Source of the DNA: Bacteroidota bacterium
GTDB lineage: Bacteria > Bacteroidota > JABWAT01
Reading direction: 5' to 3'
Length of the DNA: 64,000 nt
Assembly: GCA_023151185.1 (NCBI GenBank)
Contig: JAKLJL010000010.1
Location: 1 to 64,000 of the forward strand
Each line of letters begins with the position of its first letter. The stretch's first letter is position 1. Below, piece after piece: positions 1-64,000 of this stretch. Both the position numbers and the translations under genes were made by a program. The notes beneath the pieces were generated by a model that was not told where the DNA came from, searched no databases, and saw only the letters and a list, made by a program, of their open reading frames with translations.

Positions 1-376
1 CGGGCGCAGGTTTCAGTGTATCTTGAAAACGGAAGGCATATTCTGCCAGTTTGAAGGCATCATACTCGTCGGTTTTCTTCCGGTGTTCCGGACTTACCCG
101 TTTCAGGGCCGTTGTCGGTAGCAGACAGACAGTCCAGCCTTTCCGCTGCAGCAGGTAAATAAACAGGTCATCATAGACACCTGTGTTTTCTACAACCAGA
201 GTGGAGTTATCACATGTCACCCCATTTTCTCTGAGCCAGGTTAAAAACTTCTGAATTCCGGCTTTGGTATTCCGGAACGCACCGTCAATCCGGGAGCCTC
301 CCGGACTATTTTTAAGGAGACAAACATTAAAAGAATCGGCTGACATGTCGATTCCGGAGAAAAAATGTTTTTTCAT
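1..376 (-). CDS. IS110-family transposase, N-terminal part (runs off the window)
   Basis: This is a DEDD-type transposase of the IS110 family, which uses a RuvC-like domain and a bridge RNA to insert without classical terminal repeats. Only about 125 N-terminal codons are inside the window. The start is the ATG at 376, preceded on this strand by AGGAG nine bases away. Visible hallmarks are GIDMSADSFNVCLL with the first catalytic Asp (residues 8-21), VVENTGVYDDL with the catalytic Glu (about 63-73), and KKTDEYDAFKLAEYA with the later Asp residues (about 101-115), in the spacing typical of the RuvC-like half. The Tnp_20 domain with the catalytic Ser is outside the window, so whether the gene is intact is unknown. 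Confidence 0.88.
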   Translation of the reverse strand, partial: MKKHFFSGIDMSADSFNVCLLKNSPGGSRIDGAFRNTKAGIQKFLTWLRENGVTCDNSTLVVENTGVYDDLFIYLLQRKGWTVCLLPTTALKRVSPEHRKKTDEYDAFKLAEYAFRFQDTLKPAP

Positions 377-602
377 TGATAAATACTCCTTAACTTGGTT
401 GGTGTCAGGCTGTCATCTACTCTATTAATAATCGTCACGATTAGCATACTATCTGATGGTTGTCTGACAAATTGATTTCGTGAAGACCGGCAGTCCTGAT
501 TCAGCCATTAGTTGTTGCAAACTTGACTAGCACTTAGGTGCCTGCCGGTCTTATTTAAAGGTACCGGAATTATCAAATAAAATCCCGGTTGTAATCTAAT
601 AG
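377..602 (-). ncRNA. candidate bridge-RNA leader of the IS110 element
   Basis: There are 225 bp of non-coding DNA directly upstream of the transposase start, the place where IS110-group elements such as IS621 encode their bridge RNA. The DNA has a perfect 11-bp inverted repeat (483-493 with 542-552) enclosing a 48-nt loop, and a second short dyad (429-435 with 437-443). The large loop, read on the minus strand, contains TTTGCA, which also occurs at the presumed insertion site (604-609). That six-base match is close to chance. Assignment as a guide RNA is inference from position and foldability. Confidence 0.35.
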
Positions 603-698
603 ATTTGCACGCGGCTTAGTTTCAAGAAGCTCAACACATTTTGATAGGTTTTTGCTTCGGTTGGTTCACGTGCAAACGGCAGAAGCTAGGCGTTATAC
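603..698 (+). other. truncated attC-like site beside the IS element
   Basis: An R'-like box GTTATAC lies at 692-698. An L'-like segment lies at 667-686, with the same 5-nt spacing to GTT as in the attC sites at 54747-58987. Part of an opposing arm is present: TTTGCACG at 604-611 pairs with CGTGCAAA at 669-676. The outer half of that arm and the R'' box are missing, and the sequence changes to IS110 leader at this point. This is consistent with an IS inserted into, or a deletion through, an attC site. The shortened loop (about 53 nt against 72-74) and degenerate R' make this tentative. Confidence 0.35.
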
Positions 699-1133
699 AG
701 TTTCTTGGTCGAAAAATATTTTGCTTTCTTCTGAGTTCTTTTACATCAATTTTTACCATGCTATTCTGCAAGATCTCGTTGGTAAGTTCAGCTTTGTTTC
801 AGGGTTTCTTGCATAAGAGTAATCTCGGGCATTTTCCTTGAGAAATATTTTTTAGGTTTTTGGTTTTCAGGTTTCAAGTTTCGGTCAGTGTTCTTTTGAA
901 AATTTGAAGTTTCTGTTTGTTCAAAGAAAACTTCGGCAGTTGTGGCCCTTTTGCTTTCGGTCAATAATTCGGTTCCGAAGTTCAGAGCAAGTCTGGAAAC
1001 TATTCTGTAACTTGTCTGCAAACTCAGGTTTCAAGTTGCTGCTGCATAACTATCGCTTCATGCTGACAGGTTAGCGTTTCAGCTTGGAAAACGCTAAAAA
1101 AGGATTAGAGAAAGAAAAGAATTGCAAATTGAC
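699..1133. other. intergenic, possible decayed cassette
   Basis: No convincing gene: the short reading frames here lack family features. The nine bases GTTATACAG at 692-700 are nearly complementary to CTGCATAAC at 1042-1050 (one wobble mismatch), as expected for the two ends of an integron cassette. An intact attC does not follow: a GTTAGCG lies only 20 bp on, at 1070. Also present are a 13-bp direct repeat (868-880 and 1025-1037) and a perfect 9-bp inverted repeat (1071-1079 with 1089-1097). The latter has no U-tract on either strand, so it is not a normal terminator. Confidence 0.4.
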
Positions 1134-1162
1134 TTGACAATAGCATTAATATTAATTACTAT
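1134..1162 (+). promoter_or_regulatory. sigma-70-type promoter of the toxin locus
   Basis: TTGACA at 1134-1139 is followed after 17 bases by TACTAT at 1157-1162, in an AT-rich stretch about 120 bp upstream of the first gene of the RHS locus. The genes up to 16793 all lie on the same strand with small gaps, so this is the likely main promoter. It is called from consensus match and spacing only. Confidence 0.5.
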
Positions 1163-1280
1163 TATTAAGTAATCATAAAAACTATAGATTAAACTAAAAT
1201 TTCCAAGCTATAGCCCCGAGGATTTAAATTCAGCCTACAGGGATAGATTTTATTCACAAAAAAAGAGAATGAGGCCTCAA

Positions 1281-3002
1281 ATGAAACAACTACTTACAGT
1301 TGTGGTGATTCTTCTTGCCCTTACAAAAACCTTCGGACAAGTGTCTTTAACTGGTAGTACATCTGGTAAGATTCCCTATATAAGTGGGGTAAATGAACTT
1401 TCTGAATCAGATTTTTATATTAACCCAACTACAAAGTGGTATGGGTTTGGCACTACAAACCCCTCAAACAAGTACCACCTTCAACTTGCCTATGGGGAAC
1501 AACTCAAGCTTGGAAGTTTCTTTGTCTCAAATCCTTTGGATGGCACAACTGGGTTTATTAGAAGCACACTGGGTTCAAATTTATACTGGAATTCAACAAC
1601 ATCAAATTGGGTTGATCCTGCAGTAACCGGGTGGGACGATTATGCAGTTATAGCCAATTTGAATAGTGGTGGGCTTGGGGTTTACACCTATGTCGGATCG
1701 GGCCCCATTGGAAGAACCTTCACCCAGGCCGAATTCCAAAACACTCTTAGACTGAAAATTTCGGGTGCGGGAAAAGTTGGAATCGGGGGAATTGATCCTT
1801 CGGTTGTTTTGGATGTGAAAGCACTTGACAATCTGGACCAATTTAAATACCGGAAATACACAACCACTGGCCGGATCACAATGACTTTGGCTAACCCTGA
1901 TGGTTCTTCGATCTGGAATTACGGGATTATTACTGATAACAGTACTGATTTCACAGTTAGTGATGGCACCAATAACACCCTCAGGATGGTTAAAAATGGT
2001 AACCTTTTGTTTAACCCGGGGGGAAATGTTGGGTTTGGGACTACAACACCGACGGGGAAATATGATTTTAGGACTGGTTCAACCGGGCGGCAATTTGTGG
2101 TGCTTGAGAAAATGGAGGGCACAGAAAATGAGGTCTCCCTCGTTGGTACCACCCAAAAAGGATTTCTTGTAAAGGACCGAACAACGGCAACAGGTGGTTT
2201 GTGGCTTTATGGCGGTCATAGTTCAGGAACAGGTTTAGAAAAGCGGGGAGGCGTTGGTGCTGGCTTAATTGGTGATTTGGGAACATTGAGAGCAACGGGT
2301 ACAGAAGCTGCCTTTATCCGGTTTCAGGATGGTGTCATTACCATGTTTGGGAATACATCGCTTACCGCCGGTACTACTTTTAATCCGAATGAAAGAATGA
2401 GAATAAATGGTGCCAATGGGTTTATTGGATTTGGCGGAATAGATCCGACTGCAATTCAGGATATAAAGCCAACGAGTGTAACAGACGGTATAAAGCTAAG
2501 AAGGTTTTCTGCTGCCGGTCGTGCCCAGATTTTTCTTGCAAATGAATCGGGTGCACAGCAATGGGTATTCGGAATGACAACGGCCTCTTCTACGGATGTT
2601 GCCTTCAATGACGGGACAAAAAACGTTCTTTTAATGAAAAAGGGCGGAAACGTTATTTTTGATCCGGCTGGCTTGATCGGAATCGGAACCACCAATCCCA
2701 CCAAGACCCTTTCTGTTAATGGAACCATTTTAGCCAAGGAAGTTTATATCAGTGTAGAACCGGCAGATTGGCCGGATTATGTTTTTGGTGAAACTTATAC
2801 CTTGAAAGAATTGTCTGAAGTTGAACGATTTATTAAAGAAAACGGACACCTACCAGAAATTCCCTCTGCAATGACCGCCAGTACAGAAGGAGTGGCGGTC
2901 GGTGAATTTAATAAACAACTACTTAAAAAGGTAGAGGAACTGACTCTTTACATCATCGAGCAGGAAAAACGGATTCAGAAATTAGAATCAAAAACGAAGT
3001 AA
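1281..3002 (+). CDS. secreted fibre-like surface protein
   Basis: The protein has 573 residues from the ATG at 1281. That start is preferred over the ATG at 1269 because GAGG at 1271-1274 sits six bases before it and the product then begins directly with a Sec signal peptide (MKQLLTVVVILLALTKTFGQ). The body is a series of imperfect blocks rich in Gly, Thr and Asn (fGTTtPTgKyd, iGfGGIdPtaiqDIK, IGIGTTnPtKTLsVNG), as in trimeric fibres. The last ~90 residues match a tail common in Bacteroidota fibre-like proteins: a WPDYVF segment, GHLPEIPSA, then a short coiled coil (LLKKVEELTLYIIEQEKRI). It is first in the RHS locus. A surface or adhesive role is inferred, and no prophage genes accompany it. 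Confidence 0.7.
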   Translation: MKQLLTVVVILLALTKTFGQVSLTGSTSGKIPYISGVNELSESDFYINPTTKWYGFGTTNPSNKYHLQLAYGEQLKLGSFFVSNPLDGTTGFIRSTLGSNLYWNSTTSNWVDPAVTGWDDYAVIANLNSGGLGVYTYVGSGPIGRTFTQAEFQNTLRLKISGAGKVGIGGIDPSVVLDVKALDNLDQFKYRKYTTTGRITMTLANPDGSSIWNYGIITDNSTDFTVSDGTNNTLRMVKNGNLLFNPGGNVGFGTTTPTGKYDFRTGSTGRQFVVLEKMEGTENEVSLVGTTQKGFLVKDRTTATGGLWLYGGHSSGTGLEKRGGVGAGLIGDLGTLRATGTEAAFIRFQDGVITMFGNTSLTAGTTFNPNERMRINGANGFIGFGGIDPTAIQDIKPTSVTDGIKLRRFSAAGRAQIFLANESGAQQWVFGMTTASSTDVAFNDGTKNVLLMKKGGNVIFDPAGLIGIGTTNPTKTLSVNGTILAKEVYISVEPADWPDYVFGETYTLKELSEVERFIKENGHLPEIPSAMTASTEGVAVGEFNKQLLKKVEELTLYIIEQEKRIQKLESKTK

Positions 3003-3017
3003 AATAAAACAAATATT

Positions 3018-3563
3018 ATGACATACGACAAAAATAAAATAACAACTTATCTACTGTATTCTGTTTTGGTTTTAAGCTTTTACGCTTCTGTGATCGCTAC
3101 GGTTTCTTTGACGACCGCTCAAAAAGTTGCTTATATTGATTCGAGTCAGTTGATTGAGCAATCCAAACCAGCTATCGCCGCCCGTGAGAAATTCACAAAA
3201 GAATCCGACGAATGGAAGAAAAATGTTAAAACCCTCGAAGATGCCCTGACAAAAATGAATCAGGAGATCATGACGGATAATAACAAATGGTCTGCCCCGG
3301 TGAGAAAACAAAAACTTGCAGAGTTTGACAACAAACAAAAAGAGTATAACCGGTACACCCGGGCAATTCAGGAAAAGGCAGCAAAGCGGGAAAAAGAACT
3401 CATGCAGCCTGTTTTTGATGCGTTGAATGTCTATGTAAAAGATTTTGGCAAGGAACACGGGTACAAAATTATTTTCGGGACGGTCTCCGGCGGGAATATT
3501 CTGTATGGGGCTGAGGGTGCAGATATTACTGCAGAGTTTATTGAATTCGTGAACAGCAAATAA
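3018..3563 (+). CDS. OmpH/Skp-family periplasmic chaperone
   Basis: Skp-family chaperones hold unfolded outer-membrane and secreted proteins in the periplasm. This 181-residue protein has an N-terminal membrane/signal segment (about 11-34), the family opening KVAYIDSSQLIEQS (36-49), a long charged coiled-coil hairpin (about 50-135), and a C-terminal strand region ending in GGNILYGAEGADITAEFIEF, all in family order. It follows the fibre gene after 15 bp and precedes the lipoprotein. A dedicated chaperone inside a secreted-toxin operon suggests it serves the large exported proteins downstream; that is inference. Confidence 0.85.
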   Translation: MTYDKNKITTYLLYSVLVLSFYASVIATVSLTTAQKVAYIDSSQLIEQSKPAIAAREKFTKESDEWKKNVKTLEDALTKMNQEIMTDNNKWSAPVRKQKLAEFDNKQKEYNRYTRAIQEKAAKREKELMQPVFDALNVYVKDFGKEHGYKIIFGTVSGGNILYGAEGADITAEFIEFVNSK

Positions 3564-3584
3564 ACCCCAAAACTCCGGAATAAA

Positions 3585-4295
3585 ATGTCCCGATTGTTTC
3601 AAATGCCGACTTATTGGTTTGCTCTCCTGTTTATTGTTTTTGCGACCGGTTGTTCGAAATCTTTTTCTGATCCTGATGAGTTCGAGACTTACCTGAACAG
3701 TGAAGACTATCCCAATCAGCAGACACAAATTAAAAATGGTGTGAAGATCACCGTCAGGTATCAGCCGACAGAAGCTATGATGCTGCTTCAGTACAAAAGT
3801 TATCTGGAAGACAAAGTTTCGGTTCTGGCTGATACCACCCAAACAGATTCAATGAAAACAGCAACGATATCCTCTCTTTTTGAAGAGTTTGAAAAGACGG
3901 GTGCCATCTACAGTAAATCGGTTTATTTTCTGGTGACTATGGGATATGAAGACAGCAAAAGGGATCTGGAATATGAACCCATGCAAAAAGGATTTAATGT
4001 TTACAGTGACTGGATGCAGAAACTGGTTTTTGGCATGAAGGAATATGTTCACCTGGAAACCGCACTGATCCCTGAAATCCCGGTAGATGTCTATCAGATG
4101 GACCGGACTTACGGTCTGACAAAGGATCGTAAGTTACTGTTTGTGTTTACTGACACCTTCAACGGGAAAAAGATTCTGGATCCCGAAAACGACTGGGTTG
4201 AACTGAATATTGAAGAATTTGGATTAAAAACTGGCAAATTGAATTTTAAATTTGACTTGCCTTTCGATGAGATCGCAGTAGATTTTAAGAAATAA
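3585..4295 (+). CDS. predicted lipoprotein of unknown function
   Basis: The 236-residue product has a hydrophobic leader ending in a lipobox (FATGC, Cys about residue 23) and then Ser/Lys, so it should be lipidated and face the periplasm or surface. A second ATG at 3603 would give a shorter leader and is equally possible. The mature part is charged and acidic, with no recognised domain. It sits 21 bp after the OmpH-like gene and 22 bp before the first RHS gene, so it is probably cotranscribed with the export machinery or cargo of this locus. Confidence 0.7.
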   Translation: MSRLFQMPTYWFALLFIVFATGCSKSFSDPDEFETYLNSEDYPNQQTQIKNGVKITVRYQPTEAMMLLQYKSYLEDKVSVLADTTQTDSMKTATISSLFEEFEKTGAIYSKSVYFLVTMGYEDSKRDLEYEPMQKGFNVYSDWMQKLVFGMKEYVHLETALIPEIPVDVYQMDRTYGLTKDRKLLFVFTDTFNGKKILDPENDWVELNIEEFGLKTGKLNFKFDLPFDEIAVDFKK

Positions 4296-4317
4296 AAACA
4301 AATAAAAAGAAATTACC

Positions 4318-7300
4318 ATGATTACTTCTTTATCCGGTAAACAAATAAAGTTTTGGTCTGTGACTGTTGTGCTGAGTTTTTTACTCCAATTTTTAATACC
4401 GGCAGGATTTGTTTATGCAGGAAGCGGACCAGCAAAGCCGGAAGCCGCCCAGTTTGAACCGGTTGATGCATCGGATCTGGTTGATTTGTACACGGGTGAT
4501 TTTACCTACAATGTGCCACTGATCGAGGTACCTGGGCCTGAAGGGAACTGGCCGGTAAATCTTTCTTACCATGCCGGTATTGGACCCAATACTGAAGCAA
4601 CCTGGGTGGGTTTGGGATGGACACTGAACCCGGGTGCCATAAACAGGTTCGTCTCAGGTTACCCGGATGATTATTACGCTGGGGGAGTTGTATCTACCTA
4701 TTATATTCCCAAACAATCTGGCTGGGGCGTCGGGATTGGCGTTGGATATGGTCCCTTCGGGATGAACATGAATTTTGAGAATGGAAAAGGGTTGACTGGT
4801 TGGAATGCGTCTGTAAGTATTACACAGGCATTGGGTGTTAAATCAGATTTTAATCTGGGATTAAGTGTTGGATCGGATGGTGCGGGATTAGATATTGGTT
4901 ACAAAACTGCAATGGGGAATGTTGGAATTTCTGCAGGAACAAGCGGAGTTGGTCTTAGTTATTCCGTTGGAACGGAAATCGGTGGGGGAAATTCAGTTGG
5001 AGCAAGTATTGGGATAAATAACCATGGAGTAACCAATGCAGGTGCTGGGATTTCGCATACTTATGGAACATCAGATTTTAGTGCGAACTCGATGAGCCTC
5101 ATGGGTGTGAGCTGGTCAAATAAACAACAGGGCGCCAGTTTTTCATTTGCCGGCACCGGATTTCAAAGTATTTCTAAGGGAGCAATGGGTGAAGGTCATT
5201 TCAGTTCAAGTGGATTTAGTATTCCAATTCCTTTAGGAAACACTGGCGCATGGCTAAGTTTAAGCTATTGGGAATGGGAATGGTATTTGGATGAAAAACA
5301 TATTGAACGTGCCTTTGGATCTTTGCATCAGGAAGGATACATGAAAAAAACAGTTTCAGAGTATTGGGGAAGCAACAGTGAGAACCTGTTAAACTCCAAT
5401 TCTATTTTAAATAACCAGTTAATCCAAAATGATCCGTCTCTCAGCAGTGTGGTTCAAAGTGAAACCGCTACAGATGTTTATTACAGCACCAAATATGAAC
5501 GGAATGAAATAGAAAACGTAGTTGATTCTGACAAGAGCTTATTGACCTCATCTGAAGATATTTATCAGGTAGCGGTTCAGGGACTTAGTGGCAGTTTCCG
5601 GCCATATTTCTCAAATGGTTATGAATTTGTTGACGGAAGCGGAACCAATGAGAATGGGCAATTTAAAAATTTTGATGCAAACTCAGCCAATGCCAATACA
5701 GGTGCAAAAATCAAATTCAGATTTGATGCTGATGCAGGCGGCAATTTTATATCAGATACTGAAATTGGATTTGGGTCCAACAATTACAAACAAATAGGAA
5801 CTAACAAAAGGGGTTCAAGAAAAATTGAACCTGCGATCAAAAAAGATACTGGAAAAATAATGGGCTTTAGAATAATTGCTGAAGATGGAAAAATATATGA
5901 ATTTTTTCAGCCGGTGTATTCTTATTATCAGTATTCTGAAACAAAAGTGGGCAGTCAAACCAATACCCACACTATGTCTACGCCCTATGCAACTTCCTGG
6001 TTAATAACAGCTGTGAAAGGTCCAGATTATGTGGATCTATCTTATGATGGAATATCAGCTGACGATTATGGTTTTTGGGTTGGGTTTAGTTACGAAACTA
6101 GTAATTTGTTTTTATGGAGATCTCCTCAAAATTCTGGTTATGACAAAGTGAAAGATTCCGAAGTTTTTTCAACGGGGATGGTTGATAGAACTTACCTTTC
6201 CAAAATATTTACTGCTTCTCACAAATTGGAATTTAACGCACAAAACCAAATAATTAATCAGCAAGAAAGTATAAATGAATTTCAAATTTCTATTAACGAA
6301 ATCGGTTTCTCACGGAGCTATGATGAGGGTACGGACAATGATGGGATTCGCGATCAATATAAATATTTAGATGTTTACATTAATAAAGACTTATATGGGT
6401 TTGTTGAATATTTTATTGAAAAATATTCGGATTTTAACCCAAAAATTAAGGTAAATGGGAGAAATCAATATATTTACAATGGATCACCTACACAATTTGA
6501 GGATTTTTCTCAAGAGATTGATCTTAAGAGTAACATAAACAATTTAATTTATGATCATACTTCCAATTTATATAAATTTGAAACAACCTCATTTTCAGGT
6601 GTTGCAGGAAGCTGTTCTGTTCCTATTTGTCTTGCACGAAACACCATTATTACCGACTGCGAACTAATACTGAAACGACAAACTGGAAATTTAATATTTG
6701 ACAATGTGAACAAATCCCTTACTTCGATTGAACTTAAAAATAATAATAGTCAATTGATTGAAAAAGTAATATTTAATACTTCCTATAAACTTCAACCTGG
6801 GGCAGAGAATTCAACCGCGGGTGGTAAACTCACATTAAATTCCATTCAAAAGTTTGGCCGGGATGGCATAACGGCAATAATGCCCCCAACCCTTTTCAGA
6901 TATGAAAATAATCCCGTTTGGGATAAGCAGAAATATGATTACTGGAATGGGTATACCAGTGTGGGTACACTAGATTATCATTTTAACAGCCGGGATTATG
7001 CACAAGCAACCCTTGATGCATCAGCATGGAATTTATCTTCCATTTCAACCCCTTTAGGCAGTAAAATCGGCGTTGATTATGAATCTGACGAAATTGAATA
7101 TGTAGGGGAAGAATATTATATCCCCAACTTTACCCAAATGTGGGCCATATCAAAATCAAGTGAGTCGAATTATTTAACAACTCAAATGAATGTATTTGCC
7201 CCGATTGAAATTAATCAAAAAAAAGGGTTTATAATTTTAGAAAAGATGACTGGAATATATAAATGTCCTCGTGGCTGGGATACTAATTTTATTTTTTATA

Positions 7301-9555
7301 AATTAATTATCGTTGAAAGAGATCTCTCAAAACCTGTTAGTTCTGACCAAATTAATTTAGTAAGCCCTATAGAGTTGAAGGGGGATATTACAGGTCCTTA
7401 TTATTGCATTTCGTGTTTTGAAAACCACACCGGTACTACAAAATATGAATATTTCCTTGCGAACAATTCAAAATTCGTTTTTGGAGGCCACCGAGTTAAA
7501 TCAATTTTGATAACAGACTTTAAAACCACAAAACAAACAAATTACACTTATGGACCAGGTGTGGCAACCGTTCTTCCTTCTGAATACAGAGACAGATTTG
7601 ATTATTCAGATTCGAATTTAAAAAAGCAAATTGCTAAACAATTAAACCCCTTTTTCTTTGATGGCGGTTATAACGTATTAGGCCAATCTGCCTCCGTAGG
7701 TTATGAATATACGGATGTGTTTGAAGTAAATTCAGCAGATGCCATGATCACGGGTAAAACCAGAACTAGTTTTTATACAGCACGGGACTGCGGGCTGGAT
7801 GTGACCCAAACTCCTGAACAGGTGACCATTCGTGATCTGAGCGGAATGAACGGGAAAATCAAGTCCATAGAAATGTTTGACAATGACTTACGACCTGTTA
7901 AAAAAGATGAACTCCTTTACCGGTACAGTTATTCACCAACAACGGTCCAGGATATTAACGGAACGACCTTTAACGGAACCCTTTTGACCGACAAAATCGA
8001 AGGAAAAGACCGGTCAAGAAAAATCCGTTATAATCCCGGAGACGGAACAGCTACTTCTGATCTGGCTGCTGATCAGCCATTGGGTCTCACCCAGCAACGA
8101 TACATTTCTGACAGCAAGGGAACCAAACGCAAGGTTGAGCATGTCAGAGAAAATGTATATATGGTGGGTTCAAAATCAACCACCTATTTATATGATCCGG
8201 TTACCCATGCCCCAACCGGACAAACAGTGACCCTGACAGAGAATATTGGGTTTGATGCCCTGACCGGTGCCACACTGGTAACAGTTACCTCAGATTCAAA
8301 ACAAAATCAGCAGATTTCAGAAAACACACCTGCCTACTGGATGTATCCCGGTATGTACAACAAGAACATGCTGAGCCAGATGGCACAGAATAAAAATTAT
8401 CTGATCCCCCAGGATCTTGATTTCTGGTCACTCAAAGATAATAATCAGGCAAGTTTGGATAGGAATTACCTGAAAAGCTCATCTGTCACCACCTGGAAAA
8501 ACTGGGAAAAAGGTATCTGGAGACAAAATGATACTTACAAACTGATAAAAACAGGATCCACTTTTGAAGATTTTATATCCTGGGATTCATTTAATGATGA
8601 AGAAGCCAATCCGGTACTTGGTGACCGGCCTCCAACCCAGTCAGCCTCCACGGATATTTGGTTAAGGACCAGCAATATTACCCAATATGACCGTTTTAGT
8701 CACCCCATAGAAGAAAGAAGCCTTGACGGAAATTACACCTCATCCATTTATGGGTATGGGGGTGCACTGCCGGTCGCCATTGCTTCCAACGCACGGGTCT
8801 CACAGGCACCATTGGGAGCTGATTTTAGTTATTTTGGAGCTGAACCCGGAGTTTGGGAAAATGAACATGCCACAAATGATTACTGGACTCTTTACACCAC
8901 ACACGGCTACAATGATCTGGAGTCAATGGATGCACGAACCGGTGGCTATTCTGTTAAAATCGGGAAAAAAACCAGTGCCGGCGGTGAGGCTACGTACGGA
9001 CCAACCAAAGACTTCCGGCCTTCTTCCGCTTACCAGTCCGGTTTATTCAAAGTATCTGCCTGGGTGAAAACTGAATCCGGTTTCGGGGCAGCACAAACCG
9101 GAGCTCTGGTTATCCACACCAAAGCAAATTCTACAGTTAATAATTGGTATCCGACTGCAAACGGAACCACCCCCGCTGTTTATGCAAGATTTGGTGATAC
9201 GGGGGGTAAATGGGTCTATGTGGAAGGAATTATTGACATCGGGAAGATCAGGCAGCAAGCCAACCTTACCGGAAGTGAGCTCCTTCAGCTCAGGGTATTC
9301 CCAATTAATGAAAACCTTGCAAAAACTTTTCTGATTGATGATATACGGGTTCAACCGGTAAAAGCAAGTCTATCAACCTTCGCGTACGATCCGGTAACCT
9401 GGAAGGTAACTGCCATGACGGATGAGAATAACATTACAACTTTTTATGAGTATGATATGGCAGGCCGGTTGGTTCTGGTTCGGGATCAGGATGGCAATAT
9501 CCTTAACCGGACAAAGTATAATTATAGTAAGCCAACTTACAAATACACGCGGTGA
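4318..9555 (+). CDS. RHS/YD-repeat shell protein, N-terminal half of a split RHS toxin
   Basis: This 1745-residue protein has a signal peptide (about 1-35) followed by VDLYTGDFTYNVPLIEVPG and the LSYHAGIGPN / VGLGWTLNPGAI motifs that open SpvB/RHS-type proteins of Bacteroidota. A glycine-rich stretch (about 120-330), long beta-rich strand regions and YD-type motifs (TFYEYDMAGRLVLVRDQDGN, near the C-terminus) follow. It stops before any RHS core or toxin tip. The next gene overlaps its stop by four bases and supplies those parts, so the two probably build one cocoon as TcB and TcC do. Near residue 1520-1690 there is a carbohydrate-binding-like beta-sandwich segment ending in FLIDDIRVQP. Export by Sec is suggested by the leader. 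Confidence 0.8.
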   Translation: MITSLSGKQIKFWSVTVVLSFLLQFLIPAGFVYAGSGPAKPEAAQFEPVDASDLVDLYTGDFTYNVPLIEVPGPEGNWPVNLSYHAGIGPNTEATWVGLGWTLNPGAINRFVSGYPDDYYAGGVVSTYYIPKQSGWGVGIGVGYGPFGMNMNFENGKGLTGWNASVSITQALGVKSDFNLGLSVGSDGAGLDIGYKTAMGNVGISAGTSGVGLSYSVGTEIGGGNSVGASIGINNHGVTNAGAGISHTYGTSDFSANSMSLMGVSWSNKQQGASFSFAGTGFQSISKGAMGEGHFSSSGFSIPIPLGNTGAWLSLSYWEWEWYLDEKHIERAFGSLHQEGYMKKTVSEYWGSNSENLLNSNSILNNQLIQNDPSLSSVVQSETATDVYYSTKYERNEIENVVDSDKSLLTSSEDIYQVAVQGLSGSFRPYFSNGYEFVDGSGTNENGQFKNFDANSANANTGAKIKFRFDADAGGNFISDTEIGFGSNNYKQIGTNKRGSRKIEPAIKKDTGKIMGFRIIAEDGKIYEFFQPVYSYYQYSETKVGSQTNTHTMSTPYATSWLITAVKGPDYVDLSYDGISADDYGFWVGFSYETSNLFLWRSPQNSGYDKVKDSEVFSTGMVDRTYLSKIFTASHKLEFNAQNQIINQQESINEFQISINEIGFSRSYDEGTDNDGIRDQYKYLDVYINKDLYGFVEYFIEKYSDFNPKIKVNGRNQYIYNGSPTQFEDFSQEIDLKSNINNLIYDHTSNLYKFETTSFSGVAGSCSVPICLARNTIITDCELILKRQTGNLIFDNVNKSLTSIELKNNNSQLIEKVIFNTSYKLQPGAENSTAGGKLTLNSIQKFGRDGITAIMPPTLFRYENNPVWDKQKYDYWNGYTSVGTLDYHFNSRDYAQATLDASAWNLSSISTPLGSKIGVDYESDEIEYVGEEYYIPNFTQMWAISKSSESNYLTTQMNVFAPIEINQKKGFIILEKMTGIYKCPRGWDTNFIFYKLIIVERDLSKPVSSDQINLVSPIELKGDITGPYYCISCFENHTGTTKYEYFLANNSKFVFGGHRVKSILITDFKTTKQTNYTYGPGVATVLPSEYRDRFDYSDSNLKKQIAKQLNPFFFDGGYNVLGQSASVGYEYTDVFEVNSADAMITGKTRTSFYTARDCGLDVTQTPEQVTIRDLSGMNGKIKSIEMFDNDLRPVKKDELLYRYSYSPTTVQDINGTTFNGTLLTDKIEGKDRSRKIRYNPGDGTATSDLAADQPLGLTQQRYISDSKGTKRKVEHVRENVYMVGSKSTTYLYDPVTHAPTGQTVTLTENIGFDALTGATLVTVTSDSKQNQQISENTPAYWMYPGMYNKNMLSQMAQNKNYLIPQDLDFWSLKDNNQASLDRNYLKSSSVTTWKNWEKGIWRQNDTYKLIKTGSTFEDFISWDSFNDEEANPVLGDRPPTQSASTDIWLRTSNITQYDRFSHPIEERSLDGNYTSSIYGYGGALPVAIASNARVSQAPLGADFSYFGAEPGVWENEHATNDYWTLYTTHGYNDLESMDARTGGYSVKIGKKTSAGGEATYGPTKDFRPSSAYQSGLFKVSAWVKTESGFGAAQTGALVIHTKANSTVNNWYPTANGTTPAVYARFGDTGGKWVYVEGIIDIGKIRQQANLTGSELLQLRVFPINENLAKTFLIDDIRVQPVKASLSTFAYDPVTWKVTAMTDENNITTFYEYDMAGRLVLVRDQDGNILNRTKYNYSKPTYKYTR

Positions 9556-12500
9556 GGATTTATTATATGACTATTTTTCGGTTTAAAATAATTTTCTTTT
9601 TATTCCTGATTAATTTGTTTTTCAAAACAGAGGCAAGCGGCCAAACAAGTACATTATCATCTATTGGTCTAAGTAATTTATCATTGACCAATAATAATAA
9701 TTCAATTTCTGTTGATTTGACTAAATTGCTTACCGATGGTGAAAATAAAAAAATTACAGGTATTGGCTGGTGGGTGACTTCTATGAACATAAGCTCTCCT
9801 CCAGATAATCCAGCTAGTTACAATATGAACTTGAGGGGTGATAGTCAATCTTTTAACGATTTATTGGATTTACTAAATGAAGGTCAAACAATTAATTTTT
9901 CGATTACAAGAAGTTCCTATGATAATCCAACTATTCCTACTTTCATTCAAAATACTACTTATCAATTAATATTTTATTTTAAAATTGAAAATCAATCCAC
10001 TGGCTGTTATTCAAGAGTATTCATTATTTACAGAAACGGTTATTTAGATGTTAACTATTTTCTTGAAGCTGTGGGTTGGGAAAATTGGCAAACTGTTTAC
10101 CTTTCCAGCGAGAATCTTAGTCAGGATTATCACTATGTTTTCAGCGAATCCATCCTAACCGAAATAACAGATGAATCCCAGATAAACGGGTTGAGTTTGC
10201 TCCAGAAATCAAAAACAGTATCCTATACAGATAATTTTGGACGGGGTTCCCAATCCATTTCTATTTCCGCCTCACCATCGGGCAATGATATTGTCAGTCA
10301 GGTTGTTTATGATGCAAAAGGTCTGCCATCCAAATCTTATCTGCCTTACGTAACGACCTCAACTAATAATGGTGCATTCAGAACTGCAGCTGAAACAGAA
10401 AATATTGATTATTATAAAGGTTCCGGGTATGACCCGGATAAAAAAATCGAGAAAACAAATGTTCCCTACTCAGAGAAGGAACTGGAAAATTCTCCGCTGA
10501 GCAGAAATCAACGTCAGGCTTCACCCGGCGAAGCCTGGTCTTTAACTTCAGAGCATGCGATTATTTCCGTAGCAAGTTCAAATACCCATGGGTCCGTTCC
10601 CATCTGGGATGCCTCGGGTTCTGTTCCGGTAATGACGGGTTACTACGAACAGGATCAACTTTTAATTGCTGAAACCCGGGATGAAAACGGTCACAGTTCC
10701 TGGGTTTACACAGAAAAATCTGGGAAAGAGATTTTAAAGAAAACCAGCAATGGAATCAAAGATGTAGCTACCTTTTATGTGTATGATGAAGTCGGGAACC
10801 TCCGTTTTATTCTGCCTCCTGAGTGTACCACTGTTTTGGCATCCAACGGTTGGGTGGTCACCGAAGAGTTGATGGCGTTATGGGTGACAGAATTAAGATA
10901 TGACAGTCAGAACCGGGTTATTCTGAAAAAGATACCTGAGGCAGAGCCCCTCTTTACTGTTTATGACCAATTGGGCAGGGTGGTGCTGACCCAGGACGGC
11001 AATCTAAGGCGAAACAACCAGTGGATGTTCACCAAATATGATCAGGAAGGCCGCTCCATTCTGACGGGCGTCTATACTCATACTTCTGCGCAGGATCAGG
11101 CTGGAATGCAACTGGTTATGAATGCCAATTCTGTCTATTGGGAAGAACGCAGTTCACTGAATTTCAGTACATGGAAAGGGTACACACAGAACCGGGTTTT
11201 CCCAACCGATTTTTCACGGTGTGAACTTCTGACTGTAAACTGGTATGATGATTACGATTACAACAATGATGGTACGCCTGACGAAACCTTTGATAATTCG
11301 GATGCAAATTACCCGAATACACTAGCTTTTTACCGGCTTAAAAATAAAGTAACCGGATCTGCACAAAAAGTGCTGAGCGGGATAACACCCGAATTAATTG
11401 CACAGGATAATGCGAGTTATTATGCACCGGTAACCACCTCCGGACAGGTTGTACTTAAAGGAAATAGGATTCATCTGATGCCAGGCTTCCGTTCGATGGC
11501 AGGTCAGAAACTGTCTGTAGGGACTGATGTTACGCTTCCTGCCACAACCCATACCGGTAGTAACTGGCTGAATACTGTTTCATTCTATGATAAATATGGC
11601 AGGGTTATCCAGACTCAGGCCACTACATTTCTGACTGCCAATGTTGCCACTGACCGGGAAATCAGTAATACAAGCTATGATTTTGTAGGAAAAGTGAAAA
11701 CAAGCAAACTCAGCCATAAAACCGAGCTGGATACGGCACCGATTCTGGTTAGCAAATGGTTTGACTATGATCACGCAGGTCGCTTGCTGAAAGCCTGGCA
11801 GCAGGTTGGAACTGAACCAAAAGTACTTATCAGTGCATTTATTTATAATGAGCTGGGACAACAGGTTGAGAAAAAGCTTTATTCTGAAGATAATGGTATC
11901 ACTTTTTTGGATTCGGTTAAATCGAAATTCAATGTAAAGGGATTTTTAACGGCAATGGAAAGTTCAGTTTTTAAGCAGGAATTGTTTTACAATACGGCAA
12001 TGAATACTGTTGTTCCTGGCCTGACCGGAGCAGCCAACTTCAACGGAAACATTTCCGGAACCCGGTGGAACCGGGGCGGTACCACAATTCAAAGAGTATA
12101 TGGTTACACCTACGATGCTTTAAACCAGTTAATCAGCTCTGACTATGCAAAAGGTGGAACCCAATCACTTGGGTTTGAGGAAAAAGGGATCACCTATGAT
12201 CTGAACGGAAATATAAAATCACTTTCCCGCACAGACTCAAATGGGGTGACTATTGATCTGTTGAGTTACTCCTATCTTGGAAATAAAATCAGTTTCGTGG
12301 CAGATTCCAAAACCACAACGACCTTTACCGGTGAGTTTACTACCGTTCTTTCACCCGGAACTGATTTAAAGGCGGTCTATACAACAACTTTTAATCAGGA
12401 TCAGGGTGGCTTTTCCGATGTTGAGCCTTATGTGGCAGGAACCATCAGCCGTACAGGTTCAGCTTACACCACCAATGCAACCAATGGGATCAGAGTCATG

Positions 12501-14027
12501 GTACTTGCCGGGAATGCCGGAAAAAATCAGGTAGGCGTTATATCATCCGCACAGCCTGTTGACGAAGGTTCTACGTGTACCGTATCCTTCCGTTATGGGG
12601 ATGATGCCGGCTTTCAACTTTCACCTAAAATACGCATGGATTGGCTGAGTCAGGCTGGACAACTGCTTTCCAACTCAGAACAGGCGTTTGAATTTGAGGA
12701 ACTGAATCCCTGGGTCTATTCTTTAACTTTTACGGCTCCCAGGGGAGCCCGGCAGGTTAAAATCGTGTTGCTGAATGGTAATAATACCACTACCTATGCC
12801 GGGAAATCGGCCTATTGGGATGATGTGACACTTAAGGTAAAAACCACTCACTATGTCTATGATGCAAACGGGAACCTGACTCATGACCGGAATAAGGGCA
12901 TGGTGGTATACTCCAACATTCTGAATCTGCCGGTTAAAATTCAGTTTGACGACGGAACCCGGATTGAATGGGTCTGGTCTGCAACCGGCACGAAGTTAAG
13001 GGAAACGGTTTATAATGGTGCTGTAAATACCCGAACCCGTACGTATGTAAACGGATTTGAATATCTTTATCCTGGATCAGGATCTGCAAGTAAACTTGAT
13101 TTTTTTGGAATGGCTGAAGGCCGGGTAAAAAAACTGACAACTGCCCAGAATGGAAGGTTTTACCGGTATGATTACAACATTCAGGACCATCTCGGGAATA
13201 CAAGGGCCACCATTACCCGGAATGCCACATCTTTTTCCATATTGGTTTTGCAGAAAAATGATTACTTTGCATTTGGGCTGAAGAGTTACGGTGTTGAAAA
13301 CGACATTGAGAAAACAGATTATACTTATAATGGTAAAGAGTTCCAGAAAGAAACCGGATGGTACCATTACGGCGCACGGTTTTATGACCCAAGCGTGGGC
13401 AGGTGGTGGGAAGTAGATCCTGTAGATGAGTATCATTCTCCTTATTGTTACGTTGGTAACAATGTTTCAAATTTAATTGATACTGATGGCGAAAAATCTG
13501 CTGATGGGCATCATTTCTTTCCACAAGAATTTTGGGTTCCTGGAAAGGATAGAAATATGGGATTTTCAAAAGAAGCCCAATTGGTTTTTGATACTGAAGG
13601 AATTGGGAAAACGGGTCCTTTGGCAAACCAAGAAGTACATAGGTGGGGATACCAATCTGGTCATAAACAATACAATGATGCTGTGAAGAAACTTACAGAT
13701 GATTGGTTGGCCCAAAATGGGATAGAACCAAGCAAAATGACAGCAAACCAGGCCAAAAAATTATTAAATGCAATTGCAACTAGTGATGACCCTGTTATTG
13801 CAGAATTCAACGCTAAGTTAATTCCAAAAGGAAGTTCTCCGAAAATGAGAATTGCTAAGTTTTCTGGAAAAATGTTGGGCGGGGCTTTTCAAATTCTACA
13901 AATAATTGATTTTATTAATGCTTATAAGACTGCAGAAAAACATGGAGTAAGTGTTTGGCAGGAATTGACTTGGAGACTTCAAGGAACAACAGCAGAAGAG
14001 CAAATAGTCAAAGTGCCAGAGGCATAA
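9552..14027 (+). CDS. RHS-repeat protein with C-terminal GHH-type nuclease toxin
   Basis: The start is GTG at 9552, overlapping the previous stop, or ATG at 9567; either gives a Sec signal peptide ending near ASGQ. The early part resembles the DUF6443-type region of Bacteroidota RHS proteins (SYTDNFGRGSQSISISASP). YD repeats follow (YDALNQLISSDY, HYVYDANGNLTHDR). The RHS core is at about 1240-1311 (DHLGNTRATI, YDPSVGRWWEVDPVDEY), where the cleavage motif is LIDTDGE instead of the usual DPxG. The variable tip (about 1312-1491) begins DGHHFFPQEFW and has later His residues (EVHRWGYQSGHKQYNDAV), the pattern of GHH/HNH endonuclease toxins. It is the effector half of the split RHS pair. Nuclease activity is inferred from the motif. 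Confidence 0.8.
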   Translation: MRIYYMTIFRFKIIFFLFLINLFFKTEASGQTSTLSSIGLSNLSLTNNNNSISVDLTKLLTDGENKKITGIGWWVTSMNISSPPDNPASYNMNLRGDSQSFNDLLDLLNEGQTINFSITRSSYDNPTIPTFIQNTTYQLIFYFKIENQSTGCYSRVFIIYRNGYLDVNYFLEAVGWENWQTVYLSSENLSQDYHYVFSESILTEITDESQINGLSLLQKSKTVSYTDNFGRGSQSISISASPSGNDIVSQVVYDAKGLPSKSYLPYVTTSTNNGAFRTAAETENIDYYKGSGYDPDKKIEKTNVPYSEKELENSPLSRNQRQASPGEAWSLTSEHAIISVASSNTHGSVPIWDASGSVPVMTGYYEQDQLLIAETRDENGHSSWVYTEKSGKEILKKTSNGIKDVATFYVYDEVGNLRFILPPECTTVLASNGWVVTEELMALWVTELRYDSQNRVILKKIPEAEPLFTVYDQLGRVVLTQDGNLRRNNQWMFTKYDQEGRSILTGVYTHTSAQDQAGMQLVMNANSVYWEERSSLNFSTWKGYTQNRVFPTDFSRCELLTVNWYDDYDYNNDGTPDETFDNSDANYPNTLAFYRLKNKVTGSAQKVLSGITPELIAQDNASYYAPVTTSGQVVLKGNRIHLMPGFRSMAGQKLSVGTDVTLPATTHTGSNWLNTVSFYDKYGRVIQTQATTFLTANVATDREISNTSYDFVGKVKTSKLSHKTELDTAPILVSKWFDYDHAGRLLKAWQQVGTEPKVLISAFIYNELGQQVEKKLYSEDNGITFLDSVKSKFNVKGFLTAMESSVFKQELFYNTAMNTVVPGLTGAANFNGNISGTRWNRGGTTIQRVYGYTYDALNQLISSDYAKGGTQSLGFEEKGITYDLNGNIKSLSRTDSNGVTIDLLSYSYLGNKISFVADSKTTTTFTGEFTTVLSPGTDLKAVYTTTFNQDQGGFSDVEPYVAGTISRTGSAYTTNATNGIRVMVLAGNAGKNQVGVISSAQPVDEGSTCTVSFRYGDDAGFQLSPKIRMDWLSQAGQLLSNSEQAFEFEELNPWVYSLTFTAPRGARQVKIVLLNGNNTTTYAGKSAYWDDVTLKVKTTHYVYDANGNLTHDRNKGMVVYSNILNLPVKIQFDDGTRIEWVWSATGTKLRETVYNGAVNTRTRTYVNGFEYLYPGSGSASKLDFFGMAEGRVKKLTTAQNGRFYRYDYNIQDHLGNTRATITRNATSFSILVLQKNDYFAFGLKSYGVENDIEKTDYTYNGKEFQKETGWYHYGARFYDPSVGRWWEVDPVDEYHSPYCYVGNNVSNLIDTDGEKSADGHHFFPQEFWVPGKDRNMGFSKEAQLVFDTEGIGKTGPLANQEVHRWGYQSGHKQYNDAVKKLTDDWLAQNGIEPSKMTANQAKKLLNAIATSDDPVIAEFNAKLIPKGSSPKMRIAKFSGKMLGGAFQILQIIDFINAYKTAEKHGVSVWQELTWRLQGTTAEEQIVKVPEA

Positions 14028-14042
14028 AAATTAAGGATAATT

Positions 14043-14738
14043 ATGCACTATTACAAAAATGAGAACTTTTTTGGATTTTACATAAAAGAAGTTGACTCGG
14101 TGGATACTGATCATTTTTTTGGGGGAAATGAAATTATCAATGGCGCGTTCTGCCCTAATTGTGAAAGATTATTGACACCGCTGTTTACAATTAAAGTAAC
14201 TGATGAAATCAGAGGGATAATGAAATTTATCCCAGAATCACTTGAAATTATTCCGCTATTTTATTGTTGGACTTGTGATTTATTCGAGGAAAATGAAATT
14301 GTATTTTATTACAGTGTTGGTCCTAATTGTGTAAAATACCTCAAAGTCCCAAAGGGAAAAAAAGTTGATGGTTGGCCATATAAAAATTACCCACCTTTTT
14401 TCGAAAGAATTGGAGTTGAGCTCATTAAATATTCAAGGAAAGAATACCAGGTATATATAGATGTATGTACTGGAAAATTTAATTGGCTTGATGTAATTAA
14501 TGAAAATATGATTATATTTTCTGATAATACAATCCTTAATAATCCATGTTTTATTGATAATAAGGGTCACTTAAAAACAATTAAATGCCCAATTTGTTGT
14601 AAACCAATGAAATATTTAGGAAAATTCGGGGATTCATTAAAAATGCAAAATAAATTTATTGGAAATTCTTCTCCAGTTATGGTTTTTCATTTTTGCGAAG
14701 TATGTTGTACCGTTGGCACTTACCATTATATTGATTAA
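14043..14738 (+). CDS. putative immunity protein for the RHS nuclease tip
   Basis: This 231-residue soluble protein starts 15 bp after the toxin gene, with AAGGA before the ATG. I do not recognise a named family. It carries four CxxC pairs (CPNC, CWTC, CPIC, CEVC), suggesting one or two structural zinc sites, and no signal peptide, so it should act in the cytoplasm. The DNA is clearly more AT-rich than the RHS body, as is usual for exchanged toxin-tip/immunity modules. The immunity role rests on position directly after the toxin tip. Confidence 0.6.
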   Translation: MHYYKNENFFGFYIKEVDSVDTDHFFGGNEIINGAFCPNCERLLTPLFTIKVTDEIRGIMKFIPESLEIIPLFYCWTCDLFEENEIVFYYSVGPNCVKYLKVPKGKKVDGWPYKNYPPFFERIGVELIKYSRKEYQVYIDVCTGKFNWLDVINENMIIFSDNTILNNPCFIDNKGHLKTIKCPICCKPMKYLGKFGDSLKMQNKFIGNSSPVMVFHFCEVCCTVGTYHYID

Positions 14739-14761
14739 AACGGAATGTTCCAATAACGGAG

Positions 14762-16204
14762 TTGGATTTGCAACATAAAAGTAGACAAAAAGGTAAGCGA
14801 CTCTATTTAAAATCTATTCCAGCCAATTCAAATAAAACTTTGTATTTGCATGGTGCGACTGACTATGTGATGGAGGAAATTGAGATGACCGGCACCACAG
14901 AAACGGTACGGGAGTATATTTATGGGAGAAATGGTATCATTGCCTTCAGAACAGCCAGTGTAAACCATTTTGTGATCAAAGACCATCTGGGTTCAACCCG
15001 TGTTGTATTCAACGGAACGACCGGTATCATTGAAGATTATTATGATTACGAAGTTTTTGGTGAGACAGCCAGATCCAGAGAAACTGCAAACCTCACCCAA
15101 TACCGGTTCACAGGGCAGGAATGGGACGAGGAAACCAATTATTATAATTTTAAAGCCCGTCTCTATTCACCGAAACTAGGACGGTTTTCCACCGTGGATC
15201 CTGCCGGACAGACCTTTGGGTTGTACAATTATGCCGGGAATAATCCGATTTTGTATGTGGATCCGGATGGTGAGTTCTTTTGGATACCGGCACTTATAGT
15301 TGGTTCAATGTTTCTTGGTCATGATTTAGCAAAAAACGATTTTAAAATGAATATTGGCCAAATGCTTGGTTCCTTTGGTTCTGGCTTTCTAGCCGGGGGG
15401 TTTGGTTCTGCCTCAGGAGCCTTTGATGCAGTCTTATCAGGAGCAAGTTCAATTGCATCAAGCTATTTACCAAGTGTTGGGACAACACTTCCGGGGGGAA
15501 TATCTTTTTCAGCCAATCCGTTTGCAAGTTTTGGTACTACAGGCGTTTCTGGTGGAATCGGAATGAATTTTTCTAAGAAAGTTGGAGACGTGACAGTTGG
15601 TGGCGGAATTGCTGGCGGCTTTTCGAATCAACCTGGTAATCAAAAAAGTGGTGCTTTCTCGCAGGCAACGAGGTCAGCGTCAATAAAGGGGAGCAGTGGT
15701 GTTGGATTCGGATTCAGCATGACAACAAATAAGATGAACCGGAATGTCAACTCACCTTATAATCAAAGTTATTGGCAAGCAACATTATCAATTGGTGATT
15801 TTCATTTAAGCGAATTAAATGACCTGCCAAATACCGATAAAGGATTAACCCAGCAATTAGAAATTGGCATAGGGAATTTTTCAATTGGATCTTATATCCT
15901 TACAAATGATGCAGGAGATAGAACAGTAGAAGGCAATACAAGAGATGCAATTTCAGAAGATACAAATATGCCATTAGACAATAAAACCTATACAAATGGT
16001 GAAGTTTATTCGAGCCCACTGTACATTTCGATAAAGTCAAAAGGTAAAACGTATAAAATTGGATATGATCATCCTGTAATTCAGGATCAACAACAAAATA
16101 GGGTTCACTATTATTTGACAAAAAAGTTATTCGGAGAAAAAAGTCCATATTTTGCTAAGGGAAACTATTCCAGAGCATTTTTTGAAGTCGAAACCCAAAG
16201 ATGA
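14762..16204 (+). CDS. orphan RHS core plus alternative toxin tip
   Basis: The first ~80 residues are poorly conserved and the start (TTG 14762) is uncertain. An RHS core then appears (VIKDHLGSTRVVFNG, YRFTGQEWDEETNYYNFKARLYSP, GRFSTVDPAG, NYAGNNPILYVDPDGEFF) with an intact DPDG motif near residue 167. The tip (170-480) has a glycine-rich, partly hydrophobic start and a beta-rich, Ser/Asn/Gly-rich body, with no toxin family I recognise. It lacks a signal peptide and repeats, so it cannot be a complete RHS toxin. It is best read as a displaced C-terminal tip left when the present tip was acquired, a known feature of rhs loci and a reservoir for recombination. Confidence 0.65.
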   Translation: MDLQHKSRQKGKRLYLKSIPANSNKTLYLHGATDYVMEEIEMTGTTETVREYIYGRNGIIAFRTASVNHFVIKDHLGSTRVVFNGTTGIIEDYYDYEVFGETARSRETANLTQYRFTGQEWDEETNYYNFKARLYSPKLGRFSTVDPAGQTFGLYNYAGNNPILYVDPDGEFFWIPALIVGSMFLGHDLAKNDFKMNIGQMLGSFGSGFLAGGFGSASGAFDAVLSGASSIASSYLPSVGTTLPGGISFSANPFASFGTTGVSGGIGMNFSKKVGDVTVGGGIAGGFSNQPGNQKSGAFSQATRSASIKGSSGVGFGFSMTTNKMNRNVNSPYNQSYWQATLSIGDFHLSELNDLPNTDKGLTQQLEIGIGNFSIGSYILTNDAGDRTVEGNTRDAISEDTNMPLDNKTYTNGEVYSSPLYISIKSKGKTYKIGYDHPVIQDQQQNRVHYYLTKKLFGEKSPYFAKGNYSRAFFEVETQR

Positions 16205-16208
16205 TCAA

Positions 16209-16793
16209 ATGAAAATAATTTTAGGTTACATTTTTCTGATACTATCCGGGTGTAGCCCAATAATAGCCACCTATTGGGACTATTCCTGGAGGAATTCGTT
16301 TCAAAATGGGAACCCGATTTACAAAATTAAAAAGTATAGGTATTTTAAGAAAAATACCATATATAGTTCCGATGTATATGGAGTTTACGCCTACTTTTTT
16401 AGTTCAATGACTTTCCGTGAGCCTCTTAATTTTGTTTTAACCAATGACGGGTATTTGATTGGATTTAATGATATTCCAGAGTCAAAGAAATTAAATAGTG
16501 GTCAACGTTGGGGAACTTATAAAATCGAAATTAAGAATGGTATAAAATATTTCGCAGCACAGTATTTTAAGCCTGATGGTGTCAGTGGTCCTACAATTTA
16601 TAATAATACGGTTTCACGAATGAGTGGTTATTTTGAAGGTGACTCTCTATTATTTATTACTGTTCTGTTTTCAAATCGTGTGATTTATGATACTACCTAT
16701 TCCGTTCAATTAAATCCTCCCTTAAGGTATCAATGTGTTCCCGATTCGATTTTAGTCCCCAAAGATAACTGGCTTATTGATAATAATTTATGA
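16209..16793 (+). CDS. small predicted lipoprotein, possible partner of the orphan RHS tip
   Basis: The start at 16209, four bases after the preceding stop, gives MKIILGYIFLILSGCS, a short leader with lipobox LSGC at residue 15. A longer frame from 16152 would overlap the orphan tip and destroy the leader. The mature protein (about 180 residues) is Tyr/Phe/Asn-rich with no recognised domain. Its position right after an RHS tip and its AT-rich composition match the cytoplasmic immunity candidate upstream. A lipidated immunity protein would imply that the orphan tip acts in the periplasm or envelope; this is speculative. Confidence 0.55.
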   Translation: MKIILGYIFLILSGCSPIIATYWDYSWRNSFQNGNPIYKIKKYRYFKKNTIYSSDVYGVYAYFFSSMTFREPLNFVLTNDGYLIGFNDIPESKKLNSGQRWGTYKIEIKNGIKYFAAQYFKPDGVSGPTIYNNTVSRMSGYFEGDSLLFITVLFSNRVIYDTTYSVQLNPPLRYQCVPDSILVPKDNWLIDNNL

Positions 16794-16842
16794 AAGTGTT
16801 GTGCAATCTTCTGGGAATTTTAATTTTGTTTCCTTTTAATCG

Positions 16843-16889
16843 CAATAGGTAAATTCCCCGCCTCTTGGGGAGACCTATTGTTATTTTTG
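16843..16889 (+). terminator. rho-independent terminator after the RHS locus
   Basis: CAATAGGT at 16843-16850 pairs perfectly with ACCTATTG at 16873-16880. An inner CCCC/GGGG stem lies at 16856-16859 and 16867-16870, and TTATTTTT follows. It lies 50 bp past the last gene of the toxin locus. Confidence 0.7.
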
Positions 16890-17316
16890 TGAGGACAGAG
16901 ATAGCCTATTTATCAAATGCACTCCTGGTTACACACTTTCCCTAAACTCTTACTATCCTCAATTGATAGTTTAGGATATAGTCGGAGGTTATGGAGCCAC
17001 AGAACTGCCAATATCCAAATTTATTGAATGGTCGGAGTATTTGTAATCTCGACGTTGTCTAAAAAGAAGGGATTAGGGAAAAAACATTGATGAGCTTCGC
17101 AGAACTTCGTTAACCGGATCCCCGAACGCTTTCGGGGCAGGCTAAGTTCGGGATGACAGCCCTTTTATACAGCCCAGTGTAACAGACGAGGCCTCGCCTT
17201 TTTTTCTGACCTTCCTTCCCACTTTTTAACTTCCCCTAATTTTCGTACCTTTAACTTTTTCGGTTCTACAGATTTCTGAACCGGGTTTTCCGATTTCAAA
17301 CAAAAGTGGTTTTTCA
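16890..17316. other. intergenic region with REP-like hairpin
   Basis: No gene is seen. A perfect 7-bp stem with a 4-nt loop (CCCCGAA 17120-17126, TTCGGGG 17131-17137) is followed by TTCGGGATGAC, and a 10-bp palindrome CGAGGCCTCG at 17187-17196 runs into a T-rich tract. A related fragment (CCCCGAAAGGGATGAC) occurs near 45809, so this may be a dispersed REP-like element. The DNA changes here from the AT-rich toxin locus to the CCGG-rich core. Confidence 0.45.
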
Positions 17317-19221
17317 ATGAGCAGATTCATCGTCCGGGTTTTGGTTGTAGTCAGTTTTCTGGTATTCGGTTCAGGATCAGTTCACGCAGAAAACCCTGAT
17401 TCTTTGCAAATTCCTGAGTCATTTAACAAAGTTCTACCTGAAGTTGTTTATGAGAATGCAGATCTCAGAGAAATTATCAAAGCGATCGGCGCGGCTGGTA
17501 AGGTGAATATTTTTCTTTCACCCAACGTTCAAACTAAACTGACCCTGAGGTTGTATAACCAGCGGATCATTGACATCCTGGAGTTTATTGCCACACGAAC
17601 TTATCTTGAACTGGCCTGGACCGGAGCTATTGTGACTCTCCAACCTCAGTCACCTCCTCCACTGCCTGTTCCAGTTGCAGCCAAACCTGTTATTACCCTT
17701 ACAGACGGGAAACTTTCCTTTGACATTAAATCCGTCCCTGCCCAGTCAGTGATCCGGGAACTGATCCGGGTGACCGGGAAGAATTTTATTACGGAATCAG
17801 CGTTGCCGGAGTATTTATCCGGCTATCTGGCTGCTCTGCCGGTTCAGGAGGCGATTCCCCTTTTCTTCAGGATGAACCAGGTTCAGGCAAGAGAACGGAA
17901 CGGGATTTACTATCTGCAGCGGATGGATCAGGAAACTGGTCCGGCCGGACAGGTGAACCGGGCCGGGTACTGGCTGGAAATCAAGGATTCCCTGATCACG
18001 ATCGATGTTCAGAAGGCGTCGATTGACCGGTTGATCCGGGATGCTGCCCAGCAACTGAATCTTTCCGTTTTTTATTACTCTGATCTGACCGGAACCATTA
18101 CGGCCCGGGCCTCACGTCTGACCTTTAACGGTCTTTTATCCTTTTTACTCCGGAATACATCCTTCACTTACAAGCGGGAGGACGGCATATACTTCATCGG
18201 GGACCGGTCAACCAAATCCCTTGAAACCAGTAAACTCATTCTCCTGAAAAACCGGAAAGTTGAAGCCATTACCGATCTGCTTCCTCCAGCTTTAACCGGT
18301 CTTGCATCTGTCAAAATCCTGAAGGAACAAAATGCCCTGATGGTTACTTCCACCCAAAATGTTATTGAAGATCTGGAAGCTGTCGTCCGGACGGTTGATT
18401 ACTCGACGCCTCAGGTTCTGATTGAAGCTCTGGTCGTCGATTTTTCGACCAGTGACGGGATTTCGACCGGTGTTTCTGCCGGGACCCGGGGTTCTGATAC
18501 GACCAAGGCTAAAATCGGCAAGTCCAATTCCTACCTTCCGGGATTAGATATGACCCTGTCTGCCGCCACACTTAACAAGGCCACCTCCAAACTTGGAACA
18601 GTCAACATGTTCGGCACCGATGTCAACCTTGCAAGAATCGGGAAGCTGCCGGATGATTTTTATCTGCGGATTCAGGCATTGGAAAATGTTGGCCTGGCAA
18701 AAGTCAGATCCCGCCCGATGCTTTCGACACTGAACGGCCACAAGGCAACCCTGTCAGTCGGGACGACTCAGTATTACATCCTGAAGTCCACAACCCCTTT
18801 CCGGGATACACAGGGAACGGTTCTGACCGAAAGTCAGCAGTTCAAGGAGATTTCGGCGAATATAACTCTGGAAGTCACCCCCTGGGTTTCATCATCCGGA
18901 GAAGTGACAGTTGAAATTAAACCGGTTTTCGAAACGCCGGTGGGCCAGTTTACCTCTGAGACACCACCAACAATCAACAAGCGGTCATTTGAATCCACCA
19001 TCCGGCTGTCAGACGGGGAAACCATTGTGCTGGGCGGACTTATCGAGGAAAGCGAATCTGAGACCACTGAAGGCATTCCGTATTTGAGCCGGATCCCTTA
19101 TCTGGGAACTCTTTTTTCAACCAAAACAAAGGTCAAGAAAAAGGCTGAACTGGTCATTTACGTTACGCCCAGAGTTTATTTCGGGGCAGAAGCACCGCAG
19201 CCCGGGCCGGAGATGCCGTGA
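17317..19221 (+). CDS. type II secretion / type IV pilus secretin (GspD/PilQ-like)
   Basis: Secretins form the gated outer-membrane channel of T2SS and T4P systems. The product has 634 residues with a signal peptide (about 1-25). Three STN/N0-N1-like modules follow, at about 40-115 (VVYENADLREIIKAIGAAGKV), 130-205 and 225-300. Next come an N3-like NolW segment (LKNRKVEAITDLLPP) and the C-terminal secretin domain (about 365-625) with VLIEALVVDF, LSTLNGHKATLSVGTTQYY and the signature block LSDGETIVLGGLIEES. It is the first gene of an operon whose members overlap by 4 bp. I cannot choose between GspD and PilQ from this gene alone; the pseudopilin neighbours favour a T2SS-like system. Confidence 0.85.
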   Translation: MSRFIVRVLVVVSFLVFGSGSVHAENPDSLQIPESFNKVLPEVVYENADLREIIKAIGAAGKVNIFLSPNVQTKLTLRLYNQRIIDILEFIATRTYLELAWTGAIVTLQPQSPPPLPVPVAAKPVITLTDGKLSFDIKSVPAQSVIRELIRVTGKNFITESALPEYLSGYLAALPVQEAIPLFFRMNQVQARERNGIYYLQRMDQETGPAGQVNRAGYWLEIKDSLITIDVQKASIDRLIRDAAQQLNLSVFYYSDLTGTITARASRLTFNGLLSFLLRNTSFTYKREDGIYFIGDRSTKSLETSKLILLKNRKVEAITDLLPPALTGLASVKILKEQNALMVTSTQNVIEDLEAVVRTVDYSTPQVLIEALVVDFSTSDGISTGVSAGTRGSDTTKAKIGKSNSYLPGLDMTLSAATLNKATSKLGTVNMFGTDVNLARIGKLPDDFYLRIQALENVGLAKVRSRPMLSTLNGHKATLSVGTTQYYILKSTTPFRDTQGTVLTESQQFKEISANITLEVTPWVSSSGEVTVEIKPVFETPVGQFTSETPPTINKRSFESTIRLSDGETIVLGGLIEESESETTEGIPYLSRIPYLGTLFSTKTKVKKKAELVIYVTPRVYFGAEAPQPGPEMP

Positions 19222-20471
19222 CCTGGTTTTCGGACAAAGGACTTCCGGCACTTCGCCAGTTTCAGGCACTGAGTGAAGGTCAGGTCTGGCTTTTTCTGAT
19301 TCGGCAACCGGCGGGAACCTGTAACTGGAAGATTCACCGGAGAGGGAAAACTTTTTCCGGTGCGATTGAAAGCTCTGACCCTGTCCTTTCGGACTGCGCT
19401 TCGGGGTTGATACATAACCTGACCGCACAGCAAACTCTGCGGTCGGGCGACCTTGTTTTTCTGGTTCATTCCGGTTTTACTCCCGACTTCCTCCCGGTTC
19501 CAGCCGGTGAGAAACCCGGATCAGGGTTACCGCTCCTTCTTGGCGGTGAGCCCTACCTGCTGCCGGTGAATTCCGGCGAAAATGACTCTCTTTCCTTTCC
19601 GGGGATCCAAACCGGGGGAGTTTTTCCGCTGGCCTGGTTTTGCTGGAGAAGACTTTCCGCGGAACTGGATGCCCGGCCCGCTTCAGTCTGGGTGGGGCCT
19701 GATTCCCTTTTCCTCGGATCACGCCCGGCATATTCTGACACACCTCAATTCGATCTGCTTCCGCTTGATTCTGCCGGCAGTGACGCAAGCAGGGAAGAGA
19801 TCACCCAGGAAATCAGCCGACAGCGATGGCTTGACAGTTTGGTTCAGGAAGGAGAAGATCTTCCGGATTTGAACTGGGTTCAGGATGCACTGGCTGTACC
19901 TTCTGCCTGGTTCCGTTTTACCGGCGGAGCTGACCGTCAGCTTTTCTCCCCGGCTATTCATTCTCAACTGGCAATCCGGCAGTTTAAATCAGGTTTATTG
20001 GCGGGCGGTGGTACAGCAGCCCTTTTCCTTTCCGGTTTGTTTTTGTGGTCCAGTTTTACAGCCGCCGGGGCCGATGCCGCATGGGATTGGCAGGAAGCCC
20101 ACCGGATTGAAATCACCGAGGTCAGAAAACTGGAGAGTCAGAGTGCAAACCGGGCCCATTGGTACGGACGGAATCCCGTATCCGGTTTCCGTTTGCAGGA
20201 AATTTTACTTTTTGGGCAGGGGCTAACCGATCAGGTCCGGATTGACCAAATCCAACTGAAAACCGGAACGCCACCGGTCAGCAGAGTCATCGGATTTTCG
20301 GATTCTGAAACGGATGTTGCCCGGTATGTTTCAGCCCTTACGGCCCATCCGTCCATTCACTCTGCCTCTCTTACCCGAATGGGACCGGTTTCCGTAAAAA
20401 ACGATCAGGAGATGAAACGTGCGGGAAAATTCAGGTTAATTTTCCAGATCGAACTGGAGACCGGACCATGA
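19218..20471 (+). CDS. GspL/PilM-PilN-like inner-membrane platform protein
   Basis: The 417-residue product overlaps the secretin stop by 4 bp. The first ~235 residues are a soluble, weakly conserved region in the place of the actin-like cytoplasmic domain of GspL/PilM. A single membrane segment follows (about 260-280, GGTAALFLSGLFLWSSF). The rest is a periplasmic domain with the PilN/GspL pattern of coiled coil and ferredoxin-like fold (RIDQIQLKTG ... VARYVSALTAHPSIHSASL). It would link the cytoplasmic ATPase to the periplasmic assembly. Sequence similarity is low; the call rests on architecture and gene order. Confidence 0.6.
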   Translation: MTWFSDKGLPALRQFQALSEGQVWLFLIRQPAGTCNWKIHRRGKTFSGAIESSDPVLSDCASGLIHNLTAQQTLRSGDLVFLVHSGFTPDFLPVPAGEKPGSGLPLLLGGEPYLLPVNSGENDSLSFPGIQTGGVFPLAWFCWRRLSAELDARPASVWVGPDSLFLGSRPAYSDTPQFDLLPLDSAGSDASREEITQEISRQRWLDSLVQEGEDLPDLNWVQDALAVPSAWFRFTGGADRQLFSPAIHSQLAIRQFKSGLLAGGGTAALFLSGLFLWSSFTAAGADAAWDWQEAHRIEITEVRKLESQSANRAHWYGRNPVSGFRLQEILLFGQGLTDQVRIDQIQLKTGTPPVSRVIGFSDSETDVARYVSALTAHPSIHSASLTRMGPVSVKNDQEMKRAGKFRLIFQIELETGP

Positions 20472-20980
20472 CGACTTTTTCTCCGTGGCTGATCCGGTCC
20501 GGGACACTTCTTATTCTGGTGATCCTGTTTGCAACTGTCTCTGACCGGTTTTCAGAAACCCTTGCCGATACCACAGAATTTGACCGGGTGATCCGGGAAA
20601 CGGAAAGTTTAAAATCCCGGGTCGCGGTTCTGTCTGATCTTCAGAAACAGGCTTCCGGGAAACAAGAATCCGCACCGGATACCAGAGAAGTCAGGGTTCC
20701 TTCAGACATTCTGGTTACTATGAGCCGGTTGGTTCTTGACTCGGGCGGAAAAATCCGTTCTGTTACAACTGCTGAAACCCGGCAGACTGCCGACATCCTG
20801 AGCCTTGGGTTCAAAATCGAGTTTGAAACTACCTGGTCTGCCTGGATTCAATTCCGGAAGCGGGCTGAATCCCTGCCTTACCGAACCGAATTCAATTCTC
20901 TGACCCTCAGTCATTTACCAGGCCAATCCGGTCAGATTTCAGTTACCGAAAACCTGACGGTTACGGTGGTGCGGCCATGA
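20468..20980 (+). CDS. GspM/PilO-like assembly protein
   Basis: This 170-residue protein has one N-terminal membrane segment (about 8-24), a short coiled coil (about 35-58, FDRVIRETESLKSRVAVLSD) and a small C-terminal alpha/beta domain (about 75-168), the bitopic layout of GspM and PilO. It overlaps both neighbours by 4 bp, so translation is probably coupled. The preceding gene is the L/N-like partner with which GspM/PilO normally forms a heterodimer. Assignment is by size, topology and position. Confidence 0.6.
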   Translation: MTTFSPWLIRSGTLLILVILFATVSDRFSETLADTTEFDRVIRETESLKSRVAVLSDLQKQASGKQESAPDTREVRVPSDILVTMSRLVLDSGGKIRSVTTAETRQTADILSLGFKIEFETTWSAWIQFRKRAESLPYRTEFNSLTLSHLPGQSGQISVTENLTVTVVRP

Positions 20981-21429
20981 CGAAACTGCTTCTGAATCTG
21001 TTGCTGGGTGGTGGTTTACTGCTGATCTGGTTTGTCATCTGGTCGGATTATTCTGAACTGGCGGTGGATGGAAATCAGGAAATGACCGGTTTGCAAGCTC
21101 CGACTTCTGCCCAGCCGGTCCGGACAGATTCCCTTGAGGCAATCAATCCGTTTCATGTTCCCCATCAGATACCGGAAAAACAGACCCTGATCCCTGTCAA
21201 AAAAATGACAGTATCAAGGGAAAAACCAGCCTTCAGTGCGGTTCTTTTGGGAAAAACCCTCTCGGACGGCCGGGAACGGTTTATTGTGGCACTTCCTGAT
21301 GGCCGGGTTTTTCATGTTCAGCCGGGCGATACCGTCGAGGCGCTTGTGGTGTGGAAATCGGTTGGCGATACGCTGATTCTCAGAAGCCACGACCGGAAAA
21401 CCCTTTACCGGATCGGGTTCGGATCATGA
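20977..21429 (+). CDS. GspC/PilP-like protein with HR-type domain
   Basis: The 150 residues comprise a membrane segment (about 5-22), a low-complexity linker with an INPFHVP motif (the NPF seen in GspC/PilP proteins) near residue 49-55, and a compact C-terminal beta domain (about 85-150). That domain contains VALPDGRVFHVQPGDTVEAL and LILRSHDRKTLYRI, resembling the homology region that contacts the secretin N0 domain. It overlaps the genes on both sides. It would connect the inner-membrane platform with the secretin encoded by the first gene of the operon. Confidence 0.65.
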   Translation: MTKLLLNLLLGGGLLLIWFVIWSDYSELAVDGNQEMTGLQAPTSAQPVRTDSLEAINPFHVPHQIPEKQTLIPVKKMTVSREKPAFSAVLLGKTLSDGRERFIVALPDGRVFHVQPGDTVEALVVWKSVGDTLILRSHDRKTLYRIGFGS

Positions 21430-22544
21430 AAATCATTTCTTTTTCACGCCGGATTCTAAACCATCAGGTGCCCGGTTATTCCTTGGTCACCGTTCTGATT
21501 CTGATGGTTTTTCTTTCAGTTGCTGCAGCGCTGGGATTTCGGTTTTCAGGCGCTGCCACCCGGTCGGTTCATGACCTGCAGGCTGGGATTCTGAGGCAGG
21601 AAACACTTAAAATGACGTGCAACAGGCTTCTTGCCGGAAAGGAATTTTTAAAACCCGGACAGACCGGTTCAGAAGTCCTTGAGGGTCATGCTTTTTATCC
21701 CTTTTATCTGAAGTGGAAAGTCTGGCGGTGGGGCATTCATGATTTCCTGACGGTTACCGTTTCGGACCCAACCGGTTCGGCTGAACGAACCATCCGGAAT
21801 GAACGAAAAGTTCTGATTCCCGAAGGCACCTCAGTTGTTTATGACCAGCCAGGATTCGGGCTGGTCCTGACCAATGGGACGACACTTCTGGGTCCGGTTT
21901 TGCTGCGGTATCCCGAACTCAGAACAACCCGCCTTTCGATGCAGACAGAGGAACGGCCTGTGCAATTTACCCAGCCTCTTTACCGGCTTGAAATTCCTCT
22001 GTTTCAGCCTGCCGGAGAAATTCCGGATGCGCCTGACTGGTCGGTTGTTCCGGAAAACCGGCATGGGTCCTATGTCAGGATTTTGACAGAACCGCTTCCT
22101 GACAGCCTGAATTCCGGGTGGATTGATATCGGGGAAAAACGGGAAATTGACCGGTTTCCTGCAGGGACGGGTAACCAGATTCTAATCAGAAAATCCGTCC
22201 GGTTACGGGCAGGATTTTATCAGGCGGAAGATCTTGTATTTCTTGGGGATACGTTACTTGCGGATCCCGGAACCCGGTTCCATGGGAATCTTTGGGTGTT
22301 CAGAAAACCCGGTTCACCGCCACCGGTGGTAATCCTGAAAAAGCCGTTTCAGATTCAGGGTGATCTGGTTGCTGACGGAACCCTGAGGGCAGAAGGGGCG
22401 GTCATCAACGGCCGGCTCCTGGCCAGCCAAAGTGCTGTCAACCGGCCACCTACCGAATATGTTCATTACCTTTCCGGGATGACTGTTACCGGGGCACCCG
22501 AACCCGGCTTGAACCTTCCGTTGGTTCTGATGGGGTACAAATGA
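21426..22544 (+). CDS. GspK/PilX-like minor pseudopilin with beta-helical C-terminal region
   Basis: The start is ATG 21426, overlapping the previous stop as ATGA. A longer frame from 21351 would run through the preceding gene and is rejected. The 372-residue product begins with a prepilin-type leader and PGYSLVTVLILMVF, in which the usual Glu at +5 is Thr, as in tip pseudopilins of the GspK kind. The remainder is unusual: about residues 250-345 contain repeats such as GNLWVFRKPG, QGDLVADGTLRAEG and INGRLLASQS, resembling bactofilin-like right-handed beta-helix rungs. Probably a tip or priming component. Confidence 0.55.
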   Translation: MKIISFSRRILNHQVPGYSLVTVLILMVFLSVAAALGFRFSGAATRSVHDLQAGILRQETLKMTCNRLLAGKEFLKPGQTGSEVLEGHAFYPFYLKWKVWRWGIHDFLTVTVSDPTGSAERTIRNERKVLIPEGTSVVYDQPGFGLVLTNGTTLLGPVLLRYPELRTTRLSMQTEERPVQFTQPLYRLEIPLFQPAGEIPDAPDWSVVPENRHGSYVRILTEPLPDSLNSGWIDIGEKREIDRFPAGTGNQILIRKSVRLRAGFYQAEDLVFLGDTLLADPGTRFHGNLWVFRKPGSPPPVVILKKPFQIQGDLVADGTLRAEGAVINGRLLASQSAVNRPPTEYVHYLSGMTVTGAPEPGLNLPLVLMGYK

Positions 22545-22957
22545 TACTCCATGTGAAAAAACCGGGGACGTTCCGGATTTCCCTTAAAGGATTTACTCTG
22601 GCAGAAACTCTGGTCAGCATGGTGCTTATCACGATTCTGGCGACCGGATTCTGGGGTTCACTCCTTTTTCTTTTTTCGGAGAGAACAACCGAAAACCAGT
22701 ATGAACTGATCCGCCGGCTGCCTGTCCTTGCTGATTCCATCCGGTCACTGCCGGCAGGGGTTTTGGAGTGGAAGCGGGGAAATGCCCTTTTAAAGGCGGA
22801 GATCACTGACCTTGAGAAGGGCAGGCAAATTTCCTGGAGGTTGTCGGTCAGGAACCGAAACGGAAAAGTTACAGAAAAACTAAACCTGATCACCCGGACC
22901 TGGCCTGACGAAAAACAGTATGACAAGCAAACGGTTTACACCAAAATCAGCCGGTAA
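22541..22957 (+). CDS. type IV pseudopilin (GspI/J-like)
   Basis: The 138-residue product has a leader ending in KG followed by FTLAETLVSMVLITILATGF, with the conserved Glu at +5 and the hydrophobic stalk of class III prepilins (about 18-42). The periplasmic head is small and without recognised motifs. It overlaps the preceding gene by 4 bp and the next by 38 bp. The leader should be cut and methylated; a peptidase candidate is encoded far away at 44010. Confidence 0.75.
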   Translation: MILHVKKPGTFRISLKGFTLAETLVSMVLITILATGFWGSLLFLFSERTTENQYELIRRLPVLADSIRSLPAGVLEWKRGNALLKAEITDLEKGRQISWRLSVRNRNGKVTEKLNLITRTWPDEKQYDKQTVYTKISR

Positions 22958-23393
22958 TCTTCCTGGGTTTACCCTGATGGAAGTACTCATTGCCATGCTG
23001 ATCGCATCCGGCATCAGTTTGCTGGCCTTAAATCTGCTCGGTCTGGTCAACCGGACGGTCATCCCGTTCAGTAAACGGCAGATCCGTCTGGCTTCAGATC
23101 CGATCGTTGAAAAAAGACTGGTTGACCTGGCTTCCTCAGTTTCGGTGGTGGCAGTTGATTCTGCAGAAGGAACCCTTTTTTTTAAATTTTTATCCTCTGA
23201 CGGATCTGTAATGTTTCACTGGTCTTCTTCTGATACACTTATTCTGAAAGGTCTCGACGTGTACTCCGGTCCGGTTCTGCTTCGTGCCGGGCGGGGAATA
23301 ACGGGTAACCCTGTCAGAAACAGTCTTGGGTTTTTTACCGGTGACCGGTGGATCCGGACTCCTTTTGAAGGTGAGGTCCGGGATGAAAGGTAA
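22920..23393 (+). CDS. type IV pseudopilin (GspJ/H-like)
   Basis: The product has 157 residues. After a 15-residue basic leader, the cleavage region PG / FTLMEVLIAMLIASGISLL shows the prepilin consensus with Glu at +5. The head (about 45-157) is beta-rich, ending GFFTGDRWIRTPFEG. It overlaps the upstream pseudopilin by 38 bp and the GspF gene by 11 bp, so the pseudopilin block is translationally packed. Which of H, I or J it represents cannot be decided from sequence. Confidence 0.72.
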   Translation: MTSKRFTPKSAGNLPGFTLMEVLIAMLIASGISLLALNLLGLVNRTVIPFSKRQIRLASDPIVEKRLVDLASSVSVVAVDSAEGTLFFKFLSSDGSVMFHWSSSDTLILKGLDVYSGPVLLRAGRGITGNPVRNSLGFFTGDRWIRTPFEGEVRDER

Positions 23394-24435
23394 ACAAATT
23401 CCGTTCAGCCGTCAGCCGGTGGTTTACCGCCAGATCGCCGTTATGCTCGAAAGCGGTGTTTCACTGAACCAGACTTTAACTATTCAGATCCGGATGGAGG
23501 AAGATCAAACAGTAAAAAAGATATTGATTCAGGCACAGAAATTACTTCAAAACGGAATTCCCGTCCGTCAGGCCTTCGAAAAATCGGGGCTGGTTGTCCA
23601 TCCGCTGTTTATTCAACTGATTGAAATCGGCGAACATTCCGGCAGGCTGGGGCCTGCCTTTGATCACATCGCCCGGACGGTCGAGGAAAGCCGGGAGTTC
23701 AGGTCAAAGGTCTTTCAGGCTTTGAGCTATCCGGCAGTGATTCTGACCGTTGCCGCCGTTTCGGTTCTGATCATGATTTTCTTTATAGTTCCATCTTTTG
23801 CCGAGGCTTATACTTCGATGGCAGTTGATCTGCCCTTCATGACGGTTGCCCTGCTGCAGATTCAGCAGTTTCTTTCTGCGTGGGGGGTCTATCTTCTGGC
23901 AGCTGTGGCTGGCGCAGTATGGCTTTTTATCCGTTTTGGGCAGCAGCCCGCCATCCGGCCGAAACTGGAATCCTGGTTGTTTTCGCTGCCTTTTCTGGGT
24001 GATTTCTGGAAAATGAAAATCAACTATGAATTCTGTGTGGGACTTTCTCTGCTTCTGGGTGACGGTGTTCCCCTTCTGAAATCCATTACCCTGATCGGGA
24101 AAAATACGGGAAGTATTTTGTTTTCCCGGCAGATTTCTGGGTTTATTTCGGGTCTTGAATCGGGGAAACGCCTTTCCGGGCTGATGGATTCGACATCCAT
24201 CGTCAGCCCTGTGGTGCAGCAAATGATTCTGGTCGGGGAAGAAACGAGTGAACTTCCCCGTTTGCTGAACCGTGCGGCAGGTCTGATCAAAAATGATCTC
24301 GATACCCGGCTAAAAGTCATGGTCAGCCTGCTTGAACCGATCCTGATTGTGGTTCTTGGGCTGGTCGTTGGCATTTTGTTGATTTCTATGTATTTACCGC
24401 TTTTTGATTCGATGTCACAGATTGGAGGAAAATGA
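23383..24435 (+). CDS. GspF/PilC-type inner-membrane platform protein
   Basis: The start is placed at ATG 23383 (350 residues). It begins KGKQIPFSRQPVVYRQIAVMLESGVSLNQTL, the usual first cytoplasmic T2SSF domain. Two T2SSF domains are visible at about 15-135 and 215-335, each with the GxxL/G-HSGRL-type motif (EIGEHSGRLGPAF, LVGEETSELPRLL). Membrane segments lie at about 145-170, 185-205 and 320-345. GspF is the platform contacted by the GspE ATPase. The family's usual N-terminal cytoplasmic extension is short here. Confidence 0.87.
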   Translation: MKGKQIPFSRQPVVYRQIAVMLESGVSLNQTLTIQIRMEEDQTVKKILIQAQKLLQNGIPVRQAFEKSGLVVHPLFIQLIEIGEHSGRLGPAFDHIARTVEESREFRSKVFQALSYPAVILTVAAVSVLIMIFFIVPSFAEAYTSMAVDLPFMTVALLQIQQFLSAWGVYLLAAVAGAVWLFIRFGQQPAIRPKLESWLFSLPFLGDFWKMKINYEFCVGLSLLLGDGVPLLKSITLIGKNTGSILFSRQISGFISGLESGKRLSGLMDSTSIVSPVVQQMILVGEETSELPRLLNRAAGLIKNDLDTRLKVMVSLLEPILIVVLGLVVGILLISMYLPLFDSMSQIGGK

Positions 24436-24944
24436 TGAAAAAAGGACTGATTACTGACCACAAACCGGCTTCCGTTCCTGAACGGATGTTAGCTCCGGAT
24501 TCAGAAGGGAACCGCCGGACTCTGGCCGGATTGATCCGTTTTTCCGCATCAAGAAAACTTCCGGGCTTTTCCCTGACTGAACTGCTTATTGCTATGGTGA
24601 TTCTGAGTGTTCTGGTGCTTCTGGCATTGCCGAAATTGTATCCGTTGGTCACCAAAGCCAAGACAAAAGAAGCCCAGATTGCCCTGGCGACGGTTAAGGC
24701 CCTGCAGGATGCCTATAAACTGGAACATGACCGGTATGCTGCAACAACCGAAGAACTTGGTTTTGTTCAGGAAAAGACAGTTTCGGAAGGCGGAACGGCA
24801 AAATATGCGGTAACCATTTCTTCAGCAGGGGAAACCGGATACGAAGCCCGGGCCACTGCACTTGTTGATTTCGACAATGACGGGACCTTCAATGTTTGGG
24901 TTGTAAATGAAAGTGGAAAAATAGATGAAAAGATTCCTGATTAA
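24432..24944 (+). CDS. major pseudopilin GspG-like
   Basis: The 170-residue product overlaps the GspF stop. A long leader (about 43 residues) precedes PG / FSLTELLIAMVILSVLVLLALPK with Glu at +5. The head has the GspG look: AKTKEAQIALATVKALQDAYKLEHDRYAATTEEL, then a C-terminal region with VDFDNDGTFNVWVV. That resembles the acidic calcium-binding loop of GspG proteins and includes Asp residues at FDNDG. The unusually long leader could mean that translation really starts further in, for example at 24489. Confidence 0.8.
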   Translation: MMKKGLITDHKPASVPERMLAPDSEGNRRTLAGLIRFSASRKLPGFSLTELLIAMVILSVLVLLALPKLYPLVTKAKTKEAQIALATVKALQDAYKLEHDRYAATTEELGFVQEKTVSEGGTAKYAVTISSAGETGYEARATALVDFDNDGTFNVWVVNESGKIDEKIPD

Positions 24945-25524
24945 TTTGATTCTGGCCGGAATTCTAACCGGATGCAGCACCCTTGATTCGGTACTGAACC
25001 GGCCGGAGGTGACGATTCTTGAGCCCATGCCCGATACTATCCGGATTGCGGTCCCGGATTTTCAGGTTTCGGGAAATGGCCTCAATAAAAAGTCGGGCAG
25101 TCTTTTTGCGGGATATCTGACCGAAAGCTGGATTACTGAGACCCGGACCCGTGCGGTAGACCGTAGTCTTGTTGAAAGGTGGCAGAAAAAGAACGTCACA
25201 GCAACCGGAGGACTGCTTTCCCCCGGGCAGATGTCGGATCTTTCCGGCAGTCTGGACGCCGGATGTCTGGTCGCCGGTTCGGTGAGAATCAGTTCGGGGC
25301 CGTTACTGTATGACCCCGAAAATCAATCAGAAATTCAGGTTTCCCTTCGGTGGATTCATCCGGAAGATGGCCGGCTGCTGGCGCTGGGGCTTTATTCCCA
25401 AAAATCATCAGGAAATCCTGAACTTCAGGTACGGGATATGATCCGGGAGATTATTCAGTCAGGGAACTGGTTTAAAAAAGAAATCAAAACTCTGCCGGCA
25501 GACACTTCTTCAGTCGGGAACTGA
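24925..25524 (+). CDS. CsgG-like outer-membrane lipoprotein
   Basis: The 199-residue product overlaps the end of the GspG-like gene by 20 bp. The leader MKRFLINLILAGILTGCS contains a lipobox (LTGC). The mature part follows the CsgG/FlgT-type pattern: IRIAVPDFQVSG, a helix with SLFAGYLTESWITETRTRAVDRSLVERWQKK, then GCLVAGSVRISS. CsgG-like proteins are periplasmic or outer-membrane lipoproteins in export complexes. Located last in the secretion operon, it may act as the pilotin for the secretin. It converges with the histidine kinase gene after an 8-bp gap. Confidence 0.65.
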   Translation: MKRFLINLILAGILTGCSTLDSVLNRPEVTILEPMPDTIRIAVPDFQVSGNGLNKKSGSLFAGYLTESWITETRTRAVDRSLVERWQKKNVTATGGLLSPGQMSDLSGSLDAGCLVAGSVRISSGPLLYDPENQSEIQVSLRWIHPEDGRLLALGLYSQKSSGNPELQVRDMIREIIQSGNWFKKEIKTLPADTSSVGN

Positions 25525-25532
25525 GAGGAAGT

Positions 25533-28250
25533 TCAGTCTTTCGGACCGGCCGGTCGTCCCCACCGAATCAATTTCTGCTGAAGTTCACCAAGCTGAAATG
25601 GTTTTGATATAAAGTCGTTCATTCCGGCAGCCAGGCAGGCCTCCTGATCCTGACTCTGAGCATGTGCAGTCAGGGCAATGATGACCGGTTGAAAGGCAGC
25701 AGTACGCCTGATCTCCCGGGTCGCTTCAATTCCATCCATTTCCGGCATCTGCACGTCCATCAGGATCAGGTTGAATTTTTGCCGGCATGCCATCCTGACT
25801 GCCTCTGCGCCTGTTCCGGCAAACTCCGGCGAATACCCAAGTTTTTCCAGTGTTTTCCGGATAACCTTCCGGTTGACCGGGTTGTCTTCTGCGACCAGAA
25901 TTTGAAGCGGAAGGATCCGGCTGAGATCCGCATTGATTTCCGGATTTGGTTCTGAAGGTGCCAGATTCTCATCCGGGTTTTCAGGAACAGAAAGCCGGAG
26001 AGAAAACCTGAACCGTGATCCTGATCCCGGATTGCTTTCAACTGAAATGGTGCCATCCATCATTCTGACCAGGTCGGCTACAATTTTTAATCCAAGTCCG
26101 GTTCCCTGAAACCGGCGGGTTGAAAAGTCATCAACCTGGGAAAAAGGTTTGAAAAGGCGGTCTAACCGGTCATCCGGAATCCCGATGCCGGTATCCGAAA
26201 CCAATCCGGTTAAAATTAACCGGTTTCCTTCCTCCTGTTCTGCCTCCATCCGGACTTCCACTGACCCTGATTCAGTAAACTTCACCGCATTTCCGACCAG
26301 ATTAAACAGGATCTGCCGGATTCTTGCCGGATCCCCGATCATCTGCGCCGGGACAGAGTCCGGAATTGCCGAATGCAATTGCAGATTTTTCCCCTGGGTG
26401 CTGACCAAACTGAAGACTTCTGAAACAATCTGACGGATCTGAAACCGGCTGATCTGCAGATCCATTTTCCCGGCTTCGATCCGGGAATAATCCAGAATGT
26501 CATTAATAATGGTCATCAGATTTTGGCCCGAGGTCAGAATAATGCGGGTATTTTCTTTCTGATCCTCAGTCAGCTTAGAGGCGAGAAGCAGCCCTGCCAT
26601 CCCCATTATACCGTTCAGCGGAGTTCTGATTTCGTGACTGACCATGGCCAGGAAACTGGATTTTGCCTTGCTCGCAGCCTCTGCTTCTTCCTTGGCTTTG
26701 AGAAGGGCCGCCTCGGTTTGCTTTCTGCCCGTGATATCCTGTGAGATGACCAGAATCCGGGAAGATCCATCCTGAAGATCAATCCGGACTTCAGTCAGTT
26801 CCAAATGAGCAATGCTGCCATCCCGGTTAACCGACGTGGTTTCGTTTCTGAGCAATTCCCCCCGCCGCAGCCGGTCCAGATTTTGACGGACCTGGTCCTG
26901 CTGATCAGGGCCGACAAACCGGGTCACCGAAGTCCCGATCAATTCTTCTCTGGAAAAGCCGGTCAGTGCGCAAACGTTTTTATTTACATCCAGGATGACC
27001 CCTTCAGTAGATTCAATCATGATCCCGACCGGGCTCAGATCAAACAGGGTTTTAAAGTGATCCTGACTGATTTTAAGACTTGCAAGAGCTGATTTTAATT
27101 CCTCCTGCTGGTTCAGAATGACCAGATTCTGCTGTTCAAGTTCGGTTGCCGACCGTTTCTGGTTTCTGAACAGGATTATCAGATAAACTCCCGTCAGGAT
27201 CAGAAAGGAGACAACAATGATCCAGGTCAGATTCTGAAGTTCGGCCTGACGGCGGAGTTGTTCATTTTCATGCTCTTTCCGGTTCAGATCCAGTTGGATT
27301 TCCATATTCCGGATCTGGTTGATAAAATTGGTCTGGTTGATTTTATCATCAATCGTGTGGGCAGAGTCCAGGTACTTGATATAATCTGTGTGGTTTTCCT
27401 GAATTTTCCGGATCCTGGCGAGTGCATGGAAAATATACCGGGACCGTTCCAGGGCACCGGTTTTCCGGGCCACAACCAGGGCTGAGTCCAGAATCTTCTC
27501 GGCTGAAGAGAGATTTCCCAAATTGATTTCGGCGAGGGCAAGATCGGTAAGGATGTCAGAAAGTTCATCCGGAGAAACCTGATCACCGGCAAGTTCAAGT
27601 TGCTTTTTTACTGCATTCCGCTGATCCGAAAACCGTCCGAGGGCTTCATAGACATAGGACAACCGTCCGAGATTCCGGATCTGGTGACCCGTCAGATTCA
27701 GGGAATCTGCCATCCGGCTGGCTTTCAGAAATAATCTGAGGGCCTCTTCAGGATTATTTTTGACATAGGCAACCTGTCCAAGATTACTGGTACATTCGGC
27801 TAGCCCGGCGTTATCACCTGATGACTGGAAATACTTTGAGGCTAACCGGAGCAGGGAATCGCTTTTCTCTGCATTGATGTGCAGATAAAACCTGCCCAGG
27901 GCCCTGAAGGCTTCGGCTTTATCTGTTTCAGTTCCGAAAACTTCTGCATAAGACAGGGCTTTCTGAAGGTGATACAGCTCCTGAATCTGATTGGAAATAA
28001 TCTTATAGGCCCCGGCCAGTTTCCGGTGAATGGTCATTTTTGATTTTTTATCCAGCCGGTTGGTTTCATCCATCAGGGCTGATGTCCCCGTGCTGATTGC
28101 TGCACCGGCATCTGATTTTTGCAGAAGGGAATCGAGGCGGTTCAGAACCGTATTACCGGTTGTCTGGGCAGGAACTTTACCGGCAGAAAGGGTCAGAGTA
28201 AGAAAAATGGCAATCCCGTACCGGTGTAATAGAGAAAGGGTCCGTTTCAT
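25533..28250 (-). CDS. hybrid sensor histidine kinase with TPR, PAS and receiver domains
   Basis: The product has 905 residues: signal peptide (about 1-29), periplasmic TPR-like helices (about 40-330), and one membrane segment (about 338-360, TWIIVVSFLILTGVYLIILF). A PAS domain follows (about 395-510, HFKTLFDLSPVGIMIES ... VISQDITGR). The kinase core has H-box MVSHEIRTPLNGIMGM (His near 539), N-box ILFNLVGNAVKFT, DTGIGIPD and GTGLGLKIV. The C-terminal receiver has VAEDNPVNR, the phospho-acceptor in LMDVQMPEMDG (near 831) and FISKPF. No DNA-binding regulator lies next to it, so its output partner is not visible. It is transcribed convergently to the secretion operon. Confidence 0.9.
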   Translation of the reverse strand: MKRTLSLLHRYGIAIFLTLTLSAGKVPAQTTGNTVLNRLDSLLQKSDAGAAISTGTSALMDETNRLDKKSKMTIHRKLAGAYKIISNQIQELYHLQKALSYAEVFGTETDKAEAFRALGRFYLHINAEKSDSLLRLASKYFQSSGDNAGLAECTSNLGQVAYVKNNPEEALRLFLKASRMADSLNLTGHQIRNLGRLSYVYEALGRFSDQRNAVKKQLELAGDQVSPDELSDILTDLALAEINLGNLSSAEKILDSALVVARKTGALERSRYIFHALARIRKIQENHTDYIKYLDSAHTIDDKINQTNFINQIRNMEIQLDLNRKEHENEQLRRQAELQNLTWIIVVSFLILTGVYLIILFRNQKRSATELEQQNLVILNQQEELKSALASLKISQDHFKTLFDLSPVGIMIESTEGVILDVNKNVCALTGFSREELIGTSVTRFVGPDQQDQVRQNLDRLRRGELLRNETTSVNRDGSIAHLELTEVRIDLQDGSSRILVISQDITGRKQTEAALLKAKEEAEAASKAKSSFLAMVSHEIRTPLNGIMGMAGLLLASKLTEDQKENTRIILTSGQNLMTIINDILDYSRIEAGKMDLQISRFQIRQIVSEVFSLVSTQGKNLQLHSAIPDSVPAQMIGDPARIRQILFNLVGNAVKFTESGSVEVRMEAEQEEGNRLILTGLVSDTGIGIPDDRLDRLFKPFSQVDDFSTRRFQGTGLGLKIVADLVRMMDGTISVESNPGSGSRFRFSLRLSVPENPDENLAPSEPNPEINADLSRILPLQILVAEDNPVNRKVIRKTLEKLGYSPEFAGTGAEAVRMACRQKFNLILMDVQMPEMDGIEATREIRRTAAFQPVIIALTAHAQSQDQEACLAAGMNDFISKPFQLGELQQKLIRWGRPAGPKD

Positions 28251-28447
28251 TCCTGCAAATTACAACATTTTGGGCAGTTTTCCGGAAAGGACATTTTTAA
28301 ATCGGATTAACGTCTCTGTGAACAGGACGGAACCGGGTCGCTGTAAGTGGTTATAAATCCGTTAGTTCAGGCTCCCGGTCATGTCCTTTTACACTTGAAT
28401 GACAAAACCACCGGGTGATTCTGCCATTTTTGTACCGGTTGATTTTT

Positions 28448-29674
28448 ATGGCAAAAAACTATTTCGGACATATCGGACTTTCCTTCCGGTCGGCATCGGT
28501 TTCTGTGCTGAATGACATGGTCATTCCGGCAGCAGAGAAAGTTGACCGGCTGCACCGGCTTCGGTCTGCAATGGGCTGGGATGAACTGATGATGGTTTCG
28601 ACCTGCAACCGGATCGAATTTTACTTTTCGGCTGACTCCGGGACGGGACTGGATCCAGATCTTTTTCTTTCGGTCTGGAACCCGAATGCTCCCGTTCATC
28701 TGGCAGATCAGCTTGAGTTAACGCGCGACCGGCAAACCGTACTCCATCTCATGCGCGTTGCCGCCTCGGTAGAATCAATGGTAATCGGGGAAACCCAGAT
28801 TCTGAAACAGATCAAAGATTCCCATCAGGAGGCAACCAATCTGGGACTTGCCGGCAGAAATCTTCATTTTCTGATCCGGGCTGTCATTCAGTCGAGTAAA
28901 CGGGTTTATTCCGGAACGCAGATTGCAACCAATCCGGTTTCGGTTGCCTCGATGACCTACCGCAAGATTTTAAATTTCCCTTCAGCCACCCGCCGTCTTG
29001 CCTTTATCGGAGCCGGCGATGTGATCCAGTCAATGGTCCCCTATTTTTCAAAACAAGGAAATTTCTCCTTTCATTTCATCAACCGCACTGAAAAAAGAGC
29101 CCGGATTCTGGCAGAAAGCTACCAGGGAACCTGGGAATCACTCGAATCCTTTCAGGCTGCCCCGTGCGATTTCGATTGTCTGATTTCGTGTACATCCGCT
29201 GATCAGTATGTTCTTCCGGCCACCCTGCTCGAAAAAATTTCTGCCTCGGGCGGATCTCATCCCAGACTTCTGATTGATCTTGCAAACCCCAGAGATATTG
29301 ATCCTGCTGCTGCCGGATTCGACGGCATCACCCTGGTTAATCTGGAGGATATTGAAGGACTTGCCGAAGAAAACAACCGGATCAGGCAGACAGAAATTGC
29401 CAAGGTTGACGCCATCCTTCAGGAGGAAGTTCAGGAATTCGCCAACATGCTTGAAGAGCGGGAAATTGATCTTCTGTTCAGTGAGCTTCCTGATGAAATT
29501 GAGCAGATTAAACTGAAGGCGACCGAAAAAATATTAAGAACCCGGCTGAAGCACCTCAGTGAGGCAGATCAGGACGTTATCCGTGAATTTGCTGATTACC
29601 TTTCCGGAAAATTTATTCAGGTTCCGCTGATCAATGCCAAAAAAATTCTGCTTGACCAGAAGGGAACTGCCTGA
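28448..29674 (+). CDS. hemA: glutamyl-tRNA reductase
   Basis: It reduces glutamyl-tRNA to glutamate-1-semialdehyde, the first committed step of C5 haem synthesis. The start ATG 28448 gives 408 residues; an upstream GTG at 28415 only adds a non-conserved extension. Visible motifs are VSTCNRIEFYF with the nucleophilic Cys near residue 53, VESMVIGETQILKQIKDS, an NADPH-binding domain (RRLAFIGAGDVIQSM, about 180-195), and the C-terminal dimerisation helix (about 300-400). The next gene, hemCD, starts at its stop codon, so the two are cotranscribed. Confidence 0.93.
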   Translation: MAKNYFGHIGLSFRSASVSVLNDMVIPAAEKVDRLHRLRSAMGWDELMMVSTCNRIEFYFSADSGTGLDPDLFLSVWNPNAPVHLADQLELTRDRQTVLHLMRVAASVESMVIGETQILKQIKDSHQEATNLGLAGRNLHFLIRAVIQSSKRVYSGTQIATNPVSVASMTYRKILNFPSATRRLAFIGAGDVIQSMVPYFSKQGNFSFHFINRTEKRARILAESYQGTWESLESFQAAPCDFDCLISCTSADQYVLPATLLEKISASGGSHPRLLIDLANPRDIDPAAAGFDGITLVNLEDIEGLAEENNRIRQTEIAKVDAILQEEVQEFANMLEEREIDLLFSELPDEIEQIKLKATEKILRTRLKHLSEADQDVIREFADYLSGKFIQVPLINAKKILLDQKGTA

Positions 29675-31269
29675 TGCTGCGCATCGGAACCCGTGGGTCA
29701 GAACTGGCTCTCTGGCAGGCTCGAAGGGTTAAACAGCTTCTTCTTGATCTGCTCTGCGTTCACTCCGAGATTGTCGTCATTAAAACCCAGGGAGATGTTA
29801 TCCAGAACATTCCCCTTTCCCAGCTTGAAGGGAAGGGGTTTTTTACAAAAGAAATTGAGGATGCTCTTCTCGGAGGCTCCATTGATCTGGCCATTCACTC
29901 CCTGAAAGACCTTCCGACCCAGCTTCCGCCCGGATTAAAACTTGGAGCAATCCCAGAACGCGCAGACAGCCGGGACAGACTGCTGATCCGTCCTGAAAGT
30001 TACGATCCGGCACAACCTTTATTCATCCGGCCGGGAAGTGTAATCGGTTCGTCGAGCAACCGCCGGATTGATCAGATCCTGCAACTTCAGCCCGGAGTAA
30101 AAACGGCCCTTCTCAGAGGAAATGTTCCAACCCGTGTTCAGAAACTGAGAAACGGGGAGTATGATGCCATTCTTCTGGCTGCCGCCGGGCTAAACCGGCT
30201 CGGGATAAATCTGGCCGGACTGAAATGGGTTGATCTTGATCCACAGATGGTTGTACCGGCGCCGGCCCAGGGTGCATTGGGAATCGAAATCCGGGATCAG
30301 GATCCGGAAACTGAGGCACTTGTTTCCCGTCTTCATGACCATCAGGTGGCAGCCCTCATTCAGGAGGAACGACTTTTTCTCCGGATGACGGAAGGCGGCT
30401 GTCATGCGTCTGTCGGGGCATTTTCCCGTCTGGATCATTCCAGATTTCAGCTTACCACTTACTGGCACAACGGAACGGACGGCATTTCATTGACGGTTTC
30501 GTCACCGGAATCTGAAGGACTTGCCGGAAAATCATTTCTTCTTCATCAGAAAATGCAGAAGAAACTCCCTGGGACCGTCTGGATTGTCCGGGAAAAGGAA
30601 AAATCGGCCCGGCTGGAATCCTGGCTGCTTCAGGCCGGGAAAAAAGTACATTGTCTGCCGGTTAACCGGACGGAAACCCGGAACACAGACGAAATAAAAA
30701 GCCAGGTTGCTTCTGCCCTGAAAACCTCTGACTGGATGCTGCTGACAAGTCCGTCGGCGGTAAACGCCCTGAGGGATCTTGGTATTCAGGTTGAACCCCG
30801 GGTCAGAGTGGCGGTGATTGGACCTGAAACTGCCAAAGCTGCTGAAACGGCGGGGATTCATCCCGATTACCTTTCACCAGTTGGAAATTCAAGCGGCCTT
30901 GCAGACGCCTGGACCTCATTTGCCGGGGAAGCGGGTACAGTTTTTTATCCTTCCGCAGAGCTTTCATCCGACCAGTTTAGCTCCCGGGTCCGGAAGGCGG
31001 GTTGGGTGGTTCACCAGGTTCCGGTATACCGGACGGTTCCGGTTCCTGTACCGGAGTCAACCCGTTTTGAGCCGGACTATGTCATCGTCTACTCAGCCAG
31101 TGCCGTTGCTGAGGCAACCGGCTACATCCGTAAAAAAAACCTGACCTGCCGGTGGATTTCAATCGGCCCGGTTACGACAGAGGCACTTCGGAAGGCAGGA
31201 ATTGAGCCCGCCTATGAGGCGGCCTACCCTGAGCCAGCCGAATTGCTGGCAGGTGTCCTTACTTACTGA
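29674..31269 (+). CDS. hemC: porphobilinogen deaminase / uroporphyrinogen-III synthase fusion
   Basis: A single 531-residue protein appears to carry two consecutive haem steps. Residues 1-~290 are hydroxymethylbilane synthase: LRIGTRGSELALWQARRVK, IHSLKDLPTQLP, GSSSNRRIDQIL, RGNVPTRVQKL and GGCHASVGAFS, whose Cys243 carries the dipyrromethane cofactor. From about residue 300 to the end the sequence has the HemD layout (VWIVREKEKSARLESWL, LLTSPSAVNAL, VIVYSASAVAEAT, ISIGPVTTEALRKAGIEP). The third deaminase domain is short at the junction. Fusion would channel the unstable hydroxymethylbilane. It shares its first base with the last base of hemA and converges with the dehydrogenase gene. Confidence 0.9.
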   Translation: MLRIGTRGSELALWQARRVKQLLLDLLCVHSEIVVIKTQGDVIQNIPLSQLEGKGFFTKEIEDALLGGSIDLAIHSLKDLPTQLPPGLKLGAIPERADSRDRLLIRPESYDPAQPLFIRPGSVIGSSSNRRIDQILQLQPGVKTALLRGNVPTRVQKLRNGEYDAILLAAAGLNRLGINLAGLKWVDLDPQMVVPAPAQGALGIEIRDQDPETEALVSRLHDHQVAALIQEERLFLRMTEGGCHASVGAFSRLDHSRFQLTTYWHNGTDGISLTVSSPESEGLAGKSFLLHQKMQKKLPGTVWIVREKEKSARLESWLLQAGKKVHCLPVNRTETRNTDEIKSQVASALKTSDWMLLTSPSAVNALRDLGIQVEPRVRVAVIGPETAKAAETAGIHPDYLSPVGNSSGLADAWTSFAGEAGTVFYPSAELSSDQFSSRVRKAGWVVHQVPVYRTVPVPVPESTRFEPDYVIVYSASAVAEATGYIRKKNLTCRWISIGPVTTEALRKAGIEPAYEAAYPEPAELLAGVLTY

Positions 31270-32270
31270 TTTTTCAGAACCATCCTGTACCGGGCTTTAT
31301 TTTCCCTGACCTTCGAAACGGCAGAATTGACCTCTGCCATCGGAAGGACTTCGGTTTTAGCCTTGACGCCGTGACCGGCTGCAAACTCCAGCATTTCCCT
31401 TATCATTTTCGTTCCCCCGATATTACTTCCGCAGATGGATTTCTGTTTACTGAGCAGCACACCTGTCGGGATGGAAATTGAGCCTCCTGTTGCACCGACA
31501 AAACAAAGTTTCCCGTTGGGTCTGAGCATTGATACGAAAGGGTTCCAGTCAAGTGAAGCCGAAACGGTAGATAAAATAAAATCGAAAGAGTTGGCTTTTG
31601 CCCTCAGTGCAGCGGGATCTGAGGTTGCGATGAACTGATGGGCACCCAGTTCCAGGGCTTCCCGTTCCTTATCCGGGGAACCCGAAATGGCTGTTGTTTC
31701 AAACCCCATTTTACGGGAAAACTGAATGGCCAGATGGCCAAGTCCGCCAATCCCCAGAACTCCGACTTTCATTCCGGTCTGAACCTGATACAGCCGGAAT
31801 GGGGAAAAAACCGTAATACCTGCACACATCAGCGGTGCTGCCTGTTCAGATTCAAGCTGCCCGGGAAGTTTAAAGGCAAACCGTTCCGATAAAATCAGCC
31901 GGTCAGCAAACCCGCCGGGTCTCCCGACACAGGTGGGACGTGCTTTGGCGCACAACTGATCCTGCCCCGAAGCGCACCATTCACAGGTGCCGCAGGATGC
32001 CGACTGCCAGCCCACACCAACCCGGTCACCAGCCTTCAGTGCGGTAACTCCCGGCCCGGTTTCCCTGACCGTGCCAACCACTTCATGTCCCGGAACCAGC
32101 GGATACCTGGACATTTTCCAGTCATCGTCGATCAGGTGAATATCACTGTGGCAGATTCCGCAGTGCGAGACTTCGATTTCTACTTCCCCCTCTGTGAGGA
32201 CTGGTTTGGGAAAGGAATAGGGGGTGAGGGTTGATTTTGGTTCGGTTGCAGCAAAAGCATGAATCGTCAT
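31263..32270 (-). CDS. zinc-dependent NAD(P) alcohol dehydrogenase (YahK/CAD-type)
   Basis: The 335-residue product is a medium-chain dehydrogenase. Catalytic zinc ligands are seen in SHCGICHSD and GHEVVGTV, and the structural zinc lobe in CGTCEWCASGQDQLC (four Cys, about 89-103). The Rossmann motif is VGVLGIGGLGHLAIQF (about 168-183), with SGSPDKE after the second strand, suggesting NADP preference. The pattern fits cinnamyl-alcohol/aldehyde reductases of the YahK group with broad aldehyde substrates. It overlaps the 3' end of hemCD by 7 bp on the opposite strand. Confidence 0.88.
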   Translation of the reverse strand: MTIHAFAATEPKSTLTPYSFPKPVLTEGEVEIEVSHCGICHSDIHLIDDDWKMSRYPLVPGHEVVGTVRETGPGVTALKAGDRVGVGWQSASCGTCEWCASGQDQLCAKARPTCVGRPGGFADRLILSERFAFKLPGQLESEQAAPLMCAGITVFSPFRLYQVQTGMKVGVLGIGGLGHLAIQFSRKMGFETTAISGSPDKEREALELGAHQFIATSDPAALRAKANSFDFILSTVSASLDWNPFVSMLRPNGKLCFVGATGGSISIPTGVLLSKQKSICGSNIGGTKMIREMLEFAAGHGVKAKTEVLPMAEVNSAVSKVRENKARYRMVLKNQ

Positions 32271-32432
32271 CTGAGTTCCTTAAGAGCTATTTCCGGATCA
32301 AACACAAAAATACCGCATGAGGTTCAGATTACCTGATCAGCAGGTTACCGGTGTCCGAAACAAATTCCGCGCAGTGATCTTTATTAAGTAACGGACAAGT
32401 AAATAAAAGCATAAATAATTAAGGCAAAGGTA

Positions 32433-32831
<399 letters not shown>

Positions 32832-32908
32832 TACCGGGCTGGAGAAGCAGAAAATTATCAAATTCCCCTCCGGTTCCGGAGGCAATTTTCACAAACAAGG
32901 AGATCGAA

Positions 32909-33655
32909 ATGAAAAAGTTCGCAGTGCTTTTATTTGTCCTGGCGGGGTTTGCTTCGTCATCAATTGCCCAAATGGGATTTACTGTCGGGGCAGATGCCTT
33001 TAATTCCTACATCTGGAGAGGTGGCAAGCTGGGAAAAGCTGCCGTTCAGCCGTCTATTGATTATTTATCACCCTATGGTGTCGGCGTAAATGTCTGGACA
33101 TCTTTTCACGGCGAAAACTTCGCCGGTGCCACTACCTCTGAAATTGACTACACCATTTATTATTCCTATGCTTTCGAAAGTTTTACTCTTTCAGCAGGGT
33201 ATATCAATTATGTAGCTTCTTTGGGTGCCCCGATGGCGGATAATACCAAAGCAGGTGCTGATTTTGTTGGAAACGTTTCTGAAGTGAATGTCGGAGTTAA
33301 ATTCCAGAACGTTCTGCTTGCTCCGTCGGTAAAAGTATACAAAAACATTGCCGCCTCCGACAACAACAAACCTTACGAAGAGGCCATGTACATTGAAGCT
33401 GCCGGCGGATATGATTTCGAACTGTCTGGCGATTACAAACTGTCGACTTCCCTGACTGTTGGACTTGGAAATGACACCTACACCAAAGATGGTGACCTTG
33501 GTGTCTGTAATGTTTTCCCAAAAGTCAGCCTTCCGCTTACCTTTTCCGGTGTAAGTGTAACGCCTTCAGTCGGCTACATTTTCAATCCGAGTGCCTTTAC
33601 CGGTGCAGATGATTCATTTGTTGTTGCCGGAGTTGGAGTTTATTACGCCTTCTGA
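32909..33655 (+). CDS. TorF-type putative outer-membrane porin
   Basis: The 248 residues start with a signal peptide (about 1-21, ending SSIAQ), followed by GFTVGADAFNSYIWRGGK, the typical opening of TorF-family (TIGR02001-like) beta-barrels. Alternating amphipathic strands run to the end, and the last residues GVGVYYAF end in the aromatic residue used for barrel insertion. It has an AAGGAG SD. Such proteins are often found beside glnB/amt genes, and the arrangement suggests a role in uptake of a small nitrogenous or other polar solute. Substrate unknown. Confidence 0.8.
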   Translation: MKKFAVLLFVLAGFASSSIAQMGFTVGADAFNSYIWRGGKLGKAAVQPSIDYLSPYGVGVNVWTSFHGENFAGATTSEIDYTIYYSYAFESFTLSAGYINYVASLGAPMADNTKAGADFVGNVSEVNVGVKFQNVLLAPSVKVYKNIAASDNNKPYEEAMYIEAAGGYDFELSGDYKLSTSLTVGLGNDTYTKDGDLGVCNVFPKVSLPLTFSGVSVTPSVGYIFNPSAFTGADDSFVVAGVGVYYAF

Positions 33656-33677
33656 TCTGATCCGGATTTCCCTTTTA

Positions 33678-33706
33678 AAAGGCCGGTCCCCCCGGCCTTT
33701 TTTTAT
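33678..33706 (+). terminator. rho-independent terminator after the porin gene
   Basis: AAAGGCCGG at 33678-33686 and CCGGCCTTT at 33692-33700 form a perfect 9-bp stem with a five-base loop, followed by a run of T. It closes the glnB-porin unit. Confidence 0.9.
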
Positions 33707-33824
33707 TTCCCAAACCTCCAGCCAAAGATTCCTGCCTTACTTTATTAGAAATTAATTAGAGAGTTTTATGATTTTTACTGTGGATGTTTTGTATATTTAC
33801 CTGGCAAAATTATAGGAGAGGTGT

Positions 33825-36800
33825 ATGAAAAAAGTGATCATGCTGGTTCTGAGCGGAGTTTTACCGGTCGTTGTACTGGCACAATCTCTGTCTGAGTCCT
33901 TCAAAACATCAACCGTACCTGCTTCCGTGACTCTTGGAGGTCCGGCTGCACTGACTGGCGGAAGTTCAGATCCGGATGGAGATGGCTGGTTGCGGTTGGT
34001 TTCACCGGGGCAGCAACCTGGTTATATGTATACCAATAATGCCCTTAACTTCGGCGGGGGCGGAACCATCAGTTTTGATTATACCATCTGGGGCGGCAGC
34101 GGAGCTGACGGAATGGCCGTAATTTTTTATGACGGATCTCAAACCTTTCAGGTTGGGGGTGGCGGAGGCTATCTCGGGTATATCGATTCACCTACCAATA
34201 TTTACGCCGGAGTCGCCATTTCTGTTTATTCAACCACTTTTGCGAACGGATCCTCAAATTCCATTGCCATCCGCGGAAGCCAGTCCAACGGCCTCCCTTA
34301 CCGGGGTGCCTATAACAATGGCCAGGTCCTTCATTATAGCCTGGATGGTTCCCGCCCGGGTCAGGACACAGAAAAATACCGCAAACTGATTGTGAATCTT
34401 TCCAATGACCGGAAACTCACCATTTCTGTTCAGTTTGGTGCAGGCAATGAACCGGTAGCCTTTTACACCGATTTTGATATGTCTGCTGACTTCCCATCTG
34501 ATATGACGAACATAAAAGTTGCAATCGTGGGATCTGTCGGCGGTTTGGGTGATATTTTCGAAATCCGGAATCTGCAAATCGGAAAATCCGGTAATGTTAC
34601 TGCACTGGCTGCAACAGAAAGAACAACCCTTTCGGCAAAATTGAATGGAACCATTTTTACGACCACTGATACGACTGATGTCAGGTTCCTGTTCGGATCT
34701 ACTCCTGGTGTCTATTCCGACTCAGTCCTGGTTCTGGATAACCAGCTTCCTGATTCCGTTTTAACCCCAATCAGCCACACCCTGACAGGGCTGTCTGCAG
34801 ATACCTACTACTACTATGCAGTTTCGGCGGTCAATGACAGTGGGTATGTGGTCAGCGGTGAAGTCAATTTTAAAACACTGGCAGAAGAGCCGGCCCTGTC
34901 TTCGAATTCTCTGCTTGCGGACTCCGTCGGGTTCAGCACGGTTATTCTGGACTGGAGTAAAACAGATGAAATGGTGAAACACCTCGTTGTTGTGAAAGAG
35001 GGAAGTCCGGTTGCCTGGACCCCGGATGACGGCGTTTCTTACCTGTATAATTCGTCTTTTGGCAATACTGCGGTGAATGCAGACGGATCTTACATTGTCT
35101 ATAACGGAAGTCTGGATTCCATCGAAGTGACCAATCTGGTTTCAACAACCGATTACTACGTCACCATTTTCGATTACTACGGGTCTAACTCGTCCGAAAA
35201 TTACAATGCAGAATCCGTCCTGACCGGTTCTTTTTCAACTCTGGAAACCCCGTTTTCAGATGCAACCCCCGAAGGATCTGATGGGATTTCATGGGGAGAT
35301 CTGGCCTGGGCTGACTATGATCAGGACGGACGGATGGATTATGCCGTGACCAATTACAATTTCCTCGACGTTTACCGGAATAACGGCGAAGGATTCTCAC
35401 AATTTCGGATTAATGGGTACTACTCCAATCCGAAACTGGCCTGGGGGGATGTCAACAATGACGGCTATCTGGAATTGCTGTTCTCGGGAGACGGTTACAT
35501 TGCCGTTTTCGCAATGGGTGATGGTGAAAGTTGGTATGCTGTAACTGAACTCTACCCGGAACTGGGTGCCATGGATGCCGTTTTTGTAGACTACGATCTG
35601 GATGGAGACCAGGATATTTTTGTGACCGGTGAAGTTGGCGGCGGACCAAGGAAACCCGTTGCTTCAGGGACCTTATCCAATGCTGTCTTCTACAGAAATG
35701 ACAGCGGTGTGTTCTCTGAGCTGACCTCTAACTTACCGCTTCTTTCGGATCCATCCATCAATTTCGGTGATCTGAATCAGGATGGCTACCCGGATCTGCT
35801 TCTGACCGGCAGTTCAAACGACTGGTTCGGAGGCCGGTTTACCCAGGTGTATTACGGCAACGGAACGACCCAGTTCGAAAATGCAGGACTCGAAATACCT
35901 CAGGCTTACCGGGGTGAGGCCGCCATTGCAGACTTTAATCAGGATGGATTTGCTGATTTTATCTATACCGGTGCTACCGGCGAAGGTGGCCGGGTAATCG
36001 GGTACTATCAGGGCAGTGAAATGGGTGGATTCACAGAAGTGACTCACTCCCTGACACCTGTCGCCCGTGCGTCAGTTTCTGCCGGAGATATTGATAACGA
36101 TGGTGATGTGGATCTGGTTTTCAGCGGTGCACCGGGAAGTTCAGGATCCGCAATCAGCTACGTTGCAGTTAATGACGGAGCCGGAAATTTCACCGAAACC
36201 GATATGATGCTTCCTCAGCTTTCATCCTCAACCGTTGCGTTGGGTGATTTTAATGATGACCTGAATCTGGATCTGCTTATTGGCGGGGACTCAGGTGAAT
36301 CTTCTTCCCTGTACCTCCTCAGATCAAATTCAAACGAGGAAAATACAGCACCTTCAGCACCGGAATCCGGGTTTACCTCTACCGTTACCGGAAATACAGT
36401 TGAACTGACATGGAATGCAGGCTCTGATGCTGAAACCAGTGCCGGCGGACTCACTTACAACGTCCGGATCGGAACTGCCTCAGGAGAATCCGGAATTGTT
36501 CGCCCTTCATCCGATAAAAAGCTGGTTGGGGAAGAAGTTTACGTGGACTATTCAACCATGCCGGGTGCCGGAAATGCCGGTCCAAATACCTTTTTCATAA
36601 CAAGGCGGCTTTCACCCGGAACCTATTACTGGTCTGTCCAGACTGTGGACCCGACGTATCAGGTTTCTGAATTCTCGACCGGGCAATCATTCGAAATTAC
36701 CGCTCCGCTTGCCCCTCTTGGACCGACCGGACTGGACTTCGTCATCGAAGCAGACACCTTGGTTCTGAACTGGAATCCGCTGGAAGTTTCCGGGCTGACC

Positions 36801-39080
36801 CATTACAACGTCTACCAGTCTGACGGTGCAGATACTCTTCTCATTGGGACATCCGACACAACCTTCTACCGGATTACATCAGGGTTAAGCCGGGGTACCT
36901 TCTACACCTTTTTTGTTGCGGGTGTAGTTGAAGGTCCGCTTGAAGGGGAGTGGTCTTCCCTTGTAGCCGGACTGACCAATTTTGACCTCCAGTCCTTCCC
37001 AGTTTCAAATGGATACAGAAATGGGATGGTTGTTGGTGATTTTGACAATGATGGTAAGCCTGACCTGATAAATTCTGATAATTATTCACTCTCATTTCTC
37101 AAAAATGTGGGTGTTGCCGGCGTGGAGGATGAAGGATACCAGCCGGGTGACGTTATGTTCAACGAACCTGCCGGCTTTGCAGAAACACCGGATTATACCG
37201 CATTTCTGAAGGCAGCAGACTATAACAACGACGGTCTTCTCGATCTTGCCGTTGCCTCTGGAATCTATGTCTATATTCTGCGGAATGACGGGATTGATCC
37301 TGAAATGGGATATCCGATTTTTACTGAGGTTTACATCAAGCCTGACCAACCGTATCACAATTCACTTGTCTGGGCTGATCTGGACAATGACGGCGATCTC
37401 GATCTGGTATCCTCAAGAAACGATACCGGGTATGTAATGGTTCATGTTAACCAGCTTAACAATGAATCTGAAATGCCGTTTGAAACTGTTGCAATCATTC
37501 CGGACGGAACTACCGAAGGCTATCTGGATGCTGCTGATATCGACCATGATGGTGATCAGGATCTTCTCATTTCCGGATTTGCAAGTACCAGTTCGGATTG
37601 GGAATCCCGGACGGTTGCCATTTATTTGAACACCGGTCTGGATAGCCTCTGGACGCAACTTGAACAATCCTTCCCGGGCAGCTTTAAAGGATCCTCCCGG
37701 TTTGGTGATTTCAACAATGACGGTTATGCTGACTTTATCTCCATCGGTGCGATCGGGGACGGCGGCCGTGAAGTTCATCTCTATGAGAATAATCAGGAAG
37801 GTGGTTTTATTGAAGTACCCACCAGTTTTACCGGTTTTGCTGCCAGTACGGCAACCTGGGGTGATTTGAATGGAGATGGTAATCTGGATCTGGTCCTGAC
37901 CGGAATTGCAGGCAGTGCAGATAACGGTGACGAACGGTCAACCCAGGTTTGGTTCAATAACGGAGAAGGTGATTTTACTCTTCTTCCCGAATACTTTGAA
38001 GGCATGCTGTTCGGATCGGTCGAACTTTCTGACCTGGATCTGGATGGCGATCTGGATGTTGTCACCCTGGGTGAACGGATGTACAGCGGTGGCGGTGAAG
38101 CACTGGCCAGAACGTATTACTCGGGTCAATCCCTCCAGATTCTGGTGAATGAGACCGGCACAGGACCTAACCTCCCGGATGCACCCGCTTCTGCCTCTGT
38201 TTCCTTCATCGGTCCGGATTATGCCAATCTAGCCTGGACAGCCGGGAATGATTCAAATACCCCAGCATCTGCCCTGACGTATAACATCCGGGTGTACAAT
38301 CAGATCGCAGAAAAGGAACTGGTCTCGGTTATGTCCGATATTGAAACCGGAGAAAGACTCCTTGCGGCACCCGGAAATACAGGATCAGCCAGAACCTTTT
38401 CAATCAAGGGTCTTACAGATGGCGATTATTCCTGGTGGATTCAAACCATTAATCATGAACTGAAAGCCTCCGCCTGGATTCAGGGACCTGATTTTACCGT
38501 CAATCATACCGTACCGGTTGAACTGGTTGCCTTCACGGCTGTTCAGAAGGCCGATCAGGTTGTTCTTTCCTGGACTACCAAGACCGAAACCAATAACAAC
38601 GGATTCGAAATCGAGAAAAAGGCCGATGGAACAAAAGCGGAATCTCAGTGGATTTCTGTCGGATTTGTTGCCGGGGCAGGTACCACAACCGAGGAAAAAA
38701 CCTATCGGTTCATAACTTCTTCCGGTAAGGACAGAGTTCTTTTCCGGCTGAAGCAACTGGATGCTGACGGAAAAGTTTCCTACTCGGATGTTCTTGCCTA
38801 TGAACCTGCTGCTCCAACCGTTCTGGCTCTGGATCAGAATTACCCGAATCCATTTAACCCGTCTACCAGCATCCCGGTTTCATTACCGGTGGCCGGATGG
38901 GTTTCTATGAAGGTGTATGATGTCACTGGACGTGAAGTGGCTATTCTGATGAATGAGAAAAAGGAAGCCGGGTTCTACACAGTTCCGTTCAACGGAGCCG
39001 GTCTTTCAAGTGGACTGTATTTTGTCCGCCTGGAAACAAATGGCCAGTCTCTGGTTAAGAAACTGACCCTTCTGAAATAA
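33825..39080 (+). CDS. giant secreted FG-GAP/VCBS-repeat protein with T9SS sorting domain
   Basis: The protein has 1751 residues: signal peptide (1-20), an L-type-lectin-like domain (about 25-250), fibronectin-III-like domains (about 255-475), and a first block of FG-GAP/VCBS repeats (about 485-835; DxNxDGxxDL motifs such as GDVNNDGYLELLF, GDINNDGDVDLVF). More Fn3-like modules (about 845-1060), a second repeat block (about 1065-1440) and an Fn3 (about 1450-1565) follow. The C-terminal ~80 residues are a type A T9SS signal starting NYPNPFNPSTS and ending KKLTLLK. The repeats form calcium-binding propellers. Exported to the surface; probably an adhesin or polymer-binding protein. Flanked by terminators on both sides, so monocistronic. 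Confidence 0.88.
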   Translation: MKKVIMLVLSGVLPVVVLAQSLSESFKTSTVPASVTLGGPAALTGGSSDPDGDGWLRLVSPGQQPGYMYTNNALNFGGGGTISFDYTIWGGSGADGMAVIFYDGSQTFQVGGGGGYLGYIDSPTNIYAGVAISVYSTTFANGSSNSIAIRGSQSNGLPYRGAYNNGQVLHYSLDGSRPGQDTEKYRKLIVNLSNDRKLTISVQFGAGNEPVAFYTDFDMSADFPSDMTNIKVAIVGSVGGLGDIFEIRNLQIGKSGNVTALAATERTTLSAKLNGTIFTTTDTTDVRFLFGSTPGVYSDSVLVLDNQLPDSVLTPISHTLTGLSADTYYYYAVSAVNDSGYVVSGEVNFKTLAEEPALSSNSLLADSVGFSTVILDWSKTDEMVKHLVVVKEGSPVAWTPDDGVSYLYNSSFGNTAVNADGSYIVYNGSLDSIEVTNLVSTTDYYVTIFDYYGSNSSENYNAESVLTGSFSTLETPFSDATPEGSDGISWGDLAWADYDQDGRMDYAVTNYNFLDVYRNNGEGFSQFRINGYYSNPKLAWGDVNNDGYLELLFSGDGYIAVFAMGDGESWYAVTELYPELGAMDAVFVDYDLDGDQDIFVTGEVGGGPRKPVASGTLSNAVFYRNDSGVFSELTSNLPLLSDPSINFGDLNQDGYPDLLLTGSSNDWFGGRFTQVYYGNGTTQFENAGLEIPQAYRGEAAIADFNQDGFADFIYTGATGEGGRVIGYYQGSEMGGFTEVTHSLTPVARASVSAGDIDNDGDVDLVFSGAPGSSGSAISYVAVNDGAGNFTETDMMLPQLSSSTVALGDFNDDLNLDLLIGGDSGESSSLYLLRSNSNEENTAPSAPESGFTSTVTGNTVELTWNAGSDAETSAGGLTYNVRIGTASGESGIVRPSSDKKLVGEEVYVDYSTMPGAGNAGPNTFFITRRLSPGTYYWSVQTVDPTYQVSEFSTGQSFEITAPLAPLGPTGLDFVIEADTLVLNWNPLEVSGLTHYNVYQSDGADTLLIGTSDTTFYRITSGLSRGTFYTFFVAGVVEGPLEGEWSSLVAGLTNFDLQSFPVSNGYRNGMVVGDFDNDGKPDLINSDNYSLSFLKNVGVAGVEDEGYQPGDVMFNEPAGFAETPDYTAFLKAADYNNDGLLDLAVASGIYVYILRNDGIDPEMGYPIFTEVYIKPDQPYHNSLVWADLDNDGDLDLVSSRNDTGYVMVHVNQLNNESEMPFETVAIIPDGTTEGYLDAADIDHDGDQDLLISGFASTSSDWESRTVAIYLNTGLDSLWTQLEQSFPGSFKGSSRFGDFNNDGYADFISIGAIGDGGREVHLYENNQEGGFIEVPTSFTGFAASTATWGDLNGDGNLDLVLTGIAGSADNGDERSTQVWFNNGEGDFTLLPEYFEGMLFGSVELSDLDLDGDLDVVTLGERMYSGGGEALARTYYSGQSLQILVNETGTGPNLPDAPASASVSFIGPDYANLAWTAGNDSNTPASALTYNIRVYNQIAEKELVSVMSDIETGERLLAAPGNTGSARTFSIKGLTDGDYSWWIQTINHELKASAWIQGPDFTVNHTVPVELVAFTAVQKADQVVLSWTTKTETNNNGFEIEKKADGTKAESQWISVGFVAGAGTTTEEKTYRFITSSGKDRVLFRLKQLDADGKVSYSDVLAYEPAAPTVLALDQNYPNPFNPSTSIPVSLPVAGWVSMKVYDVTGREVAILMNEKKEAGFYTVPFNGAGLSSGLYFVRLETNGQSLVKKLTLLK

Positions 39081-39100
39081 AAATCATTCTGAAAAACACG

Positions 39101-39129
39101 AAAAGGGGGAGCAAATCCCCCTTTTTTTT
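39101..39129 (+). terminator. rho-independent terminator between the two T9SS cargo genes
   Basis: AAAAGGGGGA at 39101-39110 pairs perfectly with TCCCCCTTTT at 39116-39125 over a five-base loop, with further T residues to 39129. The following gene's SD and start lie only 14 bp beyond, so its promoter must overlap or precede this hairpin, or it is expressed by read-through. Confidence 0.9.
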
Positions 39130-39142
39130 AGTGGAGATACTC

Positions 39143-40921
39143 ATGAAAAATTGGCTCCTGATCTCGATTTTGGTACTGGTTCCTGCGGTTGGGTTCAGTG
39201 TTGTTGCACCGCCGTCAGTTACCGTTCAGCCCCTGACGAACCTGCGGTCAACTGCCGTTGTGTTTAATGCTTCAGTAAATCCAAACGGAGCCTCGACAAC
39301 CGTTCGGATCTTGTGGAGTCTGTCTCCCACCAGTTTTTCGGATTCTGCCGGAACGGTCCCGGGCAGCCAAACTTCTCAGTTGACTGGGAACTCTCCGGTT
39401 TCAGTTACCCGTGAAATCCCGACGTCTTCGGGCGGGGGAACAGCACCCCTTTTGCCCAACACTACCTATTATTACGCCTTCGGGGCCAAAAATTCAGGCG
39501 GCTATACCCGGTCTGCTGTTCAGAGCTTCACCACCAATTCCCTTTCTGAGCCGGCCCTTCTGACCGTTAAGCCTGAAGATATTACCCAAACTTCGGTGGT
39601 GCTGAATTGGTCACCACCGGCAGAAAAAGTCCGGTTGGTATACAGCACCGGCTCAATGCCGGCATCAGCAACCTCCGGAACTCTGGCCTATGAAGGGACA
39701 GCAAGTCAGGCAACCGTGACCGGGTTAACTGCCGGAACCCTGTACTACTTCAAAATCTATGCAAAGGCGGATAATATTTCCCCCACGGCCGTGTACTCTT
39801 CAGCCGGAACGGAGCATCTGGTTATGACTGCACCGGTCTCGGGCGACCCGGTGGTGACCATCGATGCCGGACACTCCGGTTCTCTTTCCTTTGGCGGATC
39901 TTTGACCACGGTTAATTTTACCAGCACAGGATCCACAACCGGGACTTTATCCGTTACCTACACTCAGGCAACCCCCGTCAATGGACTCGATCTGCCGTCA
40001 ACCGGGATGAGTCTTTCAGGACCAGTTTCACTGAATACCATTGCGCCGGTCTCCTGGACCTTTACACCTTCGGGGCTTACAGAAATCAGTTACAGTGTTG
40101 ATCTTGATCTTTCAGGCGTCACCGGAATTCAGAATGTCAGCCGGCTTGTGGTGGTGAAACGGGAGTCTGAATCCGATCCCTGGACCTCACCGGTTGACGG
40201 TATAACCGTTACTCTGAGTTCACCGGTTTCAGGCGTGCTTAGAGTTTCCGGGCTGACCTCCTTTTCTCAGTTCGGGCTCGCCTCTGATCAGAGTGAGAAT
40301 TCACTTCCGGTCGAACTTGCCGGTTACTCTGTCAGCAGAGTCAACGACCGGATTCAACTATCCTGGGAAACAGTGACAGAATCAGCCAATGCAGGTTTCA
40401 GGGTCGAAAAAACTGAAATCCGGGAAAGTGAATCTTTGGACATCAACGCCTGTTGTTCGGATCCGGGTCCCCTTACACTTCAGTCTTCCTGGGAAAAAGT
40501 TGGCTTTGTAACTGGTGCCGGGACTTCAACAGAAGCCAGATCCTACTCGTTTACTGACCGGGTCATTCCCGGACTCTGGATTTACCGGCTGATGCAGGTC
40601 GATCTGGATGGAAAAGAAACGGAAGCCGGTTTGCAGGGAGTCTACGTTCCTCTGCCTTCAGAACTGATTCTGGATGGAAACTATCCGAATCCGTTTAATC
40701 CTGAAACTCAGGTCAGATTCTCGCTGCCGGTGTCAGGAAAGGCAGAGTGGGTGGTTACCGATCTGCTTGGACGGGTTGTTTCGAAGGGGACAACCGGATT
40801 TCTTTCTGCGGGATCTCATACGCTGAGAATGGGAGATGGATCCTGGGCAGCAGGAACCTACTTTTACAGTTTATCCTTCAACCATCAGGTTAAATCAGGA
40901 AAAATGCTGCTGCTGAAATAA
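39143..40921 (+). CDS. secreted fibronectin-III protein with T9SS sorting domain
   Basis: The start ATG 39143 has GGAG six bases upstream and gives a signal peptide (about 1-21); a GTG at 39131 would spoil both. The 592-residue product has two Fn3-like domains (about 22-215), a middle beta region ending near 380, and a linker with a CC pair (NACCSDPG). The type A T9SS domain starts at about 510 (NYPNPFNPETQ) and ends KSGKMLLLK. It is shorter than, and shares the C-terminal half architecture (VELAGYSVSRVNDRIQLSWETVTES) with, the preceding giant protein. Surface location expected; ligand unknown. Confidence 0.82.
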   Translation: MKNWLLISILVLVPAVGFSVVAPPSVTVQPLTNLRSTAVVFNASVNPNGASTTVRILWSLSPTSFSDSAGTVPGSQTSQLTGNSPVSVTREIPTSSGGGTAPLLPNTTYYYAFGAKNSGGYTRSAVQSFTTNSLSEPALLTVKPEDITQTSVVLNWSPPAEKVRLVYSTGSMPASATSGTLAYEGTASQATVTGLTAGTLYYFKIYAKADNISPTAVYSSAGTEHLVMTAPVSGDPVVTIDAGHSGSLSFGGSLTTVNFTSTGSTTGTLSVTYTQATPVNGLDLPSTGMSLSGPVSLNTIAPVSWTFTPSGLTEISYSVDLDLSGVTGIQNVSRLVVVKRESESDPWTSPVDGITVTLSSPVSGVLRVSGLTSFSQFGLASDQSENSLPVELAGYSVSRVNDRIQLSWETVTESANAGFRVEKTEIRESESLDINACCSDPGPLTLQSSWEKVGFVTGAGTSTEARSYSFTDRVIPGLWIYRLMQVDLDGKETEAGLQGVYVPLPSELILDGNYPNPFNPETQVRFSLPVSGKAEWVVTDLLGRVVSKGTTGFLSAGSHTLRMGDGSWAAGTYFYSLSFNHQVKSGKMLLLK

Positions 40922-40935
40922 CCTTTTCTGAACAT

Positions 40936-40960
40936 TCCGGGTGGTTTAATGCCATCCGGA
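40936..40960. terminator. possible bidirectional terminator hairpin
   Basis: TCCGGGTGG at 40936-40944 pairs with CCATCCGGA at 40952-40960 (8 of 9) in the gap between convergent genes. No long T-tract is present on either strand, so function as a terminator is uncertain. Confidence 0.35.
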
Positions 40961-40963
40961 GGG

Positions 40964-42274
40964 TCAGAATGAAATGCCTACGTCCAGAATACCTTCCAGA
41001 TTTCCACGGTCATCCCAGGCCGATTCAATCCGGACTGTCTCCACAAACGGAACAATAACATTCAGCCCCAAACCATAACCCGTTCTTGATTTCCGTAAGG
41101 ACACTTCGTTCAGGTTATTCCAACTGATTCCATTGTTAATGAAAACCGATCCGCTGAGCCCATATTTCAGGTTTTTAAACATATCACCGAACATATCAGC
41201 CCAGCGTTGCACCGTAAAATACAGGATATCCGTAATGGGAAACCGATACTCAAGGGTATTCAGTGACAGATTGTTCGACTCGAAAATCCGGTAAAAATAG
41301 CCTCTCAGCCGCTGTTCATATCCAAAATAACTTTTCTGAAATACTTCCGGTTCTGACGAGTAGAACTGATGGAAGGATTTAAAAGCCAGGGCATGACGTT
41401 CAGCCAGGGGCAGATAGAACCGGTTATCCAGAGAAAAGGCCCAGTTGTCAATATTGGGGTTTGAGAGGCCGTATTTACTGATGCGGTATTTTAAAAAGAT
41501 CCCTTTGTGAGGATACGGCTGGAAATCCCGGTTATCAAAACTGACTTCAGCAAACGGGACGAAATACCAGAACTTCTTTTTGCCGTCCGGATTGACATCC
41601 AGATGAGTTGCCAGATTAATCCGGTTCATTTCTGCACCAGCCCCGGCATAAAGGAACCGGTTCAGGTATTTTTTCACAAAAACCTGGAAAGTCAGATATT
41701 CTTCGGTGAAATGATCCCAGAATAAACTGCGGTTGGTATAATTGATCCGGGTGATTTCACCCGAAAGATAATGCCGTGAGTTTTTTCCGCCGATCCAGGG
41801 ATTTTCATAAAAAAGAGAGAATCCGGGAGCAAATCCCAACCATCCCGAAACGGCCAGAATATCGCCGTTGCCTCTGAAATTCCGGTCAACAAGTCCGGCT
41901 CCGTAATTCAGTTGATCGTAATGCCCGGCGTTAAAATACAGAACAGGATAAGGAATCAGGTAAAAGGATTCGGTCAGTTTGAATTCGATATCCGTCTGTC
42001 CGGTTTCCGGATTGAAGTGCCCGAGAGTCTCGACCCGGTTAAACAGCCCGGTGGCTTCAATGCGTTGGGTGATTCTTTTCAGTCCGCCGGCGGTTACGGT
42101 ATCTCCCGGTTCAAAATCTGCTTCCCGTTCAATAACCCAGGCTTTGGTCTCTTTATTTCCGGTGACGGTTATTTTCCCGGCGATAAACGTATCGGGGAGG
42201 GCATTTTGAGCCCGGGTGGCAGTTGTTACCAGCAGAGTTCCCGCCAGAATCAGCAAAATCGTCTTAAGCTTCAT
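40964..42274 (-). CDS. Omp85-family outer-membrane protein with one POTRA domain
   Basis: The start is placed at 42274, which gives a clean signal peptide (MKLKTILLILAGTLLVTTAT). A longer frame from 42364 would overlap proC. The 436-residue product has one POTRA-like domain (about 30-105, ITVTGNKETKAWVIEREADFEPGD ... FNRVETL) and then a beta-barrel of the surface-antigen (D15) type ending GILDVGISF, with the terminal Phe expected for barrels. It is shorter than BamA (five POTRAs) or TamA (three). It could be a small translocator or lipid-handling Omp85 protein. Transcribed together with proC and the esterase gene upstream. Confidence 0.75.
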   Translation of the reverse strand: MKLKTILLILAGTLLVTTATRAQNALPDTFIAGKITVTGNKETKAWVIEREADFEPGDTVTAGGLKRITQRIEATGLFNRVETLGHFNPETGQTDIEFKLTESFYLIPYPVLYFNAGHYDQLNYGAGLVDRNFRGNGDILAVSGWLGFAPGFSLFYENPWIGGKNSRHYLSGEITRINYTNRSLFWDHFTEEYLTFQVFVKKYLNRFLYAGAGAEMNRINLATHLDVNPDGKKKFWYFVPFAEVSFDNRDFQPYPHKGIFLKYRISKYGLSNPNIDNWAFSLDNRFYLPLAERHALAFKSFHQFYSSEPEVFQKSYFGYEQRLRGYFYRIFESNNLSLNTLEYRFPITDILYFTVQRWADMFGDMFKNLKYGLSGSVFINNGISWNNLNEVSLRKSRTGYGLGLNVIVPFVETVRIESAWDDRGNLEGILDVGISF

Positions 42275-42344
42275 GAAGTCCCCGATGGTATCAGACAGAA
42301 AACCCGGACTCTTACGGGGAGATTCCGGCCGGGTTTCGTTCTGC

Positions 42345-43166
42345 TCAGGCGTTGCCGAGTCCACGTGCGGTCCGGGTTGCTTCTTCGACAGCTCTGGCCA
42401 GAACAGATCTGATTTTTCCGTCCTCCATCGTCAGCAGGGCCGCAATGGTACTGCCGGCCGGTGTTGTAACTTCATCTTTTAACGCTGCAGGGTGCTTTCC
42501 CGCAAGCTGAAGCATTTTGGCCGATCCTAAAACTGTTTGGGAAACCAGTTGCAGGGCTACATCCCGGGGCAGGCCAACCCGGACCCCGCCATCTGCCAGA
42601 GATTCCATAATCAGAAAGATATACGCCGGTCCTGAACCGCTGACGGCGGTTACCGCATCCAGATGAACTTCATCCAGTTCAATCACCTGCCCGACACTTG
42701 AAAAGATGGATTGGGCAATGGCCTTATGCTCTGTTGATACACCGGCGGCCGGTGAGTACACTGTGATTCCCTCATTGATTTTGCAGGGGGTATTCGGCAT
42801 TGCCCGGATGAGGGCAACCGAAGGTCCCAGATGTTCCTTCATTCTGGAAATAGTCACACCGGCTGCTATCGAAACAATCAGGCAGCCCGGTTTCAGTTTT
42901 CCCGAGTCCTTCAGCAGGTCAAGAACTCCGGCCACATACCGGGGCTTGGTACAGACCAGAAAGATATCAGTTTTCCCGATTTCATCCGAAAAATCGGTGT
43001 AAACCGGGTAATCTGCAGCTTCAGACAGTTTTTTCTGGCTCGATTCCGACTTAACGGATGCCCAGACCTGGGTAAACTGAACATGTCCCGAATGCAGCAG
43101 TCCGTTGATCAGAGCTTTTCCCATGACCCCGGCGCCGATAACCCCGATTCGTTTATTTTCAAACAT
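42345..43166 (-). CDS. proC: pyrroline-5-carboxylate reductase
   Basis: The 273-residue product catalyses the last step of proline synthesis, NAD(P)H-dependent reduction of pyrroline-5-carboxylate. Seen are the Rossmann motif IGVIGAGVMGKALINGL (about 6-22), ALIRAMPNTPCKINEG (about 116-131), and the C-terminal signature LDAVTAVSGSGPAYIFLIMESLADGGVRVGLPRDVA (about 174-209). Length and motif order match the family. It lies 24 bp downstream of the esterase gene in the same direction. Confidence 0.94.
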   Translation of the reverse strand: MFENKRIGVIGAGVMGKALINGLLHSGHVQFTQVWASVKSESSQKKLSEAADYPVYTDFSDEIGKTDIFLVCTKPRYVAGVLDLLKDSGKLKPGCLIVSIAAGVTISRMKEHLGPSVALIRAMPNTPCKINEGITVYSPAAGVSTEHKAIAQSIFSSVGQVIELDEVHLDAVTAVSGSGPAYIFLIMESLADGGVRVGLPRDVALQLVSQTVLGSAKMLQLAGKHPAALKDEVTTPAGSTIAALLTMEDGKIRSVLARAVEEATRTARGLGNA

Positions 43167-43190
43167 CTGCTGGTGTCCTTTCTTTCCTGT

Positions 43191-43856
43191 TCAAACCGGA
43201 TTACGGTCCGGAAAAATTTTTCTCTGAATCCAGTCATTGACGTCATTCAGACAATTCATGCTGATTTCATGCTGGAAGGAATATTCCCGGTATTCATGAT
43301 CAAAGCCCAGACGGTTCAGTGCTGAAGCTGCCTCACGGGCAGAGGAGACCGGGATCACCGGGTCACTGATGCCGTGGGTTTGAATCACCGGAATCCGGCT
43401 AAAAAGCACTTCGGACGGATGTTTGGGGATCATGGTTTCAATCAGCCTGCCGCTGAATCCGATTACCGCAGAAACAAGAGTTGGTTCGGTCAGGGCCACA
43501 CCAAAACTCATGATGGTGCCCTGACTGAATCCCATCAGGACAAGATCGGCACCGTTGAACCAGGCTTTGATCGTCCGCAATGAGTGCTTCAGATGTTCAA
43601 GCTGATGAAATGCCTGTTCTTCGTTGACTGAAATTCCGGTTGGGAGGAAGTCGATCCCGAACCAGGCAAATCCGCCCCATCCAAGCGGAATGGGTGCCCG
43701 CAGGCTGATAACATGGAACCGGGGATCCAGTTCATGATGCATGGAAAAGAGATCCTCTTCATGACTTCCGTATCCATGAAGCATGACCAGAATTTTTTTA
43801 TCAGACGATTCCCGAAGCGGCGGGTGTTCGAGATACACCTGCTGAAGTTGAAGCAT
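43191..43856 (-). CDS. phospholipase/carboxylesterase-family alpha/beta hydrolase
   Basis: The 221-residue cytoplasmic hydrolase has the oxyanion region VMLHGYGSHEEDLF, the nucleophile elbow GFSQGTIMSFG (Ser about 119), the acid Asp in THGISDPVIPVSSARE (about 168) and the catalytic His in SFQHEISMNCLNDVNDWI (about 202). This matches YpfH/Est1-like carboxylesterases, which hydrolyse short acyl esters. There is no signal peptide. It is the first gene of the leftward group with proC and the Omp85-like gene. Physiological substrate unknown. Confidence 0.85.
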   Translation of the reverse strand: MLQLQQVYLEHPPLRESSDKKILVMLHGYGSHEEDLFSMHHELDPRFHVISLRAPIPLGWGGFAWFGIDFLPTGISVNEEQAFHQLEHLKHSLRTIKAWFNGADLVLMGFSQGTIMSFGVALTEPTLVSAVIGFSGRLIETMIPKHPSEVLFSRIPVIQTHGISDPVIPVSSAREAASALNRLGFDHEYREYSFQHEISMNCLNDVNDWIQRKIFPDRNPV

Positions 43857-44009
43857 ACTGCCCTGTAAACTTTATTTTCCCTGCAAAAATGCAACATTTC
43901 AGGCCGGAAGACATTTTTCATGCAGAAATTTAAAAAGTCTTTTATGAATTGCAGACTTTAAACTATTTTTATGGTATATTAGTAAACAGTCCCGGTACCG
44001 GAAGCAGAG

Positions 44010-44471
44010 ATGATTATTTTTTTGATTGAATTGTTCATTCTTGCCTTGATAGCCGTTGAGGATTTCAGAAAAAAACTGATCTCCCTTTGGTCGCTTTTGC
44101 TCCTGGCCCCGATTGTTCTCTTTCTTTCCTTCCCCGATTTCACCGACAAGTTCTGGATTCCCGATTTTGTTCCCTTTGCAATTCTGATGCTTGGATCTGC
44201 CCTTGCCTTTTTCAGAAAGGGATTGATCCCGGTAGGATCTGCCGATGTGGTTCTGGTCGCACTTTTATGTATCCGCTGGCCGGTTACTGCCAGCCTGATG
44301 ATTCTGATGGCGGCTTCTGCCGGCGGACTTCTTTATTTTCTCATCACCCGGATGAAAAACCGGGAAATCCCCTTCGGTGCCGTTCTGAGCCTGATCTGGA
44401 TCAGTTCAGAAGCCTGGTGGTTCATTTCTTCCGGCGGGTTTTCGGGATTGAACGGACTTTCACCTGTCTGA
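44010..44471 (+). CDS. short prepilin peptidase (A24 family)
   Basis: The 153 residues consist of about five membrane segments and the two aspartate motifs of A24 peptidases: AVEDFRKKLIS (Asp about 19) and GSADVVLVALL (Asp about 79, normally GxGD). Only the catalytic half is present; the N-terminal methyltransferase domain of full-length GspO/PilD is missing. It is followed 6 bp later by the GspE-type ATPase, so it probably processes the pseudopilins encoded at 22541-24944. The replacement of the first Gly of GxGD context by Ala is notable. Confidence 0.75.
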   Translation: MIIFLIELFILALIAVEDFRKKLISLWSLLLLAPIVLFLSFPDFTDKFWIPDFVPFAILMLGSALAFFRKGLIPVGSADVVLVALLCIRWPVTASLMILMAASAGGLLYFLITRMKNREIPFGAVLSLIWISSEAWWFISSGGFSGLNGLSPV

Positions 44472-44477
44472 ACCTGA

Positions 44478-45665
44478 ATGAAACTCTTTGATCCCAAACT
44501 CTCTGCCATTGCAGTCGTCGACCAGATTCTCGGGTCAGCACTCGAAGCCGGTGCGTCAGATGTCCATTTTGAACCAACTGACTCCGGGTTGGTCATCCGG
44601 CACCGAATTGACGGGCAATTGATACCGGTATTCAGGACCCGTCCCGAGCAAAAGGACCCGGTCATTGCCCGTATCAAAATCCTGGCCAGTCTGGATATTG
44701 CTGAGAAACGCCGCCCGCAGGATGGACGGATCCGGTATAAAGGCCGCCTAAAGGAAGTGGACCTGCGGGTTTCGGTTATTCCGGTTTATTTCGGAGAAAA
44801 AGCCGTTATCCGGATTCTGGATTCGGCCGGGCAATTGAAGGATTTTCAATCCCTCGGGTTCCCGGATTCCCATATCCGGAAAATTCTGGACGGACTTTCT
44901 GCCACGAACGGACTTTTTCTGGTCACCGGACCAACCGGTTCAGGAAAATCAACGACCTTGTACACGGCACTTCAGCACCTGAACCATCCCGACAGAAATA
45001 TTCTGACCATCGAAGATCCCATCGAATATCACATCCCGGGAATTAACCAGAGTGCAGCCAATGAGGAAATTGGGTACACTTTTGCGGCTGCCCTAAGAAG
45101 TTTTCTGCGGCAGGATCCGAACATTATCATGGTGGGTGAAATCCGGGATCTGGAAACAGCCGAAATTGCCATCCGGGCCTCCCTGACGGGACATCTGGTT
45201 TTATCTACCCTGCATACCAATGATGCTCCTTCAACCCTTCACCGGCTGATGGATATGGGTGTTGAGAATTATCTGCTGATTTCAACACTGAGAATGATTG
45301 TGGCTCAGCGGCTGGTCAGAATCCTGTGTCCGGCCTGTAAAAAACCGGTTAAAGACCTTTCTCCCCTTGCTGATCATTTCCTGACGCCGGTCAAACACCA
45401 CCTGCCGGATGAAAAGGACTGGACACTTTTCGAACCGGCCGGCTGTGACCACTGCCGGCATACCGGCTTCAAGGGACGGACTGTAGTAACCCAGGTGCTT
45501 CCGATGGAGTCAGCTTTAAAGGAAATGCTCATCCGGAAAGCCTCCATGGCAGATATCACAGCCTGGATGGAATCCGCCGGTGAATTCACCCTGCTGATTT
45601 CCGGGCTCCGGAAGGTTGTCTCAGGGCTGACCACCACCGAAGAGATCCTCAGAGAAGCATTATAA
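44478..45665 (+). CDS. GspE/PilB-type secretion ATPase, N-terminally short
   Basis: The 395-residue hexameric ATPase powers pseudopilus assembly. Seen are the N2-like domain (ASDVHFEPTDSGLVIRHRIDGQL, about 20-42), Walker A GPTGSGKSTTLY (about 152-163), the Asp box (IEDPIEYHIPGINQ), Walker B RQDPNIIMVGEIRD (about 212-225) and the His box LSTLHTNDAPSTLHRL. A C-terminal zinc site (CPAC ... CDHC, about 282-320) is also present. The N1 domain that normally docks on GspL is absent, in line with typical sizes of 500 or more. The system's other parts are ~20 kb away. Confidence 0.9.
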   Translation: MKLFDPKLSAIAVVDQILGSALEAGASDVHFEPTDSGLVIRHRIDGQLIPVFRTRPEQKDPVIARIKILASLDIAEKRRPQDGRIRYKGRLKEVDLRVSVIPVYFGEKAVIRILDSAGQLKDFQSLGFPDSHIRKILDGLSATNGLFLVTGPTGSGKSTTLYTALQHLNHPDRNILTIEDPIEYHIPGINQSAANEEIGYTFAAALRSFLRQDPNIIMVGEIRDLETAEIAIRASLTGHLVLSTLHTNDAPSTLHRLMDMGVENYLLISTLRMIVAQRLVRILCPACKKPVKDLSPLADHFLTPVKHHLPDEKDWTLFEPAGCDHCRHTGFKGRTVVTQVLPMESALKEMLIRKASMADITAWMESAGEFTLLISGLRKVVSGLTTTEEILREAL

Positions 45666-45863
45666 TCCGGTATCCGGAAACGGTACCTGTCTGCGTTATC
45701 CTCATTTTGCCCGCATCTTTTCTCTTCTGGCTGTGGGATGGACTCCACAGGGTGAGCCGGTCCGGTTGAAAGGCCCATTTTTACACTTCCCGCACCTTTT
45801 CTGACAGTTCACCCCGAAAGGGATGACCCGGGATGAAAACCTGACCATCTTGCCGTCAGAAGC

Positions 45864-45880
45864 GGACAACTGAGTTGTCC
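45864..45880. promoter_or_regulatory. 17-bp palindrome, possible operator
   Basis: GGACAACT and AGTTGTCC are perfect 8-bp arms around one central G, 27 bp before the start of the lipoprotein hydrolase gene. The single-base centre makes an RNA hairpin with full pairing impossible, so a protein-binding site (dimeric regulator) is more likely than a terminator. No regulator is identified. Confidence 0.35.
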
Positions 45881-45907
45881 CAAAGAAAAAATCTTATGGG
45901 GTTCTTT

Positions 45908-46759
45908 ATGAAGTTAATTGGGTTTGGTAAACTTTCCGGTGCTGCACTGCTGCTTTTCGCCGGATTCACGTCCTGCGGAGAGGATCAGCCGGGATCCTCC
46001 CTTTTTAAAAAGCAAACGGTTTCGGGTGACGGAAACTATGAACTTGCCGTTTACACGTCTTTTAACAAAGATTCCGAAAAACTTCTGGTTTTTGAATCGG
46101 GGCTTGGTGATGATCACGCTGTCTGGCTGAAATCGGGAGTTGCCGGTGAATTGGCAAGCTCATTTGATGTCATACTTTACGACCGTGCCGGGTACGGGGC
46201 ATCGGGTTATGATACCCTGCCGAGAATAGCAGCGAGGTGCAGCAGGGACCTGGAGAAGATTATCCGGGCAGTTGGCGGTAACCGGAAAGTTTATCTTGCC
46301 GGACATTCTTTTGGTGGATTGATCATCCGGGAGTTTGCACTTGCCTTCCCTGAAAAAACGAATGGTCTCCTGTTCATTGACCCGTCTCATGAACAGTATA
46401 ACTCCCCCGACGAGGAGACCGAGATGGTGCTGGCAGAAGCGTTCAGGGAGGCATACGGACCCCATTCCGGTGCCGCAGCTGAAGCGGAGCAGTTAATGGA
46501 AAGTCTGAATGAGAGTAAAGGGAAGGGCCCCCTGCCCGATGTGCCGGTAACTGTTCTGACCAGCATGAAGGAGGATGAGGGTAACCGGTATTCGGATGAA
46601 GTCAATCAGAAAACGCGGCAGGATTGGTATCAGGCTCATGAATCCCTCAAAACGGGAGTGACCCGGTTTGTCCACCGGCAAACTCTGAACTCCGGCCATT
46701 ATATCCAGCTTGAAGAGCCGGGACTTGTTCTTTCTGAGTTCCTGAACCTCTTAAAGTGA
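45908..46759 (+). CDS. lipoprotein alpha/beta hydrolase
   Basis: The start at 45908 gives a signal sequence with lipobox FTSCG (Cys near residue 23); the frame can be extended to 45875 but with no leader benefit. The 283-residue hydrolase has LLVFESGLGDDHAVW (oxyanion region), DRAGYGASGYD, the nucleophile motif AGHSFGGLIIREF (Ser about 128), the acid region near VTVLTSMKEDEG and a C-terminal NSGHYIQLEEP with the catalytic His. Lipidation would place it on the periplasmic or outer face. Substrate unknown. Confidence 0.8.
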   Translation: MKLIGFGKLSGAALLLFAGFTSCGEDQPGSSLFKKQTVSGDGNYELAVYTSFNKDSEKLLVFESGLGDDHAVWLKSGVAGELASSFDVILYDRAGYGASGYDTLPRIAARCSRDLEKIIRAVGGNRKVYLAGHSFGGLIIREFALAFPEKTNGLLFIDPSHEQYNSPDEETEMVLAEAFREAYGPHSGAAAEAEQLMESLNESKGKGPLPDVPVTVLTSMKEDEGNRYSDEVNQKTRQDWYQAHESLKTGVTRFVHRQTLNSGHYIQLEEPGLVLSEFLNLLK

Positions 46760-47383
46760 ACATGCTGCAGCCCCGGCGAGCCGGTCCCGGATGGCAAGTT
46801 AGTGCAGGCAGGAATCGTACCGACTTGTCCTGAAAGAAGGCGGATCGTAGTAAAGCCAGATGAGGGAATTTATCAGCCGGTAGATCCGGAGGTTGGGTGA
46901 GTCCGGTCACTGGGTGAGCCTGTTGCAAGGATTAACTGTTGAATGACACTTGATTGACTATTAAGCGACTATTGGGTACGGGAATTTATTAGTCATTCAC
47001 TAGTCAATGACCGGTAAACTGAAACAGGCAGATCGGGGTGATCCTGATGCTGGATTTACCTTTCTGTACTAAAGGATGGCCGGATAGCCTGATTGGCCAG
47101 CACCCGTCGGAGGGACCGGAAATCCTGAAAACCAACAAAACCAGGCTCCGGCTTGACGATCGGGTCAGGTAAAGACACCTTCCGCAAAAAATACGTGACG
47201 CCATCACTGCTATATCCGTCCTGCCGGTTTCTTGTACTTGGCTGTATTTTTTTAGAAATTGGGCCATCCCGGGAGCAGTCCCATTAACAAAGAAAGTACA
47301 GAGCTGACCTGGCAATCTTCAGGATTTTAAGACCTATGGGTTGATCTGATGACGGCCGGTTCCTGAATTTAACCGGAGGTACC
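46760..47383. other. intergenic region upstream of the recombinase, with interleaved inverted repeats
   Basis: No gene is supported. Between 46941 and 47008 two inverted repeats interleave: GAATGAC (46941-46947) with GTCATTC (46992-46998), and ATTGACTA (46953-46960) with TAGTCAAT (47001-47008). A direct repeat GACTATT lies at 46956-46962 and 46967-46973. Such A-B-A'-B' order could be paired recombinase binding sites. GGAGG at 47375-47379 is the SD of the recombinase gene. Confidence 0.4.
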
Positions 47384-48445
47384 ATGGCAACACCCTCTGC
47401 CAAAACCTGGAGTGCACATCCTGTCATCCATCGTGGAATCAACCGGATTGCCGTTCATTTTGATTCTGATCCTGAGTTAAACCGCCGGATCCAGGCTCTG
47501 GACGGTGCCCGGTGGAGCAGAATGCTGAATTGCTGGCATTTACCGGATACGGAGGCCTATCGGCAGCGGTTCCGGATTGAGTTAGAAAAGCAGGAACCGC
47601 CCGGGCCGGATACTGAGGCAGGACTCCACACGTTTGAAATCTGGCTCCAATCGCGGCGGTACAGTGAAAACACCATTAAATCCTATACCGAAGCACTTCG
47701 GGCCTTTTTACTGTTTTGCCAACCAAAACCGGTTTCTGAACTTGGGAATAACGATGTGATCCGGTTTAATGTTGAGTATATCCGGAAAAAGAATTTATCC
47801 TCCTCCTATCAGAATCAGATTGTCAATGCGCTGAAACTGTTCTTTCTGACGGTAAGGAATCAGGTCATTGAACCCGAAAAAATTCACCGCCCCAAACGGG
47901 AGAAGAAACTGCCGAATGTGTTGAGCAAAGAGGAAATGAAGCGGATGCTTCAGGCTCTGAAAAACGTAAAACATAAAACGATGCTCTCGCTGATTTACAG
48001 TTGCGGACTCAGGCGGAGTGAAATTCTCAATCTGAAGCCGGTGGATATTGATTCGGATCGCGGCGTCATCACCATCCGTCAGGCAAAAGGGAAAAAGGAC
48101 CGGATTGTGCCGCTTTCAAACCGGATTCTGGTTCTGTTGCGGGAGTATTATACCGGATGGCGGCCGGTGACCTGGTTGTTTGAAGGCCAGGTTCCGGGTG
48201 AACAGTATGACCCCCGGAGTTTGTCAAGTGTGCTGAAGAAAGCAGCTGAAGAAGCCGGGATAAAAAAACCGGTTACGCTTCACTGGCTGAGGCATAGTTA
48301 TGCGACACATTTACTTGAGTCAGGGACAGATTTGCGGGTCATTCAGGAGTTATTGGGGCACAACAGCAGCAAGACAACTGAGATATACACGCATGTGAGT
48401 ACCCAAACGATTCAAAAGGTTAAAAGTCCGTTTGATGATTTGTAA
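47384..48445 (+). CDS. XerD-like tyrosine recombinase at the head of the cassette array
   Basis: The 353-residue product has an N-terminal extra domain (about 15-65, with RIAVHFDSDPELNRRI and WSRMLNCWHLP) of a kind common in Bacteroidota integrases. A SAM-like core-binding domain (about 82-165) and a catalytic domain follow, with Arg210 (CGLRRSE), Lys235 (AKGKKDR), His300/Arg303 (LHWLRHSY), His326 (LLGHNSS) and Tyr335 (TEIYTHV), all present. The insertion (IntI patch) that marks integron integrases is missing between the Lys motif and HxLR. The gene reads toward the cassettes and ends 97 bp before the first cassette junction, the place of intI in reverse integrons. Whether it acts on these attC sites is unproven. 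Confidence 0.9.
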   Translation: MATPSAKTWSAHPVIHRGINRIAVHFDSDPELNRRIQALDGARWSRMLNCWHLPDTEAYRQRFRIELEKQEPPGPDTEAGLHTFEIWLQSRRYSENTIKSYTEALRAFLLFCQPKPVSELGNNDVIRFNVEYIRKKNLSSSYQNQIVNALKLFFLTVRNQVIEPEKIHRPKREKKLPNVLSKEEMKRMLQALKNVKHKTMLSLIYSCGLRRSEILNLKPVDIDSDRGVITIRQAKGKKDRIVPLSNRILVLLREYYTGWRPVTWLFEGQVPGEQYDPRSLSSVLKKAAEEAGIKKPVTLHWLRHSYATHLLESGTDLRVIQELLGHNSSKTTEIYTHVSTQTIQKVKSPFDDL

Positions 48446-48548
48446 AAAAATCTTATCTTGCCCGAAACAAACAAGTGAAAAACAGTCTCATACCTCTCTG
48501 GATGTGGCAACTATGAGAACATTTTTCACCTATATAAACGAGTTGGCA
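48446..48548 (+). other. attI-like junction at the array head
   Basis: GTTGGCA at 48542-48548 is the proposed recombination point: GTTGGCAGC (48542-48550) is the exact reverse complement of GCTGCCAAC at 54745-54753, the R'' end of the same cassette. No foldable L''/L' arms occur in the ~100 bp upstream, as expected for a non-hairpin attI rather than an attC. The AAAC just before the point resembles the AAAC/GAACC preceding GTT in the attC sites. Confidence 0.5.
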
Positions 48549-48615
48549 GCAAGTGTAGAAAGACACGAAATCTTGACAAGACTATTGAGAATAATAAAGA
48601 ACTGAAGAATTTATA

Positions 48616-50205
48616 ATGGCCAAAAAACAAAAAACAACAGACACATTAAACTTAGAATCCATACTGTTTAATTGCAGGGAATATTTACGAAGTAATGCAT
48701 CACTGAATGATAAAAGGGACTTGCTTTTAACTCTCGTCTTCTTGCGATTTATTGGAGAGAAGTTTGAGAACACGCAAAATGAAATGAAGCAAGAATGCCT
48801 CAACAATGGTATTACAGATGAGGAAGTAATAAGCTCGTTTCTTAATAGCCCAAGTCGTTACAAAGGGATAGCTTTTGTGCCGGAAAAGGCACGTTGGTCT
48901 ATGATTATAAAAGAGCCTGCATCAAAATTAAATGCCACACTGGATGACGCTATTCAAGAACTTGAAAACAGTAGTGATGCGTTAAAAGGATGTGTTCGTT
49001 TAGGATTGTTTACTTCCATTAATCTCGAAGCCAACGTTATTAAAAAGGTTGTTGACGAGGTGAATAAGATTTCGCACAAGACTTTTGGTGAGGAGAAAGA
49101 TTTGATTGGTCGTGTGTATGAATATTTCCTTAAGTCTTTTGCTGTGAATGCAACTAAGGAAGAAGGCGAGTTTTATACTCCACACGATATAGTTGAGTTG
49201 ATAGCAGCTTTTGTTGAGCCATTTGATGGTACGCTTTACGACCCTTGTTGTGGTTCGGGTGGTATGTTTATTCAGTGTGCAAAATATGTAGAAGCAAAGC
49301 AAGGTGATATTAAAATGGTGAACGTGTATGGACAGGAGAGAGACCCTGCCACATACCGACTTGCCAAAATGAACCTTGCTATGCGTGGCATCTCACATCA
49401 CCTTGGTGAGAAAAATGCCGATACATTTTCAAATGACTTGCACAAAGGGCTGACCTTCGATTTTATTATGGCCAATCCGCCATTTAACTTAAAGAAATGG
49501 TATGACATCTCTTTGAGCAAAGATGGGCGCTGGGCTGATTACGCCTTACCACCTGAGGGCAATGCCAACTATGCCTGGATATTGCATATGCTCTCTAAGT
49601 TGAAGGCTGGTAAGGGTGTAGCAGGCTTCCTGCTTGCTAATGGTGCATTGGGCGATGGCGATGCAGTGGCAATTCGTAAAAAATTGATTGAGAAAGACAA
49701 GGTAGAAGCTATTGTGGTGCTACCTCGTGAGTTATTCTATACTACTGATATATCTGTTACGCTTTGGATATTGAACGAGAACAAAAAGGGCGGTATGTTT
49801 CACGGTCGCAAATTGCGTAACCGAGAAAAGGAAATCCTCTTTATGGATTTACGCCAATGGACTGAAAACCCGGTGAAGAATGAACAGAAAAAGAAAGTAG
49901 AGTTGAAAGCCGACCAGATTAAGCGAGCCACAGAAATCTACTTCACGTGGCAAAGCGAGGTAACGGATGGTGCAAATTATGCCGAACCAGAATTATACAA
50001 GTCTGTTGGCTTTGAAGAGTTAGAAAAAAATAATTTCTCGCTTGTACCCAGCCGATATATTGAGTTTGTTGACCGTGATACTAAAATAGATTATCATCAA
50101 GTACTGACCGAAACAGCGACAACTGTTGCCGACCTATTGAAACGCCAACAGCAAAATGACGAAACATTGCGTAACGCCCTAAAGCAGCTTGGTTATGAGT
50201 GTTAA
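48616..50205 (+). CDS. hsdM: type I restriction-modification methyltransferase subunit
   Basis: The 529-residue adenine-N6 methyltransferase has an N-terminal helical HsdM_N domain (about 10-150, LRSNASLNDKRDLLLTLVFLRF), then EEGEFYTPHDIVELIAAF, the SAM-binding motif I DPCCGSGGM (about 209-217) and catalytic motif IV NPPF (about 287-290), and a C-terminal helical region contacting HsdS. Together with HsdS it methylates the recognition site; with HsdR it forms the restriction complex. It starts 74 bp inside the cassette, and hsdS overlaps its stop by 11 bp. Confidence 0.95.
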   Translation: MAKKQKTTDTLNLESILFNCREYLRSNASLNDKRDLLLTLVFLRFIGEKFENTQNEMKQECLNNGITDEEVISSFLNSPSRYKGIAFVPEKARWSMIIKEPASKLNATLDDAIQELENSSDALKGCVRLGLFTSINLEANVIKKVVDEVNKISHKTFGEEKDLIGRVYEYFLKSFAVNATKEEGEFYTPHDIVELIAAFVEPFDGTLYDPCCGSGGMFIQCAKYVEAKQGDIKMVNVYGQERDPATYRLAKMNLAMRGISHHLGEKNADTFSNDLHKGLTFDFIMANPPFNLKKWYDISLSKDGRWADYALPPEGNANYAWILHMLSKLKAGKGVAGFLLANGALGDGDAVAIRKKLIEKDKVEAIVVLPRELFYTTDISVTLWILNENKKGGMFHGRKLRNREKEILFMDLRQWTENPVKNEQKKKVELKADQIKRATEIYFTWQSEVTDGANYAEPELYKSVGFEELEKNNFSLVPSRYIEFVDRDTKIDYHQVLTETATTVADLLKRQQQNDETLRNALKQLGYEC

Positions 50206-51325
50206 TAAAGAAGAGAGTAACTTGGTTCACTTAGGAGACTATATTGAGCTATGCGATGAAAGGAATAGTGATGGAAATTATACACTTGATGATGTAAGAG
50301 GAATAAGTATCTTAAAAAAACTTATTCCAACAAAGGCTGATATGCAAGATGTATCATTGTCTCCATATAAATTATTAAAACCTCGAGAATTTAGTTATGT
50401 AACCGTAACATCTCGCAACGGAGGCAAAATTTCATTAGCAATAAATGATTCTAACCAAACCTTTATTGTTTCATCCTCATACGAAGTGTTTAAATCTATA
50501 AATAAAGAAGAGCTACTACCAGAGTACCTATACATATTATTAAGTCGAGAGGAATTTGATCGTTTATCTCGCTTTAATTCGTGGGGAAGTGCAAGAGAAA
50601 CATTCGATTGGAGTGAGTTATGTCGAATTCAAATTCCACTCCCCGACCCTGATATTCAGCAGGAATTAGTTGATACCTATAATGGACTAAAAGCATTAGC
50701 AGAGCAGAACGAAGCCTTAATCAAGCCACTCACCGAAGCTTGCCAGGCCTATATTGTCGATTGTAAAAAGAAGTACCCAGAAGTGGAACTTGGGGAGTAT
50801 ATTGAGGAATACGATAAAAGAAATTCTGATAAGAAAATAAAAGCGGTAAAAAGTGTATCGATAACTAAAGAGTTTAAAGAAACTGGAGCAAAAGTCAACA
50901 AAGATGAATTGGAGGGCTACAAACTAGTTCCACCAAGGCACCTGTCATATGTGCAAACTACTAAGAATGAGAAATGTTTTGCAAATGCACTTAACACCAC
51001 TAATGAAACTTATGTAGTTACCCAAGTTAATAGAGTTATTCGTTCCAAAGATGAGACAGTATTAAATATTGGCTTTTTGCATCTAATATTCAGAGGGGTT
51101 GAGTTTGACAGATATGCGATTTTTAACTCTTGGGGTAGTGCAAGAGAAACTTTTGATTGGAATGAATTATGTAGAGTGCGGATTCCTCTCCCTCCTCCTG
51201 AAGTTCAGCAAGCAATAGTAAACATATACAACTGTGCCGAGGAGGCGAAGAAAATAGCAACGGAGGCTCGTGAAAAAATGAAAATGCTCTGCCCTGCTTT
51301 GGTACAAAGAGCCATAAATGGATAG
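50195..51325 (+). CDS. hsdS: type I restriction-modification specificity subunit
   Basis: The start is ATG 50195, overlapping hsdM. The 376-residue product has two target-recognition domains, each opening with Y-I-E-x-x-(D)-x-R-N-S-D (residues about 12-22 and 203-213), followed by conserved helices. Each domain ends with nearly the same block, FNSWGSARETFDWSELCRIQ (about 127-146) and FNSWGSARETFDWNELCRVR (about 310-329). Such similar halves are typical of type I S subunits reading a bipartite site, each TRD one half. Both TRDs look related, so the recognition site may be nearly symmetric in base content. Confidence 0.9.
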   Translation: MSVNKEESNLVHLGDYIELCDERNSDGNYTLDDVRGISILKKLIPTKADMQDVSLSPYKLLKPREFSYVTVTSRNGGKISLAINDSNQTFIVSSSYEVFKSINKEELLPEYLYILLSREEFDRLSRFNSWGSARETFDWSELCRIQIPLPDPDIQQELVDTYNGLKALAEQNEALIKPLTEACQAYIVDCKKKYPEVELGEYIEEYDKRNSDKKIKAVKSVSITKEFKETGAKVNKDELEGYKLVPPRHLSYVQTTKNEKCFANALNTTNETYVVTQVNRVIRSKDETVLNIGFLHLIFRGVEFDRYAIFNSWGSARETFDWNELCRVRIPLPPPEVQQAIVNIYNCAEEAKKIATEAREKMKMLCPALVQRAING

Positions 51326-54300
51326 GGCAAAAAAAATAGTAGATAAAATGAAAGGTAAATTTTTTGAAAGTGATTACGAAGAAGCCCTCATCGACCTGCT
51401 GGGTCAGCAAGGCTGGACGTACACACACGGTGGCAGCATAGCTCGCAACAATAGAGAAGTACTTCTAATAGATGATTTAACGAATTATCTGCAGCAACGC
51501 TATACCGAATTACTGGCAAGTGATATAGAGGAGATTATCAACCGTTTACGCCACGTAAGCGGGCAAACTCATTTCGAGCTACTTCGTAATACCTATTACT
51601 TTGTGCGTGATGGATTGCGTTATACACGAAACCAAGACGGAAAAATATTCGATATTGAGTTTGTTGATTTTGAATTTGAAAATAAAAACAATGTTTATCG
51701 CTGTGTAAACCAGTTTGAAGTAGGATATGGACTTAAAGATGATGTTCGCATACCCGATGTGTTACTCTTCGTGAATGGTATTCCCCTATGCATTTTCGAA
51801 CTTAAAAATCCAACAGACTTTAATGCAACTATTGCCAATGCATACGAGCAAATTCATATTCGCTACAAAAGAGATATATCGCATCTTTTGCGTTACTGCC
51901 CACTCTCCTGCATCAGTGATGCATCAATAAATAACACAAAACTTGGAACAACCTACACGCCATACAATCACTACTATGCGTGGAAGAAAGTAAATAACGA
52001 GGACGAATCAGCCAAGCGGGGCATTGACCAGGTAAAAACCATCGTGGCAGGCGTGTATGAGCCCAATCGCTTCTTAGAGATTCTTCGTGATTACGTTTAT
52101 TTCCCCGACAAAACACACGACAAAGAAGAAGAGGTAGTGTGCCGTTACCCTCAATTTTTTGCTACCCGAATGCTAAGAGAGAGTGTACTGAATGCACACA
52201 CCGCAAATAGCAGAAAAGGCGGAACATACTTTGGTGCAACGGGCTGTGGCAAAACCTATACAATGATGTTTTTGGCTCGTCAACTATCATTACGTTGCAA
52301 GGAGCTTGGCTCTCCTACTATTGTGATGATTGTGGATAGAGATGATCTACAAACGCAAGCTGGCAAATTATTCCTTCGTTCAGAAGATTTTTTATCATTG
52401 GGAACAGCTAAAATCATTGCAGACAGAGAAGACCTTAAAAGAGAACTATCCATTAGAGAATCAGGAGGATTCTTTATCTGCACCATCCAAAAATTCTGCG
52501 AAGAAATAGGCGAATTGAATACCCGTAAAAACATTATTTGCTTTTCAGACGAGGCACATCGGACTCAAGTGCGTTTGAATAAGCAGTTAAAAATAAAGGA
52601 TAAAAAAGATAAAAGCGAAATAATAGAAGTCGAAGGTATCGGAGTATTTATAACAAAGCCCTATGCAGAGCATTTGCGTGCTGCATTCCCAAATGCCACT
52701 TTTGTTGGTTTTTCGGGCACACCTATTGATGAAACTATTCAAGTTTTTGGTGATGTGGTGGATAGCTACACCATGCAACAATCTGTTGAAGATGAAATCA
52801 CAGTTGAGCTAAAGTATATCCCTCGCATAGCCAATGTTACGCTCGATAGTGAGAAAGTAAAAGAGATAGACGCTTATTATAAGCAATGTGCTTTGGAGGG
52901 TGCAACCGAAGAGGATGTGGCAGCCAGCAAAAAAGCAATGAGTGCAATGGAAGTGATTCTTGGCGATGAGGAACGATTAGAACGACTTGCCAAGGATATT
53001 ATAGAACACTATACCAAAGCTTGCGAAAACAAAGCTGATGTAGTACAAAAGGCAATGATTGTATGCAGCAAGCGTAAAATTGCATACAAATTACTCCAAA
53101 AGTTCAAAGCCCAAAAGCCTGAATGGTTTGAAGAAAAAAAATCACCGGACGACAGCAAACTAACTGCCGAAGAGTTAAAGCAACTCTCTCCAATGCCTAC
53201 CATAGCAATGGTGGCTACCCGTGGTAAAGATGACCCTAAGGATATGTTTGACTATCTGGGCGATAAACCACGTAGTAAAAAATTGGATGATGCATTCAAA
53301 ACCGAAAATTCCAATTTCCGCATCGTTATAGTGGTCGATATGTGGATTACTGGCTTTGACGTTCCTTGCCTAACATACCTCTACAACGACAAACCACTGC
53401 AAAAACAAACGCTTATTCAAACCATTAGCCGTGTCAATCGGAAATATGAGGGCAAAGAATACGGATATATCATTGACTATATCGGTATTCGAGACAATAT
53501 GATGGAGGCAATGCGTAAGTTTGGTGGTGAAACATTCGGCCCAAGCGAAGATGATGTTAAACAAGCATTAGAGGCTTTAATTATTGAGTTGGATATAATT
53601 AGGAAAGTTTTTGTTGATTTTGACATATCTCCATTTACTGATTCCAAAGCAACTCCATTGGAGCGATTAGAATGTCTGTCTTCGGCAGCCGATTACATCA
53701 TCACACTAAATAATCAGCTGAAACTTAGCAACGATAAAGAAAAACCCAAAACCGTTAGTGCAAAAACATTCTTCTTGGCTCACGTAAAGCGGTTGAGAAC
53801 TGCTTATGACATTTGCCAGCCATCAAATGTGCTTACCAATGAGCAACTCTCCTTATCACAGTGTTTTATGGCGGTTGCATCTTATATCAGAAAGACATCG
53901 GGTGAGAGACACGATACAGAGAGTATGAATCGTGCAGTTGAAAAAATGGTTGCAGAAGCATTGAAATGCAATTCGGTGGTTAGTATTCTGCAAACCGATG
54001 TAGAAGAAAATATTTTTAGTCCTGAGTTTGTGGAGCAGTTGGAACTCATAAAATTACCTGCCACCAAATTGGAAGTCTTGATTAAGATGCTTCGCAAGTC
54101 AATCAAAGAATACAAGGACACCAACAAAATAGCAGCTGAAAAATATGAAGAGTTACTGAAAAAAACCCTGGAAGAATACCATAACAGAAGAGCGAGTTTA
54201 TCCAGTGAAGAAGCCAGCGAAACGCAAACAGAGGCAGTAAATTCAATTATCAGAAATGCTACGCAACAGGCTTTGGATATACTCGCTAAATTAGGAGAAG

Positions 54301-54641
54301 ACAAAGACAGCTTTAGAAAACTGGGATTAACTTTCGAGGAAAAGGCTTTCTATGATATTCTAATGCATCTACGAGACAAGTATAACTTTGAGTATGGTGA
54401 GGACAAAAAAGTAGGTAGCTTGATAATAAACGATAAATGTAAAGTCCTAGCTCAGAAAATTAAAGAGTTGATTGACGTGCAATCCTCTTTTACCGACTGG
54501 CTCAACAATACCAATGTAAGAGCAGACCTAAACCAAAAAATATTCTTCTGTTTGCATAATAATGGGTACCCACCTCAATACAACGATGAAGTTTTTGATC
54601 AAGTAATGGGGCAGGTAGAAAACTTCAAACTTAAAAATTAA
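51318..54641 (+). CDS. hsdR: type I restriction endonuclease subunit
   Basis: The 1107-residue motor nuclease overlaps hsdS by 8 bp; an internal ATG at 51351 is also possible. An N-terminal PD-(D/E)xK nuclease is visible (VRIPDVLLFVNG ... CIFELKNP, about 145-165). The SF2 helicase has Walker A GATGCGKTYTMMF (about 305-317), DEAH (SDEAHRT, about 410), GFSGTPIDE and motif VI-like QTISRVNRKYEGKEYGYIIDYIG (about 700-722), then a long helical C-terminal region. The motifs appear intact, so the system is probably functional. Genes are in order M-S-R, all inside one cassette. Confidence 0.94.
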   Translation: MDRAKKIVDKMKGKFFESDYEEALIDLLGQQGWTYTHGGSIARNNREVLLIDDLTNYLQQRYTELLASDIEEIINRLRHVSGQTHFELLRNTYYFVRDGLRYTRNQDGKIFDIEFVDFEFENKNNVYRCVNQFEVGYGLKDDVRIPDVLLFVNGIPLCIFELKNPTDFNATIANAYEQIHIRYKRDISHLLRYCPLSCISDASINNTKLGTTYTPYNHYYAWKKVNNEDESAKRGIDQVKTIVAGVYEPNRFLEILRDYVYFPDKTHDKEEEVVCRYPQFFATRMLRESVLNAHTANSRKGGTYFGATGCGKTYTMMFLARQLSLRCKELGSPTIVMIVDRDDLQTQAGKLFLRSEDFLSLGTAKIIADREDLKRELSIRESGGFFICTIQKFCEEIGELNTRKNIICFSDEAHRTQVRLNKQLKIKDKKDKSEIIEVEGIGVFITKPYAEHLRAAFPNATFVGFSGTPIDETIQVFGDVVDSYTMQQSVEDEITVELKYIPRIANVTLDSEKVKEIDAYYKQCALEGATEEDVAASKKAMSAMEVILGDEERLERLAKDIIEHYTKACENKADVVQKAMIVCSKRKIAYKLLQKFKAQKPEWFEEKKSPDDSKLTAEELKQLSPMPTIAMVATRGKDDPKDMFDYLGDKPRSKKLDDAFKTENSNFRIVIVVDMWITGFDVPCLTYLYNDKPLQKQTLIQTISRVNRKYEGKEYGYIIDYIGIRDNMMEAMRKFGGETFGPSEDDVKQALEALIIELDIIRKVFVDFDISPFTDSKATPLERLECLSSAADYIITLNNQLKLSNDKEKPKTVSAKTFFLAHVKRLRTAYDICQPSNVLTNEQLSLSQCFMAVASYIRKTSGERHDTESMNRAVEKMVAEALKCNSVVSILQTDVEENIFSPEFVEQLELIKLPATKLEVLIKMLRKSIKEYKDTNKIAAEKYEELLKKTLEEYHNRRASLSSEEASETQTEAVNSIIRNATQQALDILAKLGEDKDSFRKLGLTFEEKAFYDILMHLRDKYNFEYGEDKKVGSLIINDKCKVLAQKIKELIDVQSSFTDWLNNTNVRADLNQKIFFCLHNNGYPPQYNDEVFDQVMGQVENFKLKN

Positions 54642-54746
54642 AAACGTAACGTATAGGCGACACAGACAGACAAGAAAGAAAGCGTACAATGACACTGAAA
54701 CTCAACACTGACAATGGTTTACAAGGACAGACGACAGAACACCAGC

Positions 54747-54879
54747 TGCCAACAGCGGTTTGGCGTAATGGCGGGTTCAGTGCTTCGTATGACAGTTTTG
54801 TGGTAGGTTCAAGTGCAGTTCTTCGATTGAACTTTTGTGCTGAAAATCCGCCACTACGCCAAGCCGCGAACCGTTAGCA
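54747..54879 (+). other. attC site A (end of the R-M cassette)
   Basis: R'' TGCCAAC 54747-54753; L'' 54755-54774; loop of 73 nt; L' 54848-54867; R' GTTAGCA 54873-54879. L'' and L' are complementary at 18 of 20 positions. L' to GTT spacing is 5 nt. The site spans 133 bp. The loop holds AGTGCTTCG (54779-54787), shared with sites B and C. Between the hsdR stop and R'' are 105 bp with no gene, including ACGTATAGGCGAC, which may be a relic of another R' end. Confidence 0.9.
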
Positions 54880-54885
54880 CCAATT

Positions 54886-55533
54886 ATGAAAGAAAGTGAA
54901 TACATATCATTAATAGAAAATGGCTGGACTGAATTTAATAGTGGTTCATCTGATTCTGAACTGATCTCAATCGCTTCTGAAATAGGAAACATTCTAAAGC
55001 ATCCCAACGGTGAAAATATATTTTTACTAAAACCAAAATCAGAAAATGAATCTTTACTAGGCACGTTTAGTAACATACACGGACTAAAGGATTTTCCTTT
55101 TCATACGGACACAGCTTTTTATAAAAATCCTGCAAGATTCATTTTGATGCATTCCGCTTGTTCAAGTTGTTGCGATACTACAATCCTAAGAAAAAGTGAT
55201 TTTTGGAATAAACTCACTGATACAGAAAAGAAGATGGCAGAAAGAGCAATTTTTCTTGTGAAAACAAATAGAGAGAGATTTTATACGTCATTTATTTTCA
55301 AAGAAAATAATGAATATGGAATAAAGTATGACCCGAGTTGTATGTTTCCATACAATAAGTTTGCTAAAGAATTTGATCACATATTTCAAGGAATAATTTC
55401 AGGAATTGAGCCTAAAAGAATTAAATGGACAGCCGGAAAGACCGTTATTATCGATAACTGGAAAACCCTTCACGGGCGAAAATCTGCTGAGAGGGACATA
55501 ACAAGATTGTTAAAAAGAATTTATATCAATTAA
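54886..55533 (+). CDS. TauD-like Fe(II)/2-oxoglutarate dioxygenase
   Basis: The 215-residue product has the double-stranded beta-helix iron ligands His73 and Asp75 (FPFHTDTAFYKNP) and a distal His196 (LHGRKS), with Arg207 placed to bind 2-oxoglutarate. This is the TauD/TfdA-like pattern, though the protein is shorter than typical TauD (~280). It starts 13 bp after the cassette junction and its stop is 2 bp before the next gene. Substrate unknown; related proteins oxidise small acids, amino acids or natural products. Its start lies right at the head of cassette 2, as usual for cassette genes. Confidence 0.75.
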   Translation: MKESEYISLIENGWTEFNSGSSDSELISIASEIGNILKHPNGENIFLLKPKSENESLLGTFSNIHGLKDFPFHTDTAFYKNPARFILMHSACSSCCDTTILRKSDFWNKLTDTEKKMAERAIFLVKTNRERFYTSFIFKENNEYGIKYDPSCMFPYNKFAKEFDHIFQGIISGIEPKRIKWTAGKTVIIDNWKTLHGRKSAERDITRLLKRIYIN

Positions 55534-55535
55534 CT

Positions 55536-56498
55536 ATGAGCTGGGAAAGAGAACCACTATTTACAAAGGCTAAATTATATTTTGAGAAAGCCTACGATGA
55601 AGATAAAGAAGAACCTTACTTCGGTCTTTGGTGTGCAATGGGATTAGAACTATTAGCTCGTTCTGCTATTGCAAAAATTAGTCCTACTCTTTTAGCTGAG
55701 CCTGATAGAGACCATCAAAATTTGCTTCACGCATTAGGGTTAGGGTCTGCAAAATCGGCCAGAAAATCAATTGCTACAATAAACGTTTTGTCATTGTGTC
55801 AGAGTTTAATCACTGATTTTACGGAAGCTGATTTTAAGATTGCTTCAGCAATTATAAATAGAAGAAATGAAGAAGTTCATTCGGGTGCAGCAGCTTTTGA
55901 AGAATATCCAACTCAACAATGGATTGCAGGTTTTTATAAATGTTGTCAAATTCTATGCGAATTTCAAGGAGAATCTTTAAATTCTCTTTTTGGAGATGAG
56001 ATAGAAAAAGAAGCGGAATTAATACTCGTAGAAGTTGAAGAGAGTGTAATCGGTAAAACTAAAAGTTTGATTGCTGCTCACAGTAAAGTATTTGAAGGAA
56101 AAGATCCTAAGAAGAAAGAAGAATTAAAAGAAGACGCTCAAAAAAATGGGGACAGATTAGCCTACAGAGGGTATCATAGGGTTGAATGCCCATCTTGCAA
56201 ATGCACTGCAACTGTTTTTGGAGAGCCTTACGGAAAACAAAACGTTGAAAATAACGAAGATGAGATTATAGTAAGACAGTCTATTTTACCAACAAAGTTC
56301 AGTTGTACAGCTTGCGAGTTAAACTTAAATGGTTATACTTCCTTAAAAGCAGCTGGCATAGGAAATCATTACACGAGGAGAAACAAATATAGTCCAGAAG
56401 AATATTATGATATGATAAATCCTGATGATTACGATACAATTACAGAACGCTATAACGAATTAAATCCACCAGAAGACTATGGTTGGAGTAATGAATAA
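55536..56498 (+). CDS. HEPN-domain protein with zinc ribbon, unknown function
   Basis: The 320-residue product is unlike any named family I know. The N-terminal ~150 residues are helical with INRRNEEVHSG, an Arg110-x4-His115 pair of the HEPN type often seen in DUF4145-like proteins and in some RNases. A two-pair zinc ribbon follows (CPSC 218-221, CTAC 257-260) and an acidic, Tyr-rich tail. HEPN proteins occur in toxins and defence systems, but also in non-catalytic adaptors, so an RNase role is only a possibility. It is cotranscribed with the dioxygenase-like gene, and the cassette's R'' starts 5 bp after its stop. Confidence 0.6.
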   Translation: MSWEREPLFTKAKLYFEKAYDEDKEEPYFGLWCAMGLELLARSAIAKISPTLLAEPDRDHQNLLHALGLGSAKSARKSIATINVLSLCQSLITDFTEADFKIASAIINRRNEEVHSGAAAFEEYPTQQWIAGFYKCCQILCEFQGESLNSLFGDEIEKEAELILVEVEESVIGKTKSLIAAHSKVFEGKDPKKKEELKEDAQKNGDRLAYRGYHRVECPSCKCTATVFGEPYGKQNVENNEDEIIVRQSILPTKFSCTACELNLNGYTSLKAAGIGNHYTRRNKYSPEEYYDMINPDDYDTITERYNELNPPEDYGWSNE

Positions 56499-56502
56499 CT
56501 GG

Positions 56503-56634
56503 TGCTAACAGCACCTACCCAAAAGTGGCGGTTCAGGTGTTAAATCAAGCTTTGTGCTTCTACCAAAGTTTCTGCTTGGTTGACAGTGAAGTGCTTCGAA
56601 ATCGCCACCTTCGGGTAGCTGCAAAACGTTAGGC
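56503..56634 (+). other. attC site B
   Basis: R'' TGCTAAC 56503-56509; L'' 56511-56530; loop of 72 nt; L' 56603-56622; R' GTTAGGC 56628-56634. L'' and L' match at 17 of 20 positions. TGGTGCTAAC (56500-56509) is the exact complement of GTTAGCACCA (54873-54882) at the start of the same cassette. The loop carries AGTGCTTCGAAATCG at 56590-56604, identical to a stretch in site C. Confidence 0.92.
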
Positions 56635-56671
56635 AACATTAAAAAATGAAACCCTTCAGTTCAAAAATATA

Positions 56672-57865
56672 ATGAATAAAAACGAAAAAATATTTGGATT
56701 TGAAAAAAACGCCTTTTTTACAGGACTAACAAGTTTTTTTACTGACACATCTACCAAAATGGTATATAGTGTTATGCCTCTTTTTTTGTTATCTATAGGA
56801 GCATCTAAAACTACGATTTCTTTAATTGAAGGAATTGCTGAGAGTACAGCATCTTTATTAAAGGCAATTTCGGGATACTGGAGTGATAAGATTGGTAAAA
56901 ACAAACCATTCATGATTATTGGATATGGTATTACAGCCATTATAACTCCCTTGTATGCATTAGCAAGAATACCAATTCAGATTTTATTTTTTCGTTTTTT
57001 TGAACGCATAGGAAAAGGTTTAAGAGCAGCGCCGCGAGATAGCCTTATTAGCGGCTCAATTAAAAAAAATGAAGCTGGTAAAACTTTTGGGTTTCAAAAA
57101 GCAATGGATAATAGTGGAGCTATTGTTGGTCCCTTGATTGCTTTCTTATTGTTATCTATTTTTCCATTAAATTATTCTTACATATTTTTATTGGCAACCA
57201 TTCCTGCAATTCTTGGTGTATTAACGATTATTATTTTTATAAAAGAGGCAAAGGCAGAAAAAAAAGAAACCGCCAATAAGATTACGTTAAAACATTTACC
57301 CAAAAAGTTCTATTTCTTTCTTATTATAATTTTCGTATTTACTCTTGGTAATTCAGCAGATGCATTGTTGCTTGTAAAAACAAGCGAAACTGGTATAGAT
57401 AAATCATATATTCCTTTTGTGTATATGATATTTAATACCGTATCTGTTATGCTTGCCATACCGATTGGAAAATTATCGGATAGAATTGGTCGTGAAAAAT
57501 TAATTATTCTAGGTTTTTTAGTGTATGCGATTGTTTATTATTTTTTCGGCAAATTCAATAGTATAAATGTTTTTATTTTCTTGTTTATGCTGTATGGATT
57601 TTACAGTGCATTGACTGATGGTAGCCAGAAAGCAATGATTTCTGATATTGTTAGTAAAGATTTGAAAGGAACGGGTTTTGGTATTTATCATGCTGTACTT
57701 GGAATTACTTTATTACCTGCTAGTTTAATTGCAGGATTACTGTATGATAGAGTCAATTCAAATGCACCGTTTTATTTTGGTTCTGTAATGGCATTAATTG
57801 CCACTATACTAATGATAATATTTACAGTTTTAGACAAGAGAAAAAGAAAAATTAACGTTGCCTAA
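56672..57865 (+). CDS. MFS transporter
   Basis: The 397 residues form about 12 hydrophobic segments. The cytoplasmic loop-2 motif is recognisable as SGYWSDKIGKNKPF (about 70-83) and repeats in the second half as IGKLSDRIGREKL (about 268-280). RFFERIGKGLRAAPRDSLISG (about 108-128) is a block seen in a group of multidrug/sugar-efflux-like MFS proteins. It is the only gene in cassette 3. It is very AT-rich, with the ATG 43 bp after the junction. Efflux of a toxic compound would fit a cassette gene, but the substrate is unknown. Its stop lies inside the next attC site's R'' box. Confidence 0.85.
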   Translation: MNKNEKIFGFEKNAFFTGLTSFFTDTSTKMVYSVMPLFLLSIGASKTTISLIEGIAESTASLLKAISGYWSDKIGKNKPFMIIGYGITAIITPLYALARIPIQILFFRFFERIGKGLRAAPRDSLISGSIKKNEAGKTFGFQKAMDNSGAIVGPLIAFLLLSIFPLNYSYIFLLATIPAILGVLTIIIFIKEAKAEKKETANKITLKHLPKKFYFFLIIIFVFTLGNSADALLLVKTSETGIDKSYIPFVYMIFNTVSVMLAIPIGKLSDRIGREKLIILGFLVYAIVYYFFGKFNSINVFIFLFMLYGFYSALTDGSQKAMISDIVSKDLKGTGFGIYHAVLGITLLPASLIAGLLYDRVNSNAPFYFGSVMALIATILMIIFTVLDKRKRKINVA

Positions 57866-57990
57866 CACGCGGTATAGTTAATTGCCGGTGCAGTGCATAT
57901 TCGAGCGTTTCAGCCCGTATCAAAAGTAGTTGTAACTTGACAGGAAAGTGCTTCGAAATCGGCAACTAACCATACCGCCAAACGTTAGCG
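57860..57990 (+). other. attC site C
   Basis: R'' GCCTAAC 57860-57866; L'' 57869-57887; loop of 72 nt; L' 57960-57978; R' GTTAGCG 57984-57990. L'' and L' agree at 17 of 19. GTTGCCTAAC (57857-57866) is the exact complement of GTTAGGCAAC (56628-56637) at the head of the MFS cassette. The transporter stop codon lies inside R''. AGTGCTTCGAAATCG recurs at 57947-57961. Confidence 0.93.
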
Positions 57991-58013
57991 GTCAGGCTAA
58001 AAGACGACACCGA

Positions 58014-58412
58014 ATGAACAAGCAGACAATCATAATCAACGGAGATAATTTTTCAGACTTGGAAAGTTTTTACAACGAAATTGACCGAGTATTGACAAAA
58101 GATCTTGATTGGGTTACAGGACATAATTTAGACGCATTTAATGATTTTCTTCGTGGCGGATTTGGAGTTTATGAATATGAAGAACCAGTTAGACTCATTT
58201 GGGAAAATATTTCGAAAAGTAAATTAGATTTAGGACTTGAAGCAACTAAGAAGTGGTACGAACGAAAAATTTCTGAAAACAAAACTGAAAATCAACAATT
58301 CTTTACAAACAAACTAAGACAGCTAACTGACAACAACGGACAAACCCTTTTTGACATTATACTTGAAATAATAGCAGAACACGAACATATTGAATTTGAA
58401 GCTAAAAACTAA
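58014..58412 (+). CDS. barstar-like ribonuclease-inhibitor family protein
   Basis: The 132-residue product starts at ATG 58014; a longer frame from 57948 runs back through the attC site. IIINGDNFSDLESFYNEIDR and GHNLDAFNDFLRGGFGVYE match the barstar fold's first strand, helix and the NLDA...D region that contacts the RNase active site. Barstar proteins bind and block barnase-type RNases. No RNase gene is present in this cassette, so it may guard against incoming toxins or be a solo antitoxin. The next gene overlaps its stop by one base. Confidence 0.75.
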   Translation: MNKQTIIINGDNFSDLESFYNEIDRVLTKDLDWVTGHNLDAFNDFLRGGFGVYEYEEPVRLIWENISKSKLDLGLEATKKWYERKISENKTENQQFFTNKLRQLTDNNGQTLFDIILEIIAEHEHIEFEAKN

Positions 58413-58840
58413 TGACTGAACAACGAATAAAAATATCACTACTTACTATTGACGAAGGAGACGATACTATTCAGTTTCAAATTGAATTGACCAATGGAGT
58501 GAACTCAACAAGTATTGATTTTTATGGTTATGCAGAGGAGTTTCAAGACTTTGCAAACGAACTTTGCTCATTTCCAAAAAGCATTGACACAGAAATAAAA
58601 TACGAGCTTGGTGAACAAGGACAAAAATGGGCATATTATATTTTGCTTCGTGTTTTTTGCTATGAAAGCAATGGACAAACTGCAATCCAAATAAAAATTG
58701 ATAACAACGGAATAGAACCGCATAAAAGTTATAGTGAATTTTATATATTGACAGTTCCTGCTTCAATCAATATGCTTGGACAGAAGCTGAAAAAATGGAA
58801 TCCGAAAATTGACAATGTAATTGAATGGACAGCAGAATAA
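58412..58840 (+). CDS. hypothetical cassette protein
   Basis: The 142-residue protein overlaps the barstar-like gene by one base. It is rich in beta structure (ISLLTIDEGDDTIQFQIELTN, WAYYILLRVFCYESNGQTAIQIKI), without signal peptide, membrane segments or recognised motifs. It must be cotranscribed with the barstar-like gene and is the last gene of cassette 4, its stop 13 bp before R''. A function linked to the barstar-like protein is possible on position only. Confidence 0.65.
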   Translation: MTEQRIKISLLTIDEGDDTIQFQIELTNGVNSTSIDFYGYAEEFQDFANELCSFPKSIDTEIKYELGEQGQKWAYYILLRVFCYESNGQTAIQIKIDNNGIEPHKSYSEFYILTVPASINMLGQKLKKWNPKIDNVIEWTAE

Positions 58841-58853
58841 GAAAAGCCCGAAC

Positions 58854-58987
58854 CGCTAACATCGTATTGGCAATAGTGGGGCTGACAGTTGTAAACTTAA
58901 CATTTGTAATTCAATTGGGCATTTGTGCAAATGTTGGGCAGACGTTTTTCAAATGCCCCACCATCGCCAATACGTAAACCGTTACCT
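58854..58987 (+). other. attC site D
   Basis: R'' CGCTAAC 58854-58860; L'' 58863-58881; loop of 74 nt; L' 58956-58974; R' GTTACCT 58981-58987 (degenerate). The arms agree at 17 of 19. ACCGCTAAC (58852-58860) is the exact complement of GTTAGCGGT (57984-57992) at the head of cassette 4. The loop lacks the AGTGCTTCG motif of the other sites but has a nested dyad, GGGCATTTG (58918-58926) with CAAATGCCC (58950-58958). Confidence 0.9.
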
Positions 58988-59058
58988 GCAGCCCAAAAAC
59001 CGGCAATAAAACAGCTTCACTTCCAGGAGAAAAAATTCTGATAACCGACGAAGAATAA

Positions 59059-59580
59059 ATTCAAAATCTGATCAGAAAGGTTCTTACCTGGGCTGACACA
59101 AAAAACCCGGTTGATCTTCTTCCTACGCTCACTGGCAATCATGACAGCATTTACATTGGGTTCGACCTGGATAAGCACAATCCAAATCCGGAAAAACTTC
59201 GGCAGGTAAAAATCTTTGCGATATATTTTATTGAGAACAACAGCCAAATTATTTTGACTCCAGCTAAAGGATTAAAAACCGTGATGTCAACCAGTGGTTG
59301 GCAGGTGGGTTGTCTCCGTTTTTTTTTCAAACAACCGTAGTCCCGGGTGTAACTGCCAGGACAATGATGACTGGAACAAAGTTGAGGTCCAAGTGATGAA
59401 ACTTACTGACAGCGACAGCGAATTGGACTGGATATGGGGAGGGTTGAGTCCTGATGCACCAAAATGCTTGCGAGATTTTTTTACAAAATCAGAGTAGTTA
59501 AAGAGAACAATAAATGGCAAAAAGCGTACGACACAGGTTTTGACTTCAAAGAGAGCACTCGAAAGGACAGGCAACTTTGA
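59059..59580 (+). pseudogene. frameshifted remnant of a cassette-type hypothetical gene
   Basis: Three colinear fragments can be read. Frame 1 at 59059-59340 (NLIRKVLTWADTKNP, YIGFDLDKHNPNPEKLRQ, IENNSQIIL) runs to a stop. Frame 2 at about 59340-59497 (DDWNKVEVQVMKLTDSDSEL, LDWIWGGLSPD) also ends in a stop. Frame 1 again, to 59580, gives VVKENNKWQKAYDTGFDFKE followed by STRKDRQL and a stop. These read as one conserved hypothetical protein broken by at least two frameshifts and missing its start. The WNKVEVEV/GFDFKES pattern is familiar from small conserved proteins, but I cannot name a family. It sits at the head of eroded cassette 5, so the array decays at this edge. Confidence 0.65.
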
Positions 59581-59757
59581 CATCAGCAAAAGAACTGCAT
59601 TCCGCAAGCGCATGTTTGGCACGATGGGGTGGTCACACCAAACCGCACGATTGGACTTCCATTGAAAATTCCTGCGGAGTGGCCGGCAGGTTTTTCAAGC
59701 TCTCTCCTTTTCAGGCAGTTGCGGTCGTTCTGCCCCGGATCCTGAAACAAAAACCAG
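59581..59757. other. short non-coding stretch between pseudogene and acetyltransferase
   Basis: No supported gene. Short open stretches exist in two frames without family signal. The base composition shifts back toward the CCGG-rich core within this segment, so it may contain the right-hand boundary of acquired DNA. Confidence 0.3.
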
Positions 59758-60327
59758 ATGACTACACCAATGAACCTTGAATCTGACCGGTTACTTCTCA
59801 GACCGGTAAATAGTAACGATAAGGACGAAATTTTTAACTATCGGTCTGATCGTGAAGCGAATAAGTACCAGGGATGGATTCCTAAAACACCTGGAGACGT
59901 AGACTCTTTTATAACCACTATTGCAAAACAGATTAATGAACCAGGAACCTGGTTTCAGTTTTCAATAATTGAAAAGAAAACCAATCTGCTCATCGGAGAT
60001 TTAGGAGTCCACTTTTGGGACAAGGAAAATAAACAAGTAGAGATAGGATGCACCTTGAACAAGAGGTTTCAAAAAAATGGATATGCAACGGAATCTGTAA
60101 GGCTTATTATTGACTACTTGTTTACTGAACTTAAAAAACACCGGATTATTGCCTCTGTTGATCCCCAAAACCTAAACTCTATCCGGCTTGTTGAAAGAAT
60201 TGGTTTTCGAAAAGAAGCCCACTTTGTTGAAAGCCTGTTTGTAAATGGGGAATGGGTTGATGATTTGATATATTCACTGATTGAAAAGGATTGGAACCTG
60301 TTAACTACGAAAAACAACAACAGGTAA
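59758..60327 (+). CDS. GNAT acetyltransferase (RimJ/RimL type)
   Basis: The 189-residue product has LESDRLLLRPVNSNDKDEIF at the N-terminus and VEIGCTLNKRFQKNGYATESVRLIIDYLF (about 97-125), with the acetyl-CoA loop RFQKNGYA. IIASVDPQNLNSIRLVERIGFRKEA (about 136-160) follows. This is the full RimJ/RimL pattern, acetylating N-terminal or small-molecule amines. ATG 59770 is an equally good start. Its stop codon lies inside AGGTAAC (60322-60328), which is complementary to the head of cassette 5 at 58981. It may therefore be the last cassette gene. Confidence 0.85.
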   Translation: MTTPMNLESDRLLLRPVNSNDKDEIFNYRSDREANKYQGWIPKTPGDVDSFITTIAKQINEPGTWFQFSIIEKKTNLLIGDLGVHFWDKENKQVEIGCTLNKRFQKNGYATESVRLIIDYLFTELKKHRIIASVDPQNLNSIRLVERIGFRKEAHFVESLFVNGEWVDDLIYSLIEKDWNLLTTKNNNR

Positions 60328-60604
60328 CCAGGCTAAAACGGGAAGCAAAGTGGTTCTAACACGGGCAGGGAGTCTGACAGGGTGATCCCGATGGGTCAGG
60401 ACAGGCTTCCTAACCCGGACCTTTTTCTGCAAGCAGGCAGATTCAGTGTTGATTGACAGGAATAAGAACAGTACAGGTTTATTTCTTTGATTACCCAGCC
60501 TGGCCTAACTTCGCCAAAAGAATTGTAAGTACTTTGAAATTCAAACACAATCATACCAGTGAACGAAAAAACCGGATTTTAAAAATTAAAAATCAGAGAC
60601 AATT
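60321..60604. other. R''-like box without attC arms; intergenic
   Basis: CAGGTAAC at 60321-60328 is the exact complement of GTTACCTG at 58981-58988, the head of cassette 5. No matching L''/L' arms or R' box follow within 280 bp, so an attC here is lost or truncated. Nothing else is identified before the acyltransferase gene. Confidence 0.45.
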
Positions 60605-61654
60605 GTGAACAGACTATATAATTTAGACTATTTAAGAGGCTTTGCTGCATTTGGAATCATGATGTATCATTATCTGAGCTGGACATTTGGCAGCTTTACC
60701 GCCGATTCCTTAATGGGCAGAGTCGCGATCTATGGCGTTTCGGTCTTTTATATTTTGAGCGGACTAACCCTGTACTATGTTTATTATGAAAGAATGAGAC
60801 CTTCGAAAGATGACTTAATTTCATTTTTTAAAAAGAGAGTTCTGAGAATTTTTCCGTTGCTTTGGCTGGTCACATTTGCTTCAATTCTCTTGTCCGGCAA
60901 AATTCCGGACATCGGTAATTTATTTCTAAACCTGACGGGACTGTTTGGATTTATCAGATGGGACAAATATTTCTCAGCCGGGGTGTGGTCAATTGGTAAT
61001 GAATTGGTGTTCTATGCTTTTTTTCCTGTATTTGTGCTATTTATAAAAAGGTTTAAGCCTTTGATGCTGGTATTTTCTTTCCTACTCTTTGGTATTTATT
61101 TATATTTCACTTTTGTGAAATTAACTCCGTCCATGACAATAAGTGAACAGTGGAATACCTTTACAAATCCACTTAACCAGGTCTTTCTTTTTCTTGGCGG
61201 CTTCCTTGTCGGCGCTTTCTTGCACAAAATGGATGTGAAAAATTCTGTAATCGTTTCGGTTCTTTTGGTTGCTTTGACACTATTTATTTTTTTTCCTGCC
61301 ACTGGTGATATTATTAATCTCGTTACAGGGACAAACCGGTTGATATTCACTGCAAGCAGTTTTCTGATCTGCATTTGCTTTTACAAGCTGACGTTCAAAT
61401 TTCCGAAGTTTATTCACAATCCACTGACTTTTTTAGGTGAAGCCAGCTACTCTGTTTATCTGGTGCATCCGATTGTTTGGGCCTTAACTACTATCGCCAT
61501 TAAAAAATATAACATCTATTTTCCCGATTTACCCAAATCAGGGAGGTTTATAATTGCGGTTATTTCGACACTTGTTATCAGCCACTTCGTGTACCAATAC
61601 TTTGAAAAATATTTTATGAAACTGGGGCATTCAAGTAAAAACAACCCTAGTTAA
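60605..61654 (+). CDS. acyltransferase family 3 membrane protein (OafA/YrhL-like)
   Basis: The 349-residue integral membrane acyltransferase starts with GTG at 60605, followed by the family opening LDYLRGFAAFGIMMYHYLSW (the His in MYHY is catalytic in this family). About ten hydrophobic segments follow, with RVLRIFPLLWLV (about 79-90), SAGVWSIGNELVFYAFFPVF (the usual W-S-L/I-x-x-E block, about 120-139) and LTFLGEASYSVYLVHPIVW near 280-298. It acylates sugars or surface glycans in the cytoplasmic membrane. No neighbouring polysaccharide genes reveal the substrate. Confidence 0.87.
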   Translation: MNRLYNLDYLRGFAAFGIMMYHYLSWTFGSFTADSLMGRVAIYGVSVFYILSGLTLYYVYYERMRPSKDDLISFFKKRVLRIFPLLWLVTFASILLSGKIPDIGNLFLNLTGLFGFIRWDKYFSAGVWSIGNELVFYAFFPVFVLFIKRFKPLMLVFSFLLFGIYLYFTFVKLTPSMTISEQWNTFTNPLNQVFLFLGGFLVGAFLHKMDVKNSVIVSVLLVALTLFIFFPATGDIINLVTGTNRLIFTASSFLICICFYKLTFKFPKFIHNPLTFLGEASYSVYLVHPIVWALTTIAIKKYNIYFPDLPKSGRFIIAVISTLVISHFVYQYFEKYFMKLGHSSKNNPS

Positions 61655-61915
61655 CATCAGGCTGACTACTTGCATTTCGGGACTCGTATTACCCGTATTT
61701 ATTTCATAAAAGCCCGGATTTTCCGATTCATGACTTCGGAATCTTCTGCTTTTTCAGGTGCAATATTTCAATTCAGTTGGGGAACTTTTTAAAAGCCCAC
61801 TATTTTGACAGATAACTGACTGGAAAGAGCGGGTGCCGGTATTTGAACTGAAACAGACAATCCTGGGGTTTACGCTTCAGAGCCACCCGAACAAGCCCCG
61901 GGAACAGTATTAATT

Positions 61916-62668
61916 TTGAACATAATTGACATGATCAGGCATACCATTCACTACGGAAAAAGCGCTTCCCAATTCGGGCATCTATACTTGCCAGAGACCA
62001 CCAGCCGGGGTATTGTTTGCCTTCTGCATGGCGGATTCTGGAAATCAGCTTATGGTCTGGATCAATTTGATGGGATAGCTGCCGCCCTTGCAGGGCTGAA
62101 TTACTGCGTCTGGAATATAGAATACAGAAGAACCGGAGAGCCTGCTTATTTTTGGGAAGATCCTTTCACGGATGTTAAAAATGCGATCAATAAACTGGCC
62201 GATATCGTTAAGATTCATGACAGCCTGAACCGGATACCTGTTTTTGTTGTTGGACATTCTGCGGGCGGGCATTTAGCGCTTTGGCTCAACTCACAGGAAT
62301 TAAAAGCTGATATACAAAAATTTATTGCCTTGTCACCGATCCTGGATTTGGAGACAGCATTTTATGAAAATTCAGGAAATGGATCCGTTGAAAACCTGCT
62401 GCAGGGTTCACCCAATGATTTCCCTGAACGCTACCAGGTGACCTCTCCCATCAGGCTGAGCAGGAAAATGAAAAGAGAGGAAATCATCCATGGAAAATTG
62501 GATGAGTATATACCTGCAGACTGGTCAAGACGGTACCACCAGCACTATCCCAATCACTCAGATCTGATTGAAATAGAGAATTGCGGGCATATGGAGTTCA
62601 TTGATCCGGACTCACCGGCATTTGAAGTTTTAACCTCCCGTCTGGTTTTAAACCGGCAGGAACCCTGA
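61916..62668 (+). CDS. alpha/beta hydrolase, arylformamidase/BD-FAE-like
   Basis: The 250-residue product starts at TTG 61916 or, as likely, ATG 61931. GIVCLLHGGFWKSAYGLDQFD contains the HGG(F)W oxyanion motif. VFVVGHSAGGHLALWL carries the nucleophile Ser (about 118), an Asp follows in HGKLDEYIPADWSRRY (about 202), and NCGHMEFIDPDS has the catalytic His (about 224). This resembles small esterases of the kynurenine-formamidase/acetyl-esterase type. It is cytoplasmic. It stands alone, 171 bp before the Crp-like gene. Confidence 0.82.
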   Translation: MNIIDMIRHTIHYGKSASQFGHLYLPETTSRGIVCLLHGGFWKSAYGLDQFDGIAAALAGLNYCVWNIEYRRTGEPAYFWEDPFTDVKNAINKLADIVKIHDSLNRIPVFVVGHSAGGHLALWLNSQELKADIQKFIALSPILDLETAFYENSGNGSVENLLQGSPNDFPERYQVTSPIRLSRKMKREEIIHGKLDEYIPADWSRRYHQHYPNHSDLIEIENCGHMEFIDPDSPAFEVLTSRLVLNRQEP

Positions 62669-62839
62669 ATTGATATCAAAGAACAGGTGGCAATTCCTGA
62701 ATTACAGTCTGAACAAAGGAAAATGCCGGAAACTTTTATCAGAATTTGACTTGATCCCAAAACCGGGGGAATTTTGTTTTAAATAAGGACTGGATCACCC
62801 CAACAGAGAGTATTTTAAGTCCTATCAGGAAACAGGGAA

Positions 62840-63427
62840 ATGGAAACATTACTTTTTAATTTTATTGAAAACTATATTTCTCTGACTGAGGAAGAAAAGA
62901 AGGCATTGCTGGACCTTAACCTGTTTCGTTCAGTAAAAAAAGGGACAGTACTGCTTAAAGAGGGTCACTATTCGAAAGACAGCTACTTTGTACTAAAGGG
63001 CGGAATCCGGACCTATTATATGCTGGATGGAGAGGAAAAAACAACCGCTTTCTATACAGAAATGGAGGCTCTGACACCTCATTGTGTCATCAGCAAGACC
63101 CCCTCCGATTATTTTGTAAGCTGCATTGAGGATTCGCTGCTGTTAGTATCAGACAGTGACATGGAAGAGGAAGTTAACAGCAGGTTTCCGAAATTTGACA
63201 TGATGTGCAGGGTATTTTCAGCAGAACTTTTGGCCAAAAACAAGTTGGATTTTGATGAGTTTAAAACTTCCTCTCCGGAACAGAGATATCTGAATTTACT
63301 CCAAAAAAGACCCGATCTCATTCAGCGTGTTCCGCAACATCAACTGGCCAGCTATCTGGGAATTAAACCACAATCACTGAGCAGATTAAGGGCACGTCTG
63401 CTGGAGAAAAAATCCAATTCCAAATAG
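62840..63427 (+). CDS. Crp/Fnr-family transcription regulator
   Basis: The 195-residue product has a cyclic-nucleotide-binding-type beta-roll (about 10-120, FRSVKKGTVLLKEGHYSKDSYFVLKGGIRTYYM) without the strict cAMP-contacting RxS motif, a dimerisation helix, and a short winged helix-turn-helix (about 150-190). The latter has PQHQLASYLGIKPQSLSRLRARL as recognition region. There are no Fnr cysteine clusters. This is the common Bacteroidota Crp-like regulator. The ligand and target genes are unknown. It could act on the flanking esterase or on the truncated outer-membrane protein gene downstream. Confidence 0.87.
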   Translation: METLLFNFIENYISLTEEEKKALLDLNLFRSVKKGTVLLKEGHYSKDSYFVLKGGIRTYYMLDGEEKTTAFYTEMEALTPHCVISKTPSDYFVSCIEDSLLLVSDSDMEEEVNSRFPKFDMMCRVFSAELLAKNKLDFDEFKTSSPEQRYLNLLQKRPDLIQRVPQHQLASYLGIKPQSLSRLRARLLEKKSNSK

Positions 63428-63804
63428 GTTAAGGCAGCCGGGGCTCTGCCACCGGATGGAGTTTTACCCTTAAAATCGACCCATACGGACACAGAAATGG
63501 ACACTTCCCCGGCTTTCCGCCGGGTTTACCAGGCACTCTGCCCAGCCATCAAAAGCATGTATCCAAGGCTCTCAAAAATCTTCATCTTTTCACTTTGTCA
63601 TTGAATTTTCCCCGGTTTATAGACTTCTAAAGCCTTTCCTGCTTCAGGTTGCAGTATCAAACCCCAATTTCCTCCCCTATTGAGTCCAAGTTTCGGGCTT
63701 TTCCCCGGGAGCCTCCTTATTACTTAACTTAAGTGATCGTTCCGTGGCATTTACCACATGTAATTTTGCAGAATCGTTTAATTAAAAAAAGGAATTAAAA
63801 GAAA
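63428..63804. other. intergenic region, no gene seen
   Basis: The 377 bp between the regulator and the last gene hold no supported coding region. AACTTAAGT (63727-63735) is a short dyad and AAAGGAATTAAAAG precedes the next start as a possible SD region. No terminator with a T-tract is clear. Confidence 0.4.
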
Positions 63805-64000
63805 ATGAAACCGTATTGGATTGTTATTGCGATACTGGCAGGATGGAGTTTTCAGGTAAAGGCACAGGCTTCTGAAACTGACAGCACAGTGAGAAAATGG
63901 TATGCCGGGAGTTCGGTTTATATGCTGGGAAACTTTATCCCGGATGACCCGAATCCGCCAGAGTATATCCAGATCAATTTTGGCTACCGGATTACACCGG
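63805..64000 (+). CDS. predicted outer-membrane or secreted protein, 5' part only
   Basis: ATG 63805 opens a frame running off the window (65 codons). It begins with a signal peptide (MKPYWIVIAILAGWSFQVKA), then SVYMLGNFIPDDPNPPEYIQ and INFGYRITP. The latter is a pattern seen at the start of periplasmic or outer-membrane beta-barrel proteins of Bacteroidota. Too little is present to name it. Confidence 0.6.
   Translation, partial: MKPYWIVIAILAGWSFQVKAQASETDSTVRKWYAGSSVYMLGNFIPDDPNPPEYIQINFGYRITP

Follow-up and report, generated by a model that had tools for sequence, protein, structure and literature searches.

Restriction-modification (R-M) genes have reportedly been found in superintegrons, where those described by Vaisvila et al. 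in 2001 are said to be short type II systems. Sedentary chromosomal integrons of the Vibrio type combine an attI site with tandem cassettes that end in attC sites, and antiphage defence genes occur among their cassettes (PMC12409362). Capture of cassettes has been reported to require the I2 region (PMC7790495), and the accessible part of a study on an integron-like recombinase subgroup calls it essential but not fully conserved there (PMC8138268). Neither a type I R-M cassette nor an I2-less integron turned up as an earlier finding in a search of the open-access literature, with subscription papers mostly outside its scope. Here we describe a locus which, judged from its sequence and from comparison with other genomes, very probably contains a single gene cassette of an integron-type array bearing a whole type I R-M operon. 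The window, i.e. the complete stretch of 64,000 nucleotides that was analysed, shows the following features:

47384–48445, + strand: tyrosine recombinase at the head of the array, similar to XerA and integron integrases (NCBIfam NF040815, 247.6 bits, cutoff 220)
48533–48548, + strand: attI-like site TATAAACGA/GTTGGCA, the slash marking the predicted crossover between 48542 and 48543
48543–54873, + strand: putative cassette 1 of 6331 bp, holding the whole type I R-M system together with its attC
48616–50205, + strand: hsdM, modification subunit, N6-adenine methyltransferase (Pfam N6_Mtase 2.5e-88, HsdM_N 9.8e-14)
50189–51325, + strand: hsdS, specificity subunit with two repeated target-recognition halves (Pfam Methylase_S 2.4e-11; PADLOC Specificity_I 2e-141)
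51318–54641, + strand: hsdR, restriction subunit (TIGR00348, 408 bits, cutoff 284.6; PADLOC REase_I 7e-247)
54642–54746, + strand: spacer of 105 bp from hsdR to attC A, preserved across the cassette copies, without a model match
54747–54879, + strand: attC A, belonging to the R-M cassette (heuristic scan, covariance model, fold z)
56503–56634, + strand: attC B, end of cassette 2 with a TauD-like and an unknown gene (heuristic scan, covariance model)
57860–57990, + strand: attC C, end of cassette 3 with an MFS transporter (heuristic scan, covariance model)
58854–58987, + strand: attC D, end of cassette 4 with two small genes and final site of the array (heuristic scan, covariance model)

The attC sites were identified by a heuristic scan that looks for R and L boxes. 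In the 64 kb it found exactly four, each on the + strand and downstream of the integrase, and in five mononucleotide shuffles it found none. A covariance model detected the same four sites A–D in the window and no others. As A–D are among its 14 training sites (the other ten being from six related loci), their E-values are not independent, and the independent evidence consists of the heuristic scan and of model matches in genomes left out of the training. RNAalifold on the 14-site alignment gave an attC architecture with a bulged L stem and an R-box stem in which AAC/GTT is invariant. In this alignment 86% of the cells are paired vs 60% after shuffling, with 75 double changes vs 28, and covariation and model both bear out the R and L boxes and the conserved imperfect hairpin of an attC. 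The fold z of attC A is −3.5 and −3.2 on the two strands. No Rfam match was found in the window.

At the left end, position and conservation mark the site after the integrase as an attI, at which recombination would be expected. The motif TATAAACGA/GTTRGC is common to relatives of the integrase: TATAAACGA/GTTAGC follows the integrases of loci L069 (73% identical) and L070 (55%), and TATAAATAA/GTTAGC follows that of L132 from Flavobacterium (63%), the first cassette being different in each. The bare GTTRGCA pattern was discarded as boundary evidence, as 11 occurrences vs 12.8 expected are not above chance, and the left boundary rests on the comparative evidence. Beyond the core R box, a header like GTTRGCRGTAATGGTA opens several cassettes, namely at 48542 and 57984 in the window and after the attI in L069, L070, L076 and L132.

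The R-M genes themselves are open reading frames that overlap as one operon, with hsdS starting at TTG 50189 or ATG 50195. All three subunits required by a type I system are present and intact, and their matches in Pfam, NCBIfam and PADLOC are to the families expected. The HsdM translation shows the motifs DPCCGSGGM and NPPF, from which m6A modification is predicted, and the HsdR translation shows GATGCGKT, DEAH and PD...ELK, predicting ATP-dependent restriction. Compared with close relatives, hsdM and hsdR have Ka/Ks values of 0.03–0.09 and have therefore stayed functional, these two genes being the ones to which the values apply. A near-identical stretch, FNSWGSARETFDW, is present in both HsdS halves as an internal repeat (50573–50670 and 51122–51219), which suggests that the two halves might recognise similar half-sites. 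As a candidate for the Pc promoter, which drives the cassettes in canonical integrons, a sigma-70-like site was sought on the + strand between 48300 and 48800 and not found, by a scan that does not cover Bacteroidota promoters.

The initial annotation had placed intact hsdM, hsdS and hsdR between matched ends at 48543–54873, and this was confirmed: the reading frames are uninterrupted, and the ends match the recombination points of the attI on the left and of attC A, the one attC, on the right. Neither the heuristic scan nor the covariance model found an attC inside 48543–54746. The array of the window consists of four successive cassettes of 6331, 1755, 1356 and 997 bp, each ended by one attC. 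The 37 intervals measured at six loci have a median length of 981 bp, and only two of them exceed 2.3 kb, both of them R-M cassettes (6331 and 6869 bp). The GC content of hsdMSR is 39% vs about 46–50% in the flanking host DNA. A search of congeners for an empty chromosomal site, with 48542 joined directly to 54874, found none. The congeners G001 and G002 have their upstream genes in common with the window through gspE. Beyond gspE the congener locus L104 carries other genes and neither integrase nor array; downstream synteny is lost and the breakpoint is unreadable. Elsewhere in the window, long ORFs at 4318–16204 look Rhs/YD-repeat-like from their translations and are unrelated to the R-M cassette.

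The recombinase heading the array reaches 221 bits on the integron integrase model TIGR02249, which is under the cutoff of 265. In the IntI-type proteins of related genomes the span from KDR to HxLRH covers 108 amino acids; here it is 67, and about 41 residues are missing, the IntI-specific I2 insert of canonical integrons. Among the other hallmarks of a canonical integron, an attI beside the integrase (recognised by conservation), hairpin-forming attC sites and tandem attC-ended cassettes are present. The IntI-type proteins pass TIGR02249 where tested, with 430 bits for L068 and 436 bits for L084. L068 (9109–10110) represents a canonical IntI with I2 insert in the genome of the window, G000, located at C5:61111–62109 near a contig end. 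The same genome has more attC sites of the window family (C21:105478–112442, C21:288202–289622, C11:385577–387547, C4:50091–52825 and C25:153483–153612), beside which no related integrase was found (CALIN-like clusters).

With regard to which enzyme moved the cassette, the adjacent I2-less integrase is the probable mover. It is rather unlikely, although this is the strongest of the alternatives, that the cassette is real but was moved by the canonical IntI on contig C5 or by a past integrase. The reported need for the I2 insert in cassette capture (PMC7790495) and the IntI with its 430 bits in the same genome would fit such an origin, but the attC sites point to the neighbouring enzyme. Their family lies near most of the I2-less integrase loci examined, including L132, L077, L078 and L082, which had no part in the training. 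The untrained locus L132 belongs to the same Flavobacterium genome as one of the R-M copies discussed below (L048), and its integrase, the one 63% identical to that of the window, is followed by 11 sites of this family. At the IntI-type loci L068 and L084–L087 the model of the window family gave no match, and a heuristic scan of L084–L086, of which L084 and L085 are from genus relatives, revealed a different, homogeneous attC family. The array lies 3' of the integrase and in the same direction in the window, L069–L071, L073, L076 and L132, and on the other side of the integrase in L083, L077 and L078. The window, L069, L070, L071 and L132, with their integron-type arrays under an I2-less recombinase, may form an integron class of their own within Bacteroidota and neighbouring groups. 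We lean slightly towards the broader view of a separate kind of integron, with I2-less tyrosine recombinases and their own attC family of about 130 bp, which would exist across Bacteroidota and neighbours beside IntI integrons and transfer between classes multi-gene cassettes that can reach the size of a complete type I R-M system.

To follow the R-M unit into other genomes, 84,980 species genomes were scanned with HsdR, resulting in 23 loci. In three of the closest, from Limnovirga soli (L037), a Kapaibacterium MAG (L038) and Flavobacterium sp. LC2016-12 (L048), the DNA homology to the window starts at 48542 or 48543, and the left-hand DNA is unrelated in each. The unit in L048 lies between two attC detected by the model, at 6490–6622 (E 3e-10) on the left and 13397–13491 (E 4e-12) on the right, neither of which was used in training, and it forms one interval of an attC array with at least seven sites at the locus. 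Both the left and right arms of attC A resemble the attC at 13397–13491, and the spacer between hsdR and attC is kept (84.5% over 71 bp). The same genes, spacer and attC thus make up a single interval of an array both in the window and in L048, whose hosts are distant from each other. In L048 this array adjoins a serine recombinase and a ComM-like C-terminal fragment (20366–22903), which suggests that it sits in a genomic island in comM.

The other copies are less complete. In L037 and L038 the left end is retained together with some of the spacer, and the right attC has been lost; to the left of the unit no attC is recognisable in L037 and a partial one is suspected in L038. L049 from Ignavibacteria shows a weak remnant on the right side, and L039 from Tenacibaculum has sites upstream of the R-M genes with a different left end. 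The R-M unit of Limnovirga has phage-like genes next to it (L037 13312–23303), and this region is present in IMG/VR as a viral contig (L098). L098 was the one match among viral contigs, its sequence after hsdR being the same as that of the Limnovirga locus, where the attC seems to be cut off. Among plasmids there was no HsdR copy above 60% identity and no close HsdM. When about 1,500 genomes of the phylum and of chosen orders, families and classes were searched for further copies of this kind, only the known loci came up again, with one more, L100.

The spacer also bears on whether the cassette is simple or composite. A lost internal attC or another boundary between hsdR and attC A, raised as a possibility by the initial annotation, was searched for in 54642–54746 and none was detected. 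We consider it quite improbable that the loss of an internal attC has fused an R-M cassette to another, small one and that the two are now mobile as one. This would agree with the 105 bp of spacer containing no known gene, but the same spacer follows hsdR in L048, L037 and L038 (it also aligns, more weakly, with L049) and shows no relic attC, so that any such fusion predates the common source. Even less credible, indeed very improbable, is an entry of the operon beside the attI by some other route, with attC A coming from a small neighbouring cassette and the boundaries coinciding by chance: most relatives of the operon do have no cassette ends, but three other genomes begin at the same base next to different left neighbours, and in L048 the operon is joined via the same spacer to a related attC.

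The single-cassette reading is thus the one we favour, and with it the proposal made from the sequence alone that a three-gene R-M unit can move as one cassette, which gains support from exact boundaries common to other genera and from the second complete copy in Flavobacterium. Mobility of the R-M system by cassette recombination appears likely. In L035, L036 and the remaining R-M relatives, which form the majority, cassette ends in the form of an attC or header were not recognisable. Relatives of this kind had been named beforehand as evidence against a cassette; they do exist, but all they demonstrate is that the operon occurs outside cassettes as well. In the tree of HsdM and HsdR all cassette-type copies are located in one clade of seven rows (93/94 support) in which the hosts are mixed. 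Probably the operon was captured once and then spread, sometimes losing its ends; as most relatives have no recognisable cassette ends, the most parsimonious account is a single capture with later transfer and loss of ends.

As a mechanism we propose that a tyrosine recombinase, most likely the platform integrase at 47384–48445, excises the R-M unit at its attC, after which the unit would insert at an attI or at another attC. Between distant Bacteroidota and their relatives the cassette may have moved by cassette recombination or inside larger elements. Being now in the first position, the operon might be expressed as a working restriction system against foreign DNA. The further idea of the initial annotation, that the system could help to fix the array by post-segregational killing, is a hypothesis; well-studied type I systems show restriction alleviation, which suppresses self-damage (PMC12707154).

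In summary, the comparative evidence indicates that a single cassette can hold a multi-subunit defence system of 6–7 kb. This is far more than the usual length of about 1 kb in these arrays and would widen what cassette capture can spread. As the platform integrase is without the domain thought to define cassette capture, the need for I2 becomes directly testable. The superintegron R-M genes of Vaisvila et al. 2001 and those of the window both stand in a cassette context, the latter being a complete type I hsdMSR operon. Type I hsdMSR operons of Bacteroidota (L035–L056) share the gene order and have HsdR proteins about 75–90% identical, but most of them are without recognisable cassette ends. 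For the integron-like subgroup of simple tyrosine recombinases, the source regards the insertion as essential to the working of integrons, and its accessible part makes no mention of I2-less members that have attC arrays (PMC8138268). Finally, the locus resembles the sedentary chromosomal integrons of the Vibrio type in its attI, its tandem attC-ended cassettes and a defence system among them, and differs from them in an integrase that lacks I2 and has the same direction as the array, and in a cassette that appears to hold a three-gene system of 6 kb.
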